Shown: piece by piece, positions 1 through 64,000 of the stretch | Numbering within the stretch: position 1 is the first letter of the stretch | Layout: every line of letters starts with the position of its first letter | Origin: Nymphaea colorata | Taxonomy: Eukaryota > Streptophyta > Magnoliopsida > Nymphaeales > Nymphaeaceae | Assembly: GCF_008831285.2 (NCBI RefSeq) | Contig: NC_045141.1 | Coordinates: 14,556,106-14,620,105, forward strand | Length of the DNA stretch: 64,000 nt | Direction of reading: 5' to 3' | The notes under the pieces: generated by a model | The model's input: the letters and a program-made list of their open reading frames with translations, nothing else | What the model was told of the DNA's origin: nothing | Database searches by the model: none | Program-made: the position numbers and the translations under genes

Positions 1-52
1 ATGTATTGGTAATGCTATTTTATGTAGTTAAAGAGTCCAGTAAAAAGGTTAC

Positions 53-315
53 AAGGGGTATAGCGCAGTTGGATGGCAAGCTAGTTTTACATTTAAAAGG
101 GTTCAAGGTTCGAATCCCATGGCCAGTGTCACAATTCAGTATGTTGTTCATCTGTCTGCAAATGGTGGAAGTGTAACACTTGAGTTGAAGGATGTACATA
201 CCATAACGGCTTCAAAGCATGCATGCATGTAAAAACATTAGAGACACAAGGGTATGACCTTGGCGGTTTTACATTGAAAACAGTTTCCCTTGCGTCAACA
301 TTAAAAAAAAAAAAA
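53..315 (+). mobile_element. tRNA-derived SINE with poly-A tail
   Basis: A pol III type internal promoter is visible. An A-box-like TAGCGCAGTTGG lies at about 63-74 and a B-box-like GGTTCGAATCC at about 106-116, at tRNA-like spacing. The element ends in a run of A (303-316). Imperfect target-site copies flank it: AGTCCAGTAAAAAGGTTAC (34-52) and AGGCCAATAAAATTTAC (316-332). The paralogous segment upstream of GT47 copy B (about 20300-20330) has the same flanks joined without this insert, so it acts as an empty site. It is not a functional tRNA gene because no cloverleaf can be completed. The left and right limits are placed from the target copies. Confidence 0.72.
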
Positions 316-316
316 A

Positions 317-612
317 GGCCAATAAAATTTACGTATCCAACATTCGAATTCTTGGTAAACTTCATGGTATTAATATTATTCTAGTAATTTTTGGAATGTA
401 AGTATCAATTTCTTTATCCAGTCCTTTGACGATATGATACCACGCTGCAATTTTTAAATTAGAATTAAAATGTTCTAAATTTGTTTTGGAACCGTTGATC
501 CGAATCAGTAATTAAAGATTCGAATATTCGAAAAAGCTTGTAGAGATAAAATAATTAATCCATCATTTGTCCACAACTATCAAATCCAAAGCCTTTGTGA
601 GGAGAGAAATTA

Positions 613-666
<54 letters not shown>

Positions 667-1948
667 CAATCTTAGTAATATGACCATACCCCTGATGAAG
701 CTTTAGTGATTATTTAGATATGAGTGGAGAAAATTCTGCTTTCGATAAGGGAATATTGCACGGACAATAAAATATCTCCATATTCAAAATTAAATAAATT
801 ATCTGAAAGTACAAGGTTAGGCGACCACATGTTTCAGCTACCTCACCGTGGTTAAGTGCCTTATAATTTATTTATTAATTTTTTTAATAAAGATAAACTT
901 TAATAGATTGACTTGGGAGAGTCAATACGAAAATTCATTGAGTTGGCTGATTCTTGAACAACTCCAACGAATCAATCTCCTCGATTTGCCACGGTTTATA
1001 CACTTAGTAGTTGTGAACCAAATCCAATTTTGTAATCCAAACCCATATCGAAGAGATCCCCTATTTTCTAAAAGTGAGTTTGGATTTTTTATCAATATAA
1101 GATCCGACACTTTTTATATAATTGCATCACGCCCTCATTGGGTCTCTGTCAGACAAAGGATATGTTAAATAGAAATCCGAGGCTACATCAGATTTTAAAA
1201 TCATGGATTTCTAATCAGACACATCCTCCCTCGGAACAGGCAGAACAGATTTGAGATCCAAATCCGCTGTCTGTTTAGGCTGCGGATTTAACCTAATGTA
1301 TATTTAAAATCAGCTGTGGATCTCAGATCGAGGGTTATCAAACATATTCAAAAGAACTCAATTTTGTATTAGGTGATGAAACTAAACGCCTGATATGAAT
1401 TCGATTAATTATTAAAACTTGAATTTCTTTATCAAATTCAACTAAGCGTATTTGAAATCAAACACGAAATCAGTATACTTGATCCATATACTTCTTCTAT
1501 ATGTAGAACAAAGATTTAATTTAGTATGACAAAGTTTCTTTGCTTTTCTCTATCTTATTCACTGCAATTCTTTTCCTTCCCCTTGGTTTTTCCTTCTTTC
1601 CTCGCACAAGCACATAAACTAAACGAGAGAGTGCCGACACCTGCGGAAGCTCAGATCAGCCTCCGTCAACACAGCCCAAAGGAGGGAGCAGTCATAGAGT
1701 TGGTTAATGCCACGCATTGGAGTTGAGCGATCCTTTTCAGTAGAGAATTTCATCCTCTTCCAATCAGAGACTTCCGAGTACTCAGGCCGGCGGAATCTGC
1801 TCAAGAAATAATGGCAGCAGAAACTACAAGTGGCTGCGATGGTGTTTCTCAAACCAATTGTGGACGAAAGTCCTTAAGAGACCTTCGTCAATCGTTCTGA
1901 AAGAGCTCTAAGAGGAAGAACAAGAAGAAGAAGGCGCGCGCAAACGAC
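317..1948. other. 5' flank of GT47 copy A, no gene seen
   Basis: No credible coding region. Parts of this stretch are repeated elsewhere. About 380-620 resembles 7140-7320 and 20350-20440, and about 1055-1160 resembles 20795-20900 upstream of copy B. About 1630-1948 is nearly identical to 11694-11999 upstream of fragment P. The last block presumably holds the 5' leader and promoter of copy A. Short open frames here have no recognisable similarity and are not conserved between the duplicates. Confidence 0.6.
617..664. repeat. (TA)n microsatellite
   Basis: Uninterrupted TA dinucleotide run of 48 bp in the flank of copy A. Confidence 0.95.
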
Positions 1949-4428
1949 ATGAGGGGAGAGTTGTCTGCCATTCTGTTCCTGCTCCTGCTCGCATTCTCAG
2001 TGGCCACTTTCACTTCCTACAATGGCAGTGGCACAAGCTCCGCTGCCCTCTCCTTCTTTCGTCTCTCCCCTGTGACTATGTCTGATTCTGCTCCAGCTCC
2101 TACTGATTCTGCTGCCGCGCCGATGCCTGCGCCACCCACCCACTCTGCCCCTGCACCGATGCCTGACTCTGCCCCTGAAATGCCCAACGCCACACTCGAC
2201 ACCGCCTCAAATGCTTCAGCGATCACAGTGGGAATATTACCGACTCCATTAGTTAAACTCTCCGTCTTCTTCTTTCGCTGTTCAATTGAAATGGCCAATC
2301 AGTTAATTTTCTGACTGTTGCTTCTCTCACTGGCTGCAGAGGAAGACGAGAGGCAGCGATGTTGAGATGAAGAGGTTGGAGAAGCTGGAGGAGGGTCTTG
2401 CCAGGTCGAGGGCGGCCATTAGAAGCGCTGTTCTGGGGAGAAACTGCACTTCTGATCGGAAGCGCCGGGGCTTCGTGCCGAGGGGTCCCATCTACCACAA
2501 CTCTTATGCATTTCATCAGTCATCAACTTTACTTTGCCTTTTTCTAAAGAAAGGAAGAGAACTAGTTTCTCAACATAGCATTTTTATATTACATTTAAAC
2601 CGTTTTACTTATATGTATAAATGGTAGTTTATACTAAACTGAAAAATATTCATTGGCTCCTATTATTGTAGATGTTATACATGAACTATCATGCATTGTA
2701 CTATAATAAACAGGAGCTACGTAGAGATGGAGAAGAGGCTGAAGATATGGATCTACAGGGAAGGGGAGCCACCCATTTTCCATGATGGTTATAGCATGGG
2801 CCTGTATTCCATAGAGGGCCATTTCATCCAAGAGATGGACAAGCAGAGGGTGCCATTCATCACCAATGATCCAGAGCAGGCCTTGCTCTACTTCCTCCCA
2901 TTCAGTGTTGAAAGAATGGTCAGGTTCTTTTACAAGAAGGGCAGTACTAGGAACGTTGTAAAACTCATTTCGGCCGTGATCAGTGACTATGTCCAGGTGG
3001 TAGCAAACAAGTACCCATTTTGGAACAGCTCAAATGGTGCAGACCATTTCATGGTTGCCTGCCATGACTGGGTAAATCAACTCATCCACCACTGTTCTTC
3101 AATGTTCTTTGTAATTTCTTCACAATTTCATTGCTCAGAACTTTTTCTATTAAATAGATGGTTACCAAACTTTCAATTGACCATGGGGTAGTGACCTGGA
3201 TCTCATGCGTCCACCCGGTTTCAACATTAAATTTTAAGTTTTCAAAAATGGCTTCCGTTGCCTCCACCCCAACTTATTGTGATTGGCAAACTAAAGAGTT
3301 GTTTAAATGTCACAAATTTATGGAACTTTTCGGAAGCACGATTTGAGGGTCAATGTGCATGCTTGCATATTTCTGCATTGTTTTATAGGAGTATGAATAC
3401 TAGTCTTTACAGATGTCAAAATGCATTGTGGATACAACTTGCTCTGAGATGAGAGTGAAAGCAGCAAGAATATTAAAGTTTGTGCTAAATTTCTAAAGCC
3501 CACATTCATGAAATCATATAATATTCACGTGTCTTTGTAAATTCATCCTCAACTTACTACACAACTTATCTTTGTTTATTTTTTATGATCAGCAACCCCG
3601 TCCTCGTTCTTCTTTTGCTTTTAAGGCATTAAATTCTAAGCACATCTGCCCATGGTTGCTGGTCACCAAGACGACGTACAATAAGGAACCTGATCCCAAC
3701 TTGACGGATCCATCACCCAAGATCCTAAATTAATTCAGCCCTCGCAAACTCACACCCGTGAACACTTTCTCGAGCAAACCAGGCCATTAAGATGCATTCA
3801 TCATTATTGATGCAAATGAGCCCATCTTCAAATATTTCCTAATGCAGAATACGGTTTTCAACAATAAAGGCATACCTACAGTGTTTTGACATTAGTTTAT
3901 CTAATCAATGTTTCCTTCGTCTCGCCGTGGTTGAGTTTCAGGTCACCTTTTCACGTCATGCCCTTTCTTCTACTGTGTTCTTGCAATTTCATGACCTTCC
4001 GTTATTCATAGTCTTTCATACTAACCCTTCGTTCGCCTTCTTTTCATTTATTGTCATTCTTTCCACTAACCTTTTCTTAGGGTTGTATCTAGAGGTTGTG
4101 ATTTATATCTTCTTGACGGCTCATTTGGGAGCAGCGCAACAACAAAGTCTTCAGAGACACCTCCTCATCATTGAATTCTGTAGTATGCCTTGTATACGCC
4201 GATGTCCACTTTGTTGTTCAATTAGAGCACCGTCTTTCGCTTCTTGTCGTGCCACTCTACTGCTTCGCCTATCCACTTTCTCTCTCTCTCTCTTCCCCCC
4301 TTCCTCTGCTATATTGTTTTGTTGTAATGTATATTTTATTCTTTTGTTTTGCTTTTGCGGTTCTTGTATCTAAATGACTTTTTGTTTTCAAATTTGTTAT
4401 GCATTCTCATTTTATCGACCCTATCAAC

Positions 4429-4502
<74 letters not shown>

Positions 4503-5135
4503 GTCAAAAATTTGATGAGGGTGATGTGTAGTGCCAACATCTCAGAAGGCTTCAACCCGAGACAGGATGCACCGCTCCCGGAATTCAACTTCAGGTTTCG
4601 TCTTCCAACAGTCGTCACAACCCCGACTCCACCTTCCTCAAAAAGGATGTTAGCATTTTTTGCAGGTGGCATCCATGGATCCATCAGAAAGTTCCTCTTT
4701 GAACAGTGGGAAGGCAAGGACCCCCAAATTCAAATCTTTCAACGCTTGCCCAGACGCCAAAGTTACAAGGAGCACATGATGAACGCCAAGTACTGCATCT
4801 GCCCAAGTGGGTACGAAGTCGCCAGTCCCAGGCTCACTGAATCCATACTGGCTGGTTGCGTGCCGGTGCCGATTTCCGATGGCTATGTGCTGCCCTTCAG
4901 TGATGTTCTAGACTGGTCTCAGTTTTCGGTTCCAATTCCAGTTCAAAAGATACCCAAACTTAAAGAGATTCTGATTAACATTCCTGAACATTCATACTTG
5001 AAGTTGCAAGCAAATGTTATGAAGGTCCAGAAGCACTTTGTGATTAATTACCCTCCCAAGAGGTTTGATGTCGTGCATATGTTGTTTCATTCCATATGGC
5101 TCAGAAGACTTAATGTGAGGTTATATGATTTGTAG
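1949..5135 (+). pseudogene. GT47 exostosin-family glycosyltransferase, copy A, last-exon acceptor lost
   Basis: Type II Golgi glycosyltransferase of the plant exostosin-like (GT47) family, probably acting on cell-wall polysaccharide; donor and acceptor are unknown. Exons 1-3 are 1949-2227, 2340-2518 and 2714-3071, all in phase and aligned with copies B-D. They encode a hydrophobic anchor (residues about 6-22), an Ala/Pro-rich stem, the MEKRLKIWIYREGEPP motif and the HFMVACHDW end. The exon 4 homology runs from about 4500 to the TAG at 5133-5135 and keeps the CPSGYEVASPR and GCVPVPISDGY motifs. The acceptor and first nine codons of exon 4 are missing; a 62-bp (TA)n tract sits there. No AG upstream in the open frame (from 4374) can replace it, and the first AG inside the exon leads to an immediate stop. 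The exon 2 donor is GTCATC instead of the GTAATC of the other copies. A possible AATAAA lies at 5206. It may still yield a protein truncated after exon 3 (stop at 3189). Confidence 0.78.
4438..4499. repeat. (TA)n microsatellite replacing exon 4 acceptor of copy A
   Basis: 62-bp TA tract abutting coding sequence GTCGTCAAAAAT at 4500. In copy B the matching place (23447-23476) carries the TTTAG acceptor and codons for APKATVKEEA. Confidence 0.93.
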
Positions 5136-6570
5136 CCATCCTTCTTCTTCTTCAGTTGCTTGTCTATTCTCTATTGTCAGCGTTCTCTTCCAACACCGAA
5201 AAGCAAATAAAATGCACCTCAGTTTCACTATTGACATTCATGTGGTGTGGTTATTGTCTTTGGATATGGCTTGCAGTTCGTGTTCATATAAACTCCCATA
5301 TCTCCTAGTAAGCATGCAAGGAAGAAACTGTTTCTTCTAGGCAAAAGGGAAAACATATTGTATGGGAAATCCAATCAGATCAGCCAGACTCTTTGATTCA
5401 TGGATACAGCAAAACCGGTTATACATGAATTGGATTTTTTTTTTTTAAGGAAAAAGGAACATAGAATATGAAACATGCATTATACCATTGAAATCTAGAA
5501 GTGAATCAGATTGATTGGCCATGGATTCAAATCAGTGAATGAGCTGGCGAGTTTTGGAAAATATTTTTGTTGACCACGCAATAGTGCTGCACATGAGCCG
5601 AGTCAAGTTCGAGTTGGGCCAGTTCGAGCTTGTCTCAACTGAAAAAGTTCGATCTCAAACTCGACTCAAAATTGAGTTGAGCTTGACAGAGCATACTCGA
5701 GCTCGACTAGATGATACAACATCGACCTCGAACTTGACTTGTTTAAGTCATTTATGTTAAACATGTCTCACTTCCTTTGACTTGTCTAATTGTTACTCGT
5801 TTAATTATTTTCTCATTGTAATTCAATGTTTATTGTATAATTGCGTTAAGTTGAGTTTAAACGAGGGGGGGGGAGAGTGCAGAAGGCCGGCTTTGGCTCG
5901 ATGGAATACTCTCACCTTTTGTGACTTAGGGGTGTAGCACCTATGAGCATCCAGACGAGAATGTGCAGTTTACACATCCCCGTCCAACTTTTCTATGCCC
6001 TTTGAGCTGCTTTTTTGGATAGTGATTGGGTCAAAAGTTTAAACAAGTTTTCCACTTTCATATTTCACTAGGAACATTTAATTACTTTCTGCTTACTTCG
6101 CATGGTTGGCCATTTTCATTATAATTCTGCTCATTGTTCAGCTACTTGGAAGGACGAAAGCTTGGAGATCATCAATGCAGCAAAATCGCTTATAAGCAAA
6201 CTCTATTGAGTTTCAGAATCCTTATCCTTCATATATAGAAAGCAATCGCATCTCTATCTTGGAAAGAAGAATTAGTGGTTTACTTGAATTAAATGATTTA
6301 GAATGGTAGCAATAGTATTCTAGATGAACAGCAATGCATCAAACAACATTAATGGTTCCTTTTTAAGAAAATACTTTTTATAGCCTTTTACTACAGGTAG
6401 ATTTATATATAGTGCTGTTATTCTTTTTGTCAGATTGCATGCAAGCATACTCGAGTTCAAATTTTGTTGGGAAATTCTCAAAAGTGCAGCTAAAGAAACA
6501 GAAATAGTTGAAAGCATACAAACTATCCACTTAATCTTTTTTGTGAATAACAGGAGTGTGAGCCCAACTC
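5136..6570. other. intergenic, degraded repeats
   Basis: No gene recognised after the copy A terminator region. About 5585-5840 is rich in TCGAG/CTCGA words and is a partial relative of the element at 6570-6918. About 6340-6520 resembles 19790-20000 near copy B, so it belongs to the duplicated segment. Confidence 0.5.
5583..5840. repeat. partial copy of TCGAG-rich dispersed repeat
   Basis: The stretch contains GAGCCGAGTCAAGTTCGAG followed by many GAGTT/CTCGAC words, like the better-preserved copy at 6570-6918. No clear right terminus or target duplication was found. Confidence 0.5.
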
Positions 6571-6918
6571 CCATATAAGGATGTACAACGAGTCGAGCCA
6601 ACTCAGGCTCGAGTTGAACTCGCCCGTATAAGCTTGACTCATGCTATAAAATTGTCGACCTCCAACTCGAGTTAAAACTCGAGTTATAAACTAGTCTAGT
6701 TTTAACTACTCACTCTTGACTTGTTTAAACTCGGCAGGCTTGTGTCTTCACGATTTGTTAATCTTCAGGGGCATGTCGACAGTTTTTGACTAATTTTTAT
6801 CAGCTTTTTATGGTCTTCATTTTCAATTAACAAAACAAAGCATTAATCAAGCAACTTGCAACTTGAGCTCAAGCTGGCCAAGCTCGAGTTCGGCTCCTCG
6901 TTGTACATTCCTACTCCC
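6570..6918. mobile_element. hAT-like non-autonomous element (MITE) with inverted ends
   Basis: The left end GGATGTACAACGAGTCGAGC (about 6579-6598) is nearly the reverse complement of the right end GGCTCCTCGTTGTACATTCC. Flanking octamers ACTCCCAT (left) and ACTCCCAC (right) look like an 8-bp target duplication, which is typical of hAT elements. The interior is about 0.3 kb with no coding potential. The related segment at about 19990-20040 lacks it. Related pieces lie at 5583, 25072 and 56885. Confidence 0.62.
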
Positions 6919-7426
6919 ACCAGTCTTGCACTGTAAAACATACAAATGACCTTAATTTAATAACTAATTGTTAAAAGTACGCCTAGTTTTTTTCCTGATT
7001 AATTAATAACAACTATAATTAAGTTTACTTTTTTCAAATCAATTAATGGAAGGTTGCTTTGTTTAGGCGTGTTTTTTTTATTATTTCTAATTTTTTTCAA
7101 TGTTTTCCTTTTACTATTGTATTTTCTACTAGTACAATGGAATGAAAAAAAGAACTAACGAAATTTATGATCTGTGAGCTGCCGTTGACCCAAAGCAGTA
7201 ACTCTGGAGCCTCCAATATTCGAGAAAGCCTGTTAGAGGTAAAATAATAATCTGTTCACCTGCCACAAACTGTCAACTCCAAAGCCTTTGTGGGGAGAGA
7301 AAGTCAGGGTATTAACTTGAAAGGGGAAATTAAGTCAAGTTTGATGCTGGGATGTAATTATCCATGGTCTAGAAAAAAAAGGTAATAACTTAGCGTGTTG
7401 TCCATCTAGTAAGCTTTTATTTAGAG

Positions 7427-7427
<1 letters not shown>

Positions 7428-7479
<52 letters not shown>
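7428..7479. repeat. (TA)n(GA)n compound microsatellite
   Basis: TA run to 7459 followed by an AG run to 7479. Confidence 0.93.
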
Positions 7480-7480
<1 letters not shown>

Positions 7481-7618
7481 TACTAATTCTAGATTACTTT
7501 ATCTACAAATGAATGTCATGATGTAATTACACGATCCTTAGTAGCATAGTGGACAAGTTTAAGAATTAGCTAGAGCGTGTAATGAGTAAAAGACCCACAT
7601 GGGCATAACTTACTGACC

Positions 7619-8060
7619 TAGGGATGTCAATACGTTCACCTTGAATCAGATATCCATTCAAATCCTTATGAAAAAAATCAGATATGGAAAAAAAATTAGT
7701 ATCTAATTAAAAAATTGGATCGGATCCCGATTTAAAAAATAACATCAGACCATATTCGGATATATATAAACATCCAGTCGGATTCAGATATTTCTAAACA
7801 AATATCCTATAGTTAATGCTTGTACATTTTGAAAATTGGCAAAATTTAGTTCAAAATTTTTTATTAGGATTTGGAAACGAATGCGAAAATTGGATTTGGA
7901 TTGAATTCTGATTGTAAAATTGGATTTCATATTTAGATTTAGATATGACTTTTCCTTGTTTGTATTCTAATCAAAGTTTAAATTTGAATGTGTGAATATC
8001 CAAAACAGCAGATGTGGTTAAAGGTATATTCAATTCCATCTTTTGACATCTAAAGGTACA
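7619..8060. repeat. dispersed GGATTCGGAT-type repeat, copy 1
   Basis: Begins with a GGGATGTCAATAC word and continues with AATCAGATATCC, GGATCGGATCC and similar words. This vocabulary recurs at 25920, 34640, 36240 (inverted), 50220 and 56255. No coding capacity. Ends are approximate. Confidence 0.55.
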
Positions 8061-9841
8061 TTCTACGGTATTCACAGATCTCCCAAAAACCCAAGAACGA
8101 CTATAACAGCACGCAGCATGCATCTGATCTAATAATTACATAATTTTACAAAACCAAGTGAAAGATTAAAAAGAGGCCAGAGCTAGAGATGATGAACTTC
8201 ATAAGCAAAGAACAGTATAAGCAGAGCAGTCACCATTTTTTAGCAGCTGATATTATTCAGGAGAAATCTTAATTTGGAAATTGTTTTGTGAAGCTGTCCG
8301 ACAAAAGGCCAAAGATCTCCCCCTTTCTACTTAACCTCGGAGTCTCGCTACTTTGGGACGTAGGTGAACCCATGGTATACCCATCAATTAGAGGGTTGCA
8401 TTACCACCATTTACAGTCTAGAGGAATAGTGTTCATGAAAACTGAACTGACTACTATGCTCTCAATGGCCCACCAGCTCGACCAACTACACTATGTCGCT
8501 GAAAACTAATTTGGAAACTGTTTAGAGATCCATTATAAATAAGAAGTTACTGTACACTATCAGCTAAGGCCGATGGATGCCTTCCATGGGTAAAGAAATG
8601 TCTCTATGTTAAAATCCTTTTTCTGTGACCTTTGTTGTTTATTTTTTTATTTTCTACATACTTATGTCGGATTCGCCCTTCGGAACATACAATCACAAGC
8701 TTTTTTTTATTCAAAACTTTCCAACCAACCCAACATTCACTGCAAAAACATAGGCATTACCAACAACCTGAACATGTCGGTGAAACATTGTCATGAGTCA
8801 GTAACGGTTTTATTGACGTTTTGGTCAATCGTTGGTGAAGATAGTGACAGTAAACATCAACACCGACATACTGGAGCAACTGTTGATATAGGGACCTTCA
8901 TCTACGTGCTCAACACATAAGTATTGATTATTACCAACGTCCAAGTGCATGGATGATTGGCTCTTGCTGCTGGTTTTGATCTTTTCCTTGAACAAAACCA
9001 AACCTGAACCCCTCTCACAAAACCCATGTTGAAAAGACTAAAATCTTTCCACCTATCTGCTGTATCACCATTGGATGATTTTCAGGATGTGCAAATCATT
9101 CGGTGTAAAGCAAGATTCTGTGCAATATGTAAAGATAAATAACCATGATGCATGGAAGCGATGAACTAAATAGGTTCTTTTGCAGTTGTTTGGCAATAGT
9201 AGTATATTGTTTGGCAATAGTAGTATATTGTCACTGTCTCATAAAAAATCTGTCTTGAAAGATGAAACTGATTCATGGACTACTTGCTATAGTATTTCGT
9301 GCACCTCTCTTATATTTAGGGGCAAATTTATGGAATAATAACAAAGTGTTACCTTTGTCAAATAGACCCTTAGTAGCTGTATAGTAGTAACAGTTTGTTA
9401 CTGCTTCATGCATCTATACAAATTGTCATATGAACATACTTCTTTGAAACATATTCATAGAATAGTACCAAACTGTTTTGAAATGCCAAATGGCCTTGCT
9501 CCATCAGCCGCAAGCCAGCTAACAACTTGCCCAACCAACATACTGCCATCTCGGTTAACTTTTTAGGAGAAACCCCTCCTTTGCTTGCTTTATTTTGTAG
9601 TAGATTCTAATCCAGTCGACCCACATAATCAAACTAACTTGTCAAATATGCAATTTTTCTTGATTTGGAGCATATTATTTATCTTGATTTCAGTATTGGA
9701 AATAAACCTAGCTATGCTATTTTAATTGATATCTGCAAGGAATTGTGATGGCCAATAATAATGATGCATTGGAACTCACATGTAGCGTGAGACCTAGATG
9801 TGATCTTAAAAAGCGCGGTTATGAGAAACCACGTTTGATGG

Positions 9842-9852
9842 TTGTTTTATGT

Positions 9853-9884
<32 letters not shown>

Positions 9885-10250
9885 CTGCCATGGTTGTCGA
9901 GACAACGATGGAGGGCAGCGATGACAACGGCGGTAACGAGATGATGACAGCGGCCAGTGGCGGCGGCAACGAAGACAGTGGAGATTTTTTCATCTTCGGC
10001 GGTAGTTTCTTCATCTTCGTTTCTCTCTTTTTCTCCGACAATGCAGGGTGTCGACTGTCGATGGCACGATGGGTTTGTCTGGCCTCTCTCTATCAGTACG
10101 GCCTCGACGGCGATGGCTAAGCCGCCGATGATGACAGCGGAGAACGGCGATGACGATGGTGGAGACGATGACAACGAAGCTTTTCTTCATCTCTGGTGGT
10201 GGTTTTTTCATTTTCGTTTCTCTCCGTCTCTCACGGTCTGTTTTGGACAA
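9842..10250. other. GC-rich, trinucleotide-biased island with (CT)n
   Basis: A CT run (about 9854-9882) leads into a block rich in GACGGCGG and ATGATGACAGCGG words. An imperfect internal duplication is visible: the half ending in TTCATCTTCGTTTCTCTC (about 9990-10030) recurs as TTCATTTTCGTTTCTCTC (about 10205-10225). Frames are open on both strands, but the peptides are low-complexity and match no family I know. It could be a fragment of a mobile element or an old 5' leader. Confidence 0.35.
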
Positions 10251-11315
10251 TATTTTTCCACAATTGTATCATATGCTGAAAAGTCCATTGCTTTAAATGC
10301 CTTTGTTAGAACGTCTAGGCATGCAAGATGTTACAGGAAGTGCATTAAAAGCTTAACTAAAACAAGTTTTCCACTTTCACATCTTTCAAGCATCATTAAG
10401 TTAATTTCTCCCAGAATTTTGTTAACAAAAGTCACGAGAAAGTTGAACTAACATGATCGGTTTAATGGAATTAGAGTTGTCATTATGATGTGATATAATC
10501 CATGTGCCTTTCCTTTTGCCTCGTTTTTTGGTTCCTTTAAATTCTATCAATCGGACCAACAGTCACAAGCCAACATGTACAGCTACGATTACCAATTAAT
10601 CAATTATTGAGATGTATCTCGACTTGATCTAAACCACATTAATCCAAGTAGGAAAATCTAGGTCTGATTGATCTCTTTCAGGTTTAGTGTAGAAATTTTG
10701 CTACCAGATCTGATTAGCAATCGGACTTGGAAATATGAAAATAGCAGTCTTCTTGTAACCCAATTAGATGACATCTCATCTACCTCCTACTCTTTAAGAT
10801 GGACTTAGGTTCAGGTAGGTCCAACCACATGTGGTGCCCACACTAGATCCGAGTCGGTGCCTGCAACCACTCACTCTCCTAAGCAAGAGATCAGTTTGTG
10901 CCTCTGAGCTAAAATTTTTTGACTCCACCATTGTTCCTTGGCCCTGACTTTTGGTGGCCAGGCCCGGTACTGGGCCGGCCCGATGCCCACCCCTAATTTT
11001 AATGATCCAAATGCCCTTATACCTGAAATAGCAAAAAAACAAAAAAAAAAAGTCACTAACACTTCGTAAAATTCCTTGTAATTTAAAAAAAAATGCAAAC
11101 AATCAAATGTGTAATTTGGTTAAGCTTTATTTTTTGAATTAAAAAATAATTTAAAATATTTTTAACTCTTTTAAAACATACGAAAATAAAATTATCTATT
11201 TACCAGGTTGGCTAGAATCATCTATTTACCAGGTTGCGACTCTATATCTGCCAAGTCAGCTGTGATCGTCATTTAATTACATATTCAAGTTTGCTGTCTT
11301 TTAATTATCACCAAC

Positions 11316-11346
<31 letters not shown>

Positions 11347-11690
11347 AACACTCATATATTGCTTTTCTTCAATTTTTGTTGATGAAAAAAACAAACGTGA
11401 AATCCTGACTGACTTATTTTATTCAACTATTTACATTATAAAAATTTATGAAAGTTAACTCTATAATCCGATGACTTTAGCCCATCTGTCTAATGAATCG
11501 GACCCCTGGTCCCTCTGACTGCAAATCCATGATTTTCACAAACTAAAGTAAATTTTTGATGCCCACTCGAGAAATCCACCGTTTGTTTGAGCTGTGTAAA
11601 TATGTAAAAGAAAAAACTGCTAAAAGGAATCAAAATATAATATATAAATAAGAAATGTGTATTGAGTCTCATTAGTCTAATTGAAGACAC
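10251..11690. other. intergenic upstream of fragment P
   Basis: No gene. About 10955-10990 is a GGCCCGG-rich scrap like that at 53030-53290. About 11125-11290 (ATTTACCAGGTTG twice) corresponds to 20730-21000 upstream of copy B. A TA run lies at 11320-11346. Confidence 0.5.
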
Positions 11691-12346
11691 CCACAGAAGC
11701 ACATACCTGCCTCCGCCAACGCAGCCCAAGGGAGGGAGCAATCATAGAGTGGGGCAATGCCACTCATTGGAGTTGAGCGATCCTTTTCAGTAGAGAATTC
11801 CATCCTCTTCCAATCAGAGACTTCCGAGTACTCAGGCCGGCGGAATCTGCTCAGGAAATAATGGCAGAAGAAACAACAAGTGGCTGCGATGGGGCTTCTC
11901 AGACCAACTGTGGACGAAAGTCTTTAAGGGACCCTTCGTCAATCCTTCTGAAAGAGCTCTAAGAAGAAGGACAAGAAGAAGAAGGCGCGCGCAAACGACA
12001 TGAGGGGAGACTTGTAGGCCATTCTGTTCCTGCTCCTGCTCGCCATCTTCAGTTCCTACAATGGCAGTAGCACAAGCTCCTCCGCCCTCTCCTTCTTTCG
12101 TCTCTCCCTTCTGATTATGTCTGCCCCGGATCCCACCGATTCTGCTCCTGCAACTATGTCTGCTCCAAGCCTCCAACTCCCACCGATTCTGCTGCTGCAC
12201 CCATGCCTGTGTCTGCCCCTGAAATGGCCAACGCCACACAGCACCGTCTCCAATGCTTCAGCGATAGCGGTAGGAATATTATGGGCTCGGTTAACGAAAC
12301 TCTCTATCTTCTTCTGTCACCGATCAATTGAAATGGCCAATCAGAT
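11691..12346 (+). pseudogene. GT47 copy P: 5' flank plus exon 1 fragment
   Basis: 11694-11999 is nearly identical to the 5' flank of copy A, and 12000 is the homologous ATG. The reading frame meets TAG at codon 6 (12015-12017) and is further disturbed, with part of the hydrophobic anchor lost. Homology continues through the Ala/Pro stem and the start of intron 1, ending near AATGGCCAATCAGATCAC at about 12346, where an old copia remnant begins. Exons 2-4 are absent, so no functional enzyme is possible. The strong match to copy A, including non-coding flank, indicates a fairly recent duplication. Confidence 0.85.
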
Positions 12347-12402
12347 CACTTCTATTACTTGTTTTGCATGTGATAGCATAGGTCACATGGCATAACTATG
12401 TT

Positions 12403-12565
12403 GAGTGGCAGAGTCAGATGGGCACTATTCATATGTTATCATAATGAAGGGGCACTTACATGCATAACAAAGTAAATATTAAATAATATTAATGTAAAAA
12501 TAAAAGAAATTTGAGAAGTAGGTATGGGCAATTACTCACACCAGCCTATATGGCTTCGCCACTGA
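12403..12565. mobile_element. small inverted-repeat element inside the copia remnant
   Basis: The ends GAGTGGCAGAGTCAGATGGGC and CTTCGCCACTG are imperfect inverted repeats. CTATG occurs on both sides as a possible target duplication. It splits the remnant's zinc knuckle from its protease. About 0.16 kb, AT-rich, no coding. Related copies with words such as GGGCAATTGCCCAC and GCGAAGTCAGAAATT are at 49920 and 54843. Confidence 0.55.
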
Positions 12566-12804
12566 CTATGCTATGAAACATGTCAATTATGCCGAAAACA
12601 ATGTCATGGAGACCAGCGATGTAAGTCCACTAAGAAAAACCAAGACAGTTGCAGAAGCATTTCACACTACAGCTATTCTTCAAGAAGATACTAGTGGATG
12701 GTACCTAGATTCAAGTGTCATCCATGCCTTAACCAGTTTAGCATGTTTGTCTAATTTTGGTTGTTCAGTTCTTGGAAGACCTTCAAATGACATTTATGAA
12801 GCAT

Positions 12805-12810
12805 GTCAAA
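12805..12810. other. copia target-site duplication, left
   Basis: GTCAAA directly before the 5' LTR. The identical hexamer follows the 3' LTR at 18196-18201. Confidence 0.85.
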
Positions 12811-13477
12811 TGTTATTAGTTTTTTACTTGGCCATATGTAAGTCAACAGTGGGCAATTATCTCTTTCTTCTTAAAACCCTTATTTTGCTTTATGAAAGGG
12901 CTCGACATCTTTCCCCTTTTTTGCCTCACGCCATCATCTTGTGGTATGCTATTTTGGTGGAGAAACTCAAGGAGTGGCCTGCGATTTTGGTGAAGCGTCT
13001 CAAGGTGTCGTCGTCAACATGAAGACTCCACGACCAACTCTCTCGCTTGCTGAAATCTCTTGTGGGCAGTTATTATCTGTGTCGTCTCTAGAAGAAGAGG
13101 TATGTTTTTCAGTTTTGGGGTTATGTGAGGAACATACAGAAAACAGAGAGAGAGAGATTTCGGGCTGAAGGTCACGCAGTAGCATTATTGTCTTGTAAGG
13201 GGATTTTTGTCTATTTTGGCTTCTTGGATCTCACTGTATTTTGATGCTTTATATAATATGAATCCTGCTGGTTTCTCCCCGTGGATGTAGGAAGACAAAC
13301 AGTCTATCCGAACCATGTAATTTGGGTGTCTTCTGTGTGATTGTTTTCTTGTTTCGCTCTCTGCCATTCATTTCACTATTCACTCTCTTGATATTACGAA
13401 CACATATTTGTTTACAGAGTGGCTGTTTTTCACCTTACTCTGTTTTTGCTTGCAATCTGGTCCTAACATACGCAACA
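12811..13477 (+). repeat. copia 5' LTR
   Basis: Starts TGTTATTAG and ends ACGCAACA directly before the primer-binding site. A TATATAA box at about 13250 is a plausible retroelement promoter; the 3' LTR has C in place of its first T. Confidence 0.93.
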
Positions 13478-13479
13478 TC

Positions 13480-13491
13480 TGGTATCAGAGC
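13480..13491 (+). promoter_or_regulatory. primer-binding site
   Basis: TGGTATCAGAGC lies two bases after the 5' LTR. It is complementary to the 3' end of plant initiator tRNA-Met, the usual primer of copia elements. Confidence 0.92.
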
Positions 13492-13546
13492 CAGGTTGCA
13501 AGATTTGTGTTTGTGATAGTTATTTTTGTTGACTGTGACGTCAAAT

Positions 13547-14360
13547 ATGTCAATGACTAAGTTTGAGGTGGATAAGTTTGACGACAAGATTGATTTTGGT
13601 TTGTGGCAAAAACGTGTAAAAGCTATTTTGGTTCAGAACAACTTGCATAAAGCCTTGCTTGGAAAAGAGAAATGAGGGATTAAAGATGTTGATTGGGATG
13701 AGTTAGACCTGAAGGCAATGAGTACAATTCAAATTTGCCTAGCTGATGAAGTGATGTATAATGTTGCAGATGTAGATACTACGACTGATTTGTGGGTTAA
13801 ATTAGAAAATTTGTATATGTCGAAGTCTCTCACAAATAAGTTGTATTTAAAAACAGCTCTATAGTTTACGTATGTCTGATGGGACAAATCTGCTTGAGCA
13901 TCTGAATGCCTTCAATAGGTTAATTACTCAACTTCGCAGTGTTTGTGTTAAGATGGATAAAGAAGACCAGGCCCTTCTTCTTCTTTCATCTATGCCTAAA
14001 GTGTATGACCATCTTGTGACTACTATTCTCTATGGCAAAGACACTTTAAAGCTGGAAGAAGTCAAGACTATTTTGCTTTCAAATGAAGCCAGACATAAGC
14101 CAAATCATGGAGAAAATTTAATGGTAAAGGAACATGGTCACGAGAGAGGCCGTCAAAAGCATAAATTCAGCAAGAAGTTTAGTTTTCGATCCAAGTCAAA
14201 AGGTAGAGACAACAGATGCAGATATTGCAAAGAAGAGGGTCATTGGAAATTTGATTGTCCAAAGCTTAAAGAAAAATACAAACAAAAAAAGAAAGCAGCC
14301 GAAGAAGCAAGTGTAGCATCGGATGTCGATGGAGATGTGCTGGCCATTTCCTCAGGTAAT
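13547..14360 (+). pseudogene. copia gag region
   Basis: ATG at 13547 opens a gag-like frame (KFDDKIDFGLWQKRV). It is broken by TGA at 13673 and TAG at 13862, and shifts frame near 13862-13872. The remaining gag part includes a basic stretch and the CCHC zinc knuckle CRYCKEEGHWKFDCP (about 14215-14262), which binds the element's RNA. No intact capsid protein is possible. Confidence 0.9.
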
Positions 14361-15670
14361 AATCTCAAATCTGATGTATGGATTTTAGATTCTGGATGTT
14401 CATACCATATGTGTCCTCATAAGTCATGGTTTGATTCTTATACATCACGTGATATTGGAAAAGTGTTGATGGGAAATAATACAGAATGTAAATCAGTTGG
14501 AATTGGAACCATAAAAGTAAAAATGTTTGATGGTGTCATTAGAACTTTAACAGAAGTTAGACACGTTCCAGATTTAAGAAAAAGTCTTATTTCTCTTGAT
14601 ACACTTGATGTTAATGGCTTTACTTTTAGTGGTGCTAATGGCATATTGAAAGTGAAGCGAGGAGTTTTAGTTGTCATGAAATGAGAGAAAGTTGGATCTC
14701 TATACAGGTTGATTGGAGAAACTATAACAGGGACTGCTGCCATCTCATCTTCTTCATTCCTTTCTCATGATGATACTGCATATTTGTGGCATGCTAGAGG
14801 GATTCAAGAGTTGCATAATAGAAAGCTACTCAAGGGCATCAAATCATGTAAACTTGAATTCTGTGAATGTTGTGTTCTTGGAAAACAGTGCAGAGTTAAA
14901 TTCTCAACCTCTACAAAAAGAAGTAAAGACATTCTTGAATATATCCATTCAGATGTATGGGGGCCTGCACCAGTTACATCTAAAGAAGGAGCTAGATTTT
15001 TTGTTATATTCATTGATGACTACTCACGAAAAGTTTGGGTATATTTCCTCAAGTATAAGTCTGAAGTATTTGAGATTTTTAAGGAATGGAAAGCGGGAGT
15101 GAAAAATCAAACAGGTAAAAAGTTAAAAGTGCTAAGAAGTGACAATGGTGGTGAGTATACGTCTTCTCAGTTTGAAAAGTTTTGCAAAGTTGAAGGGATT
15201 ACTCGACATTTCACTATTTCAGGTACACCACAGCAGAATGACGTGGCAGAGAGAATGAACAGAACTTTGATTGAGAGGGCTAGTTGCATGAGGTTGTTTG
15301 CAGGTTTACCAAAACAGTTTTGGGCAGAAGCTGTTAACACTGCATGTTTTTTAGTAAATAGATCTCCTCCTACAGCATTAAATCTGAAAGTGCCAGAAGA
15401 AGTATGGTATGGTAAGCCAGTTGATTACTCTAACATACATATATTTTGGTTGTTCTATTTATGTGTTATTGCAGGAAGGAGAAAGAAGCAAACTTGATGC
15501 TAAATCAAAGAAATGCATCTTTCTTGGATACAAATCAGGCGTGAAAGGGTATAAAGTTTGGAACCCCGACACACAGAAAGTGGAGATCAGCAGAAATGTA
15601 GTTTTTTATGAAGCATCATTGTTAAAGAAAATTCAAGATTGTGATAAAGACATTGAAAAGACAAGTAAAT
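14361..15670 (+). pseudogene. copia protease and integrase region
   Basis: The protease signature WILDSGCSYHM is at about 14380-14410. An in-frame TGA at 14682 interrupts before the pre-integrase CxxC (CECCVLGKQ, about 14863). The integrase core shows the three acidic positions in HSDVWGP (about 14949), RSDNGGEY (about 15136) and the Glu of VAERMNRTL (about 15250). A frameshift near 15440-15450 separates the integrase core from KSKKCIFLGYKSG. A TAA stop follows TSK at 15670. Confidence 0.9.
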
Positions 15671-17430
15671 AAATTCAGCTTGAGTGGAGTAATGATAAGA
15701 TCAACCAAATCTTGGAAGAACCATCACAAGAAAGTGAGGAAGAAGAACAACCACTTGAAGAACCTTATTCTATTTCAAAGGGTAGAGAAAGAAGGGAAGT
15801 TAGATTACCTTTAAAATTTCAAGATACAGTAGCATATGCATTTCCAGTTATGTCTACTGACTCACTGACTTTTCAGGAAGCAATAAAAAGCAAGGATAGT
15901 GAAAAATGGATGGTTGCTATGGAAGATGAAATGAAGTTTTTTCAAAAGGATCAGACATGGGAATTGGTAAGTCTTCCGTAAAGAAAGAAAGTGATTGGCT
16001 GCAAGTGGGTGTTTAGAATAAAAGAATCTTCAAGTGTAGGAGAACCACCAAAGTGCAAGGCCAGGCTGGTAGCCAAGGGCTATGCTCAGAAAAAATGAGT
16101 GGATTTTTCAGAAATTTTTTCTTCAGTTGTGAAACATTGCTCAATTAGAGTTTTGTTAGCCATGGTAGCTATTGATGATTTGGAACTTGAACAACTAGAT
16201 GTTAAAACTGCATTTTTACATAGTAGCCTAGAAGAAAAAATATATATGCAGCAACCAAAAGGATTTATTCAAGCGAAAAATGAAAAGTTAGTGTGCAAAT
16301 TGAAAAGGTCACTCTATGGCTTGAAGCAAGCACCACGACAGTGGTACAAAAGATTTGACACCTTTATGTTGGCACAAGGCTACAATAGGAGCAGGTATGA
16401 CAGTTGTGTTTACTTTCGTTTTTTGAATGATGGTTCCATTATTATTTTGATGCTCTATGTGGATGACATGCTTATAGCATGCAAACACATGTTAGAAATT
16501 GCTAAGTTGAAATATTAACTTAGAAATGAATTTGAAATGAAATATTTGGGGGCAGCAAAAAGAATTCTAGGTATGAAAATTCGTAGAGATCGAAAGAAAA
16601 AGAAACTATGGTTGACACAAAAGGAGTATGTAAATAAAGTATTGGCTAAATTCAATATGAAGAATGCAAAATTAGTTTCTACTCCACTTGCTCAACACTT
16701 TAAGTTATCTTTAAAAGATTGTCCCAAATCTGAAAAAGGGAGCACTATTATGAGCAAAATACCATATGCAAATGCAGTTGGATGTCTTATGTATGCTATG
16801 GTTTGCACTAGACCTGATTTATCTCATGCAGTAAGTGTTGTTAGCAGATATATGGCAAATCCAGGTCAAAGACACTGGGAGGCAGTTAAATGGATTTTGC
16901 GATATTTGAAGGGCTCATCAGATGTTGGTTTACTATTTCAGACAGGTATAAATATTTCTGATACTCTGATTGGCTATGTTGATTCAGATTACGCAGGTGA
17001 CTTAGATAAAAGAAGATCTACAACATGGTATATATTTACTCTAGGTGAAGGTCCAATCAGTTGGAAAGCTACACTACAGGATATTGTTGCTTTATCAACA
17101 ACTGAATCAGAGTATATTGTCGCAGTAGAAGCTGCAAAAGAAGCAGTTTGGTTAAGAGGACTTGTTCATGAACTGGGTATTATGCAGGAAAATGTCAAAT
17201 TACATTGTGACAGCCAAAGCGCAATATGTTTGGCTAAAGATCCAGTTTATCATGGAAGAACTAAACATATAGATGTCAGATATCATAAAATCAGAGAGTT
17301 TGTGGCAAATGGTGAAATTCAACTGAAAAAGGTGGAGTCACAACATAATGTGGCAGACATGTTGACGAAACCTCTCACCACAACTAAATTTCACTATTGT
17401 CTGAGCTTGGCTCAGATTTGTGCGTGTTAA
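15671..17430 (+). pseudogene. copia reverse transcriptase and RNase H region
   Basis: The reverse transcriptase (TWELV, QLDVKTAFLH, LKQAPRQWY and the catalytic YVDDM at about 16457) is broken by stops at 15979, 16096 and 16516. The following frame, to the TAA at 17428, holds the C-terminal RT part and RNase H motifs DSDYAGD (about 16981) and TESEY (about 17103). Divergence from the usual KEG to K-stop at 16096 is a simple point lesion. Confidence 0.92.
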
Positions 17431-17526
17431 ACATGTTTAGAGTCCAAGGGAGAATGGACATTCATATTGAACAGGATTGATCTTATATGTTTTCTGGATT
17501 ATGACCAAGCCAAAAAGATGGAGTTT

Positions 17527-18195
17527 TGTTATTAGTTGTTGACTTGGCCATATGTAAGTCAACAGTGGGCAATTATGTCTTTCTTCTTAAAACCCTTATT
17601 TTGCTTTATGGAAGGGCTCGACATCTTTCCCCTTTTTTGCCTCACGCCATCATCTTGTGGTATGCTATTTTGGTGGAGAAACTCAAGGAGTGGCCTGCGA
17701 TTTTGGTGGAGCGTCTCAAGGTGTCGTCGTCAACATGGAGACTCCACGACCAACTCTCTCGCTTGCTGAAATCTCTTGTGGGCAGTTACTCTCTGTGTCA
17801 TCTCTAGAAGAAGAGGTATGTTTTTCAGTTTTGGGGTTATGTGAGGAACATACAGAAAACAGAGAGAGAGAGAGATTTGGGGCTGAAGGTCACGCAGTAG
17901 CATTATTGTCTTGTAAGGGGATTTTTGTCTATTTTGGCTTCTTGGATCTCATTGTATTTTGACGCTTCATATAATATGAATCCTGCTGGTTTCTCCCCGT
18001 GGATGTAGGAAGACAAACAGTCTATCCGAACCACGTAATTTGGGTGTCTTCTGTGTGATTGCTTTCTTGTTTTGCTCTCTGCCGTTCATTTCACTATTCA
18101 CTCTCTTGATATTACGAACACATATTTGTTTACAGAGTGACTGTTTTTCACCTTACTCTGTTTTTTCTTGCAATCTGGTCCTAACATACGCAACA
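17527..18195 (+). repeat. copia 3' LTR
   Basis: Matches the 5' LTR over its full length with about 19 substitutions. A purine-rich AAAAAGATGGAG just upstream (about 17512-17523) is a candidate polypurine tract. Confidence 0.93.
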
Positions 18196-18255
18196 GTCAA
18201 ATGGGTAAGAGTCATGCTCTTCCTTTTGATAAGACTTGGTTGTAAATCTTGAGAA
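18196..18255 (+). mobile_element. old copia remnant, right part after target duplication
   Basis: GTCAAA (18196-18201) repeats the left target site. The sequence then reads MGKSHALPFDKTW, continuing the EACQ codons before 12811. Together they form the copia pre-integrase motif C-x-x-GKSH-LPF interrupted by the insertion. The frame ends at a stop soon after. Confidence 0.72.
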
Positions 18256-19665
18256 TTAATTATTTGTGATGTTTGGGGGTCTTCTCCTATTTTTTGTACA
18301 TATATCAATATTACATCAGCTTCATTGATGCTTGCTCTCGTTTTTATTGGATATTTGTTATAAAACATAAATCATGTTCTTAGTGTGGTGCAAAATTTCA
18401 TGGCAAAAGTCGAAAACATACTACATCCCAAAATTAATCAAACGTTTTCAAAGTGATTGAGAAGGGGAATAACAGTAACAATTTGTTACTGTTTTCATGC
18501 ATCTGTCCTATAGAACAAATTGTTTTATGAACATTCCTCTTTGGGGCATATTCATAGAACAGTACCAAGCTGTTCCGATTGTCACACAAACTCTAAGCTC
18601 CCCAACTCAGTCATTGGCAAGCCAACTAACAACTTGCCCAACCAAAGTACCGGGAGGTGAGGCATAGCTGGCTAGGTTCTTCAGCTCCTCATCTTGATTT
18701 ACTCACTTGGTGAAACCTCTTCTTTTGCTTGTTTTCTGCATAGCAGACTCTAATAAAGTCAAACGACATAATCTAATTAACTTATCAAACATGCAGTTTT
18801 TCTTTACCTGAAGCATATTATTTCTCTTGATCTCAGTATTGGAAATAAACCTAGGTATGTTATTTCTCTTGTTTCTGAGTGATTGATATCTCCAAAGAAT
18901 TGTCTCAACCAATATTGATGCCTTGGAATTCACATGTAAATGTGATCTACGTGGTTGATTTTGTAAGGATCAAGCAACGAATCATTTTTTTTTTTTTTGT
19001 GAACAAACATACGAATCATCCGATTGGCATTTTTCTCATGAGATGAACACTAAGTTAATTTGTGTTCCTATAATTGATTAAAGAAACTTGCACTCTTGAG
19101 ACTTGATCCAGATCTAAAATCTGCACCACATCCCAACCGCGTGTTTCACAATTCAACTGCTTGTGGAACCCATTTTTCAATAACCTTTTCAATACTGAAC
19201 CATCACCAAGATAACCAAAACCTTGTTTTAATGTAACCAATACTATTATAATAGAGTTCTTTAGATCCAGATCCGGGAAACAAGACCCAGGCTCATGCTA
19301 GTTGCTTATTTCAGTAAAGAACCGAAATTTGGGTATTTTGCTACCTAGCATCTTAGAGTATGCTTATTTCGCTATTTGGCAGAATAGGGCATTGATCTTG
19401 CATATTTTATTAAAGACATCAAGATTTGGATATTTGTCACTTGGCCATTTAGGTTGGGCTTGATTACCGCGGATCTGAGATCTGCAGTTTCCAAGTTTGA
19501 TCCGATGTTAAAATATTTAATTCACAAGAATGTGGTGTCAATGGTCTTACCAGATTCATCCTGCCTATCAAAGTTAGATAGTAATGCATCGGACGGTGTA
19601 TTTAATTCCACCCACTTGATTTAATGCATCAGGCAGCTCCAAAGCCAGACATTTTTCCACAAAAC

Positions 19666-19716
19666 ATATATATATATATATATATATTGTGTGTGTGTGT
19701 GTGTGTGTGCGTGTGT
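19666..19716. repeat. (TA)n(TG)n microsatellite
   Basis: TA run to 19687, then TG run with one GC interruption. Confidence 0.92.
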
Positions 19717-21003
19717 TCCTAATTATTTGAAACTTCGAATCCAACTAATTAGCATGATAGTATTAGTATATGCTGAATGAGCATCATAAAAGAAGCAACA
19801 TGATTGATTCTACTTTAAGAAAATTACATACTTAATTTCACAGCCTTTTATACTATTGTACAAGAAGAAAAATACAAACATATTAATTTTTATTGCACAT
19901 AGATTTATATATTGCTGTTGTACTTTTTGTTGGATTGCATGTAAGTGTACTAACTAGAAATTTTTCAAAAGCATTACAGCGAAAGAATAAAAAATATTTG
20001 AAAACGTACAAATAACCTTTTCAATAGATTGTTTAAAATAACCTAAATTTTACTTTTTCCTGATTAATTGATAACATCTATAAGTTTACCTTTTTTACAT
20101 CAATTAATTAATTGTTGCTCGCTTTTCCTTTATAAAGAACATGAGAAACATATCGATCTGATTTCTTAAGCCTTTCTTTCCATAATTTTATAGTACCATA
20201 TGGGGAAGATTACTTAACTAACTAATTTCGATATTAATAAAAAATAATAAATTTGAACAGATAAACATGAGTTGGTAATAATATGATATTTTATGTAGTT
20301 GAACAGGCCAATAAAAATTAATTAGTCAACATCCAACCTTGTGGTATTAATATATTCTAGCAATTACATTAGGTTTAGCTTATGATGATGTAATTATCAA
20401 TATATGTATCCAGGCCCTGGACGATATGATGCGACGCTGCATTTTTTTAATTATTTTTAAAATTCGTAAGATCATTTTAAAAATGGGGCGATACTGGCTA
20501 GCTACTAAGAATTTGTACCGGCGAAACAACATTGGTTGACAAAAAAAGTTGCTTTTTAACCGTGCAAAATTTATGCGTGTTTTTAATAATGTCAAAAGGT
20601 TTGGTGCGTTTTATTTATTTCTATGTTTTTTGAAAAATTTGCTTTTATAATTACTTTTTTACCAGTATAATCCAATGAAAATAAATGAGCAAAATAAAAC
20701 CGGCCGTACGTATTCCTTATTTTTTCATTTAAAAAATAATTTAAAATATTTTTAACTCTTCTAAAACATTAAAAAAAAAATAGAAGGGATAGCGATACCC
20801 TATTTTCTAAAAGTGAATTTGGATTTTGACCAACATAAGAACCGACATTTTTTACATAATTGTGTCACGTCATTATTGGGTCTCAGTCAGAAAATGTTGT
20901 CAGATAGAAATTCACTTGCCCAAGTAGCCAGTAACCCAAGCTGCATAGGATCATCCATTTACCGGCTCACGAGTCAGATCTACCAAATAAGCTGTCACTA
21001 TAG

Positions 21004-21027
21004 ATATATATATATATATATATATAT
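21004..21027. repeat. (TA)n microsatellite
   Basis: 24-bp TA run upstream of copy B. Confidence 0.9.
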
Positions 21028-21550
21028 GTCGTGTATTGCTAAATATGAGTGAACTTCGTTATTTTTTAAACTGTGAAATTTCATAAACTTTATTAAATAT
21101 ACACAAATACGTATATACTACATGGTATTCAATAGCTAACGGAAAAAGGCAAACATGAAGTCATGATGGACTTACTTAACCCAGCATAGTTACGGAGTCC
21201 ACCGTCCGACCTCATACCACTGATCTGAGATCTCAGCTTAAGACATCCATTTAATGTAAATATGTGAAGGAGAAAACGGACGTGTATTGAGTCTAGTGAG
21301 TTTGCCGACACCCGCAGAAGCTCATATCTGCGTCCGCCAAGGGAGTCCTGAGCAACCAACGCTATATTAATTGGAGCAGAGCAATCCTTTTCAGTTGACA
21401 ATTCCTTCCCTTTCCAGCCAGCAGAAACGCCGTGAAGGGGTTTCTCAGACCAACTGTGGGTAAAATTCTCTAACAGACGCTTTCTCAGTTGTTCTGAGAG
21501 AGTTTCAAGAGGAAGAAGAAGAAGAAGGAGAAGAAGGCGCACGCAACAAC

Positions 21551-24109
21551 ATGAGGGGAGACTTGTCAGCCATTCTTTTCCTGCTGGTGCTCCTATTCTC
21601 TGTGGCCATCTTCAATTCCTACAATGGCAGTGGCACAAGCTCCTCCGTCCTCCCCTTCTTTCGTCTCTCCCCTGTGACTATGCCTGCCCCGGCTCCCACT
21701 GATTCCGCTTCCGCAACTATGTCGGCCCCAACTCCTGCCGATTCTGCTGCTGCACCGATGCCTGGGTCTGCCCCTGCACCGGTGCCTGAGTCTGTCCCTG
21801 AAATGCCCAACGCCACACCCAGCACCGTCTCCAATGCTTCAGCGATTACAGTAGGAATTTTGTAGAATCGATTAATTAAACTCTCTATCTTCTTCTTCTT
21901 TCACTGATCAATTGAAAGGGCCAACCAGCATCTTGGACCGTTACTTCTGTCTCTGGCTGCAGGAGAAGACGAGAGGCAGCGTTGTTGAGATGAGCAGGTT
22001 GGAACAGTTGGAGGAGGGCCTTGCCAGGTCGAGGGCCGCCATTAGAAGGGCTGTTTTGGGGCGAAACTACACTTCTGATCGGAAGGGCCGGGGCTTTGTG
22101 CCGAGGGGGTCCATCTACCACAACTCTTATGCATTTCATCAGTAATCAACTTTTCTTTGCCTAATTATTTTAAAGAAAGGAAGAGAACTAGTTTCTCAAC
22201 ATATCATTTGTATGTTACATTTAAATCGTTTTTAGTTTATAATACTAAACTGAAAATGTTCTTTAGCTCCAGTTATTATAGATGTTATATCTGAACTATG
22301 ATGCATTGTACTGTAAACAAACAGGAGCTACATAGAGATGGAGAAGAGGCTGAAGATATGGATCTACAGGGAAGGGGAGCCACCCATTTTCCACGATGGT
22401 TCTAGCATGGGCCTGTATTCGATAGAGGGCCAATTCATCCAAGAGATGGACAAGAAGAGGCTCCGCTTCATCACCAATGATCCAGAGCAGGCCTTGATCT
22501 ACTTCCTCCCATTCAGCGTTGAAAGAATGGTCAGGTTCTTTTACAAGAAGGGCAGTACTGTGAACGTTGTAAAACTCATCTCGGTCGTGATCAGTGATTA
22601 TGTCCAGGTGGTAGCAAACAAATACCCGTATTGGAACATCTCGAACGGTGCAGATCATTTCATGGTTGCCTGTCATGACTGGGTAAATCAAATCATCCAC
22701 CACTTTAGTTTTCTTTTTATTTCTTCACCTGTTATATCATTTGGAACATCGATCTTTGCTTTACTGTGATCGATAAACTGAGGAACTGTTTAAATATGAC
22801 TACTAATACCCAGATTCATGAAATCATATAATAGTCACGGGTCTTTGTAAACATATTCATCCTTAATTTGCTACACAACTTGTCCTTTGTTTATTTTTTA
22901 TGATGAACGACGCCGTCCTTGTCTTTTGTTTGCTTTTAAGACATTAAATTCCAAGCACATCTGCCCACGGTTGCTGATGACCAACACGACGTATAACACG
23001 GAAGCCTGCCCCCAGCTACTTGATCGATCCGTCACCCAAGATCTTAAATTTCAGCCCTTGCAAAACTCACGCCAATGAACATTTTCTCCAGCAAACCAGG
23101 CCATTAAGATGCATTCGTCGTTATTGATGCAAATGAGCCCATCCTCAAACATTTCCCAATGCAGAGTCCGCTCTTAACATTAAAAGTGTGAGCTGCACTT
23201 TCCATTTTTTTAAGTACGTGAAGGTACTATTGCCTGCAGATTCCGATTCATATTTCAATAATAAACTGGACGTGATGAAGCATTAATTGCCTTACTTTCT
23301 TGACATTATGTGACTATGGGTTTCCAAACTAGTGTCAGTTTAAGATACTGTTGAAATTATTATTATCTAGAATAGATTATATCTTGAATTACCAACAAGA
23401 ACTGCATGAACAGTGTTACCGTGCTGATCATTTTAGCGATGTTTAGGCGCCAAAAGCTACAGTAAAAGAAGAAGCCGTCAGAAGTTTGATCAGGGTGATG
23501 TGCAATGCCAACACCTCGGAAGGCTTCAACCCTAAAAAGGATGCACCGCTCCCGGAATTCAACTTCTTGTTTCGTCTCCCCACAGTCGTTCGAGTCCCAA
23601 CTCCACCTTCCTCAAAAAAGATGTTGGCATTCTTTGCAGGAGGCAACCATGGTTCTGTCAGAAACTTCCTCTTCCAACAGTGGGAGGGCAAGGACTCCCA
23701 AATTCAGATATTTCAACACTTGCCAAGACGAAAAGGTTATACTCAACACATGATGAACGCCAAGTACTGCCTCTGCCCAAGTGGGTATGAAGTTGCCAGT
23801 CCCAGGCTCACTGAATCTATACTGGCTGGTTGCGTGCCAGTGCCGATTTCCGACGGCTATGTGCTCCCCTTCAGTGATGTTCTAGATTGGTCTCAGTTTT
23901 CGGTTTCAATTCCAGTTCGAAAGATACCCAAACTTAAAGAAATTCTGATTAACATTCCTGAACATTCATACTTGAAGTTGCAAGCAAATGTTATGAAGGT
24001 CCAGCAGCACTTTGTGATTAATGACCCTCCCAAGAGGTTTGATGTTGTGCATATGTTGTTTCATTCCATATGGCTCAGAAGACTTAATGTGAGGTTATTT
24101 GATTTGTAG
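21551..24109 (+). CDS. GT47 exostosin-family glycosyltransferase, copy B
   Basis: Probable Golgi type II glycosyltransferase of the plant GT47 group (probable glycosyltransferase At5g03795-like), likely working on cell-wall polysaccharide; substrate unknown. Exons 21551-21850, 21963-22141, 22325-22682 and 23447-24109 join in frame to 499 residues, with GT-AG introns of phase 0, 2 and 0. Residues 1-5 are cytosolic, about 6-22 hydrophobic anchor, and about 25-98 an Ala/Pro/Ser stem with degenerate SAPAP units. The linker carries SRAAIRRAV and FVPRG. The exostosin domain starts near SYIEMEKRLKIW (about 161), passes HFMVACHDW (to 279), then CLCPSGYEVASPR (about 387-399), GCVPVPISDGY and DVLDWSQF. 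The start is supported by alignment with copies A and P. It is the closest intact relative of copy A, with shared flanks. No internal lesion seen. Confidence 0.92.
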
Positions 24110-24525
24110 TCATCCTTTTCATTCTTTATATATATGTGTGTATAATAGAAACAGAGACAGAGCCAGAATAGTTGATAAAAACCAAACATATAAGCAGGAA
24201 TAAATGCTAGATGCCTTGATTTTGATGTTTTTTTTTTGCAATTCAACCTAAACAAAACAGGTCGATGCAAAATATATATTAAGTTGATCATTTGTTAGAC
24301 TTTAATAGTGTTTTTGTAATTAAAAAATGAATGCCCCAATAGCATCAACATTTTGATAATATAAAAATTCATATTTTTCATAAAAACAAATTGTATCCAA
24401 ACATGTATTGTATCAAAATAAATTTTTAAAATATATTAAGATGTTTATATTTTATTTAAAACAATGTTTTAGCAACAAATTAAAGGGTTTAGTTTTTATC
24501 CCTAACATAAATGTTTGGTTTATAA

Positions 24526-24527
<2 letters not shown>

Positions 24528-24559
<32 letters not shown>
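24528..24559. repeat. (TA)n microsatellite
   Basis: 32-bp TA run. Confidence 0.92.
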
Positions 24560-24561
<2 letters not shown>

Positions 24562-25071
24562 TATTTGACAAGGCAACAAGAATAAAGCTACTCATATATA
24601 TTTTAACCGAATAATTGTTCTAAAATTTTGTCAATATGTTTATAAGAAAATTAGTAAGAAAACTACATGAGTTCATATATTTTTTATTTTTTTTATACAT
24701 ATTGTTAAAATTCTGAAAATTGTTCGAACAAAAAACTAACTTCTCGATCAGTATTCCAAAAAAAAAAAAAGTCTCAGGTCCCAGAGCATTATTTGTAACA
24801 GTACAGTTTACAAAGCACTTTCGTTGGTTATGATTAGAAGTTGCATCACAAACCATACAAATTTTGTGCACCAAACTACAATAACAAATACCCAAAATTA
24901 TAAAGAAGCGACAAAATGCCTGAATTATCTTGCGACGCTCATGAAAAACTTAAACCTTAAAAAATATTCAAATTGATCAAATTGGCCCAATCAATCATTG
25001 AGTTCCTTTTGTTCTTACGGTCCTTTAAGAATTCTGTCGATTCGATTGATTACAGGTGTGGGTTGCATGTA

Positions 25072-25370
25072 GGGCTGCACAAGTCGATTCAACCAGTTCG
25101 ATCTCGACTCGATTCGTGTCAACATAACAAACATGTTTATTTTAAACTGGTTTCTTTTAACTAATTCAAACGCTAAACCATCTAACAAAAAATCCAAAGA
25201 AAGAGTGCATATTCTGCATCCAAAGGAACTAGTCTTATAACACTCTTTTAACACTTCAAGCATAAAATTAAACTCAAGCTCAACTATTTTATAAATGAGT
25301 TGACTTTTTATGATCAAGTTCGAGTCAAGCTCGAGTTGCCTCAACTCATTGTGTAATCCTGATGGCATGT
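25072..25370. mobile_element. TCGAG-type hAT-like element, decayed copy
   Basis: Starts AGGGCTGCACAAGTCGATTC and ends GCTCGAGTTGCCTCAACTC then ATTGTGTAATCCT. The termini are imperfect inverted repeats in the style of 6570-6918. No target duplication could be fixed. Confidence 0.45.
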
Positions 25371-25919
25371 GACTCGAACCTAACTGGTTCCTAGAATAAA
25401 TTATTAGTTTTCTCATTTCTTAATAAAAATGGTCTACATACAAAGCAAGTTATATATAGAGGGAGGAGCGTCAAGAGTACCCAAAGGACCGGCTTGGGGT
25501 AGGGGAAGGGAGGTGGTGCGGAATGACTTTGGCATTTAGGAGCGAAGTTAGGAATTTTTTTTTTTTTTGTAGAACTAAACTATAGTTTCAAAATTTTAAC
25601 ATGGATCAAAAAGATAATCTAAATGAGTGCTTAATTCAATTTGACAATTGAAGGATCTTTGGTATGCAATTGACCAAGATATTTAAATTGTTACTGTATC
25701 TTTGTGAGATTTTGGTACTTTAATTTAGTTGTGATAAATCAATTGAATTCGATTTTCAACATACTTAAATTATTCAAATCCAACTCGTACGGAAATGCAA
25801 AATGAAAGAGATTGAACAACTTTTTGTGGTATAAAGCCTAGTGAAAAGTTTCTGCAATTATGGGGATGGTGACACTACGTAAGAGGCAGAAGCAAAACTA
25901 CTACTTCAAAAGGCTGGAA

Positions 25920-26215
25920 ATAATTTAACATCTGATTAAAAAATTGGATTGGATTCAGATTTTTGAAGATGACATCTAATTGTACTCCGGTTTGAATCTA
26001 ATTTTAAGCAATTATATGATCGGATTTGAACAGTTTTAAATAAATATCTTGTATCTAATGTCTATACATTTTCAAAATGGTTCTTAATTTATTGTAATAT
26101 GGTTCAGATTCAATCGTACATCTAAAAGTCGGGGTCTCATTTAGATATAAAAACGAGAGACTTGAATGAAGTATACTCGTCTTCCATCAAAATTTAGTTC
26201 GGATATGTGACCATA
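25920..26215. repeat. dispersed GGATTCGGAT-type repeat, copy 2
   Basis: Shares the words AAAAAATTGGATTGGATTC, GATCGGATTTGAACAG and AAATATCTTGTATCTAATG with the other copies. Ends approximate. Confidence 0.5.
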
Positions 26216-26717
26216 AGATAAATCGTCTCTTGCAATTCCATCCGTCGACGTCGCTAGACATGACTGTTTGTTTTTCTTGTTGTCTTCCTCTCCCCTCCTC
26301 TCTTTTCTCTTTTTTTAGAGGAATTCTTCAGATGGGATCTCATGCGCAAATTTAATATCTTCTTCACAGAAAATTGAGACAAAATTATAAAAAGGAGAAA
26401 CAAGAATGGTGCAGAAGCGTAGATGGCAAGTGGAGCAGATCTAGTTAGCAGTTCTGCAACAGTATGCAGTTCTGACCTCTGAGTCTAATCCTTTGCATCT
26501 GAATCTCCGAGTAATTATGTGATCAGAATCTGCTCCGAAAGTGGCAGCAGAGAAAAAATGTCCTCCATCGCTGTCAACCTGATGGGCTGTTCAGACAAAA
26601 TGTGGAAATCCTTCACGAGATCTTTCTCAGATATGGTAGTCTGTGTCGGCAGACCTGCGATCACCTATTTTGCCATGTAAGGGAGCTCGAGAAAGAGAGA
26701 AAGAGGACGCCGGCAAT

Positions 26718-29700
26718 ATGAGACGGTACTTCAGTGCCATTGTTCTGTTCTTGGTGCTCGCTTTCTCCGTTGCCATCTTCAACTCCTACAGTAACAGTAC
26801 CCGTACGACCTTCTCTGATATCACCTCCCTCGCTATTCCTGCAACTCCGAACTCCAGTCTCAACGCCGCCAGCAATGCACCGACAACTGTGGTAGGAATA
26901 CAAATTCAGTTTGATTAAGCTTCTTGTCTTCTTCAGCCATTGACTAATTGAAACTTCCGGCCAGTCTATCTCATGATTGTTACTGCTCTCCCCCCCCACC
27001 TCTTTGTTTGCAGAGGAAGAAGGGAGATGCCAGAACTCAGAAGAGGAGGTTGGAGAAGATCCAGGAGGGTCTTGCGAGGTCGAGGGCAGCCATTAGAAGG
27101 GCTGTTCTGGCGAGAAACTACACTGCTCAGAAGCGCCAGAGCTTCGTGCCCAGAGGGCCCATCTACCGCAACCCCTATGCATTTCATCAGTAATCCGCTT
27201 TGCTTTGCCTTTTCGTAAAAAGAAAGAGAACCAATTGCGTTTTCTATCTGTTGACATGGATAAAGTTTTTCAGACATGAACTTTATCTTTTTGTTTCCAA
27301 AGGCAATCTGCCCTTTTTGAGAATTTGATCATGCCCTTTTTGAGAAATTGATCATAGGATTTTGTCTTCGTTTCTTTTCACATGAGATTAGGCTGACCCT
27401 GTCAGATCTCGCCAATAGAATCACACCTTGAAAGTTGAACCATTAATCTTGTAGAAGAGTTCAACCTCAATTTTTTCAGTATGATAATCACTGATCAGTT
27501 CCTCTGCAATGAGGCAAGGCCTGATTGAGGTCCTTTTCCCCTTTTAGTTTTTTATTGGAGGAACCTACACTTAAAGTAGACATACTTTGTTTGCTTGCCT
27601 AGCGACATAAGACTCTGAGATCAGTACCTCCACTCCTGGAGTTTATGAAATCAAACCAACGATCGGCCCCTTCCTAGCTGCTGGATGGTGTATTTCGGCT
27701 GCGTATGAGCTGATATTTCAATAAAATAATGGCAAAAATTACTTTTCCTTTTTCATTTGAAACTGCCTAATACAGCCCGGCAGGAGCCAATGGCTGTAGT
27801 ATTTTTTATGTTCAGGTCTCTGGTATAAACACTGAACAGGATATTCACAACGTTGGTTCCAATGCGGCAATTGAGCCATTATATTTAGATGTGAAACTAA
27901 GATCTTCCTAAGAACAAAGAATGCAACCGTATTGCAATGTCGTTTTCTTCTCCAGCTAAAATAAGCAGAGTCTTCCATGGTGCTAACAGGAGCTACATAG
28001 AGATGGAAAAGAGGCTAAAGATATGGATCTACAAGGAGAGGGAACCACCCATCTTCCATGACGGTGCTAGCTTCGGCTACTACGCAGTGGACGGCCATTT
28101 CATGAGGGAGATAGAGAAGCAGGGCTTTCCCTTCGTCACAAACAACCCTGAGAATGCCTTGCTCTTCTACCTTCCCTTCAGTATTGAGAGAATGGTTGGC
28201 TTGGTCTATGAACCGGCCACTCATGATCGGACCTTTCTCAAGACCATGATCAGCGACTATGTCCAGGTCATATCAAGCAAGCATCCTTATTGGAATAGGA
28301 CAGATGGTGCAGATCATTTCATGGTCTCTTGCCATGACTGGGTGTGTGCGCAAAGATAATCCCTCCACCTTCATTTGTTTATGAAATTTTTACGGAGACT
28401 TTCTGCTTTTGTTGGTATAAGAACACACCTTTGAATTTCAATACCTTTCATTCAACTACCTTTTTCTGTAGTTAACAATTCATATCTAGTTGTGTTTTTG
28501 TTAATCCTTCAAGAGTTAAACATGTTTCTGTAATGCTTTTGACTGTTTATTAAACTTTTCTTGGTGATTTTCTCGTAGCAGTGTTTTCATTATTTGTATA
28601 ATTTTGAAAGGGGCATCTTGGCCTTGTCAAATCATTTTGAAGAAATTGTTTAGTTGGCTTGGTCATGTTAGTCGGTTCCCAAACTGAAAATACACTTGCT
28701 TACATAACCATAGAGTTAGGAAGCTAGTGTGGACCAGCAAACTTACTTGCTTGCATACCATAGAATGAGGAAGCTAGTTTGGAGGCTTGCCCTTCAAAGA
28801 GGTCATTTGATTGGTGGAAAGAACGCTTTTGAACAGTGTTCTACTCCATTCCAGGTGTCTCAAGGTGAGAGGTTGGACGTTTGGAATACGTAAAAGTGTT
28901 CTTCAAGAGCACTTCTTAGTGTTGTTCGCATCCGTTGTTTGATAGGTCACGCTTGAACAGAGCACCTTATTCTTGCAGCAAACAAACGACCTTTTTGAGA
29001 GACTGTCTCCAAACACAATGCCCAACTTTGTCATTTCAACTCTCCGGTAAAACAAACATGGAGACTTGCATTCTTGTGTCTGTCATCTCTACAAATTTGG
29101 CCCTAAGATACCAATGAACAACTACAGCAGAATCATTTCTTGGATTCTGTATTATTCTCCTTCAAGAAAGGAGTTGTGAAATGTGACTCCAGGAGGACCA
29201 ATCCATCTTCACATTGTACCTTTGTAAAGTAAACTAAATAAATGTTTACATGGCAGACCTCTTCTCATCTAAGAAGTTCAGATTAAATGAGACCAAATTA
29301 CCTCCTTTACATTAACTTCAAGTAATTAAGAAAAAAAAAAAGAGCTTGCTGAGAAATCAACTCCAAGAACTGAGTGGTAGTTCAGATAAAACCCAAGAAG
29401 GTACATAGGAGATGTCACTTAGACTGTCAATGATCAACTCGATAGAATGCAGCTAGATCCCCTCATCTATATCCTCAAGTCTTAAGCCCTCAACTTGCTT
29501 GAAAACTCTTTCTTTTCTTTTTCTTTTTTTCATTTCATCCAGCAAACTTGACTAGATAGCTATGTGTTTATCATTGTCACTTTCTTGTTTCTCTTATGTG
29601 GTGTCTAATAACACGCAATTAAATGTCTTCAAAGAGGTGCAAGTACATAGTATGAAGGTATCATGATGACAGAAGATGAACCGATCCCTTTCTGGGTGAA

Positions 29701-30862
29701 AACTCCATAGATTGGTTTGACAAAGTTCATCAGGACACATAATTAAAGACAATGGTTGTAACATATTTCCTTGTCAACCCAGTCACAAGAATTCACAGAT
29801 AACATAACGAGTTCCTTCATATAAAGTGATTTACTTGTTCAAATTTTAGTCGTTAAAGCAAATTTATAGAAAAATGGAATTTGAAGAAATATGACTCATA
29901 AGTAGAAAGGCTTAATTGAGAGCAAAAAATATGCCTTGATGCACCTAAACAGTGCCCAAATGCCTGAAAAATCTTCAAGAGCAGAGGTCTAGAACTCTGA
30001 ACAGTGTGTAAAAGCATAAAATCTGCCATTCGTAGCCACTGCCCATGAGGGCCAAAATCTGTCTCTGCTTTACTAAATTCGGTATCTCGTAATGGCATCT
30101 CTTTCATATCTTTATCTTGTGTTATTTTGATTGCTTTCACATTGATTTAATTTATTTGAGACACCAATATCTTTGATTGACTTATATCTCTTGACACAGG
30201 CACCATATGCCACTGAAGGCCTAGATGTCTTGAAGAATTTTATTAGAGTCCTTTGTGCAGCAAACACTTCAGAAGGATACAATGCAAGAAAAGATGCGAG
30301 TCTCCCAGAGTTCATCTTTAGATTCGAGCTCCCAGGGCACACTCAAAATCCTTCCCCACCTTCATCAAAAACCCTGCTGGCATTTTTCGCTGGAGGCAAC
30401 CATGGTTCTGTTAGGAAATTCCTTTTTGAACAGTGGCATCATAAGGACCCACAAATTCAACTCTTTGAACGCTTACCAAAGGGCCTAAACTACACAGAGT
30501 ATCTGATGAACTCCAAGTACTGCCTTTGCCCAAGTGGATATGAAGTTGCCAGTCCTAGAATCACTGAATCCATATTGGTTGGCTGTGTCCCTGTACCAAT
30601 ATCTGATGGCTATGTTCTCCCCTTTAGTGATGTTCTCGACTGGTCTCACTTCTCGGTTCCAATTCCAGTTCCAAGGATACCTGAAATCAAGAAAATTCTT
30701 ACTGCAATTCCTGAAAGCACATACTTGAAGTTGCAGGCAAATGTCTTAAAGGTTCAGAAGCACTTTCTTCTTAATGTCCCTCCAAAGAGGTTTGATGTTA
30801 TGCACATGGTGTTGCATTCTATATGGCTCAGAAGACTTAATTTGCAGCTGCATGATTTGTAA
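26718..30862 (+). CDS. GT47 exostosin-family glycosyltransferase, copy C
   Basis: Same enzyme family and predicted Golgi role as copy B. Exons 26718-26891, 27014-27189, 27990-28341 and 30200-30862 join in frame to 454 residues with GT-AG introns. The open frame extends upstream to 26643, but ATG 26718 matches the start of the paralogues (MRRYFSAIVLF). Hydrophobic anchor at about residues 5-22. Exon 1 is only 58 codons, so the Ala/Pro-rich stem of copy B is largely missing. Conserved MEKRLKIWIYKE, HFMVSCHDW, CLCPSGYEVASPR, GCVPVPISDGYV and FSDVLDW are all present. Intron 3 is 1.86 kb. A possible AATAAA lies at 31069. More diverged from A/B than those are from each other, so probably an older duplicate. 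Confidence 0.92.
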
Positions 30863-32495
30863 ATGTGCTTTGACTTCATTCGAAGCTGCATGATTCATAA
30901 ATGTATTTTTCTCCTATTCAATGGTTTTTTTACTTTTCAATCTGTCTTCTGATTTTCACATGGTGTTTGCTTTTCAGACAATTACCGAGGGCCTTGGTTT
31001 GTCACGACTCTTCTGGCGAACCATTGTTTCGTTAGCTTCCTTGTGTAAAATTTGGCATTTAAAAAGTGAATAAAAAAACTATGATTGGTGCCTGAATAAA
31101 ACGTTCAAAAGCAATCAGCGTTTACACCATATTTGCTGCCAATGTGTAAATTTTGCTTAAAACTAAAAATTCTAGCCATTGGTAGGTTTTAAGAATAATG
31201 AAGGCGCATGTAAAACTAACTTATTTAAATATGTCCATTGCTATTGGAGGTTGTACATTAGAAAATGCAAGCAGACATGTCTTCCAATATTACTGGATTA
31301 CCAAACATCAACATGAAAGAATAAACAATATCGACTGATAAAAACTAAATATTTCAAAGAACTTTAATCTCCTTCTCTACACCTTTTTTATTATTTTCTC
31401 ATTTCAGAAGTCGAAAGCTCAAGTCATGTTTACAACTCTTAGTCATTCTGTTCACTTGATAAGCGTCGGCTGCTTCTGCTATGATTCTTGTTCAATTATT
31501 TGGAAGTAAAATTTACAGATCCTTATGCCCTTTCATCGATGCACTCAAATACATAGTTGAATAAACCCCTTGATTTCATAGTCCTTATAAGCATAGAACA
31601 ATGGTAGCGGTTATTGGGAAAGGAACTAGCAGTTCATCTGAATAATTCAGCATAGTCGTGCTTAAATGAGCAGTAAGGCGTACCTTTCATTTGGAGAGAA
31701 CAAAACAACTCAGTTCTTCTTTGTTTACGTTATTTACATGTATCTTTGACTTTATTTGAAGTTCAAAGAGCAAGCCTTTGAGAGTCCATCGAACTGTTAC
31801 TGCTGCCACTGTTGATTCGGAGGAAACGACTTGCTTGAGGATAGGCCTCCTACCCACTATTGAAAGGATTAGGCTGTACAAAGAACAATGAAAACAGATA
31901 ACCACAGTTCATTCATTGACAAGCTATGCTTAGGGCCACTGCCCTGCCCCAATGCACTTCCAACCAGAAGATCTACAGTTGTTACAGGTTGGAAGAACTA
32001 CAGTTGTTACACCTGTATCTAGCCAAATGGAATTCTTCTTCAGTTGCTTACACTTGACCAATCTGAATCAAGTAATGTTTTTCTTCACAACAACTTTCAA
32101 CATGACCTTAGTGACAAGCATTCATCAACCCCTAACTATTTCAAAGCAAGGCCTTCCTCTTGTTTCTATAGTAATAGATTTTTCCAAGCAATAAGACGTT
32201 TCTAGTTGCTAGCTTTATCCCCTTGTCAAACTATTGTCTGCATGATAAGGTTCCATTTTTTAACGATAGCCTGTTCTGAACAGAGTACAGGCGGTAGCCA
32301 GATGTTTAGTTTGTTTGGATTTGGTCATCAATCTCAGATCCCAAGATAGTGTCTGCCAATTATAAAACCTTTGGACAAAAATGGAACACATGAAAGATCA
32401 TTTCTTTGATGAGACAAATTTTGTATGAATAGTCCTGCATTCCATCGTCTCAGTTTGGCAATGATCTTCTCTCGTGCCTCCGGTGAAAAGGGGAT
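30863..32495. other. 3' flank of copy C, no gene seen
   Basis: Presumed 3' untranslated region to about 31090, then unassigned sequence. A short direct repeat (CTACAGTTGTTACA twice) lies at 31972-32012. Confidence 0.5.
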
Positions 32496-32499
32496 AACC

Positions 32500-33300
32500 T
32501 AGATTATGTCAAAGCCAACTGCATTTCATCCCAAACATGCCAAATGCACTGGATAACATTTTTAACTCCATATGGAGTAACGGAGGATTTGTCTGTTGCT
32601 TTCTCTTCAAATTCATTCAGAGTATGATTCAGGCTAATTATTAGAAGAAGTTTGAAATTACATGAACAAATAATATAATCGGAAACCGCCAAGACTGGAG
32701 AGAGCTTATTCATTGCTAGCAGCTTTGAAATCTGAATGTGATTATAAGCAACCTTGTGCATCACTTTCCATATAAACATCTCAACAATGGTCAGGAAGAG
32801 ATAGGGTAAGAGGTAATCACCTTGATGAAATTTGTGATGACCATAAAAAAATCTTCCATCTCTACCATTGTCACACTGCATATGAAACTAGAGCAGATGC
32901 TTCATTACGTTTTCCGATGTTATGTTCAAATTCCGCGGGGCCATGGTTTGGAGAATCTGGTCATCCCTATTAGAAATCCATTGAGGCCCCAGCGCCTTCT
33001 CACTGTTGTATCCAAACAACAGCCTTAATCTCCTCATTTGAGACTGGGACGTAAGGAAAACATTTTCTTCGTTAGATAGATATGCAAGGGGCCACCCGAA
33101 TACATTCCAATGAGGAGAAGAAGGATCGACTTCATTAGGCTCCCAAAAAAAGTTAGAACAATCTCAAGAATGTTTGTCATATTGTTAGTCACCGCAATAC
33201 AAGACATGGTGTGAATTGGAGTTCCGATCTCCTTCCGCCAACCAAGCCACCTTCAGCTTTTTCTTCCGCCATCCTCCTCTAAAGTCTGCTCTACTTGTTC
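32500..33300 (-). mobile_element. LINE-type reverse transcriptase remnant
   Basis: On the minus strand, from about 33290 down, the code reads WRKKKLKVAWLAEGDRNSN. This resembles the W-K-x-V-x-WL-x-GDRN-T-FFH motif of plant non-LTR retrotransposons. It is followed by GYNSEKALGP (like KAPGPDG) near 32980 and by HQGDYLLPYLF (like QGDPLSPYLF) at about 32810-32840. AVSDYIIC stands where FADD would be, and FEEKATDKSS where the ISGLKINxxKS motif would be. Stops and frame changes between blocks show it is dead; the catalytic Asp pair is lost. Confidence 0.6.
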
Positions 33301-33589
33301 GCGAACCATCAACTAAAATGTTGCATTACTACAATTTGCAATGGGTTTTACAATGAAAAATAAAACCCAGGAAAATCAAATTAACAAGCAGACTCCAGCC
33401 TACGGTTTATGCTATGTTTACGTTACCAAGCATATGGATTTCCATCAACCAATCTGAGAAAACCCTCCATGCATTCCTAACAACGATGATAATAAAGAGA
33501 AAGCTCCGAGCTGAATTTTCTTATACAAAGCCTCAACCAGAGCTCTCAAAAATCCCCAGAAATTTTCCTTCCCCCACATATGTCTGCTT

Positions 33590-33641
33590 TTCTCTCTCCC
33601 TCTCTTTCTCTCTCCCTCTTTTTTTTTCTCTCTCTCTCTCA
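33590..33641. repeat. (CT)n-rich low-complexity tract
   Basis: Interrupted CT/T run on the + strand. Confidence 0.85.
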
Positions 33642-34634
33642 CATCAAACTCTTTGTTTTAACCTTTGGATGTTTCGGCATGATTTCTTGTCTTTGCGTAT
33701 GTATTGTCTTCCTTTCCTTTATCTTCACTATCACCTTACAGGTGTCCACAACGTGCGAATCTAATGCACATACATGAGAGAGAAATGACCATTGTGGGCA
33801 TGAATACAAATGTCACTATCAACTTTTATTATATCATTAGAGACCACTTATCCAAGGAGGGGCCGTCATATAATTTCTGAAATTCGTACGTGGGCCAAAT
33901 GAAAATATTTGGAAAATTACTAAAGATTTTCGATCATAAAAGCTGGTTCCTATTAAATAAATTAAGACTGATAATGCTGACAAATAATTGATAAGAAAAG
34001 CAAATGTGAGCAATATTAATATCAGCACGGTGCCCCTAAATTTTTTTTTAGTCTACAATTGCGAGAAAAGTGAAGAAACCTATTCAACCGCACTAACATT
34101 CTGAGTAAAAAAATTTCTTCGTATAATAAGGTGGCGGCAGTTTTCATAGGACCACCTTCTTTGTTTTTTCTCTTGTACGGTACTTGATTAGAACAACAGA
34201 AAAATTTCACAAGTCTTGTTCTCGCTTCTACATTTAAGCTGCCAATAATTGAAATATTATTGATGTCATTTTTTGTGTGGAGGAAAGGTGGTGGCTTTGG
34301 CCCTCTTGTTTGTTACGTGATAAAATGAAATACTCTTGTGGCTCACCCAAATTCGACAATATTGTCTGCCTATTTAGTTGAACAGACCAAATCAAATCCA
34401 TTGACAGTTCTATCGAGGAAGATGGACAAGAACCTGTGACCAAATCTCTACCATAACAACAGTATGAGCTCCAATAATTTAGCATAAGTAACTTGGCAAG
34501 GTTAGCGAATCCATTTTTACTCTGTTAGGTGATCAACAAAGTCTCTTGTGAATCATCAACTAGCTAAAAAAAATTTGCATGTATGGATATCACCTACCGC
34601 CATTTGGCTAAGTGTAGAGTGCGTTTGGAAACTT

Positions 34635-34990
34635 CAAAAATGGTGTTAAGGAACGTCAATGGATCTGATTTGCATTAGATATCCGATTGAATTGCTTCAA
34701 AAAAGTCATGTATTTAATAAGAAATTTAACATTTTTCTGACAATTAATTTGGATTTAAGAAATAACAATGATAAAATTCAAAGTTGAGTTCGGTTTTGAA
34801 TAAATATTCAATCGGATTCTGATTCAAAATAAGTTTAAGTCTGGTCTTAACATAATCAATGTATTCCGTCGTGTAATTAAAAGTTGGATCCAGATTGGGA
34901 TATAAAGTAAAAATCAAGTTCAGGTTTAATGCAGATTGTGCATTTAAAAGTTGGATTAAGGTATATAGGCTTTTTTTTGCTGTTCGCATT
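34635..34990. repeat. dispersed GGATTCGGAT-type repeat, copy 3
   Basis: Begins AACGTCAATGGATCTGATTT followed by AGATATCCGATTGAATTG, then words such as TTGGATCCAGATTGGG. Ends approximate. Confidence 0.5.
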
Positions 34991-35293
34991 TAAATGAACA
35001 TTTGACCAATTCAAATTAGACTGCTTGGCACAAAAAGCATTTCCGATCGATCACATGATCATAGTCTGTTCTACTTTTTCTTTTTTTAATTTTTTTATGT
35101 ATGGCAAAGATATATATACTGAACTCCAGATATGTGGAATGATACAGTACATTTTTCATAACTACTCTAAAAAAAAAATGCTGCCCTCAATATCTTTAAT
35201 AAATAGAACGTTTGGAGTACGCGAGTTATTGACCGTCACTCTAAGGATCAGATCTCAAGGTGTTTGAGGACGAGACAGAAGGCAAGAAGCAAT

Positions 35294-35939
35294 ATGATGA
35301 GGAAGAAATTTTCAACCTTAGCTGTGCTGTTGGCGTTTGCACTCTCCATGGTCGTCCTCCATTACTCCTACAATGGCGGTAGCACGTCCTCCTTCGCTGC
35401 ACTCACCTTCCTTCTTTCATCCGCCAACGCTAGACCCGCTTCTTTCTCACCTTCCACAGGGAACACCAAGAGCGTCGTAAATGCTCCAACTTTTCCTATA
35501 CTACATAAGCACAGTATTCATTCTCTTCTTCATGCATCGACTAAAGTAAGCTCCCAACCAGTTCATCTGACTGCTGCTGCTGCTGCTTGATCATCACTCT
35601 GTGATTCCAGAGGAAGAGGGGAGGCATTACTCGTGAGAAGAGCAGGTTGGAGAAGATGGAGGAAGGGCTTGCCAGATCGAGGGCATCCATTAGAAGGGCC
35701 ATCCTGTTCAGAAACTACACCTCTCGCAAGCGGCAGAGTTACATCCCAAGAGGCTCTGTCTACCATAACCCATACGCCTTCCATCAGTAATCAGCTCTGC
35801 ATTGCCTTCTGAGAAAGAAGAGTACTCAGTTCATCTTCCTAGCTGAATTTCTCATGCGTTTGCTCTGTTGCCATTTGAACCTTACCATTGGTTCCTACTC
35901 TTTTAATTTGAAAACTGAGGCATGCTTATTGCTTATCAC

Positions 35940-36013
<74 letters not shown>

Positions 36014-37948
36014 TGTGTGGGTGTTTCTTACAGAGAACATTTTAAAATACAAAGACAAAGAAACTGATTTCAATTCTAATTTACTGAAGTACTTGGCAGT
36101 GACCTTCTAAGATTTTGTTCCATTAGTTTTCTAAGAAGTCACTCAGAATTAATCGCATATCAGTAGCCATGTACCACATATTGGCACTTCCTTTTAAGTT
36201 TCTTTCAGAAAAATAGAATCCACCTAGTTTCAGCCTTTAGATATTAGCAGATCAAATTCGAATTGGATATACTCTTCATCATGTCTGTTTTTTTTTTTAT
36301 ATTTATGTATTCAGATTTGATTGCAAATGAAGAAAAGTCATATCTAAATCTAAAATCCAATTTCACGGTATAAATCCTATTCCAAGCTGATTTTTACGTT
36401 CATATCTAAATCCAAATCCAAATTTTGAAATATAAGATATTTATTTAAAATTAAATCCAATCCAAATCCAAAACAGAGTCCGATCGGATGTCAATTCTTA
36501 CATCTGAATTCAATCCAATTTCTTAATTGGATATTAATTTTTTTTCTGCATCCATTTTTTTCGGAACAGTTTGATCGGATGTCCGATTCAATAGGCTAAA
36601 TTGAAATCCTTAATTCTAATCAGAATCTTGGTGTTGCAGAAGCTACATAGAGATGGAGAAGAGGTTGAAGATATGGGTCTATAAAGAAGGTGAACCACCT
36701 TTAGTCCATGATGGTCCATATAGTGATATATATTCGATCGAGGGCCAATTCATCAACGAGATGGACCAACATGGTCCCTTAATCGCCAACAATGCTGAAG
36801 AAGCATTGGTCTATTTCCTTCCCTTCAGTGTCACCATAATGGTTCGCTTCGTCTACAAAAAGCGTTCTTATGATATGGCACCTCTCCAAACGATAGTAAG
36901 AGATTATATCCAACTCATCTCAACTCTGTACACATATTGGAATCGGACCAAAGGCGCAGATCATTTCATGCTCTCCTGCGACGACTGGGTAAAGATTGTC
37001 CGCCATTTTCTTCCTTTGATCATACTTCCTGCATTATTGTTCTATCTGTAATGATTATAAATCTGAACATGGAATGGAGCTAAATATATAACCTCTGAAA
37101 GTGGAGATCTAATGAACATTGTGTTTTTGAAATATATATGTTCCAAAAACATCTGAATTATTAGCAGAGGTTCGTGATGCTGCCAGTTAACAGTTTATTG
37201 TCATGGATGAAATTTTGTCTTTGTTTTATTGTTTGTCGCGCCATAAACATCTTCAGTTTTGCTTTGTCTTGATGTTCAGGCACCGTATGCTGCTAGAAAA
37301 GACCAAGATCTCTTTAGGAACTCCATTAGAGTCCTCTGCAATGCCAACAGCTCGGAAGGCTTCAATCCAAAGAAGGATGTCCCTCTCCCAGAGTTTAACA
37401 TCAGGAACTTTGAGCTCCCAGCTCCCATTGATAATTCATCCCCACCTTCATCGAAAACCATCTTGGCATTTTTTGCAGGAGGTAACCATGGTGCCATTAG
37501 ACACGAGCTTCTCCAACAATGGAAGGGCAAGGACTCACAAGTTCTCGTCTTTCATCGCCTACCAAAAGGCCAAAACTACACAGAGCTCATGCTCAAGTCG
37601 AAATACTGCCTCTGCCCAAGTGGGTATGAAGTGGCCAGTCCCAGAATCACTGAAGCCATACTTGTTGGCTGTGTTCCTGTGCTGATATCTGAAAGCTACG
37701 TTCTTCCCTTCAGTGATGTTCTTGACTGGTCCCAGTTCTCTTTGTCGATTCCGGTTTCCAGGATACCTGAGATCAAGGAGATTCTTAGCGCCATTCCTGA
37801 AAGCATATACTTGAAGTTGCAGTCAAACGTCTTGAAAGTTCAGAGGCACTTTGTGATTAATCGTCCCCCGAAGAGGTTCGATGTTATGCACATGTTGTTT
37901 CATTCCATATGGCTCAGGAGACTGAATGTGAGACTGCATGATCTCTAG
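35294..37948 (+). CDS. GT47 exostosin-family glycosyltransferase, copy D
   Basis: Same family and predicted Golgi role as copy B. Exons 35294-35545, 35611-35786, 36640-36988 and 37280-37948 join in frame to 481 residues. Two ATGs are adjacent (35294 and 35297); I chose the first. The frame also opens at a non-ATG codon upstream, which I rejected. Hydrophobic anchor at about residues 7-24. The stem is Ser/Ala/Thr-rich but not Pro-repetitive. Conserved motifs: MEKRLKIWVYKEGEPP, HFMLSCDDW (Asp for His in the usual CHDW), CLCPSGYEVASPR and FSDVLDW. GCVPVLISESYV replaces the array's PISDGYV and is nearer the plant family consensus. Intron 1 is only 65 bp. Intron 2 carries a 70-bp TA tract and an inverted dispersed repeat. 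It is the most diverged array member. Confidence 0.91.
35942..36011. repeat. (TA)n microsatellite in intron 2 of copy D
   Basis: 70-bp TA run well inside the intron, away from both splice sites. Confidence 0.95.
36240..36600. repeat. dispersed GGATTCGGAT-type repeat, copy 4 (inverted, intronic)
   Basis: Reads as the reverse complement of the other copies (ATCCAAATCCAAATTTTG, CCGATCGGATGTCAATTC). It lies inside intron 2 of copy D and ends about 40 bases before the acceptor. Confidence 0.55.
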
Positions 37949-38942
37949 ACATCTCTCTCTTCTTACCCTTTGCAGTTCTTAGTTTCCAATTTATTTTCTC
38001 TTCTGCAATAGGGAAAGTTTTCAAGAACATACTGGTGATTATGAAAAATTCACCTGATTCTTCTTGTGTCTGTATAGGTCAATGGATCCTGGCTTTCTCT
38101 CATTCAAGTCGGCTATTGAAGTTGTGAAAACTATTTGAAATAGACAGCTTGTATGACGGCCCTTTTGGGACAAAAAGGAACTGTATTTGGAGTCTGTTTG
38201 GTGGGTGTGGGGGTTGCATCAAATACTTGATGAATGGAATGTTTCATTGACATATAGGTAAAAGTTTTACGGCATTCAAGTACGATGGATCATCAAGCAC
38301 CTACACCTTAAAAACTGTTCAAATAACAGAACAATAGCTTTAATTTTTGTTGGAACCATCTCGTATTTCAGATGGAGTGCCAACATGAAAGGAATTTTTC
38401 AAGGGACGCATGCTCTTCCAAAGAGCTTACTAAGTTTAGAGATCTCATATCCGTTTTTCTGCTGAATCTCGCACAAAATCATACAGAAACATGAGAAAAC
38501 GAAGATTCAAGTCACTGAACTCTAAGAACATTCGGATAAAAAAAATGCCAACAGTTTGTCTTTCCTTTAAAATCAATCAGCAACTTCTGTTTCCATAGCC
38601 CTTGCTCGGGTTGCTCGGGTTGCTCTGGTTGAGATCTGAATAGTGACTTACATAAGAAGAATGACAACTGGTTGTCATTACAACGGCTGCCATCTTCCAT
38701 AATCTTTGAGCGTAGGTCAAAGCACCAGGGCACCCGCTAGTTCTCATTATAAAGAAGCCACCATTAGGTGTAGGGCTGTACGCCGACAAATAGGCGAAAA
38801 ATCGTCCCACTTTGGTGTGGTGGGAAGTGGGGAAAGCGGCTGCCTTCATAGTCATAATTCATAACCTCGGTACTTCTGCCTCATCTGTTCCAAGATTCTG
38901 TCCCCTTGCTGCTTTTGTTGTGGGGAAGGTGGGGGAGGAAGG
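37949..38942. other. copy D 3' region and leader of the CDC26-like gene
   Basis: No further coding region. The last part (about 38640-38940) is more GC-rich and is probably promoter plus 5' leader of the small gene that follows. GCTCGGGTTGCTCGGGTTGC at 38605 is a tiny tandem repeat. Confidence 0.45.
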
Positions 38943-39131
38943 ATGATGAGGAGGAAGCCAACCAGGATAGAGATGAATGCGGAGGAAGATGGGCAGGAAC
39001 TGGAGGAATCCAAGAAGAAGCAGCAGCAACAGCAACGGTTTCCGAAGACCCCCACGCAGGCAACGACTCTCCTCCATCATCTCCAAGGCAACAAGGATTC
39101 CAAGCGTCAGAGGATCGGCCTCTCTGACTAG
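38943..39131 (+). CDS. CDC26: CDC26-like subunit of the anaphase-promoting complex
   Basis: A 62-residue intronless frame. It starts MMRRKPTRIEM, matching the highly conserved N-terminus of CDC26/APC12 (MLRRKPTR in animals), and ends QRIGLSD, resembling the C-terminus I associate with plant CDC26. In the known family this N-terminus inserts into the TPR groove of APC6/CDC16 and stabilises the complex that ubiquitinates cyclins. The middle is hydrophilic with a Lys/Gln run. Of the two adjacent ATGs (38943, 38946), the first aligns with the family start. Longer open frames on the opposite strand are leucine/proline-rich shadows. It lies 1 kb after copy D and convergent to the clathrin adaptor gene. 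The main doubt is the short length. Confidence 0.78.
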   Translation: MMRRKPTRIEMNAEEDGQELEESKKKQQQQQRFPKTPTQATTLLHHLQGNKDSKRQRIGLSD

Positions 39132-41559
39132 TCCCATTACCTTCTTATCAACCCTCATCTTCTGGTAAAGCATCTTCGTGGCCATCTCTCTCCTTATTGT
39201 TCATCACCCACGTCGTCGCTGGTTGTTCCTTTTTCTTAGGTTAATTGCTACTTGTTTATCGTTTCCCTTTTTCACTGTGGAGACGCACCGCGCTGGTCGT
39301 GTCTCTCAAGGATAAGTCTATGCAATTTTGATGTTCAAGTTGAGAAATTGTAATTCAACTCTAAGCTTGTGGAATCCATCCTCACTACCTCATAGATGAA
39401 CGTCAATGGTTGCTTTCTGGAGAATAAACTTTATTCACCTGAAACTTGGAAATGGAAACCTGCCTCCATCTTGACTGCAAGTACCAAAGAACTTGAACAA
39501 TTATGCTCTACCTAGCTGCATCTGCATGTCGTTGGAAAGAAGACATGGTTGTAATATGAAGTGTGCACCTCACTTATTCCTTTTAAGTTATTAGATTTTA
39601 GGAAGGATAGAGCAGCAGGAAACAAAACGTATTGCATTTAACGAGTTGTGGAACAGAAGTGGAACTGAGAATCTAGAAACTTGGTAATGAATTTTGCAGT
39701 TTTAGTTGCCTGAGTTAAAGGACTTTGTTTGGCCTCATCCTTCTCCCTCGTCAATAAGTAAAGGCATTGAAACATAACAGAGGTTGTCAGGTCAATATAC
39801 GTACAATGATGTAAATCAAGATTGCAGGTTCTATTATTTGTTTCTCTCCAACCGTCATTTATTGAGAAATCTGGTGTCTGTTTTGAAAAGAGAACTGAAG
39901 TTTCTTAAAGTGAACCAGTGCAGAGAAAAAGGGAGGACAATGGAAGGGGAAAGCTTCACGATATATGTCTCAGATTGTGGTTTCTTCTTGTTCAACAAAT
40001 TGCTTAGGACTTGGAGGCAAATAATTAAAGCCTAGGATTCATTGTTGTTACTGAAACAGCAGTTGTAAGAATTTCCTCTGAGGAGCTTCTTTTTCCTTCT
40101 TCTTGGTCAACTATTTGCTTTAGTGCAAAAATGATTGACAAGGAGACAAATTCAGCTACCCGGATGCCACTTCCTCTTCTCAGCAAATTGCATAGGAATC
40201 AGAGAGGAAGAGATAACAACTAGGATTCACTTATTACTTAGTAGCTTTAGAAAATTCCTATTGAGGAACTTCTTTTTTCCTAAACCAACTAGTTTCTTGG
40301 CATCCATATTTTCAGTTAGTAGTATTACATATAAGACATGTAACTGTATTCTGTATAGGAGCCAGTGACACTACTAAATGGTGCTCTTATTGGAAAATCT
40401 CATTTCTTTCCAAAGAAATTAGAGTGAACCTCTTGTTGTTTACTTTTATGGTCCTATATGCTCATGCAGATCCTAAATATTTTCGCAAGATTCTGATAAA
40501 GATGAATAAAAATGAGAGAAGGTAGCAGAAAGACGTGTATATAGATGCTTCAACATCCATAGTATCTACTAATTAATGTATATCTTCAAAAAGCATAAGC
40601 AAACTTATTCAGGTATACATTGTTTTTTTAATTGAAATATTGCGAAACTTTGGTTCTTTGGTTGAGACCCAATTTCAAACACTTCCTGAAGAAACAAGGA
40701 GTAGCTATTTTTTTTCCAAATTATATGGATATTGGAGAGGCAGCAATGCTGTCTTCGGACGCCTCAACAAAAGAGTATCTTTGAGCCTTAATGTTTCTTG
40801 TAGACCTCCATTTTCAAGCAATTTTGCCTTTGAAAATTTGACTCTGTTTTAGCGCAAGATAGTTACTCAATCCTCTCCCATACAAAACATTATTTGACAA
40901 AACTTGTGAGCTACAAAAGACACCCAAATGTGAGCTCTTCAAGGTCGTTGGGTGCTTATACTACCCACCCATACAGTCAGTCAATCGACATGCAAATTAA
41001 AGTATTTTCATAAAAAGGAAACGGAAACTTGTCATCGAAGGTCCAAATTGCCGCAGATAAGATCACTAAAAACGTATATGATTCCATTTCACAATCTATT
41101 TGTGTTCAACATTTTTTTAAACTTACCACTCCCTTTTATTTATGTTTTTTAACCAAAAAAACATGATTTTTAAGCTTAACTGTGATGCATTTCAGCTATT
41201 AATTTCGGATAACCAAAATAGCACGTGCAAACAATGAGAGAGAAAGAAAGAGAGAGAGAGAGAGAGATCCAATGCCCATAGCATATAACTTATCCAATCG
41301 AAAGAATAAGAATAGATAGTGCATACCAATATTACAGATGGGGATGAATGCAATTGGAAATTGCAGAGCCCCCGACACCAGGCTTACTCGACTTCAATAA
41401 GTTTCACTCGGCACAGATATTCTTACAACTGATAGTGATATCGTACACCTCCCTCTCTCTTCATCCTCTTCTTCCTCCTAAATACCATATAATTTGAATG
41501 TAAAAAATTGAAATCTGTTGCTAACCCGACATATCTCTCCCCAATCTCCCATGAGTTGC
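39132..41559. other. intergenic between CDC26-like and clathrin adaptor genes
   Basis: Presumed 3' untranslated sequences of both convergent genes, with no further gene recognised. A weak direct repeat (ACTAGGATTCA/GAGGAACTTCTTTTT-type words) lies at 40030-40290. An AG run at 41236-41268 lies about 290 bases beyond the adaptor stop codon. Confidence 0.5.
41236..41268. repeat. (AG)n microsatellite
   Basis: Nearly pure AG run downstream of the adaptor gene's stop codon. Confidence 0.88.
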
Positions 41560-44500
41560 TTAAATCAGAGTACCATGTGAACCGTAAGCTGGAACAGGCA
41601 TGCCTGGTCCATAAGAATGAACTCCAATGCCACCATATGGATTACCAAACGGGTTGAGCGGCTGTTGCTGTTGACCGAGCATCATCTGCTGCTGCTGCTG
41701 AAACATGAAAGCTTGCTGCTGCTGTAAAGCTGCCATCTGAACAGCATGAGGCGGAGCAATTGCATTTGATGCATAAAATGGATCATGAACAGTACGCTGC
41801 ATCTCAAAGGGGTTGGAAGCCTCCTGCCATGGATGGTAGCTGCCGTTCTGGTTTGCCCTCTTGGAGATGGCATCATCATATAAGCTGTCCAGTGTAAGCT
41901 TGTCCAATCCTCCAGCCTGTTCACGAGTAAAGGGTATTGTCAAGATCACTCTGGAACGGGTTAGAACTGGGCAACAATTTAAGCAGATACTGTTTGACGA
42001 GCCAGTTTGTTCAGACTCACTGGCCTTGTCGGATCTCGCGTTGTTTCATGTCCCTATGTGCAAGTGCAACAACTGTGGTTCTACATTATTGTACGTCGAC
42101 TTTAAGCTAACACCATCTAATGAGCTCAAGTTGATTCTCTATGTGCTATTCAATTTTCCTTTTATGGATTCTGTCAATTGGCAGTTTGTTGAGAACGGTT
42201 TTCCAAGCCTTGCCAAAATACACAACTAGTGGCAGGATTTAGTAGTCAGTTACAGAAAAGAGCATAAGTTTACAAACCGTAAAACTGATTATGTCTGAGA
42301 AATTTGAAGGTAATTTTAATAAAGCTGCTAGATAGAGTATGAAAGTGCAGAATGCCTTTTTCAGGTGAATATAGAGCAGGAAGCAAAAGCAAGTGAGAAG
42401 TATTAGCGATTACTCGAAAGAAGAAAAGCATGTCATCGGCATATCTAAGTTTAACAACTATTAATCCTTTTTCAATTTAAGGTATTATGGTACAAAGAAC
42501 ATACATTTTTTAATTAAATTTTTATCTGGTTTATATGTTTGTATAAAATTAGCATTCACTATAGAATACTCGTTATCATGGTTTAGCAGACCAAAAGGGC
42601 TTGTAATATTACACAGCAAATAATAGATGAATAAGGGTCAACAAGTATTATACCTAGCAGAGGTTTTCCTTCAAGGTTCAGCCACGTACAGTTTTGGACA
42701 TACCAGAAGCGACAAATTTGCATGCACTTAGAAACACATCTCCCTTAGAAGGTCCGAAAATAGTTAATTATGGAGGTCCACAGTTTCCCATACTAAGGCT
42801 TCTGCTAGGCGCTTCCACAAAAGCACCTTACTTTCTATGACATTCAATAAATAGAAAAATTTACATTTTCCATTTTACTTTATGCTGCCTAGGAGAACTT
42901 ATTGGTTATAAGGGACATTGCATAGCTATAGCTGGTCAGGTGGATTGAGGGCAAGAAAAGAATGTGTCGTCAATTCAATTATCATAGACGCGATGCCTTT
43001 ATATTAAATTAAGTAAAAATACTTATTAGATGACAACCATTGGGCTTGCACCAGACATTGATGCAGGGAAGAGGCAAGCTCCATCTCTCATCTGGGTGGT
43101 AGAAAAACTTCCGTTGCACACTCGGAAGAAGAGACCCTATTGAAATGAATACCTTGTTGCTTTCACCTTCCATTACTTTGCATTTCGTAGGCATGAAATA
43201 TATTACAAGAACTTAAAATTCAGAGTGGACCTATGAGATAAATTTACGAAATCAGGCAAACACAACTGCGGCTTTGACCCAAAACATTATAAACCCGATA
43301 TTACTAAAAAGATAAAAAGTGGTCTCCTTTTTCTATGACTTCTTTCAGATGATCGGCTTAAAATCCGGTTAAGCCTTTGACCAAAAAAATGGCACAAATA
43401 TTATAAACGTAAAGGAAAGTTTAGTACCAGTTTGCTGTCTACCAGAACACCATCATTGGAACTTGGAGTAGTCACAAGCGCCAACTCCCAACCAGTGGTC
43501 GTGGTTGCCGGATCAAGGCCAGCTGGTTTTGGATCTGCTCATAGATAATAAGAGAATTTAAATTATTTGATCAAAACCATCTTAAATTTATTTTCTCAAT
43601 TAAAAACTAACCAGAAGGAACAATCGCCAGTGCTAGAGCATTCTTCTCATCAAGGACTGATGCATTGGGACTGGGATCTTGCAACCCCTACGAACAATTG
43701 AATCCGACAAGGCACGTTGGCATAAGAATAAGCAAAAATAACAAGAACCACAACTGAGCGTTGAGTAGGAGAATTACTAATAAGTCAACTGGCTCAGATT
43801 TAGGAGTCTCCATTTTTACTGGCTCCTCTACTGGTTGTGAGGATGGAACAGGTGATTCCGGTTTCTCCTGCTGGACATCCTGTACCTCTGGCAGCTTCTT
43901 ATACTCTAGAGCAAGAACAACTTTAGAAGCATCCTTCCCATCACTTGCCTGACTCCAAAAAAAAAAAAGAAAACAGAAATGGCATTATGATGAGAATTAT
44001 TTCATGAAGCCCACAAGAAGGTTTGTCTGGAAAATTAGAGACAATCACAAATACTCCTAAATATTTTCAACACGAATCTGGAATGGCATAATGCACTTCA
44101 ACGAATCAATAGGCATAAGTAATCACCTTTGTTTCCATATTATCGTATCACTTAGCTTTGTGAAAGCAAGGTGAAGATAAAATGAAAAAATGAAAGAGAA
44201 AAGAGGAAAAACAAATCATAACGAAGAAAGTGACTAAAATAATGACAGGCAATACAGAATTTTTTGTTTTATAAAGGAGGAAAAAATACATTTCACATCA
44301 TCAACAAATTTGAGAATAAAGAAAACCCTGCTTTACTTCCAAAAGAAACAGATTAGGGATCCGTAGTGAGGAAATTTCATGGATGAAGTTTCTGAAATAT
44401 ACTATCCCTCTTTAGTACGTTTAGTACTTTACCCAACAACTTTTACCTAAAACCTATCAATATCCTTCATGCAGCATCATGGTCCTCTATCACAAACCTC

Positions 44501-47500
44501 TAGTTGCAGATATTATATACGAACAAAATTATGCCTATACCGTATCTCTCTTGACTGATGAAGCACGTGGAGCTTCTTTCACGTAATCCTCCATTGCTGT
44601 AAGGAATGATGCAGGTGGCTGCATCAAGTAGCCAGGAAATAAAATGCCAATTATTACTCATTTTGAACAAATAGAAACCCAACAATAGTATTTACACAGA
44701 ACATTTTGAGAATTAAAAAGAAAAGGAATAGGTAACAGCATAAGGCACCTGTTCAATCTTGACAAACTTTTCTCCACGCCCAACATCAAGGCCCTTGCAT
44801 ACTTCATAAAACTTTGACAAATTCTCAGCCTACAATAAACAATGAGACAGGTTCGTGAAACCGCAAATAAATAAGAACATAGGAACACAGTAGAATAATG
44901 CTTCCGACAGTACCTGCTGTCCAGATCTTCGGTAGATATCAAGAGCTCTGACAGCATCATGACGTTGCATCTCAAAGAACTGCAATGGTGTGAGATATCA
45001 AGGCATCATTTAAGATTCTCACTTATCACAATAAATGTCACAAAAGACGCTGAATTTACCTTATCAATCAGATTGATTGTGCCATCGCTTATAGCATTAT
45101 AAATCTTTATAGTTTCTCGAGCAACCTATACCATAATACCAAAAAAAAAAAGACAGAGAATGAGAAAACTAACTTGTGCTACAAGGATGAGATCTATCAC
45201 TGTGGCCCTTTGGTACAAATTCAATTTCTCCTTCTCACGGACTAATATATGAAAATTCACAAATAAAACTTAAAAGCATGACTTCAAGAAGTAACATAAT
45301 GAAACAACAAAACAGCATTGGGGTGCCCCTGGACCCGATGGTTCAGCAATTATTACCATTGAAAGTGCTAACTGGATGACAAAATTATATACAGCAGCTC
45401 CTTGAGGCTGAAGACACAACAACACAAATATACTTTTAGTGAAAAATATACTTTTAGTGAAAGCAACAATTATGTGTAATGACTAGAATAGGCCTCAAAA
45501 GCCCGGTGAAGAAATTATAAGTGCGTAAAATTGTTACCTGGCAAGCAAGAAGCCGGTGTAGAAGCTGTTGCATTGCAGGCAACTGATCAAGTAAATCACC
45601 TGTGTCCAGGTCCCTTGTTCTCTGCCAATAAAATTATAGTGCATTCATATACGGTTGTGCCCTTTAATGTAGCAAGGCTTTATCAAGCAAGAATCAAAAT
45701 AAATAAAAAAAATAAGCAGATATAATGGGGAATAAAGCTTCAGTTTTTTATTTAAGCAGTCGAATCATAAATTTCACCACAACAAACATTCGGACATTAA
45801 ATATGCCTTCTACCTATCAATGTTTAGTTTTTAATTTTTTTTCATTTTATGCGTTTGGGAAGGATGAATCGATCCCCCAAATAAGTATACAAAATTCCAC
45901 AAAAAACCCGCAAAATTCCACAAAAAAACCTGCAAAAATCAAGACTGGCTTGTCCAGCCATGTCACTGTATCCATGTCCGGCATGTCGACACGGGTACTG
46001 CAGCCTTCCGGATAGGTCTGTGAGCTTAAGATGTGCCAAAACAGGTTCAGAACTCGAACACATGAAGATGATGGAAAGCTAGAGCTCAATAAAATGCTTA
46101 CTGGTCCGTCTGTCTCGATGTCATACTTGAGAACACGAAAGCATTCCAATTTCTCTTCCAGAAACAATGCATAAACCCTTACCCATGCAGAGTAGTCCCA
46201 TGCTAAACATAAGATTATGAAAAGTAAGATCAGAACATGCCTTAAACTTGAAGTTTTATTATCAAATAGCATCAAAATGAGATTACCATTTGGACTTGAG
46301 TCATCCTTAAAATGGGACAAATTGAGCATATGGCCCCTGTTTCTGCTGTAGTTTATAAGTTCTTCACGAAAAGTGGGATCTACTTCTCTCAAAGCACGAT
46401 GGATAACAATAAGGGTCTTCAATGCAACCTGAGGTACAAAACAATTAATTTCAGTGACATTGATGGCACCAAACTAGTAGCAAATTCAGACAATAAATAG
46501 CGATCACGAATTCAAATTTAGGGCCAATATTCAAGCTGCCTTTACATCTAGAAGCGACTGCTGCAACTATGATTTTGGTTTTGTTATGAAAGCTTCTGAT
46601 ATAAAAGCAACTAATTAATCAGCCCGCAACTTGAGATTTTAAATACAAATTTTAAGGAAATTAACATCCACCCTGAACTAAGAAGCACCAAAGCTGCCAC
46701 AGAAAATGCTGTAAACTTTTTTCAATATGTTTAAACCAGCATTACAGTCAGCAATCTTTTCCACTCAAGCTTCCCTATCCATCAAATGTACTAAATTTAT
46801 GTCACATGGGTGCTGCCAATACACTGTCGTACCTGAGATGGGCGTACCTAGTTCAGGCTCACACCAAGTTCAGCTGTCAATGGTCAATGTTTATTATATT
46901 TCTTGTTCTAGTTTGAATGCATGTTTTTAACTTTGTCGATGTAAACTACATATATTTGTATATACATATACACCCTTTTGTCACCTGCACCCAAGTTTTT
47001 GTAAAAATGGTACACCTGCAACCGCATTCAAACCCATGCGACTTGGTATTCAATGAATAAAAGGTTAACCAACATCAAGCACATTTATCAATCAGCAGAA
47101 AAATAATCATCTGCCACTTATTACTAGGCGCCTGAATTTCTCCCTATTTCAACATGGAGACCATCCAAGAATGGGCACCTCCATATCAATTACAAGGATG
47201 GAATCACAGACCATTCCTTTTTCATCAGTAGGGGCCTGGTAAGAGAAGAACGCAGTCGGCAAACACTACGAATTCAGTTATGTATATACCAACTGAATCC
47301 TCAACTTTATAATTCAATCAGCAACAGATACACAGATGAAATGAATTTCAGATGGAAAATCATTTTTCTAGATTCTGTTGCGGTGGATTCCTACTGAGCT
47401 TTGTTTCAACAGCATGACCATCCGGTTACTCTAAATATAGAAATTCACTTTCATCTATGTTTTGTTTGCTTGCCGCTGGATCACTTAGTTTTGGAAAACC

Positions 47501-48372
47501 AGGGCGTTTACTCCAAATAGATCCAATCAGTACATCCTATACAATTTGATTGTGCATAACACAGTTCAATCAGCAAATTAGAAATTAGGAGCAAATCGTG
47601 TTGTCTGAACAAAATACAGAATAGAAATATTCAATTGTCTTGAGCAGTGGCCATCGACTGTTTAGTTAGATAGATAGATCTTAGCTTTTTAGATCTCAGT
47701 CCATGGTTCGATATACTCATCAGAACAATCAGAAGGTGGCCAGAAAGCACAATGGAGAAAACACCGAAGGCCAACATTAATTTCTTCACGAGCAAAAAAC
47801 GCCGTGCTGAGGGAAACACGGTACAATTCAACAGGATCAACGCAAAGATCAAAAGTAACCATCGACTTACCGCCCAATTATGCGTCTTCGAAAGTCGGCG
47901 CGCAAGAGCATGAATACAGTAAGCCACATCCGCCCTCGGCCTCGAAGCAGAGATCGCCGAGAAAATAGCTGCCGACAAAGGACAAGGGGAACATAATCAC
48001 AATGACGTTCACGAAAACAAGAAGCAGGCTTCACTTTAGCACAATCAACGCTCAACTTTGAAAAAGAAAAGCCAGAGAGATGAGAGAAGAAGCTCCTAAC
48101 CCTGAATGTGCTTCTCCTTCGCCGGCCGCTCCACGTGATTCGTCGCCTTAACAATTGCAACGTCCAGATCCTTCAAGATTACCAAAACCGCAACAGATTA
48201 AATCCATAAATCCGCGCGCGCGCACACACACACACACACAGAGTGAGTGAGAGAGAGAGAGAGAGCCTGACACCTTGAAATCGCTGTTGACCTTGGCCAA
48301 GCCGACGGTGGTGGAGTCCTTGAGAGCACCGAGGGCCTTCCTCAGACTCTGCTGCGTCCCGCCCCCCGACAT
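41560..48372 (-). CDS. AP180/CALM-type clathrin assembly protein (At5g35200-like)
   Basis: Endocytic adaptor that binds membrane PI(4,5)P2 through its ANTH domain and recruits clathrin. Fifteen exons in transcription order: 48372-48274, 48170-48101, 47968-47871, 46428-46287, 46202-46102, 45621-45538, 45407-45357, 45125-45060, 44979-44914, 44829-44749, 44618-44541, 43948-43778, 43687-43612, 43534-43428, 41916-41560. All junctions are GT-AG and in phase, giving 548 residues, close to the Arabidopsis homologue. The ANTH domain spans about 30-310. The lipid-binding pattern K-x9-K-x-K-H is intact at K41, K51, K53 and H54. The acidic linker has a clathrin-box-like DLL at 367-369. The tail has a DPF, two NPF motifs (EH-domain ligands) and glutamine runs. 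The start [13 protein letters not shown] is as in the family. Intron 3 (1.4 kb) and intron 14 (1.5 kb) are the longest. Confidence 0.95.
48210..48269. repeat. (CG)n(CA)n(GA)n compound microsatellite in intron 1
   Basis: CGCGCG, then CACACA, then GAGTGA and GAGAGA within the 103-bp first intron of the clathrin adaptor gene. It leaves only a few bases to the donor at 48273. Confidence 0.9.
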
Positions 48373-49570
48373 CCTTCTCTCTCTCCCTGCCTGTCCGGTC
48401 GTCGGTCCCTCCTCCCGAAACCGTCAGGTCGGTCGTCCGACTGGCCGGAAAAGCTCCGGTTCCTGGCCGGAGCACCGCGGGTAGAGTGGTGGCGGAGGTG
48501 GTCCACGGCGCGGCGGCCTTCAGCTTCTGACAGCGCCTACGGCTACCTGCTCCTCCTCCTCCTCCTCGTCTTCCTTTCTAGTGACTGCCCGTCGATTGCG
48601 TCACTGTGTATGAGAGAGATTGGAGCAGTGGGGTTGGCTCGTTAGCTTGCTGGCCCCCACCAATCATTTAAAATTCTACGAGAAATGTCTACTACAGTCC
48701 ACTATTTTACATAAATTCTGTTTAGTACCCAACTTTTGTCAATCTTTCCATACGAAACCAATTTCCTAATCGTTAGATGCACTTCCGTTTCTTACGCTTT
48801 ATATGACAAGAAAGTCTTTTAGTATGCCTTCGATTTTTTATCTCTGGAAATGTTTGCCAAGACAATTAGTTTTTTAGAATGTTAATTGGAATGAAACAAT
48901 TGAATTAGTGTTTTATCATGAGACTGAAACAAATTGATAATTTATGCTTATAACTTTAACAATTTTTAATTTGTCCCAAGAAAAAAATCTCAAAAAAATA
49001 TTTGGTTCTTGTACAAATTTTTAAAATACCATTCAACTTCCCTTTTAAAGAAAATTGTGTCTAAAACCGTGAATTGCTCGACCATCACCTTTTTCAACGG
49101 AGAGATGCATGGATCTTTCCTTTTCTTTTCACATTTTCATTTTTTTATTTTTTCTCTTTACTATTACTTAAAAAAATAAAAATTTCAGTTTGATTCAAGC
49201 CGTCTGGATTGCTACGATTTTGCCATTTTCCAGAAAATCAATTTCTGGAGAATTTTGAGATCCCCTGTCTCCAGATTCAACGGTGCGGTGGGTCCCACGG
49301 ACTTCCTCCAGTCGCGAGGCGACACGTAGCCTCGTGGGAATTGAAACGGAAATGATCTGGCCATGCGTTGTGAATTACTAGCAGGCTAGGGACTTTTTCA
49401 TTACTGACGCGCATGCCCTCTCCGTCGACTCCGGATCCAATTTATTTGATCTAAAAGAGCGGTTTTGGATCTTCCGTCGAGGTCCAAATTGAGACGCCGG
49501 TCAAGCTGGACCGGATGTCGTCTTGAGCCTTGACTTTGTTGACACCATCTGGTTCGATCCGCGTTCTGGG
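48373..49570. other. clathrin adaptor 5' leader/promoter region and flank
   Basis: The first 250 bases are GC-rich and presumably hold the leader and core promoter. A CTCCTCCTC tract lies at 48550-48575. About 49255-49330 is another GC-rich patch (GGTGCGGTGGGTCCCACGG). No gene recognised. Confidence 0.45.
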
Positions 49571-49919
49571 TTGACTTGACTGAACCGAACTTTGATGTTT
49601 ACCGAACCTATCACCAGAGGCGAGTTGAAGGAGGTCAAGAGTTCAATATCAAAAGCATTCGCTTTTGGCGGTAATAGAAACATGAGAGGAGGGCTTGATC
49701 CAACCTACAAGATGCATGACCAATCAAATCTAGAGTTCGGATCTCAACGTTTGGTTAGAGTCATAGAGAAGCTATAAGCAAAAAATCTAGATCTACCAAG
49801 ATAAAAGTAGCTCTGCCTATTAGATTGAAAGCTTCTTGTGCAAATGGAATCGGATGCTGGCAAGACTTCTTTTAAAAAAGCAACCAATTGTCTCAAATTT
49901 TTCTCCACTTGAACAGCTG

Positions 49920-50092
49920 CGAAGTCAGAAATTTCTTGCTAAGGGCACTCTAAGTGTAAATTTCAAAATTGAAATGGCACCCATACTTAAAAAATTAAAA
50001 AAATAATGTGCTTTTTATATATAGATAATGTAAATTTAATGGTATGGTGTGGGCAATTGCCCACTCCAGCCACAACATGGCTCCACCATTTC
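49920..50092. mobile_element. small inverted-repeat element, copy 2
   Basis: Starts GCGAAGTCAGAAATTTCTTG with CTAAGGGCAC and ends GTGTGGGCAATTGCCCACTC then ACATGGCTCCACCAT. The same end words appear at 12403-12565, and inverted at 54843-55025. Confidence 0.5.
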
Positions 50093-50219
50093 TCTAGAAT
50101 ACCAATAAAGTTTTTGAAAAATGTTATGGTTCTTTTTAAGCAGCTAAGAACCCCTTGATCTTTCATGCTTCCTTGAAGTGAGAGCTAATACTTATGCAAA
50201 TTAGTTGATGCAAATTAGT

Positions 50220-50600
50220 TGATTGGAGATGTTAATGGATTGGATTTGAATCGGATAACCCTTTACCACATCGAACTTATCGAAAGTACTAGAATTTACT
50301 ACATATAAATGTGATCTAAATCCGATGTGGTTTTTTCAATGAATCCAGATACACAACATAGCCTGAATGATACTATAGTATGCTAAGATTTGACTTCCAA
50401 CATACCTGATTATTGGATATCAAATACAAATTATTTGAAACTATATTTGTATTTGAATTCAAATATAATCAAGTACTTATTTGAAATCAAATCTGAGTCC
50501 CAACCCTGTCAGATGTCATTTCTTAAATTCAAATCCCATACAAATTTTTAATTGGGTGTTGAATTGTTTTATATTTTCTAATTTTTTGAAACAATTAAGT
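50220..50600. repeat. dispersed GGATTCGGAT-type repeat, copy 5
   Basis: Starts GAGATGTTAATGGATTGG and contains GAATCGGATAACCC and AAATCCGATGTGG words. No coding potential. Confidence 0.5.
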
Positions 50601-50674
50601 TGAATCAACCGATTAAATGTTAAAATCGAAAAAAGACAAATAAAATTCATTTTTTAAATACTTAAAATAAACGT

Positions 50675-51145
50675 GTGGAATGCGAACAAGTTTGACGTTG
50701 AACGGGCGGGGTATAGGCTAAGACAGGATGTAAGTAAGAACAAGGTTCGGGTCGGGGCGATCGCGCGCAGATGGAGATCCACCGACGGCAGGGTCTTTTG
50801 GTCAATAAGCCAGCGGGCCCCACACTCGCCTCTCAAACCAAACTCCCGTTGGTGGCGGGGTCCACGAGCCCACCAATCAAGCCGGTGGTCCCCACTGCTT
50901 AGCTGGCGCACCGACGCTCTCTCGGCATAATGCGTGACAGCTCAGCAAGTCGGCGGGCGCCAGTGGGACGGGGTTGACAAGGAGCCCCTGGGATCCACGG
51001 GGTGTGGGGCCAGGACCCGGATCCATGGTTTGATTCGAAAGTATTGGAGCGTATTCCATTCGGTTCTAACCCGAACCCCATTCAGATCCACCATTATGGC
51101 CGAAAACGAAAGCAAGGGGACGGGTTGGATCATACGTAAATGAAT
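50675..51145. other. GC-rich block of unknown origin
   Basis: Markedly richer in G and C than its surroundings (GGGTCGGGGCGATCGCGCGC, GCCAGCGGGCCCCACAC). Frames are open on both strands, as expected for GC-rich DNA, with no recognisable domain. It could be a CpG-rich promoter of an unseen gene or a low-copy insertion. Confidence 0.4.
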
Positions 51146-51516
51146 CCATGAATCCAATTCGTCAGTGAGCATGCCTTCTGTAAGCTATTTCATATTTTTT
51201 AATTAATAAAATGAAAGACAAGAAGAATTACAAAAAAAAAGGTAAAAAAAATTATGAAATCGATACTAATTGGTCAAATTCAATGTATATGGATTCGATT
51301 TGAATCGCCCTATTTTGCATGGTAGCGATTTGAATCGCATAAAAAAATTTATTGAATGGGCATCAATATGCAATTACATGAAAGCATAAGGTAGAGGACC
51401 AAATCCTAAGAAATTATGAAAGGTGTGGGAAGGGCCCTCTCTTTCTGGTAGATTCAAAGAACAACTATTTTATTGCTCGAGTTTGAAAATAATGTGATCT
51501 TTTACCGAAAGTTTGA

Positions 51517-51522
<6 letters not shown>

Positions 51523-51591
<69 letters not shown>

Positions 51592-51592
51592 G
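51523..51592. repeat. (TA)n(AG)n compound microsatellite
   Basis: TA run to 51560 then AG run with a GG interruption. Confidence 0.93.
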
Positions 51593-53029
51593 ATCAATGC
51601 TAGTTGATTAATAGTTAAAATTTAAAAATTCATTACTAGAAGGACGGTAAACAGTAGGCACTCTATAAACAACAGTCATTGTTTTTTAGCCACAAATTTT
51701 TAAATTTTAACCATTGAGCGGCATATTACCAAGACATATGTAAAATTGAGAATGAAGAATGATTCCTCCATAGTAAAAGTAGAAAGATGACTGAGATTTT
51801 GAGCAAGAAACAACCAAATCTTACCATGAAAACTTTTCCTTGGATTCTCAAGTTGTTGATGATTAAAAATGGATTATGAAGAACAAGATCTTGAGATCCC
51901 AAAAAGGACCATCTGTCTTTTTGTTAACATGCACGATTTATAATGGGGTTGCCCATAATTGACAACTTGACAATAATAGAGGGGGCGGCGGACCAAGAAT
52001 AGAGCCCGCATGGTGCATGACACGAGCCCATCTTAGGACCCACCTCTCCCTTACAGGACCCACATGACTTGTAGCATCAACCAAACTCATTCACCAGCCA
52101 TGCAAGTCCAGCTCCTTTGGTCCACAGACTTTAACAACCATGAATTACTTTTATTTATAAAATCTTAATAATTTTAAATTATTTCTGAAAGTGGGTTTGT
52201 AATATTAATGTAAAGAAATGTTTTCTTTATTAAAAAAATAAATAAAAACTTTGGGATTCAAACGCCGTTCATTGGATTGTAGTGTCCTTGTGAATAAAAC
52301 CCACAATATGATCAATCAGTCAGTAAGTAATTAGATTCTCTAATTAATTAAGCACCTCTTTTATGATCCCATTGTTGGTTTTGAAGATATGGGCAGCTTG
52401 GAGAACAACAAAGCCAAAAGGAGACAAATAAGAGGAGAATATCACTTAAAATTGCTAACTGGAAAGTCAATTCCAATAGATAGATCTCACTTGAATTGTA
52501 GCAATAATATTGTAAACAAAGTTTCTAAAAAGGTGTCTTGCTTTCAGTAGAATCACAAAAGCAGACTCAGGTTTTAACTCTTTTCATTTGAGCACTCATT
52601 CTCTCTGTGTGATAATATACATGTGGCTAAATAAAATATAATTCAGATTAACATGAGTACGTTTCTTATTAATCCTTCTACAGATAAGCATGATGTGGAG
52701 AAACATTTATGAAATCTCCCAATCAGAGAATGAAAGAGGATCCTCTAATGGGGTCAATAATCATCAGTGTTATTAAATTCCGCTTGAATTGGCCTATTTT
52801 AATTGGACAGGTGGAAAACCATTTATGGCCTCATAAAGAGCTCCACTTTCAATTTTTAGATTTTTTTATAAATATTTTAAGGTTAAATTTCTTATTGTTA
52901 TCATCTTTTTTAGATGTTTTTGACTTATTTTAGCTCGCCTAAGGAGTGTTGCGTAGCTGGTCGCGCTGGTGGACTGGTGAAGCTCTATCATCAGTGCGAT
53001 TCTTGTAGGTGTTACTCTTCTCTATACAA

Positions 53030-53290
53030 ATATGGTTGGGTACGGGCCCAGGCCGCTGGCGGGTACCCAGCCCAACTCGGGCTCGATAATTTTTTTAATA
53101 CTTATTTTATTAATTTATATATATATATAATATTTTATAGAATTAATTATATTTATATATTATTTTATATTAAAAATATATTTCTTAGTTTAATCGGGCC
53201 GTGCCCGGGCTTGGGTTTTCACGGTCGGTTGGGCCTGAGCCCGAGTTTCGGGTGTCCGGCCAGCCCGAGTCCAGCTCCTTACCAGGCCTG
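53030..53290. repeat. GGGCCCGAGC-rich dispersed repeat
   Basis: Words such as GGTACGGGCCCAGG, CCCAACTCGGGCTCG, CGTGCCCGGGCTTGGG and CCTGAGCCCGAG flank an AT-rich core. The vocabulary is palindromic. A scrap of the same type is at 10955-10990. Confidence 0.5.
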
Positions 53291-53542
53291 GGCCAAGCTC
53301 AGCTTCATAAGGCAGCATGTAAGCCTTGAAAAACAGTCCTCTATGTCTGCACCTTCCAACTTTTGGTGGAAATTACATTCCAAAGGATAGCAACCATAAT
53401 ATGTCCAAGTCCGGCTCCTTACCAGGCCTGGGCCGAGCTCGGCTTCATAAGGCAGCATGTAAGCCTTGAAAAACAGTCCTCCATGTCTGCACCTTCCAAC
53501 TTTTGGTGGAAATTACATTCTAAAGGATAGCAACCATAATAT
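53267..53542 (+). repeat. 140-bp tandem duplication (two units)
   Basis: GCTCCTTACCAGGCCTGGGC starts at 53274 and again at 53414. The units run to the matching GATAGCAACCATAATATGT, with only a few differences between copies (for example CCAAGCTCAGC/CCGAGCTCGGC). Confidence 0.88.
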
Positions 53543-53874
53543 GTAGATTGAAAAATAGAAACGGTCAGATGTGGTTGGATAGCTAAAAAAATTAAAACAA
53601 TTTTTAAAAGTTATTAAAAATAAGAGCATTGACAATAGTTTATAATGATGTGACAGTTTATGGTGCTTTTATAAACAATTTATGGCGATTTAACGGATGG
53701 TTCTAAAATTTTTAGTCCAGCAGCCACCTTATTTCAATTTTCTCAATAACATGTATTTCTATATTTTTGTTTTAAAGAATGGTGCACCCTAAACATTTTG
53801 TTGTTTTGGAAGATCATCTTCCAATTTCTTCCCAAGTCAGATTTGGAGAGGAGAAGACACAAAAAAAAACAACA

Positions 53875-54000
53875 TTTACCATGTTAAATTCTTCATGTGC
53901 ATCAAACAGTGTTAAATTTACCATGTTAAATTCTTCATGTGCATCAAACAGGGTTAAATTTACCACGGTAATTCTTTTCGCCCATCAAACAGGGCATCAG
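53875..54000 (+). repeat. 42-bp tandem repeat, three units
   Basis: TTTACCATGTTAAATTCTTC starts at 53875 and 53917, and a diverged TTTACCACGGTAATTCTT at 53959. Each unit includes CATCAAACAG. Confidence 0.85.
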
Positions 54001-54316
54001 ATTGGAAGAGGGAGAAATTTCATCCTTTAAATTGTAGCTAAATCCGCTATAATTTAAAACTTTATAAAATGGGGAAGTATCGGAAATTGTAGCTAAATCC
54101 GCTATAACATCAAAGGTTTTAATTTTGTGATGAAAAATGTTACAAGCTTTTCCCCGCCCTTTGCCTTGTGCACTGGAAAAACTCAGAACAAAAGAAAGAT
54201 GGCTCACTTTTGCCTGTAACGTATAATAGTGGACCTCCAAAACTGATGGTTTATTTGAAATGTAGGAGCTATTGATTCCCCATCCTTTTATTTCATTTTC
54301 AAATTAGTGTGTGTGG

Positions 54317-54343
54317 ATATATATATATATATATATATATATA
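54317..54343. repeat. (TA)n microsatellite
   Basis: TA run following a GTGTGTG stretch. Confidence 0.9.
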
Positions 54344-54842
54344 AGTTGAATAATGACTCGTCACTCACTCAGCTCACTCATGAATGTTGTCCGATCTATT
54401 TTGATGGATGAGAGATAGTTGAGTGACAAACAAGGAAAAAATGATGATAGACAATTTCGTTATCTAGTAATAGTTCACACCTTCTTCTCTTTGTTTTCTT
54501 TTTCTCAACGATCAATCACGATAAATTTGGCTAGTAACGCCTGTGTGCCTGCCCTATTGCATCGGTCATCGACTTAAAATCCGTTCAAAAACTGTCCATT
54601 AATTTTGCCTTCTGCTAAAAGGCATAGTTCAGTTCTGAAACTTCATTCAACTTGGAGGATTTAGGTCGACCCACCAAGAGCTTAGTTCTAAAACTACTCA
54701 ATTTTTTAGGCAATTCAACTGGTTAGGTACACCCAAAGCTCATGCATCCCATCTCTCAAAAACAGCTTTAAGATTTGGCAAGAAAACACTTAACTTTATA
54801 TTTATTTCATTTAACCACATGTTTTTTTACATCACATGTAAA

Positions 54843-55025
54843 GCAGGTGTGGGCAATATGTGGTCATTTGCCCACACGGGTTCACGAAAAGTACTTATTT
54901 TTATATTGACACCTGAGGGCAATTTTTTTTTTTGTTCATTTACATACTGCTGCTCTTTAAAATATTAAAATTTTATAAATAGTGCCCCTTAGCCAGAAAA
55001 TTTTCTGCTTCGCCGCCCCTTATGT
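54843..55025. mobile_element. small inverted-repeat element, copy 3 (inverted)
   Basis: Read on the minus strand it starts GGCGGCGAAGCAGAAAATTT with CTGGCTAAGGGGCAC and ends in GGGCAAATGACC, as in copies 1 and 2. A truncated relative lies at about 55920-56010. Confidence 0.5.
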
Positions 55026-55302
55026 AAACTTAATTACGTTCTTGTTATTCCCTTAAAAATGTTGAACATATTTTTAAAATTTTTGAATACCAATTACATA
55101 TCAAAGAAGTTGCCATTGTGGTAACCTGCCATGGCTTCTAGCTGGAGCATTTTATGCGCCTGCAGACCAAGTGAAGTTTGAGGCTGCAAATTTGAAAGCT
55201 CTACCTAAGGAGGTGGGGGAGGCTTCGACCTTCACTCAGGTGGTGGGATTATAGCCTCACGCTCACTTGAAAATCCCGAACAACAACACAATCATGGATG
55301 AT

Positions 55303-55678
55303 TACCACTGGAGTCTAGGGATGGAATCAGGCCAACTTCGGGTCGAACTCGGATGTTGACGCTTGCTAAAACACCGGGGTATTAGCATGCAATCAGGTTT
55401 TGATATCTATAAAAATCTATTATAACATGAAACTGGATTTTCATATCCTCAAAAATGAAGTAAAAATCACATTAAAACAAAAACAACTAATACCACTGGA
55501 GTCTAGGGATGGAATCAGGCCAACTTCGGGTCGAACTCGGATGTTGACACTTGCTAAAACACCGGGGTATTAGCATGCAATCAGGTTTTGATATCTATAA
55601 AAATCTATTATAACATGAAACTGGATTTTCATATCCTCAAAAATGAAGTAAAAATCACATTAAAACGAAAACAACTAA
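55303..55678 (+). repeat. 188-bp perfect-register tandem duplication
   Basis: TACCACTGGAGTCTAGGGAT starts at 55303 and 55491. The two 188-bp units differ at only two positions that I see (GACGCTTG/GACACTTG and AACAAAAAC/AACGAAAAC), so the duplication is recent. Confidence 0.92.
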
Positions 55679-56254
55679 TCCAATTCTTGATTTGAGTAGA
55701 TGTGGGATAACAGCTGACTGAATCCATGAGGCACTAGACTTGTAGGATTGCTTCTCATATAGTGGCAGTCTCAGTGGAAACATTGTGAGAACCATGGACC
55801 ATAGGAGCATAGAAAAAGACCCCACAGACTACTCCCTTTCACTATCATGCACAACAAAGTCCAAAATCTCATTTTTAATGTGTTTAGTTGATGGAAGTCT
55901 GTCTGGAAATTTAAAATTTTTAAAGAACTGCAGTATGTAAACGAGAAAGATATCTTGAAATATTAATATATAAAATAAGCACTTTTTATTGGTCTGTATG
56001 GACAATTTCCCATGAAGAACCCCTAGTGGTTTGTTTAGTGAATGTCTTCAACAAAAGGTTGTAGCATCCCAACTATGCATACTAACGGCTGGCAAAGACG
56101 ACTTGAAAGCATCTCAATTGGAAAAAGTTTATTCGGGAGACATCTATGCATAGATGGAACATATCAAAAATTTCAGCATGTTGGTCTTGCATTTGACCAA
56201 TGGAATCCAAAGCCAGGATCTCCAACTGAAACTCATGTTTTTTTTTCTGGAACT

Positions 56255-56690
56255 ACGGATGTCAATATATCCGATTTGAATTGGATATCCAACTGAACTA
56301 ATCCAAAAAAATCAGATATGGAAAAAAAAAATAATATCCAATTAAGAAATCAGATCGGATTCAGATTTAATACATGTCATCTGATCGGATTCAGATTCGG
56401 ATTCGGATATACATAAACATCTGATCGGATTTGGGTACAGATTCGAATCAGATTCATTTTTAGACAAATATCATGTATCTAATGCTATTAACTTTTGCAA
56501 ATTGGCAAAATCTGGTTGAAAATTCGGATTCGATATAAATATAAAAATTAAATTCTGACCGGATTCGGATTGTAAAATCGGATTTCAGATACGATTTTTT
56601 TTATATGAATTCGAATCTGAATATGTAAATATATAAAAAAAGATATAATTAAAGATATATCTGATCCGAATTCGATTCCTTGAAAATCCA
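56255..56690. repeat. dispersed GGATTCGGAT-type repeat, copy 6
   Basis: Starts CGGATGTCAATATATCCG and TTGGATATCCAACTG, followed by the best-preserved run of GATCGGATTCAGATTCGGAT words. Confidence 0.58.
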
Positions 56691-56884
56691 ATCTGGAACC
56701 CAATGGAACAAGCATCACCAAGAAACGGAAACAACATGGAATCATGATTTTTGATGTCAGGAATGAATTTATAAGCAGAAACAGTTCTGACATACTATTT
56801 AAAGATCGTTCTAAAACCTTCTAACGTGTGTGCATTATTTATTGTGGATTTTAGAACAAATATATAGTAGGATACATACCACAC

Positions 56885-57250
56885 TACGGGGAAGGGCGTA
56901 CACAAGATTTTGAACCAAGCTGAGCCCGTTCGATCTCGGTATGAGTCTTAGAACGCCTGGCTTGAGCTTGGATCGAGGCCAAGTTCGACAAAAGAAGTCG
57001 AAACATCTCTCACTGGCATTTGAAAGTAAAACCAACTACTGCATAAATAGTTTTTTGTGTTGTGATATTAAGGCACATTTGTATATGCTCATTTAATCAA
57101 CCTAAAGGAGCTTTGCGAAACCAAGCTTTCGAGCTAAATTGTTTAGTTAGACCCTTGACTCAAACCCAACTTGTTCAATAAATTAACGAGCTCAAGTTGA
57201 GCTCAGCACAAGTCAAGAAGGAAGTGACTTAACTCGTTGAGCAGCTTACC
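56885..57250. mobile_element. TCGAG/TTGAGC-type hAT-like element, decayed copy
   Basis: Begins AAGGGCGTACACAAGATTTT with AGCTGAGCCCGTTCG, continues with GGCTTGAGCTTGG and ends in GAGCTCAAGTTGAGCTCAGC. Termini are not clear. Confidence 0.42.
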
Positions 57251-58250
57251 TTACGTAGAGCTTTAGACCTTTTTCACCTTTGGAAGAGCAATTTTCTCAT
57301 GGGGAGGTCCCACTTTGGGCAACCCATGACTGCCACTAAAAAGAATCTACACATCTTTAACCTTGTCCATCCAAAGGAACTTTCGAAGTTGTGAAATCCT
57401 TGTTAAAAATATATGCATTGTCCATTGAAAATATGGAGAGCGTAAAATTTGTAGAACCTCTGATATAAAACCAGTCCCAAATACAATTAGACTTTCAAAG
57501 TCTATTTACCTTTTTAAGATTCACCAGCTTTGAAGTAGAGAAAATTAAAAGAAAATGAAGAAACACACATAAGAGAGAGAGAGAGAGTACATGCTTTTTA
57601 AGTTGATTCCTAGGTTTTTTATGTGACTTTCAGTACATCATATGCAAAATAAATTTTCAACGCATACAAACTTGCACTTGATATCGTTACAACTCTGCAA
57701 ATACTCCTTTAAAATTTTATAAAAAGCTGGAAGGAAATCCAGTCCTCAACTCTATTGAGAATAGCAGCCAAAAAAGCCTCGAGTTCCCTCCCAACCCTAA
57801 TAGGTATACCCAGCTTGTGCATAAAAAAAGGGTGATGCCCATAAAAGGGAACCTGTGACCATCTAGCAACCATGTCAAGTACTGCAATAAAACACTTGAA
57901 CTACTAGAATATGAGCATAAATCTCATAGCTTCCTAAATAATGATGGACAATAACAGGAAAGTACAAGATCCACAAGCTCCTTTCTCCAAAATAAATTTA
58001 GAAAAACAAGGATTAAAAGGGCATGCCCCAGCAGATGCCAAGAACCAGAGGGAAGAAAAAACTCGTCCATCTCCACACAGGTTCAGCTACACAAGCGAAC
58101 CTGTCATAACAGAAGTGCCTTGACCATACAAAGTATCTTGTCTGACGTGAGAAGTTTATTCCAACTTATGCAAAACATGAGTGAAATCAATGCGAAGTCT
58201 TCAACTCAAAGAGGCTACGTTTATGAGCATATGGAAATTTATTAACAATA

Positions 58251-58652
58251 TTTTATTAATCTAGAGAACAACTCAACACATTTTACAACAATTACCTCCA
58301 TGAAAAAGGGGCAAGAAATGAAAGTTGACAGCTGAATAAAGTTTTTACATTGGATATTGGCTACAAAATTGTAGGGCACGAAGAAATATGCTGTGCCCGA
58401 TCAACAAGGTGGGGCAGTAGCAGGACCTGCATGATATACAATGGGAACATCTCTTGGCATGTAGGGATGGCATTTTAGATATTGGATGACCATCATTTGT
58501 TTATTCAGAGAATGTTATATGTCGAGCTCTGCTATATGAAACTCTATAGTCTGTCCCCGAGGAAAATGGAATTAATAGCTCTACAATTGAAATAATCATG
58601 ATGGCATGGATTTGACGCATAAGCACCATAACTGGAGGGTCTTGACAACATG
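58251..58652 (-). other. probable 3' untranslated region of the NAA35-like gene
   Basis: Non-coding sequence directly after the stop codon. No sharp poly-A signal was fixed, so the limit is approximate. Confidence 0.4.
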
Positions 58653-61600
58653 CTAAGCTCTCTTCACCATTGCAACTGCAAAGCAGGTATGGTGGCCGAA
58701 GACAAATGATATCTCGAGCGAGGGGTCACAGGCACCAACCTGATGAATTACATTTAACGCAATCCTATTGTGCTCAGCAACCTGTTCTATCTGGCGAAGC
58801 TCCGATAGCCTCTCAGGGTCCCCAGAAAAGGTACCTCTGAGCTCCTTTGAAATCCTCTGGATGTCCCGGAAATAATTGTATCTCACTATAGCCTGATTTA
58901 CACAATGTCAGTAAGCAGCGACCTAGTGAAATATGAATTTCTAAAAGTATTCCGACACTAACTATTCATCACAATCACTTACAGAAAAATTCACATGGGC
59001 TGTTGAGTCCTTGAAAAGGGGGTACGAAACACCATCAGGCACACGTGCTTTTAGAAGGAGATCAAAGTGCTGGAAGAATCTCTGAATGGGCAGAAAAATT
59101 TCTGAGAAAAACTTCTCACTGGGTATAAATTTCTTCTCACATAAAAAACACAACAGATGGAAGGGGTAACAATCAAACAAAAAACTGCACATGCCTCCTG
59201 CTCGGTACTGAAAGCAGACCACTTTTTCACCAACTGGCGTTCATTAGCCAAAGCTGCACTCATCTAAAGGAAAAAAATGGACCAGTCAATTCACAAATGG
59301 TAAAACAATTATGCTTATTTGAATTTGACAGGGCCATTCAATTTACCATTGCAAGCCCTTCAGAAAGGTAAATGTAGCACTGAAGCAACAACATCTTTGG
59401 TGAAAGTCGAGCATCTCTTGCCATGTCCTTGGAGTTTTCCCTTCTTTTCTTCCCTTTTCTTCTGGCTAGTTGATTTTATTTGTGGATAGAAAGAAAGGAT
59501 CTTAAACAAGCTCACAAGTACAGAGAAATAGAGAACAAAATTTGCAGTAAGGAAGGTCCAAGATGGAAATCATACTGATCCTCAGCTACAAGAGCAAGGA
59601 AAGAAAACCAATTATATACATGCTTTTGCCTACTTTTATAAACTGAGTTATCAATCATTGGACTCATGGATTTATAGTGCTATCCTCGTGTGTCCAAGAA
59701 AGTTTATGCTGATCTTATGTTATTTTATCTCAATTTGTAAATTTTTAAGTTCTGAAATTTTAGGAATTCATTTACTGGCCCAGAAATATGATATTTTATC
59801 GTTCCATATGCCTGCATCTACCAAACAAAGGTTTTAATATATTGTTTACAAAAATGATATATAATTTATCTAAGTCTAAAAATCTTTTTGGTTGGAAGTC
59901 AAGACATCAGTGTTTGTGTTTTCACACAAGGCATAGCCTCCAGAGATTAACATAAGATTCACCTTGGGAAAAGAAAACATAGGTGATGAGAACAAACACG
60001 AGAAGACCAGGGGTACTCTACATACTTTGAGTATGTTACAGGCACATCCTCCATATGGTAGCAATAGATACACAAGTAGCAGGAGGCTACACATGCATAA
60101 AGCAGATGAGTTCATCAGGGGATTTGCATTGTAAAAGATGTAAAATAGAACAAAGCACTCACATGCATCAGAGTTTTGAGATATTCTGAGTTGAGCTTTC
60201 TCCATCAGTTTGACAAATATAATGTAAAGATACCTGTCCAAGTTAGATGTGAACTACATTATTGCTGAAAACAAAGTCACATAGCATGAACCAAAGTCAT
60301 TTTCAACCAACATCAGATACTGACCAGTAGACCATGCAGTATTCACCAGGGCCATAGAGTTCCAGCTCAAAACCAAGCATGAGGTAACGAGCAGCAATCC
60401 AGTAAATCTGTTCTTCTGTCCAAATAAGTAGATTTGCTGATGTATTCGCCCACGAATTCTGCACAAGCTGCTAACTAGTTAGAAAGCACTAAAATGCAAC
60501 AGAAAAATTGAAACACTGAAACCCATAGAACAGGATACTGTACCTCATCAATGGAAACACTGAAGGAATCTCCAGATTCTTTTGAACTACTTAAATCCAG
60601 CTGAAAATGACAACAAAAAATGTAAACGATGTAATGTATAACAAAGCATCTCAAAATAATATAAATCAGTAGAAAGTTGGGGAACAAGGCAGGAAAAAGA
60701 AAAGAAAAAAATCCTCAATCAGAGATAGGATTAGCAACAAATGGACCACAGGATTTGCACCAGAGGCGATGTTTTATTTAATTTTTAAGTTAAATATTTA
60801 TTGAAAAATGTTGTAAATTGCACAAACTCAAACAATTTAAATATATAAGAAATACTAGAAAAATTATAAAGAAATGAGGTTTTTCTACTTTCTTACAAGA
60901 ACATTGATAAAGATTTACAATAGCCAGTAAAATTTTAAAAAGAAACAAGAAAATGGAAACAAAGGTTTTAAACTGTAAAGTACACTAAAAAGTCTTCTTT
61001 TAAAGAACGGAGAAATTATTTTGATATTTACAGAGAGGAATTCAATTTGATGATACCTTCATAGGATCACAGCACTAAACAAATGAAGCTTATACTCATG
61101 TTTTTCCGCACTAGAGAAAAGTCAGCAAACTAAATTGTTTCAAAACAAAATCTTAAATTATTAAGATGCTTTCTGTTCATCTTCTATTTAATCTCTAATT
61201 TTGTCATCTTTCTAACTGAGGAATTCGTTAATGTGCATGTTAGATGGAAAAGTCCTGCCAAATTGTTAAAGGTACAAATTGGGTCTTAGCTTCCTGTGTT
61301 TCATATATGGCCTTTCATGTTCAATGGGAGCTCAGTGGTTAACTGTAAACTTTTTGCACTCCCATATCTAAATTTACTACAGCTGTATTATGATTCGGAG
61401 TTGAGATTCAAACCTATCTAGACAGTTCCTAACAGCTAGATATCAAGAGATTGGGGACTACCTTCGCTCTCCTCATTTTCTTGTAGACAGGAGGTTCTTG
61501 CCCTCATTTTAGGTTCTTCTTGCACACTTTGCTAAGAATAAGCATATCAAATTTTAGTGCCTCTGTGCAACTTTTTCCTTCTTGACAGTGCCTTGCGGCA

Positions 61601-64000
61601 CTTTTTGTCCTCTCAAATGGAGTTGTGCTAAATGCTCTGTTTAAGCATTCATTGTTGCTTGTCAAGTTCTTTCTTTGTTCGTCTTACTAATAAATAGGTT
61701 ATACTTATCTTACAGACATGACTGGGGAATGGACCAAAATCACCTGAACAACACATGCTCAAGCAATGGGCTAAGCCTTGTTTCTTCTTGTCCAAACAAT
61801 GATATGATGAATAAAGGTCTTCTCTTACTGCAGCCTGCAGGAAGAATGACCTAGCTATAACAAAGAAAGCCAATTCGAGTTTGTCCTTTTGTTGCCTAAT
61901 CCAAGTTATGCTGGTGAGAGTTACCAACAGATACCTTGATTAGTCTGCATGCAAATAAAGTCTAGAAGGACAAATCTAAATGGTGCAACTGAAGCTGCAT
62001 TATTTACAAGTGATGAAATCTTCTATGTTCATTTGAAAACAAGTGTTATTTGCATTTAACTATAGGTGCAACCAAGTCCTAGAGTGTTGGTCATACAGAC
62101 GTTCAGTAACGTTGAAGGACTGATCGCTTGTATCATCCGACAGTCCACTCTTGATATGACATTACTGAAAGTCCATTATTTCATAGCCAACAGAAGATGA
62201 CAATGAGAAGATCATACATATTTTCCAATAAAAACACCAAAAACTGGGATCTGTTCGTAAGTTAGCTTCATAATATGTTATAACTTATAACGTATAATGC
62301 AGCCAAATTAACTCATTATGGAACAGAATTTACAAAGAATCTGTTCAGTGCCAAGAACCAAAAACCCGACTAGGGTTATTCTACTGTTTTAAGTTTGGCA
62401 CCTTGTCACCTATATTTAACACTTCACTTCTAGAGGGAGAGAGGGAAAAAGGAAGCAGGATTATGACTTAAGAAAAAACAAGGTAACCCCAGGCTAGGGG
62501 TTCTTAAATGTGATATACAATCCAGTCTGTTTAGACTCAGACAAAGGGGTGCAAGCTGCGCCATCAGCCTAATGAGTGGAATATGTCAGGTTCAAACTAG
62601 AACCTTCGTTTGGGTATGGCTTACTCACATACAGGTTTTAGTACGCCAACACCTTACAGTCAATATTTTGGATGGATAAGGATGACCCAATCACACAAGC
62701 CACTCATATGGGACAACATAACTCCATACTTATCAAGTATCAACAATGACAAAGTTTGTGTAGACTGAACAATACAAAATAGAACAATTTTTGTGAGTTT
62801 AGGTGTTGCTTATACACTCACATATGATAGCAGTGCTGCATTTTGTCAGCAATGATAATTTTTTGCTGACATGCATGTGCACACATGTACATACACATAG
62901 ATACACACACAGGCATGTGCAACATGTACAAACAAAATGAAAAACATCTCACGACATGCATACATGTATGTATGGAGAGAGGGAGAGGGTTTATTTACTT
63001 TCATTGGTACCTGATATCAACAACGTCACAATAATGGGTGAGCTTATTCAGGTGCCAAACCAAAGAAAAAGGCTTTATGTGCCTAGACATGGAAAATCTG
63101 ATGGACATTATCTAACATTTTAAGACATTCGGAAAGCAACATCAAGTCTTCATTGGTCTGACAGTTCTAGCCCTAGCAAGAAGAAGAAAAAGGAAATGTC
63201 CAGTGTGTCAAGAATTGTCAATGCCCAATGCGATGGACACAGGCACATCTTAACACAAAGAAGAGATCACTAAAATCAAAGAGTAAATTTCTCTTTCTTT
63301 TTTCTCTTCTTTTTTTTCTTGGCAATTGTTGTATATTTTTTGCACATTTACGTCTGTTGTTCCTCCCTTGCATGTAGAGATTTTTAACCTGATGCATCTA
63401 AGAGTTTGTGAAACAACAAGAAATAAGCCCCAAACTATACATCCATCTGGAAAGTCTTCTGAACCTAAATGCAGAAAGTCAGGTAATATTTTCCCGGAAA
63501 ATTAGATTCTTCAAATTTAACCTTTCAACCTTAATAATCATGAGGATATAAACATAGCAAGAGAAAGAAAAGGAAGGTTGTAAAAACATTAGACAAAATT
63601 AAAATCAATGTGAGAACTGAGAAGAGCTTTTCAGCTCCCAAAACAAACCTGCCCTGCAATGATACTCCAGTCTTGCAAGATCTTTCCAAGCTTACGCCTT
63701 TGCCATGCAGTATTTGTGCAAAGAATCTTTAGCAAACTGATCAGTAACTACGTAATCAAGGACAAAAAGTGAGTTATAAGATGACAGACTTAAAGGAAAA
63801 TATGAAAGTTAGTGCTTAATCAAAGAAGGCACTGGTGGAGATGATAACAAATCACTGAACCTGTCCCAAACGTTGTATCAGTTCATGCTTCTGTAACTCT
63901 GTGTTCTTCATAATATGAGGCAGTGCCGTAGCCTGAGAGATCACTTCATGGAAAGGATCTCGCCCATACAGCTTCCCATCATGAATCAGTAGAACCTGTT
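58653..64000 (-). CDS. NAA35: NatC N-terminal acetyltransferase auxiliary subunit NAA35/MAK10, 3' half
   Basis: Non-catalytic scaffold subunit of the NatC complex, which acetylates N-terminal Met followed by hydrophobic residues. Exons in transcription order: before 64000 to 63861 (cut by the window edge), 63747-63649, 60600-60544, 60458-60325, 60233-60163, 59465-59347, 59263-59195, 59081-58983, 58892-58653. They give 342 C-terminal residues with all phases consistent. Recognisable parts are IYWIAARYLMLGFELELYGP then EYCMVYWYLYIIFVKL, the family's hydrophobic core. A basic KGKKRRE then KDMARDAR segment, LLLKARVP and the C-terminal HHTCFAVAMVKRA follow. The junction after residue block STEQE uses GC (59194-59193) instead of GT. 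A 3.05-kb intron lies between exons 63649 and 60600. The stop TAG is at 58655-58653. The N-terminal half is outside the window. Confidence 0.86.

Follow-up and report, generated by a model that had tools for sequence, protein, structure and literature searches.

How did a gene in a tandem glycosyltransferase array come to have a TA repeat where its last splice acceptor should be, and has the change killed it? The window, by which we mean the whole 64-kb stretch of DNA analysed, carries an array of plant GT47 (exostosin-type) genes in a single orientation. An earlier note on this DNA singled out one of them, copy A, as an otherwise intact gene inactivated by a microsatellite. We compared copy A with its paralogues, and used copy B, its closest copy, as the reference.

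The GT47 array and the parts of copy A

The genes and exons under comparison are as follows; a slash within a sequence motif marks the splice junction.

1949..2227, + strand: copy A exon 1, open frame, sites colinear with B; donor ACA/GTGGGAAT
2340..2518, + strand: copy A exon 2, CTGCAG/AGGAAG ... TCATCA/GTCATC
2714..3071, + strand: copy A exon 3, acceptor AACAG/GAGCTA; phase-0 donor TGG/GTAAATC
4500..5135, + strand: copy A exon 4 remnant, codon 10 to stop; 90% DNA identity to B from 4502
21551..24109, + strand: copy B, intact four-exon paralogue and reference for copy A
26718..30862, + strand: copy C, intact four-exon paralogue
35294..37948, + strand: copy D, intact paralogue of four exons; intron 2 contains a TA tract of 70 bp (35942-36011)

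Copies B, C and D are complete: their introns are GT-AG, and their frames stay open for 499, 454 and 481 residues, respectively. In all three we see the clear AG acceptor and the GC(A/G)CC(A/G) start of exon 4 that had been described for them: TTTAG/GCGCCA in B (AG at 23445-23446), CACAG/GCACCA in C, and TTCAG/GCACCG in D. A scan of copy B and of copy A exons 3 and 4 against the Exostosin profile PF03016 (cut-off 33.4 bits) matched the B protein to nearly the whole profile (E=1.1e-59, 202.6 bits). Exon 3 of copy A encodes the first part of the GT47 domain (profile positions 2-112, E=5.3e-17, 62.5 bits) and the exon 4 remnant the second (positions 126-290, E=9e-36, 124.1 bits). Each passes the cut-off alone, which places copy A in the GT47 family; set against a plant GT47 exostosin-like glycosyltransferase, it is without about positions 113-125 of the profile, which fall between the two pieces. 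A sequence search of solved structures matched no chains other than those of EXT1 and EXT2, and the best stretches of these miss the part lost in A, and a predicted structure of the exon 4 half of copy B was worthless (mean pLDDT 36.9) and set aside.

The remainder of copy A is well preserved. Exon 1 encodes an N-terminal hydrophobic stretch and a proline-rich stem, and its only differences in length from that of B, of 11 and 4 residues, keep the frame. Exons 1-3 when joined are open, nothing interrupts the exon 4 remnant before its stop at 5133-5135, and we found no internal stops or frameshifts in the exons. Two AG acceptors and three GT donors are present. The description of copy A as otherwise intact, with an exon 4 that stays open past the TA tract to its stop, therefore holds.

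The exchanged border of intron 3 and exon 4

Between exon 3 and the exon 4 remnant, three further features matter.

3493..3868, + strand: part of intron 3 homologous to B (22803-23184); BLAST, 84.0% identity over 387 columns
3869..4437, + strand: unrelated segment, 569 bp, without detectable homology to intron 3 of B, C or D
4438..4499, + strand: perfect TA tract, 62 bp, period 2, 31 copies, 100% match

The TA tract directly abuts codon 10 of exon 4 (residue 10 of exon 4 in B), just as had been noted. The first in-frame stop upstream of the remnant is a TAA at 4371-4373, and the sole AG within 4371-4520 lies at 4518, which bears out the claim that none occurs between 4374 and 4500. The acceptor is genuinely missing in the present assembly. 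The tract itself is less telling: ten TA tracts of at least 16 bp occur within the 64 kb, the longest of them (70 bp) in intron 2 of the intact copy D, so intronic TA tracts of such length are unremarkable here, and the real feature is the missing acceptor.

Comparison with copy B shows how much was exchanged. Homology between A and B ends at 3868, 569 bp ahead of the TA tract, and from 4502 (B 23476) the two match again at about 90%. Counted without gaps over successive 10-base steps, identity goes from 8/10 to 2/10 at 3869, and from 8/10 to 4/10 in the step just before 4502. Between these borders 633 bp in A (569 bp of non-repeat DNA, 62 bp of TA and 2 bp) stand where B has 291 bp (23185-23475) that are without counterpart in A, 262 bp of these being intron with the acceptor in it, and 29 nt (23447-23475) belonging to exon 4; nine codons are missing in A. 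The 569-bp segment aligns to the introns of the other copies no better than shuffled sequence: it scores 21 against the B intron tail (shuffle mean 20.5; 85/200 shuffles reach the score), 25 against a longer B stretch (23.4; 53/200), 26 against C intron 3 (26.0; 101/200) and 25 against D intron 3 (22.3; 37/200), in contrast to the neighbouring intron sequence at 3499-3868, which scores 451 against B (shuffle mean 20.5). Scores that match shuffled sequence rule out a diverged but homologous intron end. BLAST of A intron 3 against the window, and of the A region against the rest, found no second copy of the segment in the window.

The start of intron 3 also differs. At 3092-3498 copy A has 407 bp against 106 bp in B, about 300 bp more, with only patchy similarity to B (score 30; best of 200 shuffles 29). 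Given this second difference, the history of change in intron 3 is longer than one event.

We suggest that copy A is a tandem GT47 duplicate that has undergone rearrangement in its last intron and last exon, and that it is probably a young unprocessed pseudogene. The exchange of 633 bp for 291 bp indicates, from the alignments, that DNA was both inserted and deleted, with an edge at the TA tract, and not that a repeat changed in length. We infer that unrelated DNA carrying the TA tract came into intron 3, and that a deletion, which on the evidence of one junction would have ended at the tract, took away the 3′ end of the intron together with its acceptor and codons 1-9 of exon 4. The two steps may have coincided, or the deletion may have come later. 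Copy A has what is expected of an unprocessed duplicated pseudogene, in that its introns are kept, intact tandem paralogues adjoin it, and one lesion, the absence of an acceptor at the normal place with the loss of nine codons, blocks the normal product. It differs from the usual unprocessed pseudogene with a lost splice site in having a single lesion, without sign of long neutral decay. The damage is of an ordinary, common kind for a duplicate gene, and not the unusual lesion that the earlier note had seen in it.

The mechanism which that note had proposed, expansion or slippage of a microsatellite over the acceptor, does not account for the exchange. Microsatellite length changes at splice sites are known, and copy A resembles them in having a dinucleotide tract at an intron/exon border, at the very place where the acceptor is expected. 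Slippage alters tract length, however, and cannot explain how 291 bp disappeared and 569 bp of non-repeat DNA arrived; in copy A the flanks are not both kept with tract length alone changed, the exchange having reached hundreds of bases into the flanking DNA. With 291 bp of B missing and 569 bp of non-repeat DNA ahead of the tract, we regard pure expansion as very improbable. It is rather unlikely that the true exon start was instead lost in assembly, through a contig join or gap fill at the TA tract. TA tracts are difficult to sequence and assemble, a perfect 62-bp tract lies exactly at the break, and outside the break copy A has the look of a working gene; both the 569 bp and the TA beside codon 10 could stem from a wrong gap fill. 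Yet non-homology starts 569 bp ahead of the tract, a plain contig join via shared TA would still need real TA beside codon 10 of exon 4, and in copy D the assembly has a 70-bp TA tract flanked by normal exons.

A special case of the insertion and deletion that we favour would compress both into a single event: the 569-bp segment and its TA tail would be a 5′-truncated LINE whose insertion deleted target DNA. On the + strand from 4117 the segment reads RLIWEQRNNKVFRDTSS, which we take to resemble the end of plant LINE polymerases, and the TA repeat is located where a 3′ tail would be. Such a loss has a precedent in the first exon of BrCER2 of Chinese cabbage, where a 130-bp partial LINE-1 (BrLINE1-RUP) came in and 40 bp were lost, with no target-site duplication; the same paper states that LINEs may end in simple sequence motifs (PMC10368883). 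RTE elements of moths and butterflies offer another, for they often persist as the C-terminal end of the polymerase plus a simple-repeat 3′ end, many microsatellites of these insects being RTE 3′ ends (PMC2887409). Copy A is like BrCER2 in having foreign DNA at an exon and target DNA lost, but in the cabbage gene the source is known (PMC10368883), whereas copy A has gained 569 bp plus TA of putative LINE origin and is missing 291 bp. The loss of these 291 bp relative to B at the same place could come from insertion-mediated deletion or, with an identical outcome, from two separate events. Against a LINE, the RLIWEQRNNKVFRDTSS frame has no Pfam match, one viral-contig scan with the stretch found no relative, a stop directly ahead of RLIWEQRNNKVFRDTSS makes a fresh copy of an active element unlikely, and no plant LINE with a TA tail is named among the literature matches listed. 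We do not rest our explanation on this motif, and consider a LINE possible but doubtful.

Pfam searches of four frame stretches of the 569-bp segment gave two weak matches below cut-off, both on one minus-strand stretch, and Rfam found no family at gathering score over the window. A viral-contig scan with B exon 4 returned no relatives. Within 3800-4520 there are three short two-copy families of direct repeats (27, 13 and 10 nt) and 46 inverted pairs; the 25 pairs listed all lie in the TA tract, one of them reaching a single base past it at both ends. Between 4300 and 4600 a scan for bacterial promoters and terminators, which is not meaningful for plant DNA, found nothing. That TA tracts can be weak points has a precedent in human cancer cells, where expanded TA dinucleotide repeats form replication-inhibiting structures and depend on the WRN helicase, according to a review (PMC11311767), which serves here as analogy only.

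Upstream of copy A, the homology of a repeat copy (492-609 with 7182-7302) stops no more than 10 bases from another TA tract, of 48 bp, at 617-664. The partner near 7300 (7182-7459) runs on for about 125 bp and then meets a further TA tract. The tract at 617-664 may be a second border of homology, which is only suggestive, its far flank having no clear partner.

Selection on copy A and the age of the lesion

If copy A died long ago its exons should have decayed. A codon model of exons 2-4 (386 ungapped of 401 aligned codons; tree A+B against C+D) put omega at 0.32 for the A branch and 0.24 for the rest of the tree; when B was also left free, the values were 0.30 for A, 0.27 for B and 0.24 elsewhere. 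The estimate for A is loose, values from about 0.15 to about 0.8 lying within 3.84 units of the profile maximum, but neutrality over the whole branch (omega_A = 1) is rejected (p = 0.025), in a test where a recent death would not show. There was no difference between omega_A and omega_B (p = 0.84) or between omega_A and a common value (p = 0.50). We find no accelerated decay of copy A: omega is similar in A and B, and the two are about equally diverged from C and D. Over exon 4 from codon 10, A differs from C at 155 sites and B at 164, and from D at 169 and 167, respectively.

Lesion counts agree with this. With a dS of 0.081 on the A branch, 3.4 stops would be expected in the coding pieces had the whole branch drifted neutrally, and only 3.3% of 1000 simulations had none. 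Drift also predicts about 8 frame-changing indels, and none is observed; this expectation takes its rate from the A/B introns (9/15 indels frame-changing, 651 aligned bases) and assumes that 40% of the A/B change fell on A. Even over a quarter of the branch the chance of zero lesions, stops and indels combined, is about 0.05, and a death of copy A older than that is therefore unlikely. Exons 2-4 of copy A thus appear to have been under purifying selection for most of their separate history.

One part of exon 4 calls for care in this reading. At four-fold sites A and B differ at 5/45 in the last 119 codons of exon 4 but at 11/32 in the 92 codons with which the remnant begins (p = 0.02), a step that is absent from the A-C and A-D comparisons (p = 0.61 and 1.0). 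The segments 4776-5135 in A and 23750-24109 in B are very alike at silent sites, and the similarity stops shortly past the stop codons. The 3′ 357 bp of exon 4 look like a product of gene conversion between A and B, which could mask older decay or lesions in this part of copy A.

Constraint and intact frames together imply either that the lesion is recent or that copy A survives with a shortened exon 4. For the young pseudogene that we favour, the intact remainder and the past purifying selection would mean that the break is recent. Persisting constraint fits a still-working copy A equally well, and there is one site at which such a gene might be spliced.

4564..4568, + strand: AG/GAT candidate acceptor, first AG past the tract in frame with the phase-0 donor; the exon would begin at 4566

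We think it unlikely that copy A still works through splicing shifted to this in-frame CAG/GATG, with an exon 4 that has dropped residues 1-31 of the B exon. Besides offering the first in-frame exon start, the site is CAG in A only (AAG in B and D, AAA in C), a change from AAG to CAG on the A lineage. Amino-acid changes on that lineage number 3/21 codons upstream of 4566 and 6/189 downstream (one-sided p = 0.049, for a split chosen post hoc; at least 3 changes occur in 10/190 windows of equal length), and silent changes in exon 4 number 0 upstream and 12 downstream; these tallies leave out 6 upstream and 13 downstream differences that are unassignable. Exons without stops or frameshifts and an omega well below 1 would also suit a living gene. 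However, five other AGs, at 4518-4560, precede 4566. None of the exons that they would open, at 4520, 4532, 4546, 4549 and 4562, is in frame, and these would run for 3, 56, 35, 34 and 46 residues before a stop, respectively. Two of the five end in TAG and CAG, which are usable acceptor contexts. A/B divergence upstream is ordinary, at 10/63 against 50/567 (p = 0.11; 57/190 windows reach it), 6/10 of the upstream differences have no lineage assignment, and the part that would be lost contains the residues R-V-x-C-x-A-N-x-S-E-G common to B, C and D. In its full form, this history would have AAG become CAG after the rearrangement and so make the acceptor at 4566, with copy A since evolving as a GT47 enzyme that has a 31-residue deletion inside its GT47 domain and the TA tract in its new intron end; to that we would give little credence.

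The claim that copy A is inactivated stands in part. The normal exon 4 acceptor is gone, and splicing of the type seen in B-D is impossible; an in-frame CAG/GATG is present at 4566, and the exons carry no second lesion. Judged by its sequence, copy A is likely but not provably inactivated, and it is this loss of function that we infer in calling it a pseudogene. Read so, copy A would be a clean young case of a spare gene copy losing a splice site, and its three intact neighbours serve as controls. It also carries a caution: as comparison with a paralogue shows, a repeat that marks where an exon is broken may do no more than bound one side of a larger rearrangement. No paper on this locus was among the results listed by a literature search.

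Neighbouring elements

A fifth, truncated GT47 copy lies between A and B at 11657-12347, where a 5′ flank and exon 1 are homologous to A (84%) and B (79%). Its start is at 12000 and its codon 6 is TAG, and BLAST of A and B against 5601-20800 found none of its later exons; it is apparently an older dead relic. Downstream of it, at 12811-18195, is a copia-type LTR retrotransposon with repeats of about 670 bp (12811-13477 and 17527-18195, 96.9% identical) and gag, integrase and RVT_2 matches between them.

Two stretches may derive from other mobile elements. At 57-315 we saw by eye what we take to be a tRNA-like sequence, with box A/B look-alikes GTATAGCGCAGTTGG ... GGTTCGAATCCC and then an A-run, which may be a SINE; the window-wide Rfam scan reported nothing for it. 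An open stretch at 32507-32887 (minus strand) resembles a LINE reverse transcriptase (QGD...LLPYLF), with no Pfam match up to E=1. Farther along are pieces of an ANTH-domain gene at 45850-47996 (minus strand; PF07651, E=7.8e-17 and 8.9e-4, the second below cut-off), and two tandem duplications, at 53268-53544 and 55303-55679, with units of 140 bp and 188 bp that match at 96% and 98%, respectively.
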